Source: a virus. Taken from it: DNA of 38,454 nucleotides. The stretch spans positions 1 through 38,454 of the IMG/VR virus record IMGVR_UViG_3300047444_000171. One strand, 5' to 3'. The notes below the pieces were generated by a model. The model searched no databases. It saw only the letters and a list, made by a program, of their open reading frames with translations, and was not told the DNA's origin. The number at the start of each line of letters is the position of its first letter. Position 1 is the first letter of the stretch. Below are positions 1-38,454 of the stretch, piece by piece. Both the position numbers and the translations under genes were made by a program.

Positions 1-2
1 TT

Positions 3-98
3 GCCGCAGATAACGGGGTCGCCTCGCGCACTCGCCGGATCCCGTCCCCCCAGCTCGCGTTAGGCCGTACCGCAGATAATAGGGCATTATCTGCGGTA
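3..98. promoter_or_regulatory. Operator-like inverted repeat with an upstream half-site copy
   Basis: A perfect 13-bp inverted repeat, TACCGCAGATAAT at 68-80 and ATTATCTGCGGTA at 86-98, is separated by five bases. A further half-site, GCCGCAGATAA, lies at 3-13 at the window edge. The repeat is AT-rich in a GC-rich genome and ends just before the 86-residue plus-strand gene. A Streptomyces-like -10 element, TAGGTT, lies at 97-102, so a bound protein would cover the -35 region. This is typical of a repressor or activator site. The binding protein is not identified. Confidence 0.7.
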
Positions 99-107
99 GG
101 TTGAGGC

Positions 108-368
108 ATGGCCTACAACATGAACGCTCTGCGGGAAGCGGCCGACCGGAGCAGCCTGCCCTTCGAGTACCTCTCGCGGCTCGCGTCGGCCGAGGACTTC
201 GATCCTCAAGACCCCGAGGGCAACACGACGTTGGCGAAGCAGTTGACCATCGTCTTCGATCACTACGTCGCAAAGTGCCTCGCGTCAGCGGACCCTGTGG
301 CCGCACTTCGCCATGCGGGCTTTACCGAAGCCGCGGACGCGCTGGTCGTCGATGGGGAGCAGCGCTGA
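108..368 (+). CDS. Hypothetical 86-residue protein behind the palindrome
   Basis: I do not recognise this small acidic soluble protein. It begins MAYNMNALREAADRSSLPFEY and is predicted to be mostly helical, with no membrane segment or metal-binding cysteines. The ATG at 108 is preceded only by GAGG one base away, and a -10-like TAGGTT sits five bases upstream. The mRNA may therefore be leaderless. The gene is transcribed away from all of the minus-strand structural genes and follows the 13-bp inverted repeat, so it is probably separately regulated. A role in lysogeny, immunity or early takeover is possible from position alone. A strong hairpin follows at 391-418. Confidence 0.6.
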   Translation: MAYNMNALREAADRSSLPFEYLSRLASAEDFDPQDPEGNTTLAKQLTIVFDHYVAKCLASADPVAALRHAGFTEAADALVVDGEQR

Positions 369-390
369 GCAGACAACGGCACAGCGAAGC

Positions 391-422
391 GGCCCCGCCC
401 TCCGAAGAGGACGGGGTCTTTC
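391..422 (+). terminator. Rho-independent terminator after the 86-residue gene
   Basis: CCCCGCCCTC at 393-402 pairs with GAGGACGGGG at 407-416 with one mismatch around a CGAA loop. Outer G-T and G-C pairs extend the stem, and TCTTTCG follows. It sits 23 bases beyond the stop of the upstream gene and separates it from the lipoprotein gene. Confidence 0.75.
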
Positions 423-511
423 GTTACGGATCGGCCACAACTGTCCAACTTCCCCTCAGCCGCTGCTGCTTCCCGGCGCTACCGTCGACCAACACGGCCC
501 AAGGGGGACTC

Positions 512-1135
512 ATGCGCACCACCTGTCGGACGGCACTCGCCGTCCTCGTTTTCTGTCTGCCACTCGCCGCATGCAGCTCCGGCAGCGACAGCAAGCCCGC
601 CGGCAAGACGTCCGGCCCGGCATCTGCAGCGTCGACGCCAGCTCCCCCGTCTGTCCTCGCGCTGGGTACTGCGGCGCAGACGGAGGGGGCGGAGCATCCG
701 GTCGACGGGCCCGGCGGCGGAGTCCTGGAGATCACGCCGACCACGGTCGTGTACACGAAGACCGGGTCCGGGCAGACGCCTGCGAACGGCCTGTTCGTCA
801 CCGTCGCATACAAGGCCCGCTCGACGACTGCGGTCGCGGCGGCTCAGGCCGCACCCATCGACGGCGGCGGCTGGCAATGGGTCGCACCGAACGGACAGGC
901 AGTCGATACGCTGCGCGGGAATGCGTCGAGCGTCACCCCGGACGGCTTCACTGGCGCCGGACCAGTACAGCCAGGGTCTTTTCAGTGGCGGTCCGTCACT
1001 GTCGACATCACCGAGGCTCAGCGCGGCGGCACGGTCCTCTATATCGACGGTGCCCACCACTCGTTCCAGTGGAAGCTGCCCGCGCAGGACACCGGGCCGG
1101 AAGCCGGCGCACTGAAGAAGGCGCTCGGGGCATGA
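512..1135 (+). CDS. Secreted lipoprotein, candidate superinfection-exclusion factor
   Basis: A 207-residue protein. The ATG at 512 is chosen because AAGGGGGA lies 3-10 bases upstream and a classic lipoprotein signal follows: MRTTC, a hydrophobic stretch from about residue 8 to 18, then the lipobox L-A-A-C with Cys21. A Ser/Gly/Pro/Ala-rich linker (about 22-55) leads to a beta-rich domain of roughly 140 residues. The mature protein should be anchored to the outer face of the cell membrane. The folded part resembles the telokin/immunoglobulin-like domains found in many actinobacterial lipoproteins. Phage-encoded lipoproteins expressed apart from the late genes often block superinfection or modify the host surface; that role is inference here. 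A perfect hairpin terminator lies just beyond the stop. Confidence 0.8.
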   Translation: MRTTCRTALAVLVFCLPLAACSSGSDSKPAGKTSGPASAASTPAPPSVLALGTAAQTEGAEHPVDGPGGGVLEITPTTVVYTKTGSGQTPANGLFVTVAYKARSTTAVAAAQAAPIDGGGWQWVAPNGQAVDTLRGNASSVTPDGFTGAGPVQPGSFQWRSVTVDITEAQRGGTVLYIDGAHHSFQWKLPAQDTGPEAGALKKALGA

Positions 1136-1140
1136 CGAAA

Positions 1141-1162
1141 GCCCCCTCCCGCAGGAGGGGGC
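1141..1162. terminator. Bidirectional terminator between convergent genes
   Basis: GCCCCCTCC at 1141-1149 pairs perfectly with GGAGGGGGC at 1154-1162 around a four-base loop. It lies five bases after the plus-strand lipoprotein stop and four bases after the end of the last minus-strand gene (1167), so it can stop transcripts from both sides. On the minus strand it is followed by TTTCG. Confidence 0.8.
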
Positions 1163-1166
1163 AGGG

Positions 1167-1325
1167 TCAGGCGAGGGGTAGCGCCGTACTCATATCGACG
1201 GCAGGGGCGAGCTGTGGCGGGGGTGTGGGCTGTGGGTCGAGGACGCCGATGTCGACGAGGGTGCCCGCGTCCGCCGCGCCGGGGTCCGGCGGTACGGGGC
1301 GTTGCCGGGGAGGGCGGTCAGCCAT
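1167..1325 (-). CDS. Small proline-rich protein at the end of the late operon
   Basis: A 52-residue protein starting MADRPPRQRPVPPDPGAADA and ending STALPLA. It is rich in Pro, Ala and Asp and looks disordered, with no membrane segment. The ATG at 1325 is preceded by GGAG nine bases upstream. It begins 17 bases after the stop of the coiled-coil membrane protein gene and is the last gene of the leftward late operon, ending at a strong terminator. I do not recognise a family. Its position next to the lysis genes is the only clue to function. Confidence 0.55.
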   Translation of the reverse strand: MADRPPRQRPVPPDPGAADAGTLVDIGVLDPQPTPPPQLAPAVDMSTALPLA

Positions 1326-1342
1326 GAAAAAGCACTCCAGTT

Positions 1343-1699
1343 CTATACGCCAATGTCGTCGAGGTATTGGCGGACCTCGGTCGGCATCGGTTGAGGCGGT
1401 GCGGGCGGCTCGATGCCGGTGCGCCGCATGTCGCTGTACAGGCCGCGTACCCAGCCCGTCAGGTAGCGGATCGCGAAGTCCTGCCCCGCGAGACGTTTGC
1501 GCTGCTCGCGGGCTTCGGCCTTCTGCTCGCCGAGCTCGCTCTTCACGTTCTTCAGGTCGACGCGGAGCTCCTTCACGATGGTCGTGAAGTCATCCCGGTT
1601 CTCCTGCCGCCGGGTCCGCCTCGCTGATCGGGCACCCCACGCGGCGAATCCGCCAGTGGCAACGGCCGCCAGAACGGAAGCGATGGCGTCAGGACTCAT
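1343..1699 (-). CDS. Single-pass membrane protein with coiled coil, lysis-module accessory
   Basis: A 118-residue protein with an N-terminal hydrophobic segment (about residues 5-22), a basic stretch (SARRTRRQENR) and then a charged heptad-like helix (about 35-72). The tail is rich in Pro. This layout, one membrane segment followed by a coiled coil, is common for small proteins encoded next to endolysin and holin in actinophages, where they are annotated as second holins, holin regulators or spanin-like proteins. The start overlaps the preceding membrane-protein gene by 11 bases, indicating translational coupling. The N-terminus carries no lipobox. The lysis role is inferred from neighbours. 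Confidence 0.65.
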   Translation of the reverse strand: MSPDAIASVLAAVATGGFAAWGARSARRTRRQENRDDFTTIVKELRVDLKNVKSELGEQKAEAREQRKRLAGQDFAIRYLTGWVRGLYSDMRRTGIEPPAPPQPMPTEVRQYLDDIGV

Positions 1700-2147
1700 A
1701 GGGCGGCCCTACTCTCTTACGCCGGGGAGGCTCGCTCCACCCGGCCACAACGAGCACCGGGACAGCGAGCGCGCCATAGACCGCTGCCGCAACCCACCCC
1801 CGTTCGAACTGATCCAGCGGCCACCAGGCCACCAAGTACGACAGCATCCAGGCGAACGCCAGCAGTGGCAGAGCGAAGAACCCGCCCCAGTCGAAGCCCT
1901 GCTTGGCGAACGCCGACACCACGGCAATCGCCCCGGCGGCGATCCAGCACCAGCCCCAGGCGTGCAGCGGCATGAGGCTGAGCAGCATCGTCAGACCGCG
2001 CCGATCCACCTGCGGGGATATCAACTGGCCGTAGCCGATGACCGCCCAGATGATGCCGTAGGACAGCAGGCACGCCCCGCGGCGCCCCAACTGCCGGGCC
2101 AGGCGGCGCAGCAGACGGATCGGGGCTCGCAGGATCCGGCAGCGCAC
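1689..2147 (-). CDS. Four-pass membrane protein of the lysis module
   Basis: The start chosen is GTG at 2147, which shares one base with the TAG stop of the holin gene (TAGTG). This gives 152 residues. A longer reading of the frame would overlap the holin heavily. A very basic N-terminus (about residues 1-25) is followed by four hydrophobic segments: near LLSYGIIWAVIGYG, in the stretch around HAWGWCWIAAGAIAVV, around FFALPLLAFAWMLSYLV, and around AAAVYGALAVPVLVVAGW. The C-terminus is basic. It could be a second holin or antiholin, because it sits between the three-pass holin and the coiled-coil membrane protein. No family is recognised with certainty. Confidence 0.6.
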   Translation of the reverse strand: MRCRILRAPIRLLRRLARQLGRRGACLLSYGIIWAVIGYGQLISPQVDRRGLTMLLSLMPLHAWGWCWIAAGAIAVVSAFAKQGFDWGGFFALPLLAFAWMLSYLVAWWPLDQFERGWVAAAVYGALAVPVLVVAGWSEPPRRKRVGPPYES

Positions 2148-2473
2148 TACACCGCCGTCGGCTGCGAACCAGCCGTAACCAGGCTGTCCTGCGCCTTGCC
2201 AGAGACGCCGGTCGGCTTCCACAGGCCGAAGTGCGACAGGACGCCGGTCGCGAAGGAGATACCCCACAGCACGACGGCGGTGCCGATGCTGTACCCGGAC
2301 GGGTGCGGGCCGGCGAGCTCGACGAGGAAACCGTTCGCCGCGGTCAGGAGCAGCAGCAGGACGGCTTTGGCGCCCGGGGCGGTGACTCTGGTGGTGACGA
2401 GGCCGACGAGGACCGGCAGGACCACGCTGATCGCGAGGCCCAGCCAGTACGCCGAGTCGAGATGAACCTGCAT
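2147..2473 (-). CDS. Holin
   Basis: A 108-residue protein with three hydrophobic segments: about residues 9-27, 36-55 and 63-85. It has a short polar N-terminus (MQVHLDS) and a C-terminus beginning HFGLWKPTGVSGK. The size, the three-pass topology and the GLWKPTG ending match the holins encoded after endolysins in Streptomyces phages. It should oligomerise in the inner membrane and release or activate the GH25 lysin. The ATG at 2473 is preceded by AAGGAG at good spacing, and the gene begins 11 bases after the endolysin stop. Confidence 0.8.
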   Translation of the reverse strand: MQVHLDSAYWLGLAISVVLPVLVGLVTTRVTAPGAKAVLLLLLTAANGFLVELAGPHPSGYSIGTAVVLWGISFATGVLSHFGLWKPTGVSGKAQDSLVTAGSQPTAV

Positions 2474-2484
2474 GACGGGCTCCT

Positions 2485-3354
2485 TCAGCTTTCGAGGCGC
2501 TTGGCTTGGACGTCGGCGACCGCGTTGGCGATGGCCGTGATCTGGTCCGGGGTGAGTCCAGTCGTGGTGAGCGAGCCGACCTTGGCGGTCAGGTCGGTGA
2601 CCTGCTTGGCGAGGGCGTCGAGCCGGGTGTTCTGACCGGCATGGACGGAGTCCATCCACGTGATGGCCGCGCCCGCCCGGACGGGCTTGCCCGAGCCGGG
2701 TGCTTCGGTGTGGGACCAGACGGCGTTGGCGATTTCGTCTGCGGTGGGCATGACGTCCTCCTGGGGTTGTGTTCCAAGGGCCCACGCGCGGAGGTCCGCG
2801 GTGGTGGCGAGGTGGCAGTAATCGCGGTCGAGGCCGCCCGCTTCGCTGTACTGGTGGAACAGCCACGGGTCGGAGATGCCGGGGTCGCCGGCGTTGCGTC
2901 CGGCGGTGGCGATCCACAGGAAGTCCGCGCTGTACGAGCTGGTGTCGACGTTGCGCCAGTAGTCGATGTTTGCGTAGACGCCGACCCGGTTGTTCGGGAG
3001 GCGGCTCTTCACGTACCGGAGCCACGCGTCCTTGTACGCGGCCTGCGTCGACCTGGGTACGCCCGTGTTGGCCTTGTCGTAGCCCTCCCAGTCGAGGACG
3101 ACGAGGTCGCCGGGCTGCCACGCGACCTGAGACAGGAAGTAATCCGCCTCGGCCTGGACGCTGTTGCCCATGTTCGGATAGTGGTATCCGCCCCACACCA
3201 GGCCGTTCGCCTTCGCGTGGTCGCGCTGGGTGACCCAGTTCGGGTTGACGTAGGAGAGTCCCTGCGTGACCTTGACGAAGGCGAAGGACAGGCCGCTCGT
3301 GTCCGGCTGCGACGACTGGTACGACGCCCAGTCCTGGCCGTAGATCCCTGTCAT
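2485..3354 (-). CDS. GH25 family endolysin (lysozyme/muramidase)
   Basis: A 289-residue protein. The N-terminal domain (about residues 2-185) is glycoside hydrolase family 25: GIYGQDWASY carries the conserved early Asp8, FVKVTQG follows, and LVVLDWEG carries the DxE pair Asp88/Glu90. The C-terminal part (about 200-289) is helical with a coiled-coil-like stretch near QVTDLTAKVGSLTT and probably serves cell-wall binding or oligomerisation. The enzyme cleaves the beta-1,4 bond between N-acetylmuramic acid and N-acetylglucosamine in host peptidoglycan. There is no signal peptide, consistent with holin-dependent release. The ATG at 3354 has GGAGG upstream and overlaps the preceding HNH gene stop as ATGA. 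Confidence 0.93.
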   Translation of the reverse strand: MTGIYGQDWASYQSSQPDTSGLSFAFVKVTQGLSYVNPNWVTQRDHAKANGLVWGGYHYPNMGNSVQAEADYFLSQVAWQPGDLVVLDWEGYDKANTGVPRSTQAAYKDAWLRYVKSRLPNNRVGVYANIDYWRNVDTSSYSADFLWIATAGRNAGDPGISDPWLFHQYSEAGGLDRDYCHLATTADLRAWALGTQPQEDVMPTADEIANAVWSHTEAPGSGKPVRAGAAITWMDSVHAGQNTRLDALAKQVTDLTAKVGSLTTTGLTPDQITAIANAVADVQAKRLES

Positions 3355-3818
3355 GCGGCCCTCCAGGATGCACCGGTAACGACATCGCTCACACAACTCG
3401 GATCTATGCCGAACACTTCGGCGAGCATGCGTTGCGTGATGATTCCGATCGCGCATTCGTCACGGATCGTCTGAGCGTCAGCCTCGGTCAGCTTGGCAGC
3501 GAAGTGTCCACTCCCGTGCTGCTGCCGCCCTTTGGCGACCATGTCCGCACTGTTCGTAGCCTTCGTTCCGGGCGCTAGGCAGCGTTCCCAGTTGACGCAG
3601 GCTGGCTTGTCGCAGCGATGCATGACCACGGGCGGTTCGTAGCCGTGCATCTGGAGGAAGATCCAGCGATGAGCCTTGACCACCCTGGCGCCGTCCCAGA
3701 ATTTTCCGTAGCCCGACTCGTTCAGCGACGCTCGCCATATGCGGCATCCGTCGTCGTCTTCCGTCCACTTGCTGTGAAAGCGCGCAAGATGGCGCTCGGT
3801 TCGACTGTCGAAGGTCAT
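3351..3818 (-). CDS. HNH homing-type endonuclease inserted in the lysis module
   Basis: A 155-residue protein of the HNH_3 type. AHR (residues 49-51) and VVMHRCDKPACVN (about 64-76) give the nuclease core. SADMVAKGRQQHG (about 90-102) is the linker typical of phage homing HNH proteins. The C-terminal 45 residues form a helix-turn-helix DNA-reading module. The usual third element, N-P-x-H-L, reads N-W-E-R-C here, so the metal-binding His is missing and activity may be reduced. The gene sits between the peptidase and the endolysin, starts 2 bases after one stop and overlaps the next start as ATGA. It carries no intron boundaries that I can see, so it looks like a free-standing mobile endonuclease gene. 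Confidence 0.85.
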   Translation of the reverse strand: MTFDSRTERHLARFHSKWTEDDDGCRIWRASLNESGYGKFWDGARVVKAHRWIFLQMHGYEPPVVMHRCDKPACVNWERCLAPGTKATNSADMVAKGRQQHGSGHFAAKLTEADAQTIRDECAIGIITQRMLAEVFGIDPSCVSDVVTGASWRAA

Positions 3819-3820
3819 GG

Positions 3821-4585
3821 TCAGGCTGCCTTGGCGGTAGTCCAGGCGGGGACGGTGACGTCGCCCTGCTGGGACAGGAGCCAGCGCAAGTCGGGGGTGG
3901 TGAAGTAGGCGGAGCCGTCGATGCCCCAGCCGGTGCCCCACGAGTTGGTGATCCAGTAGTCGCCCGTGGAGGCGTCGTACTGGTTCAGCTCGATTTCGTG
4001 GCCGCCTGCGACGCCGGAGGCGCGGACGACGGGGATGCGGCCGTCGCCGTCCGTGTCGAACATGCTGTTCAGCCACGGTATGCCGATCATCACCGGGCCG
4101 GACTGGAGCGCGGAGGTGAGTGCGGGCAGCGAGAATGCGTGGCTGTAGCCCGTCGCCAGGCCCAGTGTGCGCAGCGCCTTGGCGACCCCGAGGCCGCTGG
4201 AGCCGGTGTCGGTCGGCGGGTAGTGGCCGGGGACCGAGTCCAGGAGCGTCGCCAGCGAGTACAGGCGGACCGCGAAGTCCTCATCCGGGGCGTACAACCC
4301 CGGAGTGAAGATCCCTCGCGATGCTCGTGCCGCGCCCACCGCGATTTCCACCGACGTCAGCCCCGTCCGGGCTGCCGAATCGGTGCCGATCAAGCCCGTG
4401 CCCGCATTGCCGGTACAGCTACCGAGCTGCCCCTGATCAAGAACCGGGGTGCGGCGCGTCCAGGAAACCGACCGGATCGCCGTCTTCGGCAGCACCCCGT
4501 GCGCGTAGCCAAGAGAGCGCGGGTCGTGCTCGACATGACGGCCGCCCGGAAACCGGCCGCCAGTCGTCAGAAGTTCCACATACAT
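3821..4585 (-). CDS. Papain-like C1 cysteine peptidase
   Basis: A 254-residue protein with the papain catalytic set: DQGQLGSC gives the oxyanion Gln51 and nucleophile Cys57, GGHEI gives His196, and [10 protein letters not shown] gives Asn214. There is no signal peptide and no long propeptide. The ATG at 4585 is chosen because a terminator occupies the sequence just upstream (4603-4622), which excludes the longer reading from 4624. The spacer between terminator and start is only 17 bases, so the gene needs read-through or a promoter inside the previous gene. A C1 peptidase beside an endolysin is unusual. It may be a virion-associated or lysis-aiding peptidase, or it may act on host proteins. 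The substrate is unknown. Confidence 0.82.
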
Positions 4586-4602
4586 GGCGCCCCCAGGGCA
4601 TG

Positions 4603-4622
4603 AAAAAAGCCCCAGGCGGGGC
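4603..4622 (-). terminator. Rho-independent terminator after the last minor tail gene
   Basis: On the minus strand, GCCCC-GCCT-GGGGC is followed directly by TTTTTT. This is one of the clearest terminators in the window. It lies 18 bases beyond the stop of the minor tail gene ending at 4640 and separates the tail operon from the peptidase-lysis block. Confidence 0.88.
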
Positions 4623-4639
4623 AAGTTGGGCGGGATGGA

Positions 4640-5317
4640 TCAGGCGATGGCGTTCGAGATGCGGTTCATGCCGACGCAGACGGCGAGCGTGCCGGTCATG
4701 TTGGTGCCGGAGTTTTGGTTGCCGTAGACCTCCAGGTACTGGCCCGCGGCTGTGAAAATCACAGTTCCGGACGCGACGGCGGGGGCGTTGCCGGGGCTGC
4801 CCCTCGCGATCGAGAACCGGGCTGTGTTGGAGGCAGTGCCGGAGCCGTTGAGCCTGAACTCGGCGCGGCCGTCCGCACTGCCGAGGGTGCCGGGCCAGAC
4901 GATCGCCCCGGTTACGGCGTAGGTGCCGGGGGTGGCCGCGACGAGGCGTGTGGGGTTGCCGGACGACCACATGCCGGTGCGGTTCGACGAGATGATCCCG
5001 CCGAGGTTGAGGGAGAAGTACGTGGTGGCGTGGGTATTGAGAGAGGCGCCCGAGTTGTACGTCTGCACCTGCGGCGCCTCGAAGCTGATCCACTGGGTGC
5101 CGTCGTAGTACTCCAGGATGTTGGTGTCCTGGCACCACGTCACCATGCCCTCGGCCGGGCTGGCGATGTCCGCGGTGCGGGCGGTGGCCGAGGCGAACCG
5201 CATGACGCTCTGCGGGACGATCGCGTTGACGATGTTCTGCGCGAGCACCTGGGCGTTGGGGGCGTCGGTCAGTGCGGCGATCGAGATGCCCTGCCCAAAG
5301 TTGTCGGTTGTGGGCAC
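4640..5317 (-). CDS. Minor tail / tail-tip protein with C1q-like C-terminal domain
   Basis: A 225-residue protein. The N-terminal part (about 1-60) resembles the start of many phage tail-tip proteins (QGISIAALTDAPNAQVLAQN). A short segment around EGMVTWCQDTNILEYYDGTQW follows, typical of tail-fibre knobs that display a surface domain. The C-terminal 140 residues form a beta-rich domain that looks like the C1q/TNF-type trimeric fold used in receptor-binding tips. The start is GTG with GAGGGGG five bases upstream. It is the last gene of the tail operon before a strong terminator. A host-recognition role is inferred from fold and position. Confidence 0.72.
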   Translation of the reverse strand: MPTTDNFGQGISIAALTDAPNAQVLAQNIVNAIVPQSVMRFASATARTADIASPAEGMVTWCQDTNILEYYDGTQWISFEAPQVQTYNSGASLNTHATTYFSLNLGGIISSNRTGMWSSGNPTRLVAATPGTYAVTGAIVWPGTLGSADGRAEFRLNGSGTASNTARFSIARGSPGNAPAVASGTVIFTAAGQYLEVYGNQNSGTNMTGTLAVCVGMNRISNAIA

Positions 5318-5329
5318 GCGGCCCCCTCT

Positions 5330-5947
5330 CTACTGGACGAAGTTGACGCCGTCGAGGGACACCCAGGCGCTGGTGGCGAGGGATCCGGAGCGTGAGGCGT
5401 GGGTGATGGAGCCACCGGAGGTGGCCTGGAGATAGGCGATGCCGTAGCTGCTGACGGCGATCATGTTCTTGTTGGCCGTCGGGATCAGCCCGGCGGGCAG
5501 GGTGAGCGCCGTCGAGGGCGGCGTCGCCGAGTTCATGCGGACTAGGCCGCGCAGTTCGATCGTGCCGTCCGGCTTTCGGCGGCCCGAGGGCGGGATGTCT
5601 GGCGACGAGCCCGCTGTCCAGCCGGTGCCAACGGTCAGCAGCGTCCAGGCGTCTGCGCCGGTCGACCAGCGGCCCCGGCAGATCCAGTTCCCGGCGCCGG
5701 ACACGTCGATGATGACGATGTCGGTGACGGCCGGGACGGGGTAGGACTCCATGCGTCGGACGGTGATCCCGTCCGACGTGACGATCGTGCCGTCGGTGTT
5801 GACGGTCGCGACGGTGGCCAGTCGCCAGTTCGCGCCCCGCACTTCCGGCGAGGTCGCCCCAGCCTGGACCGCGGCGCCTTGGACGGCGTTGGCGAACGCG
5901 ACCGCGACCGCGTGCTGCGACTGGGACGCGGGGATCGCCGTGGTCAT
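5330..5947 (-). CDS. Minor tail protein
   Basis: A 205-residue protein. The N-terminal half contains an OB-like or beta-barrel-like region (ATVNTDGTIVTSDGITVRRM, then VTDIVIIDVSG) similar to small tail-tip proteins that precede fibres. The C-terminal part has the line GTIELRGLVRMN, typical of phage tail knob domains. The ATG at 5947 overlaps the previous stop as ATGA and has AAGGAGG upstream, so it is coupled to the tail hub gene. The exact role is not known. Confidence 0.65.
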   Translation of the reverse strand: MTTAIPASQSQHAVAVAFANAVQGAAVQAGATSPEVRGANWRLATVATVNTDGTIVTSDGITVRRMESYPVPAVTDIVIIDVSGAGNWICRGRWSTGADAWTLLTVGTGWTAGSSPDIPPSGRRKPDGTIELRGLVRMNSATPPSTALTLPAGLIPTANKNMIAVSSYGIAYLQATSGGSITHASRSGSLATSAWVSLDGVNFVQ

Positions 5948-7035
5948 GTGCCCTCCTTGACGCTGATCGTCTGAAGGGTGAAAGCCCCGGTCACATCGAG
6001 CGGCACGCTGAAGCTCTGCACCTGGTGCAGCTCCTTCGTCCCGTCCGGGTAGACCACGCGGATCACGTCTCCGGCAGCCAGGGCCGGGTTGGGCAGGCTG
6101 GTGATGTCGGCGGTCGCGTTGGGAGCCTTGGCGGCGGCGAGCTTGAGGCCCGCGGCGGCCTGGCACTGCACCGGGTCGATGAGCGTGCTGGAGCTGTAGA
6201 AGTCCGGCCGGTGCCCGAACGAACCGTTCCAGTACGTCGGCGAGGATGGATCGAGATCCTGTACCAGGGCGCTGACCGGGGCCACCCCACCGGCCGTGTT
6301 CTCCCCGCGCGCCAGGATCGCATTGAAGACTTTGTCGCTCGACATGCCGCGGTTAGCGGACACATAGACGCCGCCCTCACCTGCGGCGATCGTCCAGACC
6401 GGGGTGGCGAGCTGAATGTCGGGGAGGGTGGCCATGACGAAGATTCCGTCGGGGTCGCAGTAGACCTCGGCGCCGATCGCGGCGGCGCATTCGACGGCGG
6501 CGGCCCACGGGTCGCCCTGGACGTCCCAGGTTCGCAGGCCGATCGTGGCATCGATGGCGGTATTGACGACAGTGGCGCCGGGGATGCTCCGCTGGATGAG
6601 GGCGGTGACGGCGCTGTAGGCGGTGCCTGTCGCCGTGTAGGGGGTGAGGAACTTGTCGTCGGCGACGATGCATTCCAGGCTCTTGCCGGTGAGGGTGACG
6701 GGCCCGTCGTCGACGTCCCCGGCCACGGCGTCGAGGCGGAACTGTCCGAGCGGCACCAGATCCTGGCTGCCGTCGGAGTAGGTCACGCCGCTGGAGATCC
6801 GCAACTGGGCGCCGTACACGGAGAGTTTGCTGGTGGCGGTGCGCGGGATCAGGCTGGTGTCGGCGATGGTGACGGAGCAGGTGCGGCGGGTGGCGCTGCC
6901 CCGGTCGACCGTCACGGACCCGCCGGTAATGTCCAGCGTCTCCGTGCTGCCGTCCGTCTTGAACAGCTGCACCAGGTTGATCGGGCTGTAGGACTGGGCG
7001 AGCGCGGGCAGGAACCGGGCGCTGACTGAATACAT
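5944..7035 (-). CDS. Minor tail protein, DUF5047-like tail hub
   Basis: A 363-residue protein beginning MYSVSARFLPALAQSYSP. This start is characteristic of the DUF5047 proteins found in tail modules of Streptomyces phages. The middle (about 100-250) contains beta-strands and the segment VPLGQFRLDAVAGDVDDGPV, as expected for a gp27/gp44-like hub domain that connects the tail tube to tip proteins. The ATG follows the upstream stop directly (TGAATG), so translation is coupled. Its place after the large minor tail protein fits a distal-tail or hub role. No enzymatic motif is seen. Confidence 0.75.
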   Translation of the reverse strand: MYSVSARFLPALAQSYSPINLVQLFKTDGSTETLDITGGSVTVDRGSATRRTCSVTIADTSLIPRTATSKLSVYGAQLRISSGVTYSDGSQDLVPLGQFRLDAVAGDVDDGPVTLTGKSLECIVADDKFLTPYTATGTAYSAVTALIQRSIPGATVVNTAIDATIGLRTWDVQGDPWAAAVECAAAIGAEVYCDPDGIFVMATLPDIQLATPVWTIAAGEGGVYVSANRGMSSDKVFNAILARGENTAGGVAPVSALVQDLDPSSPTYWNGSFGHRPDFYSSSTLIDPVQCQAAAGLKLAAAKAPNATADITSLPNPALAAGDVIRVVYPDGTKELHQVQSFSVPLDVTGAFTLQTISVKEGT

Positions 7036-9294
7036 TCAGCCCCCGATCCGCCGGTCCAGCAGCACGTCTTCCCAGGTCGCGAACTTGTTGAGGACGTCCT
7101 GCCAGGTCGCGCTCTCGGTGTCGATGTCCTGCCAGGTGCGGCCCGCCGAGCCTGCGACACCGATCTGGGTGGGCATGTCGACTTCCTTGAGCGGAAGCGT
7201 CCAGGTCCGGATCGGGTCGGAGGCGATCCCGCCGCCGCGTGCCGCGGTGGTCTGGCCGACGACGACGTACATGTCGGAGACGCCGTTGCCGGGCGCGACC
7301 TGCCACAGCAGGACGTTCCCGGTGTCCAGCAGCCAGTCCAGGGCGATGCGTTCGGCGTCGGACTGGGTAAAGACCTGGAGGTCGCCTTCCTGGCCGCCGC
7401 GCACGTCGGACAGGACCACCGGGTTACGCCGGCCCCGGACGCGCAGCACGGACTGGGTGATGTTGCGCTGCCAGTCCGGCCCCTTCGCAACCATGATCTT
7501 CAGGTTGCGCTGCGGGCTGGACGGGTCCTTCAGCCACGCGTACTGCGGGTCCGGGTTGGCGAGGGTGACGGTCTGCGAGGTGCGCTGTTCGATCAGGGTG
7601 CCGGTGGAATCGCGGGTCTCGACGTAGTAGAAGACGGCCGTGCCGAGCGGTGCTTCGTAGTCCTCGACGATCATCTCGGCGCCAGTGATGAGCTGGGACT
7701 GGATGAGCCCGGCGCTGCCGCGGACGAGGGTGCGGGTGCCGTCGGCGAGCTGGCGCCAGATGGTGATGTAGTCGCCGATCGACAGCTCGCGCAGCGTCAG
7801 GGTGATCGACGCGGTGTCGTTGTTGGTGGAGCCGTCGGCGGTCGCCTCGATCTGAGCCATGCTCGGCCACAGGCTGACCTGGTCGAGCCGGAGCACGCTG
7901 TTCGTCGCGGTCGCGGTCAGCGAGTACTCGACGGCCGCCTGCGTCGCGCCCGTCGGGGCGGTGAAACTGTCGTCGGTCTGCCACCAGTTGGGCGTTGGGG
8001 CCGCGCCGGAGGCGGAAGAGGTGGTGCCGAGGTCGGTGTTGGTGGCGGAGTACCAGCGCACCGAGCGGGTCCAGGTCCAGCCGCCCGCCGAGACGTTGGA
8101 GAACGTCTCCAGCCGGAACCCAGTCCCGGCGGCGCCTGCGGCCAGCGGGAACTTCGCCGAGCGGATCACCGACGTGGTCGCCGTGGTGGAGGTGACGGTT
8201 CCGCAGTAGGCGCCCCCGAAGAAGAAGGTGCCCCACGGTGTCGACCTGCTGACGACCGCGACGCCAGAGACGGTCGTCCAGCCTGCGACGCCCTGCTCGA
8301 AGGAGAAGTCGGCGTAGGGCAGGATGCTGCCGGTGTGCACCTTCGGGGCCGTCGTGATGACGACTCCGTCGGCGCGCACGACCTGTGCCGCTGTGCCGGC
8401 GGTGATACCGATGGCCACGTCGCAGCTGGCAGTGCCGGCCGGGGCGACCGCCGAGACGAACTGCCGGTACCAGCCGGTGCCGGGCGCGGACAGGTTCGAG
8501 CGGGTCGCGGACAGCTGGGTGCCTACCGCGTTCTGGTAGCGCAGCTCGATCCAGCAGGTCGAGCCCGAGGTGGGCGGATTGATGTAGGCGTAGGCGAAGT
8601 ACTCGGTCCCGGCTGATGCCGCGGGCCAGTCGGTCGTGCGGGTCCAGGCGTCCCCGTTGGCAGTGACGGTCATTGCCAGCACCTGGCCGCCTGCCAGGTA
8701 GTTGTCGACGGCCCAGGACACCATCGGGGTCTGGACGGCGATGGTGCAGTTCTGCTCGTTGAGCCAGTCCCCGATGCCGCGTTCCATCGTCTCGGTGGAG
8801 AACGCGAACATGTTGCCGGTGGTGCGGATGGGGAAACCGAAGTACACGTTCTCGAAGTAGTTGATCACTCCGGCGGCGCCGGGAGTCATCGCCGAGACGA
8901 CGACCTGCGCGGAGGCCGCGTTCGTCGGGGGGATCGCGGCCACGGCGATCCGGTGCCACGTCGCCGACGCCGACGACGTGGTCACCGACCACGAAATGCT
9001 GATCTCCGTGTTCGCGGCGGTCAGCCAGCGGATTCCGATCCGCTCCGGGACCGTTGCACCGGACGCGTCGGCGAAAGCTTCGTACTCGTAGTCCTGGTCA
9101 GTGACCACCGGGTAGGAGGCGACGGTGCGGGCCTGCATCTCTCCCGCCGCCGACGAGGTGAGCTTGAGGCAGCCGTCCCCGTTCCGGCCGCCGCTGCCCA
9201 GACCGATGGTGCAGTTGGTCTTGGCTACCCAGCCGCTCGTGTTGGGGTCGATGGACTCGGTGACCGAGGACAGGAAGTTGCCGGGGATCGCCAC
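7036..9294 (-). CDS. Large minor tail protein with carbohydrate-binding-like domains
   Basis: A 752-residue protein. The GTG at 9294 is chosen because GGAGGTAACT precedes it and it lies two bases after the tape-measure stop. The open frame upstream of it is only an antisense-like shadow of the tape measure. At least three beta-sandwich units of about 150 residues occupy residues 1-480, each with Trp/Tyr-rich strands of the kind seen in carbohydrate-binding modules (for example the NYFENVYFG and RLDQVSLWPS endings). Residues about 490-752 form a tail-tip domain ending TWEDVLLDRRIGG. It follows the tape measure, the usual place for a distal tail or baseplate protein. Binding of cell-wall sugars is inference. 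Confidence 0.78.
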   Translation of the reverse strand: MAIPGNFLSSVTESIDPNTSGWVAKTNCTIGLGSGGRNGDGCLKLTSSAAGEMQARTVASYPVVTDQDYEYEAFADASGATVPERIGIRWLTAANTEISISWSVTTSSASATWHRIAVAAIPPTNAASAQVVVSAMTPGAAGVINYFENVYFGFPIRTTGNMFAFSTETMERGIGDWLNEQNCTIAVQTPMVSWAVDNYLAGGQVLAMTVTANGDAWTRTTDWPAASAGTEYFAYAYINPPTSGSTCWIELRYQNAVGTQLSATRSNLSAPGTGWYRQFVSAVAPAGTASCDVAIGITAGTAAQVVRADGVVITTAPKVHTGSILPYADFSFEQGVAGWTTVSGVAVVSRSTPWGTFFFGGAYCGTVTSTTATTSVIRSAKFPLAAGAAGTGFRLETFSNVSAGGWTWTRSVRWYSATNTDLGTTSSASGAAPTPNWWQTDDSFTAPTGATQAAVEYSLTATATNSVLRLDQVSLWPSMAQIEATADGSTNNDTASITLTLRELSIGDYITIWRQLADGTRTLVRGSAGLIQSQLITGAEMIVEDYEAPLGTAVFYYVETRDSTGTLIEQRTSQTVTLANPDPQYAWLKDPSSPQRNLKIMVAKGPDWQRNITQSVLRVRGRRNPVVLSDVRGGQEGDLQVFTQSDAERIALDWLLDTGNVLLWQVAPGNGVSDMYVVVGQTTAARGGGIASDPIRTWTLPLKEVDMPTQIGVAGSAGRTWQDIDTESATWQDVLNKFATWEDVLLDRRIGG

Positions 9295-9296
9295 AG

Positions 9297-12200
9297 TTAC
9301 CTCCGTCCGGCGGCGAGCGTGGCCGTCAGGCTGCCGATCTGCTGATGGACCTCGCCCCGCACGTGGCCGAGGAAGGTGCCGCTGTCGAGGTAGAGGTCGC
9401 CCTCGAACACCCCGCCGCCCGGGGAGGGGTCGGCGGCCAGCCGCACCAGAGCGTTGGCCTGCTGTGTCGTGAACACCGGCTCGGGCCTGCCCGTGCCGTT
9501 GTAGGCGAGGTTCATGCCGGGCTGGAGGTAGCCGCCACTGTCGTAGCCGTGCCCTTGGCCGAGGAACGACAAGGACGGCCCGTAGGTATGTTTGGCGTAG
9601 TTGAGCGCGGCCAGCAGGTTGTCGTAGCCGTTGAAGATGTCGCCGTGACCAGGGAACTTGTAGGCGTTGAACGTGGCGCTGATCGTCTGCATGAGGCCCT
9701 TGGCGAGGTCTCCGGTGATGTTGTTGATGTCGCCGATGTTGCCCTGGACCGCACGCTCGTTGCCGCCGGACTCGGTCTCGATCTGCCGCAGGATCCGGGC
9801 GACCATGTCCGGGCTTGTCGATAGGCCGTTCGCCGCGAGGGCCTGAATGACCTGAGGTGTCCACCGGGTCACGCCGGAGCCGGACGGGGCGCCGACGCCG
9901 CCTCCGCCCGAGCCGCCGCCGAAGAACGATCCGACCGACGACACCGCACTGACGATCTTGTCTTTGAGGCCGCCGACGATCTTGATCGGGAACTGGGTGA
10001 TCACCTTGCCCATCGGGAACGTGCCGACACCGTCGGCGACCTTGGACAGGATCGGCTTGACGAGGTCGGTCCAGATTTTCGACGGGTTGGCAATGAGGTC
10101 GGCGCCCTTCGCCGCCCAGTCGATGCCGGTGCCGACGACGTCGCCGACGGTGTCCTTGGTCCAGTTCCAGGCGGACTTGAGGCCGCCGAGGATGCCGCCG
10201 TCGTCCATGAGCTGGGTGCCCGCCGCGGCGTGCAGGGCGAGCGCCCGGTCCCGATACTTGGGGTCGGTGGGGATGACGTACTCGGGGTAGGCGGGATTGC
10301 CCTCGCCGACGATGGCGGTGGGCCGGTTCGTGACCATCGGTCGGGCCGGACCCCAGCCGGGGGCGAGCGTGCCACCGGCAGCCAGGAGCTGGGGCGCGTC
10401 GGGAAGTTTGCCGAGGCCGACAAAGCCGGCGACCTTGTCCCAGACCGCTTTGATGCCGTTGGTGTACACCCACTTGATCACGAAGTTGACGGGCGCCTTC
10501 GTCAGATCGACGATCTTGCCCCAGGCCACACCGATCGCGTCCTTCGCGGCGCCGAAGGCCTCACCGACCAGCCCGACCGCCGACTTGATGCTGTCGAACA
10601 CGGGCTTCAGCCCGTGGTCATACAGCCAGGTCGCGGCCGAGGCGATCCCGCTGAACACGGGCTGGATGGCGTTCTGCCACAGCCACGTGGCCACAGCCGC
10701 GATACCGCGGAACGCGGGAGCCAGGGCGTTGTTCCACAACCACATGCCGATGGAGGCCACGAGCTGGAACTCGGCGACCATCAGATCGAAGTACGGCTTG
10801 ATCATGTTCTGGTAGAGCCAGACCGCAACCGTGGCAATGCCGCTGAAAGCGGGCTGAATGGCGTTCTGCCACAGCCAGGTAGCGATGCTGCCGACCCACT
10901 TGAAGCCATCGACGAGATAGGCCAGATAGGGCCTGAGCCCCTGGTTCCACAGCCACGTCGCGCCAGTGGCGATAGCCCGGAAAGCGGGGCCGATCGCGAC
11001 ATCCCACAACCAGGACGCGATGGCACCGACGGCACGGAACGCGAGGATCAGGGGCGTGATCAGGACGACGAAAATGATCGCGAACAGGATCCGGGCACCC
11101 AAAGAGATCGCGTTCCACACGGGCTGGAGAACGTTCTGCCACAGCCACACCGCCGCCGTCCCCACCGCATGGACCGCCACGACGAGTGCGTTGAACACCG
11201 GCTTGAGCACGTTGTTCCAGGCCCACAGTGCTGCGGTCCGGATGGCCAGCCAGGTGAGCTGTACGACGATGCGGAAATTGGTCCAGTGGTTGTAGGCGTA
11301 GATGACCGCCACGACCAGCGCCACAACCGCCGTGATGATCAGCCCGATCGGGTTGGCACGCATCGCCACGTTCAGCGCCCACGTCGCGATGGTCCACAGG
11401 CGGGTCGCGACCAGCACCAGATACATGCCCTGAACGAGCCACGGCAGGGTGGTGGCCACTGAGGCGATCCCGCGCGCGAGAGCCCCCAGGATCACCAGCG
11501 CCGGGCCGGACAGAGGCGACAGGGCGTGGGAGACCTGGAACAGGGCAGCCGCGACATCGCGCAGAGTGCCCGCCAGGACCGGAGCCATCCGGGAGGCGTA
11601 GGCCAGGAACTGCTCGAACGCCGGCGAACCCTTCAGCCCCGCAGCCCAGTTGGCGAAGCGGGCGGTGAGGGCACCGAAGCGGGCGCCGAACTCGGCCAGG
11701 TGTGGCAGGAAGGCGTCGATGATGCCGACCATGCCTTTGAAGATGTTGCCGAACCCGACACCCAGGCCGAGGATCGCAGGAGTCACCGAGGTAGCGAGAT
11801 CCTGCTTGAACGTCTTCCACCACGGACTGCGGAATCCGACCGACGCGCGGTCCTGCAGAACCTTGATGGCCGTCGCCGCCGCCAGGACGAACGGGGTCAG
11901 CGACGGCAGGGCCGCCCGCAGGCCGAGGATCGCCCGCGTGAAGATCCCCATCACCTGCGGCTGCAGGCTCACCGACCAGGCCTTGAACGCATCCCGCAGC
12001 GACAGGAACGCAGTGAACGTGCCGCGCGCCGCCGGGGTCAGCTTGTCCAGGGCCTGCTGATACTGGGCCTGCGCGACGGCAGCCTGATTCACACCCCCGG
12101 CCGCTGAAGCGGACGCGGAGGCAATCGAGCGCTGAGCCGAGGCGATGGAGTCTGCCGCCTGAGCCTGGGCCTGCGCTGCGGCACGCTCCGAGTCGGCGAC

Positions 12201-14105
12201 CTTCTGCTGGGCGTCCGAGATGGCGCGGGCGTTGGCGACCGCCGTGCGGGCCTGCTCGTCCTGGGCGTCCTTCAGTGCCCGGGTGCGGTCGGCGACCTGC
12301 TGCTGCGCCTGGGCGAGCTGGTTCTGGGCGTTCTTGACGCCGGTCGAGCCGTCGACCCCCGCCTTGTTCGCGGCGGTCGTCTGGTCCTGGAGGCGCTTGA
12401 CCTGGGTGCCCTGCTCTTTGAGGTGCTGGACGGCCTGGTCGTAGGTGAGCTGCGCCTGCTCGCGCTGCAGGGCGGTCGCGTTCGGATTGTTCTGGATGGC
12501 GTGCAGCGCCGCCGTGGCTTGCTGGACCTGAATGACCGCGTCACGCTGCGACAACTGGCTGTCGATCAGCTGATTGTTGAGGTCCTCCAGGTCGAGGACG
12601 GCCTGTTTGCGGGCGGCCGTCAGGTCCAGCTGCGCCTTGGCGGCGTCCTTCTGCGCCTGAGTGAGGGCCCGTTCGGCGTCCTGAACGGCCCGCTCGGCCT
12701 GCTGTGTTTTCAGGGCGGCCTGCTGGACGGCGTCACCGACGGCCCGCTTGGCCAGCGCCACCTGCTCGCTTGCCTGCGCGATCTGCACTGCGCCGTTGCG
12801 CTCCGCCGCCGCCAGCGCTTGCTGTGCTCCCGCCGCCTGCAAAGCCTTCGATGCACCCTGGGATGCCGCCTGGTTGCCCTTGAGGCTGGCGTTGGTGGCC
12901 GCATCCTGAGCGGCCTTCTGCGCCTGCAGCGCGCCTGAGATTCCCGCGAAAGCAGGGAGTGCCACCGCCGCAAGCGCGCCGACGCCGACACCAGCCGCCA
13001 CGACCGCGGACGTGAACAGACCGACTCCGGCCGCCAGCACGGGGAAGGCAGGCAGCGCGGCTAGAGCTCCGATCGCGAGCGTCAGCTGAAACACGGCCGA
13101 CAGGGCACCCGAGGTGTCGATGTCGATCCGCGCGGTGTCCCCGTCGAGCCCTGCCACCATGGCCTGAATCGCAGCGAGACGGGCCTGGGCCGCTGCCGCG
13201 TCCACGCGCACCGCGATGTCCGCGTCGCTGGCCGACAGCCGGGCGAGGCGGGCCTGGATCTCGTCGATCCGCGCCAGCGCCGTCGCCGCATCGATGTCGA
13301 TGCCGATGCGCTCTTCCTTCAGAGCAGTCAACTGGGCGCGCAGGGAAGCAATTTCCGCCTGGGCCGGGCCGGTGTCCGCATCGATATTGATGTTGGGCAG
13401 GGTCGCCTCGGCCTCGGCAACCGCCGCCCGCACCCGCTGCCCGAGCAGCCCGTCCGTCTCCAGACGGATGGTGCCGGGATTAGCGGAGATGCGGTCGATT
13501 TCCTCACGGACCGCAGCGAGGTCGGCGCGAGCCTTCGCCGTGTCCGCACGAACTGTGACGTTCGGGTGCGAGGCGCCGAGCCGGCGCAGCTCTTCGTCGA
13601 TGTCGTCAATCTCGGTGCGCGCCACCTGGGCGTCGATGTCGATGCCGATGTGTTTGCTGGCGAGGGCCTCCATGCGGGCCCGCAGCGCCTGCAGATCCGC
13701 GTCGGCCTCCGACGTGTCTGCATCGATGTTGACCTTCGGCAGCGATTTGAACGCCGCCTCCAGGCGCGCCTTCATTGCGCGGGCGAAAGCGCCGCCCGTG
13801 TCGTCGCCCTGCTTGGTCGCAGCAGGCCGCGCTGTCTGTCCGCCCTGGGTGACGCCGTCCCGGATGGCGTTACGGATCGCCACGGTGACACGGGCGGCGA
13901 TCTGCGCCCCGATCTCTTCACCGATCCGGAGCCCGACGTCGGCGATCTGCGCCTGCATCGCCGGGCCGAAGCTGCGCCCAGCCGCCTTGCCGGCATCCTC
14001 GCCGGCCTTGGTGGCGGCCGGTACGAGCCCATCGCGCAGCCGCTGGTAGATCCCCTGCGTGTTGGGAACAACATCGACCTCGACCGAGCCGACACTGATC
14101 GCCAC
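9297..14105 (-). CDS. Tail tape measure protein with lytic-transglycosylase-like domain
   Basis: A 1602-residue protein, the largest gene. Residues 1-105 begin MAISVGSVEVDVVPNTQG, a typical tape-measure start. About 105-330 hold repeated short beta-alpha units with the signature IDIDA. About 340-390 is a long hydrophobic stretch. About 395-690 is an Ala/Gln-rich coiled coil. About 885-1022 has further membrane-like segments. About 950-1170 holds Trp-rich repeats of the form TWLWQNAIQPAF. About 1410-1545 contains IETESGGN and KGLMQTI, the Glu and glycine-rich motifs of soluble lytic transglycosylases. It sets tail length (about 240 nm at 0.15 nm per residue) and probably opens the cell wall during DNA entry. 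The GTG start lies inside a hairpin. Confidence 0.93.
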   Translation of the reverse strand: MAISVGSVEVDVVPNTQGIYQRLRDGLVPAATKAGEDAGKAAGRSFGPAMQAQIADVGLRIGEEIGAQIAARVTVAIRNAIRDGVTQGGQTARPAATKQGDDTGGAFARAMKARLEAAFKSLPKVNIDADTSEADADLQALRARMEALASKHIGIDIDAQVARTEIDDIDEELRRLGASHPNVTVRADTAKARADLAAVREEIDRISANPGTIRLETDGLLGQRVRAAVAEAEATLPNINIDADTGPAQAEIASLRAQLTALKEERIGIDIDAATALARIDEIQARLARLSASDADIAVRVDAAAAQARLAAIQAMVAGLDGDTARIDIDTSGALSAVFQLTLAIGALAALPAFPVLAAGVGLFTSAVVAAGVGVGALAAVALPAFAGISGALQAQKAAQDAATNASLKGNQAASQGASKALQAAGAQQALAAAERNGAVQIAQASEQVALAKRAVGDAVQQAALKTQQAERAVQDAERALTQAQKDAAKAQLDLTAARKQAVLDLEDLNNQLIDSQLSQRDAVIQVQQATAALHAIQNNPNATALQREQAQLTYDQAVQHLKEQGTQVKRLQDQTTAANKAGVDGSTGVKNAQNQLAQAQQQVADRTRALKDAQDEQARTAVANARAISDAQQKVADSERAAAQAQAQAADSIASAQRSIASASASAAGGVNQAAVAQAQYQQALDKLTPAARGTFTAFLSLRDAFKAWSVSLQPQVMGIFTRAILGLRAALPSLTPFVLAAATAIKVLQDRASVGFRSPWWKTFKQDLATSVTPAILGLGVGFGNIFKGMVGIIDAFLPHLAEFGARFGALTARFANWAAGLKGSPAFEQFLAYASRMAPVLAGTLRDVAAALFQVSHALSPLSGPALVILGALARGIASVATTLPWLVQGMYLVLVATRLWTIATWALNVAMRANPIGLIITAVVALVVAVIYAYNHWTNFRIVVQLTWLAIRTAALWAWNNVLKPVFNALVVAVHAVGTAAVWLWQNVLQPVWNAISLGARILFAIIFVVLITPLILAFRAVGAIASWLWDVAIGPAFRAIATGATWLWNQGLRPYLAYLVDGFKWVGSIATWLWQNAIQPAFSGIATVAVWLYQNMIKPYFDLMVAEFQLVASIGMWLWNNALAPAFRGIAAVATWLWQNAIQPVFSGIASAATWLYDHGLKPVFDSIKSAVGLVGEAFGAAKDAIGVAWGKIVDLTKAPVNFVIKWVYTNGIKAVWDKVAGFVGLGKLPDAPQLLAAGGTLAPGWGPARPMVTNRPTAIVGEGNPAYPEYVIPTDPKYRDRALALHAAAGTQLMDDGGILGGLKSAWNWTKDTVGDVVGTGIDWAAKGADLIANPSKIWTDLVKPILSKVADGVGTFPMGKVITQFPIKIVGGLKDKIVSAVSSVGSFFGGGSGGGGVGAPSGSGVTRWTPQVIQALAANGLSTSPDMVARILRQIETESGGNERAVQGNIGDINNITGDLAKGLMQTISATFNAYKFPGHGDIFNGYDNLLAALNYAKHTYGPSLSFLGQGHGYDSGGYLQPGMNLAYNGTGRPEPVFTTQQANALVRLAADPSPGGGVFEGDLYLDSGTFLGHVRGEVHQQIGSLTATLAAGRR

Positions 14106-14122
14106 GGGAGCCTCCTCCCGTG
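14103..14122 (-). promoter_or_regulatory. Hairpin sequestering the tape-measure ribosome site and start
   Basis: On the minus strand CACGGGAG (14122-14115) pairs perfectly with CTCCCGTG (14110-14103) around GAGG. The Shine-Dalgarno bases GGGAGGAGG occupy the 5' arm and loop, and the GTG start (14105-14103) closes the 3' arm. The stop of the frameshifted tail chaperone is at 14129-14127, five bases before the stem. A ribosome finishing that product would melt the hairpin; one stopping at 14540 would not. This is an inference from sequence. Confidence 0.7.
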
Positions 14123-14126
14123 CGCG

Positions 14127-14585
14127 TCAGTCCGCGCCTCCGTTGATCAGCTGGAAGAGGCGTTCGTTGTCCGCCTCGGACAGAACAGGCCGCGCCCGCC
14201 GGGGCTTAGCGCCGGGGCGGCGCACCGGGACCGGCGGCTCAGGCCGGTCCTTGCTTTCGGTGTTGGCGCAGATGGTGATGTATTCAAGGCGGCGGACCGC
14301 GTCGAGGACGGCGGCGGTGAGCTGCTCCAGCTGTGACCAGCGGCCCTTCTCCGGCTCGCCCTTGTCGGCCTGTTCGGCAAGCTCGTCGTCATCCAGCTCG
14401 TTGCGCAGGGCGGTCATGGTGTGGGACTCGGGCGGCAGATGCTGAATCAGGACCCGGAGCCGTCGGGACGTCAACTGGCCGCGCCAATACTCCGCGATCT
14501 GGTCTTCACCGCGCGGGTAGTAGCGGGCGAGGTCGGCTTCTACCGCCTCCGCGTGCGCCTCGACGACCTGCTGGGTCCACGCGAC
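14127..14585 (-). CDS. Tail assembly chaperone, frameshifted C-terminal part (T)
   Basis: This reading frame supplies the C-terminal 152 residues of a chaperone fusion made by a -1 frameshift at 14585-14591. Reading begins VAWTQQVVEAHAEAVEADLA and continues through YYPRGEDQIAEYWRG and RLRVLIQHLPPES, a segment typical of second-frame tail chaperones in actinophages. It has no ribosome site and no good start of its own; the first possible start is a TTG near 14474. The fused protein is 283 residues. In siphoviruses the short and fused forms together coat the tape measure and recruit tail tube subunits. The C-terminus ends NERLFQLINGGAD, resembling that of the 27870-28100 protein. Confidence 0.82.
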   Translation of the reverse strand, partial: VAWTQQVVEAHAEAVEADLARYYPRGEDQIAEYWRGQLTSRRLRVLIQHLPPESHTMTALRNELDDDELAEQADKGEPEKGRWSQLEQLTAAVLDAVRRLEYITICANTESKDRPEPPVPVRRPGAKPRRARPVLSEADNERLFQLINGGAD

Positions 14586-14977
14586 TTTCCCGAGCTCTCA
14601 CCGGAAAGCTCGTTGGCGTCGACGACGAACTGATTGAAGTCCACGAGGGACGGGTCCACATCCTCGTACAGCTCGTAGTCGTCCTCGTGGAGGACGTCGG
14701 CCATGAATCCGTCGAGGTCGCCCGCGCGCAGCTTTCGCTGGGTGGACACGCGCCAGACGGTCGCCGGGACGACCCTCATGGGCTCGCCGGCGAGGCTCAC
14801 AGTGATGTGCCGCTGGGTTGCTTCCAGCTCCTGGGCCTCCGCCGCCGACATCGGCTCTTCGTCGTCGTCCTCGTATTCGTCGAGGTCGGGCTCGACCGGC
14901 GGGGCAGGCTTGGTGGTACGCCGCTGGACGGCGGTAGTGGGGCGCTTGCTGTTGTTGGTGCGGCTGTTCGTAGCCAT
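14540..14977 (-). CDS. Tail assembly chaperone, upstream frame (G)
   Basis: A 145-residue protein with a basic, low-complexity N-terminus, an acidic stretch (DLDEYEDDDEEPMSAAEAQE) and a folded domain (about 50-130) with ITVSLAGEPMRV and DLDGFMADVLHEDDYELYED. Position between the tail tube and tape measure genes and the acidic character match the G-type chaperone. The last 14 residues, after the slip site, are Ser/Arg-rich and look like out-of-frame read-on (GPSRSSRRTRRR). ATG at 14977 follows AGGAGG. Most ribosomes should stop at 14540; a minority shift into the downstream frame. Confidence 0.85.
   Translation of the reverse strand: MATNSRTNNSKRPTTAVQRRTTKPAPPVEPDLDEYEDDDEEPMSAAEAQELEATQRHITVSLAGEPMRVVPATVWRVSTQRKLRAGDLDGFMADVLHEDDYELYEDVDPSLVDFNQFVVDANELSGESSGKSRGPSRSSRRTRRR
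14585..14591 (-). promoter_or_regulatory. Programmed -1 frameshift site GGGAAAG
   Basis: In the chaperone frame the codons read TCG GGA AAG, so the heptamer is G GGA AAG, a canonical X XXY YYZ slip site. After slipping, the new frame stays open for 152 codons with a conserved chaperone-type sequence. A short hairpin, GACC (14577-14574) with GGTC (14568-14565), begins seven bases downstream, and a wider CGCGTG/CACGCG pairing encloses it. The combination matches the known tail-chaperone frameshift of siphoviruses. Confidence 0.88.
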
Positions 14978-15024
14978 GGGCGCGGGCCTCCTGGGTGCGC
15001 GGCGCGGGCAGGGAAGGGTGAAGT

Positions 15025-15066
15025 GGTGGACGGGCCGGGCCCGCGCCGACGGACGGCCCGCCCACC
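15025..15066 (-). terminator. Hairpin after the major tail protein gene
   Basis: A 12-bp stem with one G-U pair, GGTGGGCGGGCC with GGCCCGTCCACC on the minus strand, spans 15066-15025 with an 18-base loop. It lies 14 bases past the tail tube stop. There is no U-run, so it may be a partial terminator or a 3' stabiliser of the tail tube mRNA. Confidence 0.6.
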
Positions 15067-15079
15067 AGTCAGGGGTGGC

Positions 15080-15664
15080 TCAGGAGCCGGTGTACGCCGG
15101 CGTCGCGGGCACGTAGTCCTGGTGGTAGACCGTGTTTCCGGCCGCGTCCGGGTACGCGGTGATCGTCAGCTGATAGCCGCTCATCTCGGACTGCTTGAAC
15201 GTCACGTCGGCGCGGTCGGTGACCTCGCCCTGCGGCACGTAGAACCCCTTGATCGACGTGCCGTCCATGACGATGAAGTACCAGGCACGCCGGTCAGGCT
15301 GCGGGCTGGCGGTCTCGGCGTAGGTCGTCACGCCGCTCGCCGGGGCCAGGCTGGTCGCCGGGAGCCGGTACATCACCGACTGCACGGCGACACGCGCGGT
15401 CTCCCACAGGTCGCACTTGAACGTGCGGATGCTCTTGGTGATGGCGCGCCTGAACGGGCTCGTCAGACCCCAGGGGGTGAACTCCTGGCTGGCTTCGTCG
15501 AAGCCGTACACCAGGCCGTTGTCCGAGATGGCGCCGAGCGGCGCCCACGGCGACAGGGGCTGAGTCTGAGGCGTTGCAGGGGCTGCGGTGCCCAGGTCGG
15601 CGACCCAGCCGCCGCCGTTGGCGCCGACGAGCGCGAGATCGCTCGAACGCGTGATGTTGACCAT
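15080..15664 (-). CDS. Major tail (tube) protein
   Basis: A 194-residue protein. The start is ATG at 15664 (MVNITRSSDLALVGANGG) because GGAGA lies seven bases upstream. An in-frame ATG at 15682 falls next to the terminator and has no site. The sequence is beta-rich with the segments VRRAI-type RRAITKSIRTFKCDLWETAR and GTSIKGFYVPQGEVTDRADV, followed by YQLTITAYPDAAGNTVY, as in siphovirus tube proteins that stack as hexamers around the tape measure. It is flanked by a terminator upstream and a hairpin downstream, which would give it a separate high-level transcript. Position directly before the frameshifted chaperones supports the call. Confidence 0.87.
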   Translation of the reverse strand: MVNITRSSDLALVGANGGGWVADLGTAAPATPQTQPLSPWAPLGAISDNGLVYGFDEASQEFTPWGLTSPFRRAITKSIRTFKCDLWETARVAVQSVMYRLPATSLAPASGVTTYAETASPQPDRRAWYFIVMDGTSIKGFYVPQGEVTDRADVTFKQSEMSGYQLTITAYPDAAGNTVYHQDYVPATPAYTGS

Positions 15665-15687
15665 GGTTGGGTCTCCAGACATGCGAA

Positions 15688-15707
15688 GACCCCGCACTGG
15701 CGGGGTC
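15688..15707 (-). terminator. Hairpin terminator upstream of the major tail protein gene
   Basis: GACCCCGC (15688-15695) pairs perfectly with GCGGGGTC (15700-15707) around a four-base loop. On the minus strand it is followed by TTCGCATG. It sits between the tail terminator gene (stop 15749) and the tail tube gene. The same GGGGTC-TT(T)CG ending is used by the elements at 391-422 and 36209-36243. Confidence 0.7.
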
Positions 15708-15748
15708 ACGGGGAACAGGGAACGGACCCGGCGCGGGCCTGTCAGCGG

Positions 15749-16138
15749 TCAGGAGACCGGATGGAAATACATCTGGTAGGTAGCGCCGCAACGGCGCAGA
15801 CGGATGTTCTCGTAGGGTCGCCACTGCGGCGCGGACACGGTGGCGACCAGCCCGAACACGGCCGAGGCGGTGGACGTGCCGCGCAGCTGGATCACCAGGT
15901 CGTCGCGAACCTGCCGCGCCAGCATCGACGCGTCCGCGCGGGTCGCCGCATACACATCGACATCGACCAGGGCGCGGTCCAGGCGGAACGTGTCGTCGTC
16001 GCCGCCGACCCGCTGGACCTGCACCACCGGCAGAACGCTGTCCAGTTCGGCCGGCAGTTCGGTCAGCACCCGCACCGAGCTGCCCAGTTGGCCGCTCAGC
16101 CACGTGACCAGTTCGATCTCAACATCAGGCCAGATCAT
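15749..16138 (-). CDS. Tail terminator / tail completion protein
   Basis: A 129-residue protein starting MIWPDVEIELVTWLSGQLG. It has the alternating helix and strand plan of the gpU/gp17-like tail terminator family: an N-terminal helix, then PVVQVQRVGGDDD and the strand VDVDVYAATRADA followed by a helix. The final gene before the tail tube is where this family sits in siphovirus operons. It should cap the tail tube and join it to the head. The ATG overlaps the preceding stop as ATGA, indicating coupled translation. There is no recognisable enzymatic motif. Confidence 0.75.
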   Translation of the reverse strand: MIWPDVEIELVTWLSGQLGSSVRVLTELPAELDSVLPVVQVQRVGGDDDTFRLDRALVDVDVYAATRADASMLARQVRDDLVIQLRGTSTASAVFGLVATVSAPQWRPYENIRLRRCGATYQMYFHPVS

Positions 16139-16467
16139 CCGCGGCCCGCTGCCTGCGCGGCCCGCAGCATGACGTGGTGGGGGCGGACCCGCTCGGTGCC
16201 GTACTCCACCCAGCGGGCGTAGTAGGCAGTATTGATGGCCGTCGCGGTTGCCCGGTTACGTCGCACTCCACCGCGCCGAGTAGATGTAACGATCACGGAG
16301 GCCCGGTAGAAGCCGGGGTGGGGGTCGCCAGGCGGTACGCCCTCCGGGGCGATGCCTTCGGCGACTGATTTGATGATGTTGGCGCGGCGTACCATCTCCG
16401 CCTCGATCATCTCCGAGCGCAGCAGCTCGCCCACACCACGCCGGGACATTTTGAACCGTGCCGCCAT
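16135..16467 (-). CDS. HK97 gp10-like connector protein
   Basis: A 110-residue basic protein with a helical N-terminal half (about 10-45, ELLRSEMIEAEMVRRANII) and the segment YYARWVEYGTERVRPHHVML near the C-terminus. The pattern WVEYGT plus R/P-H is the hallmark of the HK97 gp10-like (minor tail/neck) family. It sits between the head closure and tail terminator genes, as in HK97-type operons, and probably helps form the neck. ATG at 16467 has AGGAGG six bases upstream. Confidence 0.82.
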   Translation of the reverse strand: MAARFKMSRRGVGELLRSEMIEAEMVRRANIIKSVAEGIAPEGVPPGDPHPGFYRASVIVTSTRRGGVRRNRATATAINTAYYARWVEYGTERVRPHHVMLRAAQAAGRG

Positions 16468-16476
16468 GCCAGCCTC

Positions 16477-16830
16477 CTACCCGGTGACCAAAGCCAGAGC
16501 AGCAACTACCGGGCCGGTCGAACCCGTGAACGGCGACCGGAACGCGCCTGCTTGACCGTCGACCTCGTACAAGACGCCGGCCACACGCACCCGGTCGGTG
16601 GCCCGGATGTCGGTGCCTGCCGGGGCGTACAGCGTCAGCCCGACGATGACCGTGTCCCGGCCTTGCACAATTTCGGTACTGCCGGTCCCCGTACCGCCCC
16701 GCGGTGCGATCCCGCAGCCAGAAACCGTGACCTCGACGGGCGAGCCCGCTACATCGTTGCCGTAGGCGTCACGCGTCGGCGGGCCAGGGCGCACAATCGT
16801 GACGGTATCCCCGTTAGCCGGCGCGTACAC
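16477..16830 (-). CDS. Head closure / head-tail stopper protein
   Basis: A 117-residue beta-rich protein starting MYAPANGDTVTIVRPGPPTRD. The YGNDVAGSPVEVTVSGCGIAP segment and the later GTDIRATDRVRVAGVLYEVDG match the small beta-barrel stoppers of the SPP1 gp16 / HK97 type that seal the portal after packaging. GTG start at 16830 has GGAGG six bases upstream. The start overlaps the end of the GT4 gene by 17 bases. Position after the adaptor and before the gp10-like protein fits the connector order. Confidence 0.75.
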   Translation of the reverse strand: MYAPANGDTVTIVRPGPPTRDAYGNDVAGSPVEVTVSGCGIAPRGGTGTGSTEIVQGRDTVIVGLTLYAPAGTDIRATDRVRVAGVLYEVDGQAGAFRSPFTGSTGPVVAALALVTG

Positions 16831-17818
16831 GGCCGACCTCCTCTATCGACTCGCACCACGCCGCCAGGTCGGCGACAGGGTCCAGTTGCCTGGAGCGCAT
16901 GCGGGCTTTGCGGGCCGCAGCCCGATAGGCGACCGGGCCGTCCAGCGTCTCGATCGCCGCCTGCCACGCCTCGGTGTCGCCGCGGTCCACGAAGATCCCC
17001 GCACCGGCGAGGGACTCCCGTAGGCCGTCCGTCGGGTGTGCGATGACGGGGATGCCCGACGCCATGGCCTCCACACCGACACGGCCCCAGGATTCGTAGT
17101 CGGAGGGCATCAGCAGGATGCGAGTGCGGGCATAGACCTCGTCGCGCATCCGCTGGCCGCTCATGTGGTCGAGGACCAGCACGTTGTCGAGGTCGGGCGG
17201 CTGCTGCTCGCCGTAACCGCCGCGCACGGCCAGGAACTTGCGGTCCGGCATCCGCTTTGCGAGCTCTCCCAGCACCCCGATTCCCTTGGTGGCTGTGCAG
17301 TTGACCAGAGTGATGCAGTCGCCGGGCTTCGTCGCATAGTCCGCGGCGTGTACCGGCGGACGGACCACCAATAGCCGGTCCGGGCGCACCGGGGCAGACG
17401 CGAACGCGGTCTCGGCTTCGGCGCGCATCCACTCACTGTTGACCACGGCCAGCGCCGTCGACCCGGTAACCAGGGGCTCCCAGGTGAGGTCGAACGTGTT
17501 GTGGCACACGACAACGAGAGGCACCCCGTGCCCGCGTGCCAGATCTGCCGCCAGTGGCACGTTCTCCAGGTGGCTGACCATCACGTGCGCGCGGGCCACC
17601 GCCAGCGTGAAATCCTGGCCGGCCGCCTCCGGGATGACGCGGACCCCGTCGAGTTCATAGGGCTCTGTGCGCTCCGACCAGGTCGACAGCCACACCGTCG
17701 CTCGATGTCCACGTACCGCGAGGGCGCGCAGCATCTCGTGCAGCGCCCACTCGGCGCCTGCGTTGTGATCCGGCGGGTAGGCGTGGACTCGCGCCACGAC
17801 GTCCAGTGGCCCGGTCAC
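16814..17818 (-). CDS. GT4-type glycosyltransferase, copy B
   Basis: A 334-residue GT-B fold glycosyltransferase. The N-terminal lobe (about 1-165) starts VVARVHAYPPDHNAGAEW and includes MVSHLENVPLA. The C-terminal lobe (about 170-334) has the nucleotide-sugar signature YESWGRVGVEAMASGIPVI, an EX7E motif, and HPTDGLRESL. The enzyme would move a sugar from an activated donor to an unknown acceptor. The gene lies inside the head-tail connector cluster. It starts GTG, overlapping the adaptor stop as GTGA, and overlaps the stopper gene by 17 bases. It is clearly homologous to the copy at 18425-19438. The likely acceptor is a virion protein; this is inference. Confidence 0.88.
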   Translation of the reverse strand: MTGPLDVVARVHAYPPDHNAGAEWALHEMLRALAVRGHRATVWLSTWSERTEPYELDGVRVIPEAAGQDFTLAVARAHVMVSHLENVPLAADLARGHGVPLVVVCHNTFDLTWEPLVTGSTALAVVNSEWMRAEAETAFASAPVRPDRLLVVRPPVHAADYATKPGDCITLVNCTATKGIGVLGELAKRMPDRKFLAVRGGYGEQQPPDLDNVLVLDHMSGQRMRDEVYARTRILLMPSDYESWGRVGVEAMASGIPVIAHPTDGLRESLAGAGIFVDRGDTEAWQAAIETLDGPVAYRAAARKARMRSRQLDPVADLAAWCESIEEVGRVRAG

Positions 17819-18441
17819 CGGAACCTCACCATGCTCATGCCCTGCTTGCGCCGGTAGCGGGCCAGGATCTGCCGGTCGGCCTCGGTCAGCATGACGCCGG
17901 TGCCCACGCCGGTACCGTCCGTGCGGTAGCTGTAGGGGCCGATCGTCTCGCCGGTCACGCCGCCCGCCATGGTCGGCGCGGTCAGCGTCCGCAGCACCAC
18001 CGCCGCGACCACCGCCATGACGTCAGAAGGAACGTCGGCGGCACCGTGGCTGTAGGTGACGCGGTAGGTGTTGGGGTAGGCGACGACATCGTCCTCGTAC
18101 CAGAGCTCCGGCAGGTTGACGACCGGGCTGTTGGGGGCGGTGCGGATGGTGTCCAGGCCGTCCCACTGCCAGCCGACGACCGGAATATCGGGCGCGCCCC
18201 CGGCTCCGATCGCCACCACCGCCGTCACGTCGATCACCGGCCGTTGCGGCAGACGGATTTCGCCCTGCTGGCCGCGTACCACGATCGTGTCGTGGTCGAC
18301 GCGCTGGAAGTCCTGCCGGGTGTAGGCGCGGACCAGGGCGGACGCGTCGGCCAGCAGGGCCGTCGCGCGGTCTGCTTCCGGGCCGGTCAAGGGCCGTCCG
18401 AGGCGGGCCTCCACCGCGGTGAGATCAGCAAGGGCGTCCAC
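17815..18441 (-). CDS. Head-tail adaptor protein
   Basis: A 208-residue protein. GTG at 18441 is chosen since it overlaps the previous glycosyltransferase by 17 bases, the same geometry as the second glycosyltransferase pair. The sequence starts MDALADLTAVEARLGRPLTG and continues with a helical stretch ATALLADASALVRAYTRQDF, typical of HK97 gp6-like adaptors that bind the portal. A small beta insert (about 70-140) follows, then helices to the C-terminus. It should form the ring between portal and stopper. Position is right for the family. Confidence 0.82.
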   Translation of the reverse strand: MDALADLTAVEARLGRPLTGPEADRATALLADASALVRAYTRQDFQRVDHDTIVVRGQQGEIRLPQRPVIDVTAVVAIGAGGAPDIPVVGWQWDGLDTIRTAPNSPVVNLPELWYEDDVVAYPNTYRVTYSHGAADVPSDVMAVVAAVVLRTLTAPTMAGGVTGETIGPYSYRTDGTGVGTGVMLTEADRQILARYRRKQGMSMVRFR

Positions 18442-19438
18442 GTTGCACCACCCTCTCCATCGCCGTGCACCACGCGTCGAGATCGGCGCCCGGATCAAGT
18501 TCTACCGCCCGCTCGGCGGCGGCTCGGGAGGCAGCCGGATAGATCTTGGGTGAGGACAGGCGGCGGACTGCGGCCTCCCAGGCGTCGAGGTCGTCGCGGT
18601 CCGCGAACGTCCCCGCACCAGCGAGGGACTCCATCAACCCGGGTGTCGGATGGGCGATCACGGGGATGCCCGAGCACATCGCCTCGACAGCCACGCGCCC
18701 ATAGGACTCGTACACCGACGGCGCCAAGAGCACTCTGGTGCGCCCGTAGACGAGCTTGGCCATGTCGCCGCCGGGCGTGTGCTCGACGATCTCGACGTTC
18801 GGCAGATCGTCGCGGATGATCTGGGTGCCGTAGCCGCCGACCACTCCGAGGAAGCGCTGCCGCGGCATGCGTTCGGCCAGGGCGTAGAAGACGCGGGCGC
18901 CTTTCTCCTCGGTCAGGTTGATCAGGGTGATGTGATTGCCGCGCGCCGCCCGGTAGTCCTCCACGCGGACCGGAGGCCGCACCACAATGCCGGGCGGCCG
19001 ATTCCGGTTCGGCTCATGGAACGCCCACCACTCCTCGACGTCCCGCCGCATCCACGCCGTGTTGTACACGACCAGCCCCGGGGAACCCTTGGCCAGCCAT
19101 TCCTTCGTGAAGTCAAAGGTGTTGTGCAGCAGATGCACCACGGGGATCCGGTTCAGCTCCCCCAGGACCGACGCCCGCGGGGTGTTCTCCAGATGGGTCA
19201 CGATCACATCGGCGCGACCCTCACCGCGCATCCACCGGCCCGGATCGCCCTTGTCCCGGTACGGATGCACCTGCACACCGTCCAAGTCGTAGCCGAGCCG
19301 GACACCATCCGGCCTCGACAGCAGCACATCCACCCCATGGCCGCGGGCCGCAAGTTCCCGCAGCAGGCCGTGCGCAGCCCACTCCGCCCCTGCATTGTGG
19401 GATGGCGGATAGGCGTGGAACATCGCCAGGACGCGCAC
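18425..19438 (-). CDS. GT4-type glycosyltransferase, copy A
   Basis: A 337-residue GT-B glycosyltransferase. The GTG at 19438 is preferred because GGAG lies six bases upstream; a GTG seven codons earlier lacks a site. Motifs parallel those of copy B: FHAYPPSHNAGAEW at the start, VTHLENTP, LLHNTFDFTKEW, an EX7E motif in YESYGRVAVEAMCSGIPVI, and HPTPGLMESL. It sits immediately after the major capsid gene and before the adaptor. The two copies are paralogues separated only by the adaptor gene. A donor sugar cannot be told from sequence. Capsid or connector glycosylation is the most economical reading. Confidence 0.87.
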   Translation of the reverse strand: MRVLAMFHAYPPSHNAGAEWAAHGLLRELAARGHGVDVLLSRPDGVRLGYDLDGVQVHPYRDKGDPGRWMRGEGRADVIVTHLENTPRASVLGELNRIPVVHLLHNTFDFTKEWLAKGSPGLVVYNTAWMRRDVEEWWAFHEPNRNRPPGIVVRPPVRVEDYRAARGNHITLINLTEEKGARVFYALAERMPRQRFLGVVGGYGTQIIRDDLPNVEIVEHTPGGDMAKLVYGRTRVLLAPSVYESYGRVAVEAMCSGIPVIAHPTPGLMESLAGAGTFADRDDLDAWEAAVRRLSSPKIYPAASRAAAERAVELDPGADLDAWCTAMERVVQRGRPC

Positions 19439-19458
19439 AGGGGGCTCCGATCTGCCCA

Positions 19459-19499
19459 CAGGCGGCAGCCGTCAACAGGGGTGTTGTGGCTGCCGCCTG
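19459..19499 (-). terminator. Long hairpin after the major capsid gene
   Basis: A perfect 12-bp stem, CAGGCGGCAGCC (19459-19470) with GGCTGCCGCCTG (19488-19499), encloses a 17-base loop in which AACA and TGTT pair again. It begins nine bases past the capsid stop. There is no U-run, so it may act as a partial terminator or RNA stabiliser that raises capsid expression over the downstream glycosyltransferase. Confidence 0.65.
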
Positions 19500-19507
19500 C
19501 GCCGGCG

Positions 19508-20458
19508 CTACGACAGGTGGGTGGAGGCCTGGACCACGCCGAACGGCGAACGGGTCGCCGAGTCGGAGTTGAGGCGGGTCGCCGGGTTGGCGGTGGCGAA
19601 CGCCACGCGCATGACGACGCGCATCGCCACCGAGTCCTGCTGCATCAGGTTCAGGATGACCTTGCCGGAGTCGTCCGAGATGACACCCTCGGTGAACATC
19701 TTGAAGCTGATGTCCTGCCGCAGGCCGATGATCGCCTTCGACCAGTCGCCCATGATGAGCTCGGCCTCAGTCGCCGACCACGCCCCGTTCGTCAGCTCCG
19801 ACATCGGATAGCCGTACAGCGTCCCGCCGGGCGTGCCCTGCAGGTTCGGCTGGTAGATCGGCACGCCCTGGGCAGAGCGGATGGCGTTGAGCCTCCACGT
19901 CAGCCCCGGACGGGACACGAACCCGTTGATCGCGAACCCGTCCTGGGAGACCTTCTCCGCACACGACGACACGTCGACAGCAAGGTCCGCGCCCGTACCG
20001 GCCACAACGACGTTGCCCGCCGCGACAGCCGTCTGGTAGATCGCGGTCGGCCAGGTCGACGGCTTGTCCGTGCCGAACAGGCCCGCGCCGTCGATCTTCC
20101 CGCCGATGGCCTCGACCAGCCGGGGACGGACCTGGTCCCAGATCGGCATCTGCGCGTCGTCCAGGTAAGCCTCGGGGATCGGGACGATCGCCGCGATCTC
20201 CTCAACGATCAGGTCGACGTTCTTCCAGTCCTGTGACGTGGTCTGCTTCAGCCCGGTGTCGCCGCCCACGAAGTAGGCGAGCGGCATGACGTCGAGGACC
20301 GGCTGCCGCTGGGTCTTCGTGGACAGCGGAATCTGCTTGGCCCGGGTCAGGAGCGCCGACATCGACGGCAGCTCCTGGATGATCTCGGCCGAGACCGGGG
20401 TCGGTACCAGCGGGTCATTCGAAGCGTCCCGGCTGATGAGAGAGTTGTACGTGGCCAC
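19508..20458 (-). CDS. Major capsid protein, HK97 fold
   Basis: A 316-residue protein starting MATYNSLISRDASNDPLVPT. The GTG at 20458 has AAGGAG six bases upstream. The sequence carries the HK97-type plan: an N-arm, the E-loop and spine helix region (about 30-110, VLDVMPLAYFVGGDTGLKQT and VDLIVEEIAAIVPIPEAYLD), the P-domain helix around QVRPRLVEAIGGKIDGAGLF, and the A-domain with GVPIYQPNLQGTPGGTLYGY. There is no large N-terminal delta domain, in line with the separate scaffold. Copy number should be very high, and its gene is flanked by hairpins. No protease gene was found beside it. Confidence 0.92.
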   Translation of the reverse strand: MATYNSLISRDASNDPLVPTPVSAEIIQELPSMSALLTRAKQIPLSTKTQRQPVLDVMPLAYFVGGDTGLKQTTSQDWKNVDLIVEEIAAIVPIPEAYLDDAQMPIWDQVRPRLVEAIGGKIDGAGLFGTDKPSTWPTAIYQTAVAAGNVVVAGTGADLAVDVSSCAEKVSQDGFAINGFVSRPGLTWRLNAIRSAQGVPIYQPNLQGTPGGTLYGYPMSELTNGAWSATEAELIMGDWSKAIIGLRQDISFKMFTEGVISDDSGKVILNLMQQDSVAMRVVMRVAFATANPATRLNSDSATRSPFGVVQASTHLS

Positions 20459-20532
20459 GGGGTCTCCTTCCAAAGGTGCAGCGACCCCGGCCCCGTGACA
20501 TGGGTGATTCCGGTGCTGCGATCAGGGGTGAG

Positions 20533-21186
20533 TCAGGGAGTGCGGCCGGACATACGCCGGATCCACTGATCCGGCGTCCCCGCCGCGCTACTCGAAGCAG
20601 GCGCCGCACCCGGAGTGAGCGCCTCAACCGGGCGCTGCACGGCCGGAGCCGGCGCAGGCGCGGCCGCCTTCAGGCGCTCGGCCAGCAGCTCGGCACGTGC
20701 CGCGATCTCCTCGTCCGTACCGGCACCGAGCAGGTCAATCAGCTCCGGCGGAATGTTGTGCGTCGCCGCAGCCAGCAGCCGTGCATTCGTCGACCGCAGA
20801 TCCGCGAGCTGCTGCTCGTAGGTCTGGGCGCGCTCGGTCTGCTTCTGCAGCTCGCTCTTCTGCGCGTCCTCGAACTCCACGTGCTTCCGGGCCGCCTGCC
20901 GCAACTGCTCAATCTCGTCCATCGACTTGAAACCGAGCGCGGACAGCTGGCCCTTCTCATGCTTCCTAGCCAGGGACTTCCACTTGCTGGCCTCGGCCTC
21001 CCAGTCGGTCGGCTCCGGCTCACCGGCCGCAGCCTGCTGCCCTGCCGAAGCAGAAGCCGAAGGGGCGGGAGGCTGGGTCTTGTTGAGGAACTGGCCTGCG
21101 GCAACCGCGTCGGCCAGCTGCTGCTGCGCCTGCGCGTCACCGCCATCGGACGGCTGGATAGCCGCCTCTGCGGAAGATTCGGACAT
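20533..21186 (-). CDS. Capsid scaffolding protein
   Basis: A 217-residue protein, directly before the major capsid gene. It has an Ala/Gln/Pro-rich disordered N-terminus, a coiled-coil core (about residues 60-140, DWEAEASKWKSLARKHEKGQ through LRSTNARLLAA), then a C-terminal Ala/Pro-rich linker ending IRRMSGRTP. This low-complexity, charged, helical plan and the position fit scaffolds of HK97-type phages. The basic C-terminus may contact the capsid protein. ATG at 21186 has GGGAG upstream. A strong terminator precedes it. Confidence 0.85.
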   Translation of the reverse strand: MSESSAEAAIQPSDGGDAQAQQQLADAVAAGQFLNKTQPPAPSASASAGQQAAAGEPEPTDWEAEASKWKSLARKHEKGQLSALGFKSMDEIEQLRQAARKHVEFEDAQKSELQKQTERAQTYEQQLADLRSTNARLLAAATHNIPPELIDLLGAGTDEEIAARAELLAERLKAAAPAPAPAVQRPVEALTPGAAPASSSAAGTPDQWIRRMSGRTP

Positions 21187-21246
21187 GGTGGTGACTCCCG
21201 TGTCGGGGTCGCACGCAGCCCTGTCGGGCAGCGCGAAACGGGCATG

Positions 21247-21275
21247 AAAAAAGCGCCCACCATGCCGGCGAGCGC
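21247..21275 (-). terminator. Rho-independent terminator before the scaffold-capsid genes
   Basis: On the minus strand GCGCTCGCC pairs with GGTGGGCGC (nine pairs, two G-U) around GGCAT and is followed by TTTTTT. It lies between the stop of the 87-residue gene (21332) and the scaffold start (21186), so the scaffold-capsid transcript is probably separated from the packaging operon. Confidence 0.8.
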
Positions 21276-21331
21276 ATCGGGGGCCACGGCGAGGGCTGCC
21301 ATGTCGGCAGGCCGCACGGACCCAGGGGGCG

Positions 21332-21595
21332 TCAGGACTTGAGGTTTCCCGTCGCGTCCCAGTTCGGGGGGATCAGGCTGGACAGGTTGAGCTCGGCGGC
21401 GCGCTTGATGATGAAGCGTCGCACCTGGGCCCGTGCGGCGTCCGTGTTGGGCCGCACCCGCCCCACCGCCAGGATCGCGTTCTGAAGATCCTGCCGGTTC
21501 TCGATCGGAAAGCGGCCCGGCGTATCACCGGGTGCGGGCATCGCCTTTCCCTGCTTGACGAGGTCGCGCATGTCCTGGGCGTTGGGCTGCGTCAT
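21332..21595 (-). CDS. Small capsid-associated protein
   Basis: An 87-residue basic protein with the segment GRFPIENRQDLQNAILAVGR, followed by RRFIIKRAAELNLSSLIPPNW. This is very like a conserved helical domain (DUF6582-like) found in head modules, where it occurs alone or fused to head maturation proteins. It sits between the MuF-type protein and the scaffold. ATG at 21595 follows GGGGAGGTG. The role is unknown; a link to capsid assembly is inferred from position and from the family. Confidence 0.62.
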   Translation of the reverse strand: MTQPNAQDMRDLVKQGKAMPAPGDTPGRFPIENRQDLQNAILAVGRVRPNTDAARAQVRRFIIKRAAELNLSSLIPPNWDATGNLKS

Positions 21596-21608
21596 GGTTC
21601 ACCTCCCC

Positions 21609-22394
21609 TCACTGCGGCCGATCCGGCGCCGTATATCCGGCCCGGCCTTCGGATTCCCACCAGCGGCGGAACGCGTTGACCGCATCTTTGCCGCCGGTGC
21701 CGCGGGTCTCGCGCCGCCAGTCCTCGTACAGCTTGTCGGCGAGGCCGACGAACGGCTCGTCGAGCGTGAACGCCGGCCAGGCCTGACAGCCGCAATGGTC
21801 GTGGTAGGTGTTGCCGCCCTGGCGCGGATCGCCCGCCGTCACAGCCGACTTGTACACCGGTCCGCGGGAGGCGAGCATGGCGCACCAGGCACACGGATCG
21901 GCATCCGTGACCCGCGACCAGCCGGTCGCCCGCTCGTCACGCCGGATCGACTCCTGCATGACATCCCGGCCGCCCTCCAACGCCAGATACGACGACGAGC
22001 CGGACATGCGCACCGCCGCCGCATCCACCGCCTGCTCCGGCGTTTTGCCCGCCGCGATGGACCTCTTGAACTCGACCGGGCCCGTCACGTCGAGCGAGGT
22101 CACCAGGCGCGCCCGGGTCAGTTGCGGCGGGTCGTCGGGAACGAACAGTCCGTCGGGCACACCTGCGTCGCGCCGCGCCTCCATGTAGAACTCGCGGGCC
22201 AGCTGCGCCGATTCGGCCCTGGCCTGCTGCACCCCCGAGCCGAGGACATCCCGCAAGGCGGGCCACGAGGCATCGACCCGGGCGGGATTCACCAGCAGCC
22301 GCCACGTCTGCACGATCTGCCGTATCAGGCGGGCCGAGATCAATGCCTGGCGGCGGCGGTACTCCATTGCCAGCCACGCCGCCCTGATGCCCAT
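21609..22394 (-). CDS. MuF-type minor head protein
   Basis: A 261-residue protein. The N-terminal 130 residues are helical. The C-terminal half has DADPCAWCAMLASRGPVY and NTYHDHCGCQAWP, the paired Cys/His clusters of the MuF / VG15 minor capsid family. Such proteins bind the portal on the inside of the head, and in some phages carry toxins or are ejected with DNA. No extra toxin domain is present here. The start follows the portal stop by one base (TGAGATG). The final segment, FRRWWESEGRAGY, is commonly seen at the end of actinophage versions. Confidence 0.87.
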   Translation of the reverse strand: MGIRAAWLAMEYRRRQALISARLIRQIVQTWRLLVNPARVDASWPALRDVLGSGVQQARAESAQLAREFYMEARRDAGVPDGLFVPDDPPQLTRARLVTSLDVTGPVEFKRSIAAGKTPEQAVDAAAVRMSGSSSYLALEGGRDVMQESIRRDERATGWSRVTDADPCAWCAMLASRGPVYKSAVTAGDPRQGGNTYHDHCGCQAWPAFTLDEPFVGLADKLYEDWRRETRGTGGKDAVNAFRRWWESEGRAGYTAPDRPQ

Positions 22395-22395
22395 C

Positions 22396-23808
22396 TCAGG
22401 CCGCCGTGGCGGGAGTCGGCGCGGTCGGTTCAGGGGGTGCAGCGACTGGGGACAACTGTGGGGACATCTGCTTGCCGATGATGTCGTTCATCCGGGCGAT
22501 GGCATCGCCCTCATGCGCGGCGAGCTTCCACCTCTCCACGTCCGTCTGCGTCACCCCGGGAATCTTCTCCCACAGCTCCTGCGGCGGCACCCCCAGCATC
22601 GTCACCAACTTGCCGAGCGCATCCACCGTCTGCGCCAGGGACCTGGCCGACGTGTCCCGCCACACGACCTGGGCGGCGATGTCCTGCCACGACGCGGAGT
22701 CGCCAGAGGCGAGAGCGGCCAAGCGCAGCGTCTGCTCCCACGCCTCCCCAAATAGAGCCTGCCGTTCCCCTGTCTTGCGGTCGAGGCCATCCCGCGCCGC
22801 CGCCAGTGCCTCGGCGGACAGATTCACCATGTGACCGAGCAAGTGATACGGCGGCACCTGCGACAGAGTCGCAATGTGCCGGACCGTCGCCTCGCGGGAG
22901 TCCAGGTAGCCCTTGAGGTCGGTCTGCCCGAACTCCCCGAATCGCGTGTCCGCGTCCTCCGCGACGAACAGGCCATCCACCCGGGAGCGGAACGGCTCGA
23001 TCGGATTTCCATCCTCATCCATCGGCGGGGCCATGCCCGTCACCCAGCGCTGCCGGAACGCCGCGTACTGCTGCGCCATCAGCAGGTTGAACGTCGTCAT
23101 GTTCAACTGGTCCTGGGCGTCGATCAGGGGCTCGACTTCGCCGATCACCCCGTCGCCGTCCAGGTCATCGGAGTTGATGAAGCGCACCACCGGGCAGACG
23201 CCGAGCTTGTGCTCCTGCACCGCATCCGGACCGTCCAGCCGCAAGGCCGAACCGTCCGCCGCCGCAGTCAGCGTGTACCGGGCCTGATCGTCATAGACCC
23301 GCACCACCCGCCGCTGCCCCTTCGCCGTATTCTCCAGCCGGTCCTCAACCGCCAGCACCGGCCACTCGTCATTGACCGGATCCGCGTACAGAGCAGTCAG
23401 ACGGCGCGGCGAAAACGGCGTGATCACCGGCACGGGACTGCCCGGCATCACCACCACATACGAAGCGCCATACGTCAGCGCCGCCCGGTGCACGCCGTGC
23501 TGGCGGGCATCCATCCGGTTCGCCTGCCACACCTTCCACGGCTCGGCATTATCATCACTGCCCGCCGGACGGTAGCCGTCGACGTACAGGTTCTGGGCGA
23601 CCACCGTCACGATCAGCGGCAGGATCGCGACTTTCGCCCGCTCGATCAGCCACCGGTACTCGGCCCGCGCACCCCGCGGCACGTACACGCTCGAATGCTT
23701 ACCGGACATGTAGTTCGCGATCCGCTCAAGGCGTTCCTGCTCCGACGCCCGCAGCTTCAGCAGACGGCCCGCAGTCGACACCGTCTCATCCGCACCCATC
23801 ACCGCCAC
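22396..23808 (-). CDS. Portal protein, SPP1 gp6-like
   Basis: A 470-residue protein starting with a GTG (MAVMGADETVSTAG) after GGAGG at ten bases; a later GTG or ATG within the first four codons is possible. Recognisable parts are ERIANYMSGKHSSVYVPRGA near the N-terminus, RAKVAILPLIVTVVAQNLYV, the beta-rich clip-wing segments, and VEPLIDAQDQLNMTTFNLLM, all typical of SPP1-type portals. The tail is disordered and Pro/Ala-rich. It forms the dodecameric ring at the head vertex, docking terminase during packaging and the adaptor afterwards. The gene order TerL-portal-MuF is standard. Confidence 0.92.
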   Translation of the reverse strand: MAVMGADETVSTAGRLLKLRASEQERLERIANYMSGKHSSVYVPRGARAEYRWLIERAKVAILPLIVTVVAQNLYVDGYRPAGSDDNAEPWKVWQANRMDARQHGVHRAALTYGASYVVVMPGSPVPVITPFSPRRLTALYADPVNDEWPVLAVEDRLENTAKGQRRVVRVYDDQARYTLTAAADGSALRLDGPDAVQEHKLGVCPVVRFINSDDLDGDGVIGEVEPLIDAQDQLNMTTFNLLMAQQYAAFRQRWVTGMAPPMDEDGNPIEPFRSRVDGLFVAEDADTRFGEFGQTDLKGYLDSREATVRHIATLSQVPPYHLLGHMVNLSAEALAAARDGLDRKTGERQALFGEAWEQTLRLAALASGDSASWQDIAAQVVWRDTSARSLAQTVDALGKLVTMLGVPPQELWEKIPGVTQTDVERWKLAAHEGDAIARMNDIIGKQMSPQLSPVAAPPEPTAPTPATAA

Positions 23809-23823
23809 GCGCCGCCCACCTCC

Positions 23824-25473
23824 CTACCCGAACCCATGAACCCGGCCCGTCCGGACCCGCTTCTTCTGCGCCTTCGCCCAGTCCGGCGACGCCAACAACG
23901 CCCTGCGCGCCATGTCCGCCAACTGCATCGCCGCGAAGGCGTCCACCTTCTTAGGGCTCTCCCTGCTCTCCTTACCGAAGGACACACCCCAACGATTGGG
24001 GCGACGCCGGCAGTTACCGACATGCCGGGCCAGCACCGGGTGCCCGGTGTGCGGCAGACGGCCGTCCTCGATGGCCTGCACCAGAGCCTCAGTCGCCAAG
24101 GTCAATTCCTGCTGGCGGCCCCGCATGTCCCAGCCCACCGCCGACTTCGGTGAGGCCCGCACCACGAGCTCGTCCCGGTAAGTCTCGGTCCATTCGTCGA
24201 TGTATGACTCCCACAGCTTGACGTCGGCGAAGAACGCCCGAACGTTCCACCGGCCGAACGCGTGCGCCACCATGTCGGAGACCTGCTTGCGGTCGACCTC
24301 CCAGCCCTTGGCCGCCGGACCGTCCGGGCGCTCCCAGATCCCCAGCGGCTGAACCAGACGGTCCGACAGCCGCATCGCAATCAACGCGGTGGCATCGTCA
24401 GTCTTGCCGCCGTCGAACCCGAGCACGATGTCATCGCCGTCCTCCAGCCGATGCTCCGAGGCGCACTTGGCCCAGTCGCCAGGGTCCAGCAGGGCGTCCT
24501 CGGCAGCCACTGGCTGGTTCAGCCAGTACCGGCGCGAATCCGACGGCGCCGACTGCGGATCCCAGATCTCGGCGATGATGCCGTCCAGATCCATCCAGTC
24601 CGCAGCCGGCCCGTAGGCCGCCTTCAGCCCGGCAAGCAGGGCATCGCGGTCCGCGAGATCCGTACCGTCCGGAGCCTGCCGGTGATCGAAGAGCAGGCCA
24701 GCCGCGTCCGCGTCCCTGATCCGGCCCTCACGAATCGCCTTGTAGTAGGTGTGGGTGGCCTCGGCCACCGAGTCCTGGCCAGGCTCGTACATCGTCGACG
24801 TCTCAAGGCACCACGGCTCAGCCTCTTTGCGCTTCCTCAAGTTCCGGCGGACCGTGCCGTGCATCCTGCGCAGCTCCGGCAGGACGTACAGGTGCGTTTC
24901 GTCGAAGACGGCGAAAGTCTCCTTGCCGCCGTCCTTGGCGGCCGAGCTGGCCGTGGACGGGGTGATCTCGCCGCGCTGCTGGTGCAGGACGATCCTCGAC
25001 GACGTCTGCGCCGACTTGCCGATGTCGATGCCCGGAAAGTCGTCGCCATGGTGCTCGACGAGGTGCTCCAGCATCGTCGAGACATTGTCGTAAGTATTGC
25101 CCGACTGTCCCTCTTCCGTGGCCAGACAGCGGATGAACGGCGACCTGACCGGCCGCCCGACCGGCTCCCCGTCCGCGTCCCAACCAGCGAACCGCACCGG
25201 GAAGAGCGCCTCGGCGACCACCAGCATCCCGGCCAGCTCCGACTTCGCCCGGCCCTTCGCTCGGGACAGGAACACCCGGCGGTACATCCGTCGGCCCGTT
25301 TCCGGGTCCAGCCGGTAGGCCTTGACGATGAACGCGTAGAACTCGTCGTCCAGCTCGATCGGATCGCCTATCACATCACCGGGGCCGTGGCACAGGTACT
25401 CCTCGATGTGCCGGACGATCTCGTGACCGAGGGATGGGAACTCGCCTTCATACTGGGCACCGCGCCACGGCAT
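23824..25473 (-). CDS. terL: Terminase large subunit
   Basis: A 549-residue ATPase-nuclease that drives DNA packaging. The ATPase domain has a variant Walker A, SRAKGRAKSE (residues 70-79), and Walker B with FAVFDETH (Asp191, Glu192). The RNase H-like nuclease domain has LGFDGGKTDDAT (Asp354), AFFADVKLWE (Asp417) and KKVDAFAAMQ (Asp511). These are the motifs of a functional headful- or cos-type terminase. ATG at 25473 has AGGGGG upstream and follows the small-terminase stop by eight bases. It meets the portal gene with a 15-base gap. Confidence 0.96.
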   Translation of the reverse strand: MPWRGAQYEGEFPSLGHEIVRHIEEYLCHGPGDVIGDPIELDDEFYAFIVKAYRLDPETGRRMYRRVFLSRAKGRAKSELAGMLVVAEALFPVRFAGWDADGEPVGRPVRSPFIRCLATEEGQSGNTYDNVSTMLEHLVEHHGDDFPGIDIGKSAQTSSRIVLHQQRGEITPSTASSAAKDGGKETFAVFDETHLYVLPELRRMHGTVRRNLRKRKEAEPWCLETSTMYEPGQDSVAEATHTYYKAIREGRIRDADAAGLLFDHRQAPDGTDLADRDALLAGLKAAYGPAADWMDLDGIIAEIWDPQSAPSDSRRYWLNQPVAAEDALLDPGDWAKCASEHRLEDGDDIVLGFDGGKTDDATALIAMRLSDRLVQPLGIWERPDGPAAKGWEVDRKQVSDMVAHAFGRWNVRAFFADVKLWESYIDEWTETYRDELVVRASPKSAVGWDMRGRQQELTLATEALVQAIEDGRLPHTGHPVLARHVGNCRRRPNRWGVSFGKESRESPKKVDAFAAMQLADMARRALLASPDWAKAQKKRVRTGRVHGFG

Positions 25474-25481
25474 CGGACCCC

Positions 25482-25940
25482 CTACACGGCGTCCTCGCTG
25501 ACGATCCGCAGGTTCTTGCGGCGGTCCGACGTCGACCGCGGCGTCTCCGGAGCGGCAGGCCGGTCAGCCGGAGTCTCGATCTTCAGCTTCAGGCGCATCC
25601 GGTCCTCCGGCGTAGCCCCGTACTTCGCGGCCCGCAAACGCACCTCGGATGCGAACTCCCAGCGCCCCTTGGTCCACATGACGTGATGCAGGAGGGCCGT
25701 GTCGAGCAGGAAGTCCCAGTCGGTGGCGATGAACGTCTGGGCCTGCGGCGACCGCCGCCAGGTCTCCCACCACTGCACCGTCCGCAGATGCCACGACTCT
25801 TGGTCCGGCAGTACGCCCTCCGGCAATTCGGGCCCGCGGACTTCGTCGTCCGCCTCGACCCGCTGCATCTCCGCGTCCCGCGCCTTCGAATCCCGGGCCC
25901 GCGAACGCGTCTCCTTCGGAGCGAAACCACGACCAGCCAT
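25482..25940 (-). CDS. terS: Terminase small subunit
   Basis: A 152-residue protein starting MAGRGFAPKETRSRARDSKA with a basic, disordered N-terminus. The helical core (about 45-125) includes SWHLRTVQWWETWRRSPQAQ and GRWEFASEVRLRAAKYGATPE, as in P27/phi-type small terminases. RMRLKLKIETP follows. It recognises the packaging site and feeds DNA to the large subunit. ATG at 25940 has GAAGGGGG eight bases upstream. The next gene upstream ends 15 bases before it, so the genes form one operon. Confidence 0.87.
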   Translation of the reverse strand: MAGRGFAPKETRSRARDSKARDAEMQRVEADDEVRGPELPEGVLPDQESWHLRTVQWWETWRRSPQAQTFIATDWDFLLDTALLHHVMWTKGRWEFASEVRLRAAKYGATPEDRMRLKLKIETPADRPAAPETPRSTSDRRKNLRIVSEDAV

Positions 25941-25954
25941 CAGGGATACCCCCT

Positions 25955-26557
25955 TCACAGCAAGTCGGCGATCACCTTCGACAGATCGGCCAGCTTCGAC
26001 GGAGCGTCCTCGAACGGGCAACGGGTGACGGTGATGTAGCGGCCCCGGTCGTACACCTCAACAGCCTTCTCGCCCTGGCGCAGCTTCCGGCCGCGGCCCA
26101 CCTCGCCGTAGCCCCAGCAGTGCAGGCCGGTGCCCGACGGCGACACCTCGATATAAGTGGCCGGCAGTCGGTCCACGATCTCCCGCGCCCACGGCAGCAG
26201 TTCGCCGCCCACCAGGGCATGGTCGAGGTCGATGCATACGAGCCGGTCCTCGGCCGTCAGGACGAAGCCGAGTCCGGCGCCGGCCGTCGAACGGTCAGCA
26301 GTCTTGTGCGTTGCCCACGTTGATGGGTCCGTCGACGAAGCCGCCATCACGTTCTGCCCGGTCACGGACAACGGGACCTTGCGGTCCGTGTGGCGGACCC
26401 ACTGCCGGCGCCGCGTCATCGCCGAGGGCAGCGGATCAGCCGACCGCTTGCGCTCGACGTAGGCGGCGTTGCGGCAACGGCCGGAGCAGAACCGGGCGTT
26501 GTGGGCGTGCCGGGCGCCGAGGTGCTCCCGGCAGTGCTCGCAGCGTCGCGTCTTCAT
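25955..26557 (-). CDS. Stand-alone Prim-Pol-like protein with N-terminal zinc finger
   Basis: A 200-residue protein. The N-terminus has a C-x2-C-x14-C-x3-C finger (Cys6, 9, 24, 28) followed by a basic helix. The rest matches the archaeo-eukaryotic primase-like (Prim-Pol) N-terminal domain of phage primases: WVRHTDRKVPLSV, LVCIDLDHAL with Asp110 and Asp112, EVSPSGTGLH with His146, and VEVYDRGRYITVT. No helicase domain follows, unlike in most phage primase-polymerases. There is no Shine-Dalgarno sequence; a promoter places the transcript start at or near the ATG. Position just before the terminase genes is unusual for a replication enzyme. Confidence 0.82.
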   Translation of the reverse strand: MKTRRCEHCREHLGARHAHNARFCSGRCRNAAYVERKRSADPLPSAMTRRRQWVRHTDRKVPLSVTGQNVMAASSTDPSTWATHKTADRSTAGAGLGFVLTAEDRLVCIDLDHALVGGELLPWAREIVDRLPATYIEVSPSGTGLHCWGYGEVGRGRKLRQGEKAVEVYDRGRYITVTRCPFEDAPSKLADLSKVIADLL

Positions 26558-27013
26558 GGGATCAGGTTAGCCTCTTGCGTGACGCCAATCAATGGGTTGA
26601 CCTGGGGAAACTTTGAGGATCCGACCCAACTTCCCTGTAGTGCGAAGTCGATCACCCAATGAGGCGACTAGAGAAACCGCAGGTCAGAGCTTGATCACAA
26701 AGACCCCAGTGTCGTGCGCACCGCGCCAAGCTAACGTGCCCGATCGTCAAATTAAGTTGATCTTGGAGGGACCCCCCAGGTGATCTTGAAAAGTTGGATC
26801 AAGAAAAGTTTGACCATGATCAATCCAACCTTGATCATCAATTTCATGATCGTGAAGGTCGGTGGATCTTCAAGCTCCTCATCCCAAGCAGACACCCGAC
26901 GTGGGCCGAAAGCACCTGCCTGCCCGGCTGGTCATGGTCACCGAGGTACCACCTCGACCATGCCGACGACCCGACACAAGCACGAGCCGACGCGGCCACA
27001 GCCACGACAGCAG
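26558..27013. other. AT-rich non-coding region with GATC/TTGATC motifs, candidate cos site or origin
   Basis: No convincing gene is present on either strand. The stretch 26640-26875 is much richer in A and T than the surroundings and contains about ten GATC tetranucleotides, most within TTGATC or its complement: 26691-26697, 26757-26765, 26780-26790, 26797-26803, 26816-26822, 26831-26837 and 26846-26851. Near-palindromes lie at 26809-26822 and 26843-26855. It separates the HNH nuclease from the Prim-Pol/terminase operon, the place where cos-type phages keep the cohesive end. Iteron-like spacing also fits an origin or multi-site operator. Confidence 0.5.
26564..26592 (-). promoter_or_regulatory. 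Predicted leaderless promoter of the packaging operon
   Basis: On the minus strand TTGATT (26592-26587), a 17-base spacer and TAACCT (26569-26564) resemble a sigma-70-type promoter. The ATG at 26557 lies six bases past the -10, so transcription would start on or very near the start codon. No ribosome site is visible before this ATG. The call is by inspection only. Confidence 0.5.
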
Positions 27014-27325
27014 CTACGGCATCAGCCCAGGGTGTGCCTCCGCCGGCCTGGTGCGGGGCGGCTTGGCGTGGGCCACGGCGGACGCCTCACGCCCGGTCTT
27101 CTGGTCGTGATGCCACTGGCAGAGGGCCCACAGATTTGCTTCGCTGTGGTCGTCCACGCCTTGGGCTGCGTTGATTTTGTGGTCGACCTGGTTGGCCGGC
27201 TCCCCGCAGATTCCGCCGGTGATGAGGGGCCATTGGCAGGCGTGCCTGTCGCGGCGCAGGATGCGGGCCCTGATCCGGGCCCAGCCTTTGGGTAGCGGGG
27301 CTGAGCGCCTGCCTTGGCTGGGCAT
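27014..27325 (-). CDS. Terminase-associated HNH endonuclease
   Basis: A 103-residue HNH nuclease. LPKGWARIRARILRRDRHAC begins the domain, and the metal/zinc residues are Cys30, Cys40, Cys69 and the HH pair at 72-73. QVDHKI carries the Asp48-His49 motif, ANLWALCQWHHDQK the Asn and final His. This is the HK97 gp74-like form encoded beside terminase in cos-type phages, where it helps the terminase cut the concatemer. The start overlaps the stop of the preceding reading frame as TGATG. Its place before the GATC-rich region and the terminase genes suggests the cohesive end is nearby. Confidence 0.9.
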   Translation of the reverse strand: MPSQGRRSAPLPKGWARIRARILRRDRHACQWPLITGGICGEPANQVDHKINAAQGVDDHSEANLWALCQWHHDQKTGREASAVAHAKPPRTRPAEAHPGLMP

Positions 27326-27614
27326 CAGCCGTTGCCCTTGCTGTCGCCGCCGCGGGTGGCGCGGTGTGCTACTTCTTCGCCTGCCGCGTGGCCTGGCCTG
27401 GCGCCTGTGGCTCGCACGTGCAGGTTGGAGCAGAGGCCCTTCACGATGCTGGGGCTGACGTGCTTGCCGAGCTCGACGACACAGCGGTCGAAGCTAAGAA
27501 GTCGCCGGGAACTCCCCATTGGATCTTTGCTGCGCCTTCGCCGTGCGCCCAATATTCCATCAGGCGTTCGGTTGCTGCGACGTCTCCTGGGGTTGCTTCA
27601 CGTCCTGCGACCAT
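27325..27614 (-). pseudogene. Frame-disrupted small gene
   Basis: An ATG at 27614 with an excellent AGGAGGTGAT site opens MVAGREATPGDVAATERLME, then YWAHGEGAAKIQWGVPGDF. After this the frame runs into LASTAVSSSSASTSAPAS and stops. A second frame, offset by -1, carries FDRCVVELGKHVSPSIVKGL and CSNLHVRATGARPGHA, the natural continuation of a short domain known from actinophage proteins. The junction has GAAG-CTAA-GAAG on the plus strand, consistent with an eight-base duplication or insertion. Total length 290 bases is not a multiple of three. It could be a recent lesion, an assembly error or a programmed frameshift at a TTA codon. Confidence 0.6.
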
Positions 27615-27651
27615 GTGGCATCACCTCCTCTTCCGCTCGGCTGGAACGTCG

Positions 27652-27855
27652 TCAGCTCGGCGCCTGTCCGGGTTCGGTCGGCGGGTTGTCGACGCGCTGG
27701 ATGGTGGCGCCGAGATCGTCGGGGAGGGCGTAGCAGAGGCCGGCTGCGTCGGAGAACAGGGCCCAGCCGTCTTGGAATTCGAGGGTGAGCTGGGGGTCTT
27801 CGATGACGACTTCTTCGCCTGCTTGTCCTGGCTGGCTGATGACGTAGGCGGGCAT
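27652..27855 (-). CDS. Small hypothetical protein, tandem paralogue 1
   Basis: A 67-residue protein starting MPAYVISQPGQAGEEVVIED and containing LTLEFQDGWALFSDAAGLCY. It looks like a small all-beta fold. The next gene upstream encodes a recognisable relative with MPAY at the start and LTLTVQGEWVLFADSNGPCA in the same place, so the two arose by duplication. ATG at 27855 has a strong AAGGAGG. No known family is recognised. Confidence 0.72.
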   Translation of the reverse strand: MPAYVISQPGQAGEEVVIEDPQLTLEFQDGWALFSDAAGLCYALPDDLGATIQRVDNPPTEPGQAPS

Positions 27856-27869
27856 GGCTGCGTCCTCCT

Positions 27870-28100
27870 TCAGCCGTTGATGAGCTTGAAGAGGTGGTCG
27901 GCAGAGGCTTCGTCGAGCGGTGGCCTGTCGGCGATGCGGGTGATGATCACGCCGAAGTGGGCTGGGATCACGGCGCAGGGGCCGTTCGAGTCAGCGAAGA
28001 GAACCCACTCGCCCTGGACGGTGAGCGTCAGATCGTCGCCTTCGACGATGCTGTCCCGGTGACGGTACTCGTGCGGGAAGGTCAACTGGTACGCAGGCAT
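27870..28100 (-). CDS. Small hypothetical protein, tandem paralogue 2
   Basis: A 76-residue protein starting MPAYQLTFPHEYRHRDSIVE. The ATG at 28100 has GAGAGG upstream and gives the same MPAY beginning as its paralogue; the frame is open further upstream without a site. The body, DDLTLTVQGEWVLFADSNGP followed by FGVIITRIADRPPLD, aligns with the neighbouring protein. The extra C-terminus, DEASADHLFKLING, closely resembles the end of the frameshifted tail chaperone. Function is unknown. Confidence 0.72.
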   Translation of the reverse strand: MPAYQLTFPHEYRHRDSIVEGDDLTLTVQGEWVLFADSNGPCAVIPAHFGVIITRIADRPPLDEASADHLFKLING

Positions 28101-28140
28101 GGGGTCCTCTCGCTTCGGTCCTTGCCCTGCCAGCCGCCAC

Positions 28141-28350
28141 TCATCGCTGCTCCTCGGTGTCGCGTCCACACCAAGAGCATCGGCGGTCTAGGCCGCGCCA
28201 GGGTTTGCCGTGCCGTCCTCGACGGTGCAGGTAGCGCATCCGGGAGGCGTAGATGCGGGAGTGGACCGCTACGTAGACCCTGTGCAGGCCTCCGCCCTCA
28301 CGCTTGAAGCTGGGGATGCACTGGTAGCAGAGGTCGAGGATGCGGGCCAT
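28141..28350 (-). CDS. Small basic protein with possible zinc site
   Basis: A 69-residue very basic protein starting MARILDLCYQCIPSFKREGG and ending CSWCGRDTEEQR. The CxxC at residues 8-11 and the CSWCG near the end could bind one zinc ion. RVYVAVHSRIYASRMRYLHR in the middle is highly basic and could contact nucleic acid. ATG at 28350 follows AAGGAG. It lies 16 bases after the epimerase stop, in the same operon. Function is unknown. Confidence 0.6.
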   Translation of the reverse strand: MARILDLCYQCIPSFKREGGGLHRVYVAVHSRIYASRMRYLHRRGRHGKPWRGLDRRCSWCGRDTEEQR

Positions 28351-28366
28351 GGCGCGGGCTCCTTGG

Positions 28367-29248
28367 TCAGGCTGTGAGTGCGCGCCTGATGCCTTCTTCG
28401 AGTTCGATCTTCGGCTGGTAGACGTCGAGCATGCGCTTGGGGTCGCAGACGCGGTGGTGAACGCCCTGCGGCGCAGTCGCAAGGTGCTTGATCTCCGGCG
28501 TGTATCCGGCGGCCGCGGTTACGAGGCCAGCGAGTTCGTCGAACGAGACCGCTCTGCCCCAGCCGAGGTTGATCGGCCCGTGCACGCCTTGGTCGACGGC
28601 TGCGAGGGTGGCGCCGACGAGGTCGTCGACGTGGATCCAGTCGCGTGTCGAGCTGCCGTCTCCCCACACCTCGAACGGATCCTGCCTGGCTCTGGCTCGG
28701 GCGATGAACGCCGGGAACGGGTAGGCCTCGTGCTGGTCCGTGCCGTAGCCGGAGAACGGCCTGAGCACCGTCATGCGCGTACCCTCGGCCGCCGCGTACT
28801 GGCAGAGCTGCTCCCCGGTCAGCTTGGCCAGTCCGTAGGTCGCGTCGGGCCGGCCGAGCTGCTCGTAATCGATGTCGTCCTCAACGAGCCGGCGGATGTC
28901 GCCGGGTTGCTGGAGCGCGACCGGGTAGGCGGCCGAGCTAGAGAAGTACACGGCGCGCGGCGTACCCGAGCGGGCGAGCCAGCGCATGTACCAGGCGTCG
29001 AGCGCCAGGTTTGTGGCGACTCCGAGCGGGGAGCCGTCGATGCTGGCCCGGCCTCCGACGATGGCCGCGCAGTGGATCGCAAGGTCGAAGTGCTCGCGAT
29101 CCCGTAGGAAGAAGTCGAGGGCGTCTCTGCCATAGACGATCGGGGAGACGTTGAGGTCGATCGCAAGAACGTCGTCACCCCGCTCGCGCAGGGCCTGGTG
29201 CAGGTGACGGCCGACGAACCCGGCGGCACCGGTCAGGAGGACGCGCAT
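28367..29248 (-). CDS. NAD-dependent sugar epimerase/dehydratase
   Basis: A 293-residue extended short-chain dehydrogenase. GAAGFVG (residues 7-13) binds NAD(P). SSS (103-105) and YGLAK (Tyr138, Lys142) form the catalytic triad. The C-terminal part has LRPFSGYGTDQHEAYPFPAF, RDWIHVDDLVGA and GPINLG, as in nucleotide-sugar epimerases. It probably alters a UDP- or GDP-sugar. ATG at 29248 overlaps the previous stop as TGATG. It lies with a methyltransferase and a glycosyltransferase, so it may supply a special sugar for attachment to phage or host structures. Confidence 0.9.
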   Translation of the reverse strand: MRVLLTGAAGFVGRHLHQALRERGDDVLAIDLNVSPIVYGRDALDFFLRDREHFDLAIHCAAIVGGRASIDGSPLGVATNLALDAWYMRWLARSGTPRAVYFSSSAAYPVALQQPGDIRRLVEDDIDYEQLGRPDATYGLAKLTGEQLCQYAAAEGTRMTVLRPFSGYGTDQHEAYPFPAFIARARARQDPFEVWGDGSSTRDWIHVDDLVGATLAAVDQGVHGPINLGWGRAVSFDELAGLVTAAAGYTPEIKHLATAPQGVHHRVCDPKRMLDVYQPKIELEEGIRRALTA

Positions 29249-29571
29249 CAGTCCTCCCCGCATTCGGTGGCAGTGTGCCAGAGGCCGTCGTGGACGGCTT
29301 CCTCTGGAAACCGTCTGACGGTTGGCGAGCTAGCCCAGTCGACGCGTTCACGGAAGTCATGGGCGTGGGACCCGAAGATCAGCAGGTCGGCGACCCATTC
29401 ACCTTCGTAGCCGTTAGAGCAGCCGTCGTAGGGTTCGCGGCGCAGATGGTGCGGTAGCGAGGTGACGAACGCGGCGCGGCAGGGCGCTGTGGTGATCGTA
29501 CCGTCGGCGTGCTGCGTAATAGCCGTGTGGTGGACGACGTCACCGACACGCACAGGGGGTTGGGCGTTCAT
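29248..29571 (-). CDS. Hypothetical protein in the modification cassette
   Basis: A 107-residue protein starting MNAQPPVRVGDVVHHTAITQ. It has a beta-rich first half and several aromatic and His residues (GEWVADLLIFGSHAHDFRER) but no motif I can name. The ATG overlaps the methyltransferase stop as ATGA and the stop overlaps the epimerase start as TGATG, so all three are translated together. It may be an accessory of the sugar-modification pathway. Function is unknown. Confidence 0.6.
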   Translation of the reverse strand: MNAQPPVRVGDVVHHTAITQHADGTITTAPCRAAFVTSLPHHLRREPYDGCSNGYEGEWVADLLIFGSHAHDFRERVDWASSPTVRRFPEEAVHDGLWHTATECGED

Positions 29572-30164
29572 GCGGCTTTGACTGCCTTGTACACGCCCCA
29601 CGGCAGCTCGCTGTCGACGGGCTCCAGGCCGATGCGGGTGCAGGCATCGGCCTGCTGCTCGCGGGACCAGGTCGTGACGCCGATCCAGTGGCTGGCTTCC
29701 GAAGGCTGGTCGCTGAGGGGCCAGTCGAGGACGAGCAGGCCGCCCAGCTTCGTCGCCGCTCGAAGCTTGGTGATGATGTCGAGGCAGTCGGCATAGCTGT
29801 GGTGGATGAGGACGGCGAGCGCATACACGGCGTCCATGCGGCGCCGCCCGAGGTGCGCGGCAATGCCGTCGGCCGCAGCGTGCACGGTCGTTACGTCAGG
29901 GGCGCGGTCGGTGAGCCAGTCGAGCATCCGCTGCGACGAGTCGACGGCCGTCACCTCGTAGCCGAGCCCCGCCAGGGGGATGGCGACGCGGCCGTCGCCA
30001 CAGCCGAAGTCCATGACCTTGGCGCTGGCGGGGATGACGGTGGCGAGCATGGCGGCCTGCTGCTGCCCGGACTCCCAGTACGCGTCTTCGGAAACGCGGC
30101 GGAGCGGGTGGATCGCGGCGGGGTCGGCCTGGTCCCAGGCCTGGATGACGTCAGCGGCAGTCAC
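29568..30164 (-). CDS. SAM-dependent methyltransferase
   Basis: A 198-residue class I methyltransferase. VMDFGCGDGR (residues 50-59) is motif I and binds S-adenosylmethionine, and YEVTAVDSS (about 68-76) is motif II. LGGLLVLDWPLSD (about 141-153) lies near motif IV. The fold resembles small-molecule or sugar methyltransferases rather than DNA methyltransferases: there is no DPPY or PC motif. GTG start at 30164 has GAGGAGG upstream. It overlaps the next gene by four bases and sits with glycosyltransferase and epimerase genes. A methylated sugar is a plausible product. Confidence 0.82.
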   Translation of the reverse strand: MTAADVIQAWDQADPAAIHPLRRVSEDAYWESGQQQAAMLATVIPASAKVMDFGCGDGRVAIPLAGLGYEVTAVDSSQRMLDWLTDRAPDVTTVHAAADGIAAHLGRRRMDAVYALAVLIHHSYADCLDIITKLRAATKLGGLLVLDWPLSDQPSEASHWIGVTTWSREQQADACTRIGLEPVDSELPWGVYKAVKAA

Positions 30165-30213
30165 GGGGGCCTCCTCGTTGACTACGATGGTTCCGAAGGA
30201 GCATCGATCGGCA

Positions 30214-30282
30214 GATCACCGGTCGATCACCGGCGCCCCGCGCGAACCCGTGCTCCCGGGTTGGGTTGAACCCAGGGGCGCC
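30214..30282 (-). ncRNA. Three-way-junction-like RNA element and tandem repeat
   Basis: On the minus strand GGCGCCCC (30282-30275) pairs perfectly with GGGGCGCC (30239-30232). Two hairpins fit inside: TGGGTT-C-AACCCA, and AACCCG with CGGGTT around GGAGCA. The second can replace part of the first, so a switch is conceivable. An 11-bp tandem repeat, GATCACCGG twice at 30214-30222 and 30225-30233, overlaps it. It lies between the glycosyltransferase stop (30290) and the methyltransferase start. It may be a terminator, RNA switch or protein-binding site; there is no tRNA anticodon arm or CCA end. Confidence 0.45.
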
Positions 30283-30289
30283 ACCAAGT

Positions 30290-30997
30290 TCAGCTCGCCT
30301 CGACGAGCAACCGGAGCTTCTCAAGGTCGGTGTCGAGGCCGCCCTCATCCCGGTAGGCGTAGTAGGCGGCGCTGTCGGCTCCGACCTGTTCGGGGCTGTT
30401 GCACTCCTCGTAGCCCTGATCTAGGTCCGCCTTGCCCGCCGCCGGGTGGAGGTGCTCGATGACCATGTCGTCGAGGTAGGTGATGCGTCCCATGCCCTTG
30501 CCCCACTCCAGCCACACAAGATCCACGCACAGGTGCACGAATGCTGAGGGCGCCATGAATCCGAGCGTCGTGACGATGTCGGAGGTCATGGCGACGGCTG
30601 TGGGCATCTGCTCGCCCATCAGCAGGTCGTTGCCGTAGACGATGCCGGGGCCGCCGGACAGGCAGATGCGGATGCGGGCGTCCCAGGCCTGCTCGGCAAC
30701 ACGGGGCCGGTGATCATCGCCCATGAATCCGAGGAACCGGTACTTCGATGCGGCCTTCACGGCCTGCTGGTTGAGCGTGCCCACCAGCCGACGCCGCTTC
30801 CCGAACACGAACCGCACCCGGCCGTCAGCCTTGTACGTGGCGGCGTGCGCCTTGTACCCGGCGAGCTCGGGGTCGTCGGTGTCCACGGCGAACAGGACGT
30901 CCGCGGTGGCGCCGGTGTCGTCCCACGCCTGCATGATCTCGGGGATCGCCTGCGGACGGCCGCGGGTCGGGATGATGACGAGCAGATCGTCGGCCAT
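30290..30997 (-). CDS. GT-A family glycosyltransferase
   Basis: A 235-residue protein starting MADDLLVIIPTRGRPQAIPE, the opening of a GT2-like domain. FAVDTDDPELAGY follows, and GFMGDDHRPR (Asp94, Asp95) gives the metal-binding DxD-like motif. The last part, TYLDDMVIEHLHPAAGK, holds the acidic and His residues seen at the end of this fold. It would transfer a sugar from a nucleotide donor. ATG at 30997 has GAGAGGGGG upstream. It follows a fibre-cassette gene and precedes a methyltransferase, so it may act on fibre or virion proteins. A role in DNA modification cannot be ruled out. Confidence 0.85.
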   Translation of the reverse strand: MADDLLVIIPTRGRPQAIPEIMQAWDDTGATADVLFAVDTDDPELAGYKAHAATYKADGRVRFVFGKRRRLVGTLNQQAVKAASKYRFLGFMGDDHRPRVAEQAWDARIRICLSGGPGIVYGNDLLMGEQMPTAVAMTSDIVTTLGFMAPSAFVHLCVDLVWLEWGKGMGRITYLDDMVIEHLHPAAGKADLDQGYEECNSPEQVGADSAAYYAYRDEGGLDTDLEKLRLLVEAS

Positions 30998-31008
30998 GAC
31001 GCCCCCTC

Positions 31009-31302
31009 TCAGATCACGCGGATGCGGCCGGAGCGTTCGACGGGGGTCTCGGCTCCGGCGGTCCAGGTCGCCCACACCCAGTAGGTGCCGGGTGTCAGGG
31101 TGAGCGCGCCGCCGTCGGGACCGACCATGATGCGGGCGTACCCGGAGTGCCATTCGGCTGGATGCCAGTCCCCGCTCGCCGGGTCGCTGTTGCCTGCGAG
31201 GAACGCCATCTTCGGCGGATCCGTGAGCGTGACTGGGCTGCCGTCCGCGCTGGCCGTGACGGACACTTTGACGAACTCGGTGGACGTCGCTGCTAGGTCC
31301 AC
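31009..31302 (-). CDS. Small beta-rich protein after the repeat fibre
   Basis: A 97-residue protein starting MDLAATSTEFVKVSVTASAD (GTG at 31302, GGAGG upstream). It looks like a single immunoglobulin-like beta sandwich: SPVTLTDPPKMAFLAGNSDP and LTPGTYWVWATWTAGAETPV are typical strands. The start overlaps the end of the repeat fibre by 10 bases, so the two are coupled. It is probably a virion accessory, such as a fibre tip, chaperone or decoration unit. Function is unknown. Confidence 0.6.
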   Translation of the reverse strand: MDLAATSTEFVKVSVTASADGSPVTLTDPPKMAFLAGNSDPASGDWHPAEWHSGYARIMVGPDGGALTLTPGTYWVWATWTAGAETPVERSGRIRVI

Positions 31303-34300
31303 GGCGCACCCACCTCCCAGTCGCTGTCCGGTTCCGCGGTGTGCTGCTCGACGACGGGTTCGCCGACGGTCCAGCCGGTTTGCGGGCCACCCACGGTCCA
31401 GCCGGTGGCCGGGTCTCCGACGGTCCAACTGCCTTGCGGCTGGCCGACGGTGTAGTCGATGTCGTCGGGCAGGCCGCCTGCGGCCAGCGGCAGGGCGGTG
31501 TCGTGTTCAAGAGCGCCGACGAGGACGAGCCGCTTGGCCGGGGTGAGCGGACGGGCAGTGCTGGTATCGGCGGCCGGCGTGAGCACGATCCGCTTGAGCG
31601 TGCCGAGCGGACGGGCCGTATCAACGCCCGACGCGGGGCCGAGTCCTGGGGAGCCCGACGTGCTGAGGGCTTGCGCGGTGCCGGTTTCCAGGGCGGGATC
31701 GAGCGGCAACTGCTTGCGTCCGGTGACGGCTTGAGCTTGCTCGATGCCGTCGGACGTGGTGAGCGGGCGGGACTTGGTTGCGTGTAGGGGCTGGGCGGTG
31801 CCTGTCTCCACGGCAGGTGCGAGCCGTCCGGGGACGGTCAGCGGCTGCGCCTGGCCTGTTTCGGCGGCGGCGCCGAGCGCGGTCGTTTTGACGGCGGCCA
31901 GCTGCTGCGCGGCACCGGTGTCGACTGCGGGGCCGGCCGTGGCCTGCTTCCGCCCGGTGAGGGCTTGTGCCGTCTCGGTGCTGCCCGCGGTGCCGACTGG
32001 CTCCGTCTTGCTGCTGCCGAGCGGTTGTGCCGCGCCGGCCTCGTCTGCCGCATTCAGGGCGGCGGTCTTGACGCCGACGAGGGGCTGGGCGGTGTCGGTC
32101 GTCTCACTGGAGGTGAGCGGCCGGGCCTTGGCCGTACCGAGCGGCTGTGCCTGGCTGGTCTCCTGGGCGTTGTCGAGCCGCCCGGGGATACCGAACTGCT
32201 GGGCTTGCCCAGCTTCTTCTGCGGTTCCCAGGAGGAGCGTCTTGCGGGCGCCGAACGCTTGGGATGCGTCGCTGGCGAAGGCGGTTGTTGCAGCGTTCCG
32301 CTTGGTACCGGCGGCGCTTTGTGCCGCTTCGGAGGCCGAAGCGCATCCGAGGCCGAAGGCCTTGACCGTGCCCAGCGGTTGGGCTTCGTCGGTCGAGGCT
32401 GCACCGGTGAGGGGCCGCTTGGTGCCGAGCGAGAGCGCGGCCTCTACGCTCTGCGCCGCGGCCAGCGTCGCGTGCTTGGCTCCCTGCAGGGGTTGGGTAG
32501 CTTCGGTCGCTTCAGCCGGGGCGAGTGCGGCCGTCTTCACTGCCTGGAGGCCCTGCGCCGCGTCCTCGCCCGACGCTGGGGCGAGAGCTGCGGTCTTGGC
32601 CGCGGTGACGGTCTGCGCCGCCTCTGCGGCTTCGGCCGTCCCGGCGGCTGTGCGCTTGGCTGCGCCGAGAGGCTGGGCCTGGCCGGCTTCGTCCGCCGTG
32701 CCGAGTGCGGCCTGTTTGGCCGCCGCTGCGGGCTGTGCGGTCTCGGTGGCTGCCGCTATGCCGAGCGGGGTCGTCTTGGATGCCGGGAGCGTCTCGGCGC
32801 CGGCGGTCTCCTGCGCCGTCCCCAACGCCGCGACGATGGGCGGGGTGTTGAGGTTGTCGAACTCGACGAAGTCGGTCGTGCCCGAGTCGCGGTGGGCGAT
32901 CAGCTGGAGTTGCAGCGTCGTGCTGCTCACCCAGGCGGGGCTGCTGTCGGCGCGCTGCACCGTCCAGGTCACACCGTCCGCGCTGGTCTCCCAGTACAGG
33001 AACCCGCTGGTCTCGCGGATGCGGAGCCAGGCGTGGTCGACGGGGTCGTAGGCGAGGAACACGTCGCCGGGGTCGGCCCAGCCGGTCCGCATGAACAGCG
33101 ACAGAACACCCACGGTGGTGTCGACGTTGACGCCAATGTCCGTACCGGCAGTCCCCGACAGGATGACGATCTGGGAGGCGGCAGCGTTGGCGGCGGGCCA
33201 CATGCGGACGGACACCTGGCTGCCTGCGAGGGTCCAGGCTGCGGCGGTGGTCAGGTTGTTGTAGTTGGTGTCGCACTGAATGCGGGCGTGGCCGCCGCTC
33301 TCGTCGTACACGCCACCGGACGCCGGCCACAGAGCGGTGTCGATGGTGTCGGAGTCGAACCGGTCCTTCAACTGCTCCAGCGGACGCCCCGCGCTTTGCG
33401 CGGTGCCCGTCTCGGCGGCCGGCGTAAGGCTGGCCGTCTTGCTGGTCGCGGAAAGCTGCGCCGTCTCGAACGACGAGGCGGCCCCTGCGGGCAGGACCTT
33501 GCCGCGTCCGAGGGCTTGAGTGGCGTCGGTTTCGCTGGCGGCGCCGAGGCTGTGCGCCTTCGATCGCGGGAGGGGCTGTGCGGTCTCGGTGGAGCTGGCG
33601 GTGCCGAGCGTCCGGGTCTTGCTGCGGCCCAGGGCCTGTGCGGTGTCGGTCTCGGTCGCAACGCCCAGGGCGTGGGTCTTCGTCCGGCCGAGCGCCTGGG
33701 CGGTGTCGGTCTCGGAGGCGAGGGTGAGGGTCTGCGTGACCGTGGTGACCTTGCGGACGCGCCGTACCCGGCCGGGCCCCCAGGTCACACCGGGGCTGTC
33801 CTCGGTGGTGGTGCCGGTGCCGCCGGTCAGGGTGAAGCTGTTGCCGGAGTAGTCGGCGGTCTCGCTGTGGGTGAGCGGGTACCAGGCTTTGAGGTTGGCG
33901 GTGCGGGCGGGCAGCCAGGAGAGGCGTTCCTGCTCGAAGTCGGCGGCGCCGAGGGTGACGCCGGTCCAGATCTTCACTCCGGCGATGGCGCCGTTGAGCC
34001 AGTCGCCGTTTTCGTGGTGCTCGCCGAGGATGATGCTGGTGGCGGTTGTGGTGGTGCTGCCGGTGGTCCAGGTGACGGCGGTCGGGGAGCTGGTGGTTGT
34101 CAGGGCGCGGGCCCACAGGGAGCCGCTGGCGCCGTTGGTGGAGCAGGAGATGAAGTACCAGGTGCCGACGGTCAGCGCGAATGATCCGAAATTGTTGACT
34201 TCGTCGTAGAAGCGGAGGCTGGTGCCGTCGACGTCGGTGGCGATCGACCAGTATTCGGTGGCGCTGGAGCCGATCGACAGGAACGTGGAGACGGCGTTCC

Positions 34301-34406
34301 GGTCTGTGCTGATCTTCAGCCAGCCGCAGGCGGAGATCTGTGACTGTGATCCCAGGGACGTGGTGGTGTTGTAGTCCTGGCCGTCTGCGGAGAACCTGAC
34401 GGCCAC
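31293..34406 (-). CDS. Giant repeat protein, probable tail fibre
   Basis: A 1037-residue protein. Residues 1-215 form a LamG/ConA-like domain (LKAWYPLTHSETADYSGNSF near its end). Residues 227-346 hold six and 527-987 hold 23 copies of a 20-residue repeat with consensus LGxAxETxTAQPLxxxKxxx. The two blocks are split by a second beta-jelly-roll-like domain (about 347-525, DRFDSDTIDTALWPAS to DFVEFDNL). The C-terminus has short WTVGxPxxG repeats. The repeats are Ala/Thr-rich and lack hydrophobic cores, suggesting an extended rod or fibre. GTG or ATG at 34406 follows a 9-base gap after the previous stop. It is far from the tail-tip genes, unusual for a fibre. Confidence 0.75.
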   Translation of the reverse strand: MAVRFSADGQDYNTTTSLGSQSQISACGWLKISTDRNAVSTFLSIGSSATEYWSIATDVDGTSLRFYDEVNNFGSFALTVGTWYFISCSTNGASGSLWARALTTTSSPTAVTWTTGSTTTTATSIILGEHHENGDWLNGAIAGVKIWTGVTLGAADFEQERLSWLPARTANLKAWYPLTHSETADYSGNSFTLTGGTGTTTEDSPGVTWGPGRVRRVRKVTTVTQTLTLASETDTAQALGRTKTHALGVATETDTAQALGRSKTRTLGTASSTETAQPLPRSKAHSLGAASETDATQALGRGKVLPAGAASSFETAQLSATSKTASLTPAAETGTAQSAGRPLEQLKDRFDSDTIDTALWPASGGVYDESGGHARIQCDTNYNNLTTAAAWTLAGSQVSVRMWPAANAAASQIVILSGTAGTDIGVNVDTTVGVLSLFMRTGWADPGDVFLAYDPVDHAWLRIRETSGFLYWETSADGVTWTVQRADSSPAWVSSTTLQLQLIAHRDSGTTDFVEFDNLNTPPIVAALGTAQETAGAETLPASKTTPLGIAAATETAQPAAAAKQAALGTADEAGQAQPLGAAKRTAAGTAEAAEAAQTVTAAKTAALAPASGEDAAQGLQAVKTAALAPAEATEATQPLQGAKHATLAAAQSVEAALSLGTKRPLTGAASTDEAQPLGTVKAFGLGCASASEAAQSAAGTKRNAATTAFASDASQAFGARKTLLLGTAEEAGQAQQFGIPGRLDNAQETSQAQPLGTAKARPLTSSETTDTAQPLVGVKTAALNAADEAGAAQPLGSSKTEPVGTAGSTETAQALTGRKQATAGPAVDTGAAQQLAAVKTTALGAAAETGQAQPLTVPGRLAPAVETGTAQPLHATKSRPLTTSDGIEQAQAVTGRKQLPLDPALETGTAQALSTSGSPGLGPASGVDTARPLGTLKRIVLTPAADTSTARPLTPAKRLVLVGALEHDTALPLAAGGLPDDIDYTVGQPQGSWTVGDPATGWTVGGPQTGWTVGEPVVEQHTAEPDSDWEVGAPWT
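31430..33730 (-). repeat. Tandem 60-bp degenerate repeats (29 units) within the fibre gene
   Basis: The coding sequence contains 29 units of 60 bases, each specifying about 20 residues: six between about 33727 and 33367, and 23 between about 32827 and 31445. Conserved positions are a Leu-Gly start, E-T/S-x-T-A-Q in the middle and a Lys near residue 17. The units are diverged from each other, so the expansion is old or under selection for variation. A few units are 18-19 residues long. Confidence 0.85.
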
Positions 34407-34415
34407 GTCGGCCCC

Positions 34416-34925
34416 CTACGTGTCGCTGTATGTCAGCCGGGCCTGCAACAGCCACGCGTCGTTGGCGAGGGTGTCGGCGGCGTTGGAGCCGATCCTCTTG
34501 ATCCGCACCCACACGATGTCGGACGCGGCGACCGTGTCGAGGTTGGAGATCGTGACGGTGGCGGTCATGACGCGCTTGCCGACCGTGCCCAGGTGGCTGG
34601 AGTCGACGGTCTGCGCGGTGGCGAAGGCCTTCGTTGTGACGTCCTGCGTGTCGGTCCCGGCGGTGATCGCCGCGATGGCGGCCTCCCAGCGCACGCTTCC
34701 GGAGGTCGCGTTGTCGGCCTGCCACAGCACATCGCAGGTGATGGTGGGGTTCGATGCCCCGTACCCGAACGAGTCGATCTTCCAGAAGGCTGCCTCGTCG
34801 AGGGACGCGTCGTAGCGCAGCCCGGACACCGGGAAGTTCGTGCCGTTGAACTTGTCGAACTGGGGGTACGTGCTGCCCAGGTACTGGGCCTGCTCGGGGT
34901 CGAGGTCGAGGCGGATGTTCGCCAT
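34416..34925 (-). CDS. Virion structural beta-sandwich protein
   Basis: A 169-residue protein starting MANIRLDLDPEQAQYLGSTY. The core, WKIDSFGYGASNPTITCDVL followed by WEAAIAAITAGTDTQDVTTK and TVTISNLDTVAASDIVWVRI, is a jelly-roll-like sandwich seen in many environmental phages next to fibre or decoration genes. It ends with ADTLANDAWLLQARLTYSDT. The ATG overlaps the previous stop as TGATG. With two neighbours it forms a conserved three-gene cassette. A fibre-base or decoration role is inference; no enzyme motif is seen. Confidence 0.68.
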   Translation of the reverse strand: MANIRLDLDPEQAQYLGSTYPQFDKFNGTNFPVSGLRYDASLDEAAFWKIDSFGYGASNPTITCDVLWQADNATSGSVRWEAAIAAITAGTDTQDVTTKAFATAQTVDSSHLGTVGKRVMTATVTISNLDTVAASDIVWVRIKRIGSNAADTLANDAWLLQARLTYSDT

Positions 34926-35188
34926 CAGCCGTCCTCCTGCGCCCGCAGCTTCCCGGCCCGCCGCATCGCGACGTAGCAGAACAGCAGCGTCTTGAACGTC
35001 AGCGAGGCGGTGCCGCGGAACGGCTGCGGCAGCGCGGTGTTGAACGAGGCCTGGTTCGCTTCGATCCAGTCGTCCGTCGCCGCGACCGCGGCAGCGAGAT
35101 CGGTCTTGGTAATGCCGGAGCAGTCCAGGGTGACCTCGCGCATGAACTGCGCCAGGCAGCGGGCCCGGTTGGTGGCGTCGAGCGCCAT
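34925..35188 (-). CDS. Small helical protein of the structural cassette
   Basis: An 87-residue helical protein starting MALDATNRARCLAQFMREVT, containing ITKTDLAAAVAATDDWIEAN and TLLFCYVAMRRAGKLRAQED. Such small proteins are found between the two beta-rich genes in many unrelated phages. ATG at 35188 lies three bases after the previous stop, and its stop overlaps the next start, so the three are translated together. It may be a chaperone or linker for the neighbouring structural proteins. Function is unknown. Confidence 0.68.
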   Translation of the reverse strand: MALDATNRARCLAQFMREVTLDCSGITKTDLAAAVAATDDWIEANQASFNTALPQPFRGTASLTFKTLLFCYVAMRRAGKLRAQEDG

Positions 35189-35190
35189 GA

Positions 35191-35637
35191 TCAGGCCGCC
35201 GACGTGCTGCGGTAGAAGTCGTTGACAGTTGCCGTCACGTCGGAGCCGTCCGGAGTGATCGGGAAGTCGCACTTCACCAGCGGGATCAAATCGGAGTCCG
35301 TGCCGGTGGTGGTGTCCGGGTCGTAGCAGATGACAATGGCAGAGATCGCGTTGCCGGTCGCCGCGGTCCACGTGATGTCCGCGCAGTCCACGGAGACCCG
35401 GTCGTTCGTGTTGTCGACGGTCACAGTCACCGAGGCGAGCGTTTTACGGCCCATGGTGGTCTGCTCGTTGGAGGCGCCGGCCAGCAGGGTGGACAGGTCG
35501 GCGTAGTCGCGCATGGTCGCGTCGGACACGATGCCCGTCGTCTCGATGGGCACGGCAATCAGCCCGTCGTTGGCGGCGGGGAGCTCGGCGTAGTACTTGA
35601 CCTTGCCGAGGGCGATGTTGAAGACGATGTTCGCCAC
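35191..35637 (-). CDS. Virion-associated protein, first gene of the structural cassette
   Basis: A 148-residue protein starting MANIVFNIALGKVKYYAELP. Key segments are YADLSTLLAGASNEQTTMGR, WTAATGNAISAIVICYDPDT, and IPLVKCDFPITPDGSDVTAT. These are typical of a family found with the two downstream genes in phages from many habitats. The GTG start at 35637 has AGGAG six bases upstream. It is the first gene after the hairpin array. It is probably a beta-rich virion or fibre-base protein; function is not established. Confidence 0.7.
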   Translation of the reverse strand: MANIVFNIALGKVKYYAELPAANDGLIAVPIETTGIVSDATMRDYADLSTLLAGASNEQTTMGRKTLASVTVTVDNTNDRVSVDCADITWTAATGNAISAIVICYDPDTTTGTDSDLIPLVKCDFPITPDGSDVTATVNDFYRSTSAA

Positions 35638-35674
35638 GGATATCTCCTGTCGGCGCGGTCAGTTGATGAATGGG

Positions 35675-35711
35675 CCCGCTCCGGCCCTCGGGTGAAGGTG
35701 GCCGGAGCGGG
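35675..35711 (-). terminator. Hairpin 1 of the array, 12-bp perfect stem
   Basis: CCCGCTCCGGCC (35675-35686) pairs with GGCCGGAGCGGG (35700-35711) around a 13-base loop. It is the last of the five hairpins in minus-strand reading, 38 bases before the first gene of the structural cassette. No U-run follows. Confidence 0.6.
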
Positions 35712-35800
35712 TTGTCCCGCCGCCGTGGCGTGGGCCCGGGGCGGGCTGGCGGCGGGACGTCGGGGCCGAGGATCTGGGGGATGCGGCCCCGAGTTTGGGT

Positions 35801-35830
35801 GTCCGCCCGGCCGTGAGGGGCCGGGCGGAC
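35801..35830 (-). terminator. Hairpin 4 of the array, 12-bp perfect stem
   Basis: GTCCGCCCGGCC (35801-35812) pairs with GGCCGGGCGGAC (35819-35830) around GTGAGG. It lies about 75 bases after the HTH gene stop in minus-strand reading and could stop its transcript. Confidence 0.6.
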
Positions 35831-35904
35831 AGTTGGGCCGAGCACGCGCTGGGGTGCTCAAGGCCCGGCCTGCGCCCGCACCGCCGTGCGCAGGGGACTT
35901 GGGG

Positions 35905-36186
35905 TCAGGCGGCGCGCTGGTGGGGTCCGCGGCTGTTGGCCGCAGGGTCGGCAGGCTTGTACTTGCTGCGCGCCGCAGCTGCCGCCTTGACGGTGGGGAG
36001 ATGGAAGAAGGTTCCGCCTTCGCCGTCGAGGATCGGTTCGATCTTGCGGCGGGTGACCCAGACGCGGATCGTGCCAGGCTTCACTTCGGCGACTCGGGCG
36101 GCTTCCCACAAGTCGCCGATCTGATCACCGTGTTCAGCCTGCGCGAAGTGGACTTCGAGATCGTCCGGGTTCGGGAAGGCGACCAT
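35905..36186 (-). CDS. Small helix-turn-helix DNA-binding protein
   Basis: A 93-residue protein starting MVAFPNPDDLEVHFAQAEHG. The segment DLWEAARVAEVKPGTIRVWV (about residues 25-44) is a MerR/excisionase-like helix-turn-helix, followed by the wing RRKIEPILDGEGGTFFHLPT and a basic tail. It is likely to bind DNA near its own gene. ATG at 36186 has GGGGAGG upstream, and a predicted promoter lies at 36284-36312. It could be a regulator of the late or fibre genes or an excisionase-like protein. Its target is unknown. The hairpin array follows. Confidence 0.72.
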   Translation of the reverse strand: MVAFPNPDDLEVHFAQAEHGDQIGDLWEAARVAEVKPGTIRVWVTRRKIEPILDGEGGTFFHLPTVKAAAAARSKYKPADPAANSRGPHQRAA

Positions 36187-36208
36187 GGCACCTCCCCGCA
36201 GGTACGCG

Positions 36209-36243
36209 AAGACCCCCACCGGGATGGACGCGGCAGGGGTCTT
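36209..36243 (-). terminator. Hairpin/attenuator in the leader of the HTH gene
   Basis: AAGACCCC (36209-36216) pairs with GGGGTCTT (36236-36243) around a 19-base loop. On the minus strand it is followed by CGCG and the HTH gene ATG 22 bases later. It lies between the predicted promoter and the ribosome site, so it could attenuate transcription of the HTH gene. Confidence 0.55.
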
Positions 36244-36283
36244 GAGGGGTTGTTTGAGACGCGTGTAGCAGTGTCTGATCGCG

Positions 36284-36312
36284 AGATTACAGCCACTGCC
36301 CCCTTGACACAA
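36284..36312 (-). promoter_or_regulatory. Predicted promoter of the HTH gene
   Basis: TTGTGT (36312-36307), 17 bases, and TAATCT (36289-36284) on the minus strand resemble a sigma-70-type promoter. It would give a leader of about 90 bases before the HTH start, containing the hairpin at 36209-36243. Identified by inspection only. Confidence 0.45.
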
Positions 36313-36336
36313 CCCGCCCTATGCGGGGCTGGCAGC

Positions 36337-36927
36337 TCAGGCAGTCAGAGGCGGGAGTTGTTCGCCCTTCCGTAGCTCGTTGATCAGTTGCATGAGTTCC
36401 GGGCCGGGCTCAAACCATTCCCCGTGGCGGCGGAGTGCAGCGAAACGGGCGTGCATCTGCTGTTCCTCCGTCAGGCGGCCCGGAGTTTTCGCCAGGACGG
36501 TGGCGTTCAGTTGTTCCGACCGTCGGCGGAGGTCATTGCTGAAGCCGATCTTTATGAGGCGTTCGCGCCGCATGAAGTACACCCACGACGGGCTGCTCTT
36601 TAGGGGGCGGCTGTAGCTGTCGAGCGGGCGGTACCACTCATCTCCTGCGGTTCGGTGGGCGTCTACCCAGGAGCGCATATCGCCCCTGGCGATGATGTGG
36701 GCGAGCCTTGCCGCTGCGTCCTTCTCGTGCTCCTCGCAGAGCTGGAGGGGCGCTTGGGTCGTGGCTGGGCTGTCGCATTCCCCGTACCAGCAGGCGCTCT
36801 CCGTCGATGGAGTGATGATCGCGTGGGCTCGCGCTCCGCATCCGCACCGAAAGCGTCCAGGGCCACTTCGGTACTCGGGGCTCATAGTCCGTCCGCAGCC
36901 GCACCGGATGACGAGATCATCAGGCAT
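36337..36927 (-). CDS. GIY-YIG-like nuclease with zinc-binding N-terminus
   Basis: A 196-residue protein. The N-terminus (about 1-70) has CGCG repeated (CGCGRTMS and CGCGARAH) and a CWYGEC...LCEEHE cluster, giving one or two zinc ribbons. The C-terminal part matches the T5orf172/MUG113 branch of the GIY-YIG superfamily: WVYFMRRERLIKIGFSNDLR, RRSEQL, EEQQMHARFAALRRHGEWF. It may cut DNA or act as a homing-type nuclease. ATG at 36927 has GGAGG upstream and overlaps the previous stop by 8 bases. The host target is not known. Confidence 0.8.
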   Translation of the reverse strand: MPDDLVIRCGCGRTMSPEYRSGPGRFRCGCGARAHAIITPSTESACWYGECDSPATTQAPLQLCEEHEKDAAARLAHIIARGDMRSWVDAHRTAGDEWYRPLDSYSRPLKSSPSWVYFMRRERLIKIGFSNDLRRRSEQLNATVLAKTPGRLTEEQQMHARFAALRRHGEWFEPGPELMQLINELRKGEQLPPLTA

Positions 36928-37159
36928 CGGCCGCCTCCGGGTCGATGAGGTCGGCGCACGCGGCGGGGATGTCGGCAGCATCCCACCAGTTCCACTGATT
37001 GCCTTCTCCGCTGACGTGGACGTTCCGTAGCCGCTCGGCGAGTTCGTGGGCGTGCTTGTTGAGGATCCGGTCGACGTGCTGACGGGAGCCCTTGCCGGTG
37101 GTCAGGAGCCACTGGGCTAGGAGATCGAGCAGGTCGGCGCGGGCGGTCGTCTCGCTCAC
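36920..37159 (-). CDS. Small hypothetical helical protein
   Basis: A 79-residue protein starting MSETTARADLLDLLAQWLLT (GTG at 37159). It is mostly helical, with KHAHELAERLRNVHVSGEGN and a Trp-rich segment NQWNWWDAADIPAACADLID. The start overlaps the previous stop as GTGA and the stop overlaps the nuclease start, so three genes are translated together. No family is recognised. Confidence 0.62.
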   Translation of the reverse strand: MSETTARADLLDLLAQWLLTTGKGSRQHVDRILNKHAHELAERLRNVHVSGEGNQWNWWDAADIPAACADLIDPEAADA

Positions 37160-37854
37160 GCGGCCACCCCCGCGTCGCGTCGCAGTACATCTTCCTGCGC
37201 CAGTCGTAGCTCGCGCCAGGCAGCAAGCCCGTCCCATTCGGTGCCGCACGTACTGCAGCGGATGCGGTGGCTGGCGGCGGTGGCGGTCAACTGCTGCCCG
37301 CACGGGCCGGCTTCGAGGGGGACGGGGCAGAGGCCGGTCTGTACGCGGCCGGGCTTGCGTTCGCCGGAGACGGCGGCCGTGGCTTCAGCATGCAGGCGGC
37401 GGAGGTCGTCGATGTCCTGGCCTATGGAGTCGTAGCTGTCGCAGGCCCATGGCAGGTTGTTGATCAGGAAGCGGGCGTGCTCGGGGACGGCTTGAGCGGG
37501 GCTGCCGCGCCAGGGGGCAACAGTCCAGCCAAGCGCTTGCCGCCAGGCGTCCTCGATGGCTGCGAGGCGGGCTGCGGCGCCACCGGGGCCAGTCAGGGTG
37601 AGGACTTCGAGGCGAGGCGGTATGGGCGGGGTGCGGCTGCCGGAGGTGGCCGAGCCGGGCTTGCGGGCGCCGCGCATGAGGGTGGCCGTGTGGCTCAACT
37701 CGACGAACAGGGCGGGGAGTTCGGTGATCCGTTTCATGGTCTTGATCTCACAGGGCCTGCAGGCTTGGCGCCCGTTCTCGTTGACCCAAAGGTCTTTGCC
37801 GCAGGCGGCGCATACCGGCCACTGGTAGATCGCGGCGTCATCAGTATCGTGCAT
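37156..37854 (-). CDS. Zinc-ribbon protein
   Basis: A 232-residue protein. The N-terminus has CAACGKDLWVNENGRQACRPC, trimmed here as CAACG (about residue 15) and CRPC (about 32), one treble-clef or zinc ribbon. The C-terminal third has CPVPLEAGPCG (about 175-185) and IRCSTCGTEWDG (about 198-209), a second ribbon. The centre is helical with no motif I can name. Proteins of this shape are common among small early genes of actinophages. It may bind DNA or RNA polymerase, but the target is unknown. ATG at 37854 has GAGGAG upstream. Confidence 0.7.
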   Translation of the reverse strand: MHDTDDAAIYQWPVCAACGKDLWVNENGRQACRPCEIKTMKRITELPALFVELSHTATLMRGARKPGSATSGSRTPPIPPRLEVLTLTGPGGAAARLAAIEDAWRQALGWTVAPWRGSPAQAVPEHARFLINNLPWACDSYDSIGQDIDDLRRLHAEATAAVSGERKPGRVQTGLCPVPLEAGPCGQQLTATAASHRIRCSTCGTEWDGLAAWRELRLAQEDVLRRDAGVAA

Positions 37855-37963
37855 GGTGGGGCTCCTCGACAGCGGTGGTGCAGAGGATCAGGGCTGCCCC
37901 CAGTGTGCACGGCGGATGGCCGGAACTCGCCTCAACGCCTCATCGTGCGGGCCCCGTCGGGGG

Positions 37964-38167
37964 TCAGAGCGCTTTGTCGACCGCCGTGTTCATCGTCTCG
38001 ACGTCGACACTGATCTTCTGGAGCCTTCCGCCGAACGACACGCGGGCGGCGACGGTCTCCCGGCCGGTGGCGCCGGATCGCATCGCGTCCTGCACCCAAG
38101 CAGCAACCTCGTCCAGCGTGAGCAGCTGCTTCTTCTCGGCGGTGTGCTCGATCTTCTTGAGGGCCAT
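37964..38167 (-). CDS. Small hypothetical protein
   Basis: A 67-residue protein starting MALKKIEHTAEKKQLLTLDE and containing DEVAAWVQDAMRSGATGRET followed by VAARVSFGGRLQKISVDVET. It looks like a small alpha/beta protein. The ATG at 38167 has GGAGG about 11 bases upstream; an in-frame ATG six codons earlier has no site. The stop lies on a GACCCC-CGAC-GGGGCC hairpin. Function is unknown. Confidence 0.6.
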   Translation of the reverse strand: MALKKIEHTAEKKQLLTLDEVAAWVQDAMRSGATGRETVAARVSFGGRLQKISVDVETMNTAVDKAL

Positions 38168-38200
38168 GAGCCCATCATCCTCCATCAGTTGAAACGCTAA

Positions 38201-38229
38201 CGGCCCCGGCCGGTGAAGGCGCGGGGCCG
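38201..38229 (-). terminator. Hairpin after the zinc-finger miniprotein gene
   Basis: CGGCCCCG (38201-38208) pairs perfectly with CGGGGCCG (38222-38229) around a 13-base loop. It lies 21 bases beyond the stop at 38250, and TTAGCGTTTC follows on the minus strand. Confidence 0.65.
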
Positions 38230-38249
38230 CAAGGGGGCGGGCGGTGCGG

Positions 38250-38342
38250 TCACTCCTCGTCGTCTTGGTCGGCGGCTTTGCAGGCGTCGTTGCAGTACGG
38301 GTAGCCGCCGGGGGCGCCGCACAGGATGCATTCGTTGTTCAC
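38250..38342 (-). CDS. Zinc-finger miniprotein
   Basis: A 30-residue protein, MNNECILCGAPGGYPYCNDA followed by CKAADQDDEE. The cysteines form C-x2-C-x7-C-x3-C, a treble-clef-like or zinc-knuckle site (Cys5, Cys8, Cys17, Cys21). The GTG at 38342 has GGGAG six bases upstream and follows the neighbouring stop at 38345, supporting real translation. Very small proteins of this form are common in actinophages. Its role is unknown; nucleic-acid or protein binding is possible. Confidence 0.68.
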   Translation of the reverse strand: MNNECILCGAPGGYPYCNDACKAADQDDEE

Positions 38343-38344
38343 GG

Positions 38345-38454
38345 CTACTCCCTGACGAGCGGGGGTTCGGTGATGATGCCGTCGGCGGTGGTGCTGAGTT
38401 CGAGGTCGTCGTCGCGGCAGACGAGCCGGTAGCCGCCCGCTTCCTCCCAGACCT
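38345..38454 (-). CDS. Partial gene at the right window edge
   Basis: An open frame runs off the right edge. Its C-terminal 35 residues are visible: VWEEAGGYRLVCRDDDLELS then TTADGIITEPPLVRE and TAG at 38347-38345. The stop lies two bases before the miniprotein GTG. The acidic, strand-rich tail does not identify a family. The start and most of the gene are outside the window. Confidence 0.6.
   Translation of the reverse strand, partial: VWEEAGGYRLVCRDDDLELSTTADGIITEPPLVRE

Follow-up and report, generated by a model that had tools for sequence, protein, structure and literature searches.

Why does a phage carry a glycosyltransferase, a methyltransferase, and a nucleotide-sugar enzyme directly behind its fiber gene, and on what would these enzymes act? 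These questions are raised by a locus on a 38,454-bp IMG/VR contig, the whole of which was analyzed and is called the window here. From the sequence, a dedicated virion-glycosylation system with a methylated or epimerized sugar had been proposed, with the fiber as the acceptor and DNA modification as the alternative. Here, we examined the locus, its relatives, and the known systems that resemble it.

Organization of the locus

Nearly all genes of the window lie on the minus strand. The genes relevant to the question are as follows.

31293-34406 (-), fiber, 1,037 aa; phrog_14065 (6e-106), weak Laminin_G_3 match
31009-31302 (-), fiber partner, 97 aa; 10-bp overlap with the fiber gene
30290-30997 (-), GT-A glycosyltransferase, 235 aa; phrog_14945 (9e-48)
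29568-30164 (-), class I SAM methyltransferase (MT), 198 aa; Methyltransf_25 (2e-12)
29248-29571 (-), small unknown protein, 107 aa; no phage match at E 0.1
28367-29248 (-), extended SDR of the NDP-sugar epimerase family, 293 aa; PF01370 (1e-39)
23824-25473 (-), terminase
19508-20458 (-), major capsid protein (MCP)
18425-19438 (-), first GT4, between the MCP gene and the head-tail connector; PF13692 (5e-11), phrog_26352 (2e-109), synteny
17815-18441 (-), connector
16814-17818 (-), second GT4, directly after the connector gene; PF13692 (8e-15)

The minus-strand order is terminase, portal, MCP, GT4, connector, GT4, major tail protein, tape measure, and endolysin, and the two GT4 enzymes are 51% identical to each other. 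Upstream of the terminase, in the direction of transcription, lie three small genes, the fiber, its partner, GT-A, MT, the 107-aa protein, and the SDR. The MT and small-protein genes overlap by 4 bp (ATGA), and the small-protein and SDR genes overlap by 1 bp (TGATG), with GGGGAGGAC upstream of the SDR start. No site like GGGGAGGAC precedes a longer SDR start at 29263. In the 125-bp gap between GT-A and MT, no promoter-like or terminator-like site was found.

The locus is real, and it is conserved in other genomes (see below). All six genes of the original prediction were recovered in place by gene calling, including the long repeat fiber and its partner on the same strand as the enzymes, together with the 4-bp and single-base stop/start overlaps joining MT, small protein, and SDR. 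The two GT4 enzymes that it mentions were recovered as well. The family assignments held for the SDR, the MT, and the glycosyltransferase, for which AlphaFold2 also returned a GT-A fold. The small protein is present as predicted, at a length of 107 aa rather than the 117 aa of the longest open reading frame.

The same phage is also found on a second IMG/VR contig. When positions 14,000 to 38,454 of the window were compared with known phages, the sole nucleotide matches were 150 to 180 bp of the MCP gene (82 to 83%) in the Mycobacterium phages JacoRen57 and NoShow (MK279840.1 and ON108645.1), and no match was obtained when phage records were searched with the cassette at the nucleotide level. 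The genus of this phage seems to be undescribed. ARAGORN called a tRNA-Leu (GAG) at 5478-5574 (+), antisense to the gene at 5947-5330, which is possibly spurious.

Conservation of the cassette

Viral contigs and bacterial genomes (one per species) served as the source of GT-A relatives, and near-identical copies were collapsed. This gave 41 distinct loci found by GT-A alone, from phages and prophages of Streptomyces, Actinomadura, and relatives; loci found through the MT were left out of this set as biased toward having an MT. The SDR lay downstream of GT-A in 38 of the 41 loci. Among the other three, two lacked it despite ample room (Kitasatospora and Micromonospora) and one was on a contig that ended too early. 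Prophages with cassette A are present, for example, in Streptomyces flavochromogenes NRRL B-2684, S. rishiriensis NBRC 13407, and S. olivaceus NRRL B-3009. An MT of one of three class I families occupied the gap between GT-A and SDR in 26 of the 38 loci (the window's family in 19, c41 in 4, and c34 in 3), and the remaining 12 had no MT in this slot. HNH endonuclease-like, exonuclease-like (Rv2179c), and small genes were also found there. GT-A and SDR are 70 to 83% identical and stay in the same place even in phages whose terminases differ greatly, and they form the core of what we call cassette A. The MT is about 80% identical in many relatives and is interchangeable with the two other MT families at its slot. 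A search for the same gene order had been suggested with the original prediction, and the order GT-A, (MT), SDR cannot be put down to chance since it recurs in dozens of other genomes.

Conservation was established in IMG/VR and GTDB contigs because BLAST searches of phage records were nearly empty for the MT (one weak match only) and the small protein (none at the threshold given above). GT-A homologues were present in 71 phage records, 63 of them of Streptomyces phages. Besides its own phage, the 107-aa protein has one relative (37% identical), which itself shows weak similarity to a small protein that is common in phages. This gene is sporadic rather than conserved and is probably a passenger.

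Predicted chemistry of the cassette enzymes

In the alignment of its homologues, GT-A has an invariant GDD(H) at positions 93 to 96 as well as an EH.HP motif; it has no Pfam or NCBIfam match. Since no credible match was obtained among the sequences of solved structures, a fold search was run. The AlphaFold2 model (pLDDT 90) has the GT-A fold. Its best PDB match by Foldseek was WrtF, a GDP-fucose fucosyltransferase (E 1.7e-10, TM 0.60), and its best viral match was Pas34 of phiAsp2 (TM 0.91); relatives by fold include the wall-teichoic-acid enzymes TarP, TarS, and RmlT. GDP-fucose as the donor is only suggested by the WrtF match, given its TM of 0.60 and the other GT-A enzymes close behind it.

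For the SDR, the nearest solved relatives were GDP-mannose 3,5-epimerase (GME, 1e-33), GDP-fucose synthase (1e-30), and MoeE5. The Tyr-x-x-x-Lys motif is intact, with Y138 and K142 invariant in 21 homologues. In GME, a Cys and a Lys (the Cys plus Lys/His pair) are needed for C3/C5 epimerization. The column of the catalytic Cys is an invariant Ala106 in the SDR family, and that of the Lys in GREKAP, the position mutated in entry 2c5e, is A, C, or D. A 3,5-epimerase reading was rejected because this acid/base pair is absent. With those residues lost and the Tyr-Lys pair kept, C4 chemistry (epimerization or reduction) is likelier for the SDR, judging from the known chemistry of its relatives, and a GDP- or UDP-sugar is a possible substrate. 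The earlier designation as an epimerase stands at the level of the family, whereas the epimerizing residue pair of the closest solved relatives is missing.

Link to the head genes

GT4 was found in 15 of the 17 GT-A-bearing virus contigs. Wherever the context was readable, it lay beside the MCP or connector gene, even when the MCP was only 25 to 28% identical. In the window's phage, cassette A adjoins fiber genes and not head genes. Homologues of its enzymes nonetheless occur within head operons: one locus (L264) has the order MCP, MT, GT4, GT-A, connector, and in another (L263), the GT4 gene shares 4 bp with the MT gene, in the midst of genes for head-tail proteins. The MCPs of both belong to phrog_10. 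We considered whether GT4 is a fixed component of the cassette and rejected this because GT4 also occurs without GT-A and SDR: among 16 further GT4-bearing contigs, both were present in 1 and neither in 15, so that GT-A and SDR again go together. Thus, GT4 and the cassette may act separately.

Two further observations concern these genes. On another contig (L267, 5986-10238), an MT of the window's family follows the portal gene, and an MT of a second type (8605-9171) overlaps a GT4-like gene (9168-10238) by 4 bp, in the head genes. Four GT4 homologues (G017, G006, G011, and G002; L060 and L061) have one in-frame TAG within the aligned stretch, which could mark either a premature but natural stop or a site of readthrough.

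Exchange of the cassette

Two GT4-bearing contigs without GT-A and SDR (L145 and L146) carry a different set, cassette B, at the fiber-to-terminase locus. It comprises another GT-A, distantly related to that of the window (25% identical), a UDP-glucose/GDP-mannose dehydrogenase in which the Cys motif reads GG[HA]CHPRD, a member of the same MT family as in the window (47 to 50% identical), and one more glycosyltransferase, GT54. The type B set was also found between the partner gene and the terminase in L151/L257 and L258. In the set of loci found through the MT, 29 were of type A, five had the dehydrogenase or its glycosyltransferase, and none had both sugar enzymes.

On the terminase (terL) tree, the three type B rows amount to three changes, forced by well-supported (starred) branches, and L260 and L151 each fall among type A phages; L146 sits on a long branch and is not to be leaned on. 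With type B scattered among type A in this way, the cassette type has been exchanged independently of the packaging genes. In such a swap, the pair of SDR and GT-A would be replaced by the dehydrogenase and the other GT-A (with or without GT54), and the MT family would stay. It is a real possibility, though we would not yet bet on it, that these are "glycotypes," whole fiber-terminase cassettes swapped by recombination in temperate Streptomyces phages, with the result that the same proteins bear chemically distinct sugars in closely related virions. Within that tentative reading, the swap could be the viral counterpart of serotype switching of bacterial O antigens or capsules.

Comparison with known systems

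In the mycobacteriophage Che8, glycans are reported to be covalently attached to the MCP (Freeman et al. 2023, cited in PMC11256854). In Rhodococcus phages, a glycosyltransferase together with a methyltransferase has been read as indicating that the virion is glycosylated (PMC13313380). Che8 resembles the present system in being an actinobacteriophage with adjacent glycosyltransferases and a sugar-type O-methyltransferase (gp108, gp109, and gp110). It differs in that these genes lie at the right genome end, and none in the stretch covered is annotated as a nucleotide-sugar enzyme, whereas the glycosyltransferases of the window are split between head and fiber modules and the cassette includes an SDR (type A) or a dehydrogenase (type B). 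The GT-A, MT, SDR, and GT4 of the window had no significant BLAST-level match to Che8 gp108 to gp110. The homology runs instead through genes that accompany members of these GT-A or MT families elsewhere: gp108, a fusion of GT2 and a TylF-like O-methyltransferase (TylF/Methyltransf_24), is related to Pas33 of phiAsp2; gp109 and the GT54 of cassette B both belong to phrog_1721; and gp110 and Pas35 both belong to phrog_854 (the families of gp108 to gp110 and their relatives are phrog_14775/8858, phrog_1721, and phrog_854). BLAST E values in the Che8, phiAsp2, and fiber comparisons come from very small databases; the PHROG assignments do not.

The Actinoplanes phage phiAsp2 is similar in having a GT-A homologue that is 36% identical over the GT-A region, with two more glycosyltransferases (pas33 to pas35). 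In this phage, GT-A and a Methyltransf_24 domain are joined in one protein, Pas34, rather than encoded separately; the fusion is flanked by the two glycosyltransferases after the tail genes and has no adjoining SDR. The family of Pas34 (phrog_2675; L055 28936-30726) is labeled "DNA methyltransferase," which misleads. A sugar-type O-methyltransferase thus accompanies glycosyltransferases both as the class I MT of the 26 loci, the window included, and as the phiAsp2 fusion, and its substrate would be a sugar.

In Stanwilliamsviridae (Beuffert gp74 to gp76, and Coruscant), a GT-A homologue that is 40 to 42% identical lies beside another glycosyltransferase and abuts a cytidylyltransferase-like gene, a nucleotidyltransferase of the sugar-activating type; however, this cassette lies among DNA-metabolism genes and no SDR or MT adjoins it. 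GME and GDP-fucose synthase remain the best sequence relatives of the SDR among solved structures and share its Tyr-Lys pair, with the difference from GME that Ala and Ala/Cys/Asp replace the Cys and Lys. Bacterial O-antigen and capsule loci and the glycan genes of chloroviruses and megaviruses (PMC10117803 and PMC5408694) also have exchangeable or clade-specific sugar enzymes, glycosyltransferases, and methyltransferases, a likeness that concerns the way they work.

Proposed function and alternative explanations

Taken together, these genes probably form a late-expressed virion-glycosylation system with an exchangeable sugar-making part. The proposal of a dedicated system with a methylated sugar is thereby strengthened, by the recurrence of GT-A, SDR, and MT as a unit, the phiAsp2 fusion, the homologues in head operons, and the homology of partner genes to the Che8 glycosyltransferases. 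In our model, the GT4 enzymes beside the MCP gene would begin or lengthen a glycan on a protein of the virion (head or tail), and the fiber-terminase cassette would set which further sugar is added. The SDR would reshape a host nucleotide sugar at C4, as an epimerase or ketoreductase, GT-A would transfer the altered sugar, and the class I MT would O-methylate it.

Capsid or other head-tail proteins are favored over the fiber as the acceptor because GT4 stays with the head genes throughout and MT and GT-A can join it there. The fiber had been singled out as a natural acceptor, with GT-A placing a methylated sugar on Thr/Ser of its repeats. It consists of T/A-rich repeats and two LamG-like domains (14% T, 8% S, 18% A), matches, among phage proteins, only minor tail proteins of Streptomyces phages, and together with its partner directly precedes the cassette in the window and most relatives. 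The fiber could still be an acceptor on account of this neighborhood, and its Thr and Ser content agrees with that role. However, the gene upstream of the cassette changes between unrelated fiber types (repeat, collagen-like, and beta-helix-like) while the cassette stays constant, and related fibers with similar T/S content occur in Galactica and Spocter, both without GT-A. The head-operon homologues of MT, GT4, and GT-A point away from it as well, and a specific role of the fiber as acceptor is unlikely. Relatives of the 97-aa partner lie beside GT-A or GTB in many loci, and the partner adjoins both cassettes A and B. In Galactica (L029 8059-11833) and Spocter (L030 9086-12859), a T148 protein and the related fiber are located within the head module, between the MCP and the head-tail adaptor, near a gene annotated as "methyltransferase"; in the window, T148 protein and fiber lie upstream of the terminase, and the fiber module moves as a block.

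Other targets were also weighed. The enzymes might modify the host envelope (a wall polymer or mannosylated glycoprotein) and so alter receptors for other phages. This is the main rival because many relatives are found in Streptomyces genome contigs and because sensitivity to phiC31 is governed by glycosylation in the host: mutants of Streptomyces coelicolor affected in the synthesis of polyprenol phosphate mannose resist this phage (PMC5982138). The fold relationship to the teichoic acid enzymes points in the same direction. However, the genes are located among late virion genes, often in the head operon, and not in a lysogenic-conversion position, and homology leads to the Che8 glycosyltransferases. 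Moreover, in the loci inspected by gene calls, no flippase or lipid-linked-sugar glycosyltransferase gene lies between GT-A and SDR, in contrast to gtr-type seroconversion cassettes. We regard modification of the host surface as improbable. A passenger (moron) cassette, carried because late operons tolerate insertions and without a virion role, is very improbable. The varied genes collected in the slot between GT-A and SDR would fit it, but the high identity and fixed position of these two enzymes across divergent terminases do not, nor does a second cassette type that replaces the first rather than joining it. Glycosylation and methylation of phage DNA bases, the alternative raised originally, is the least likely reading and found no support. 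Some phages, such as the Shewanella phage Thanatos, carry sugar on their DNA bases (PMC12838424), and the PHROGs label of the phiAsp2-fusion family names DNA; this label is a misnomer for a Methyltransf_24 domain. No member of the thymidylate synthase/dCMP hydroxymethylase family was found in 19 related records, some of them fragments, with working controls, and base modification would leave the location with head and fiber genes unexplained. A Tet_JBP search was uninformative, as none of its controls gave a match.

Implications

Virion glycosylation of actinophages is a known general kind of system, described in a few mycobacteriophages with glycosyltransferases and a methyltransferase. On the genomic evidence, three features appear to be new: a nucleotide-sugar enzyme carried by the phage, the division of the genes over head and fiber modules, and the exchange of cassettes; the phage seems to make its own nucleotide sugar as well. 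The cassettes could supply new small enzymes that modify sugars, and for the phiAsp2-fusion family, labels such as "DNA methyltransferase" in PHROGs and GenBank are suggested to be misleading. If virion glycosylation by these genes is true, the purpose of the coat would be directly testable, for example in adsorption, stability, or evasion of host or predator lectins and antibodies, and phage particles would vary in their surface sugar as bacteria do.
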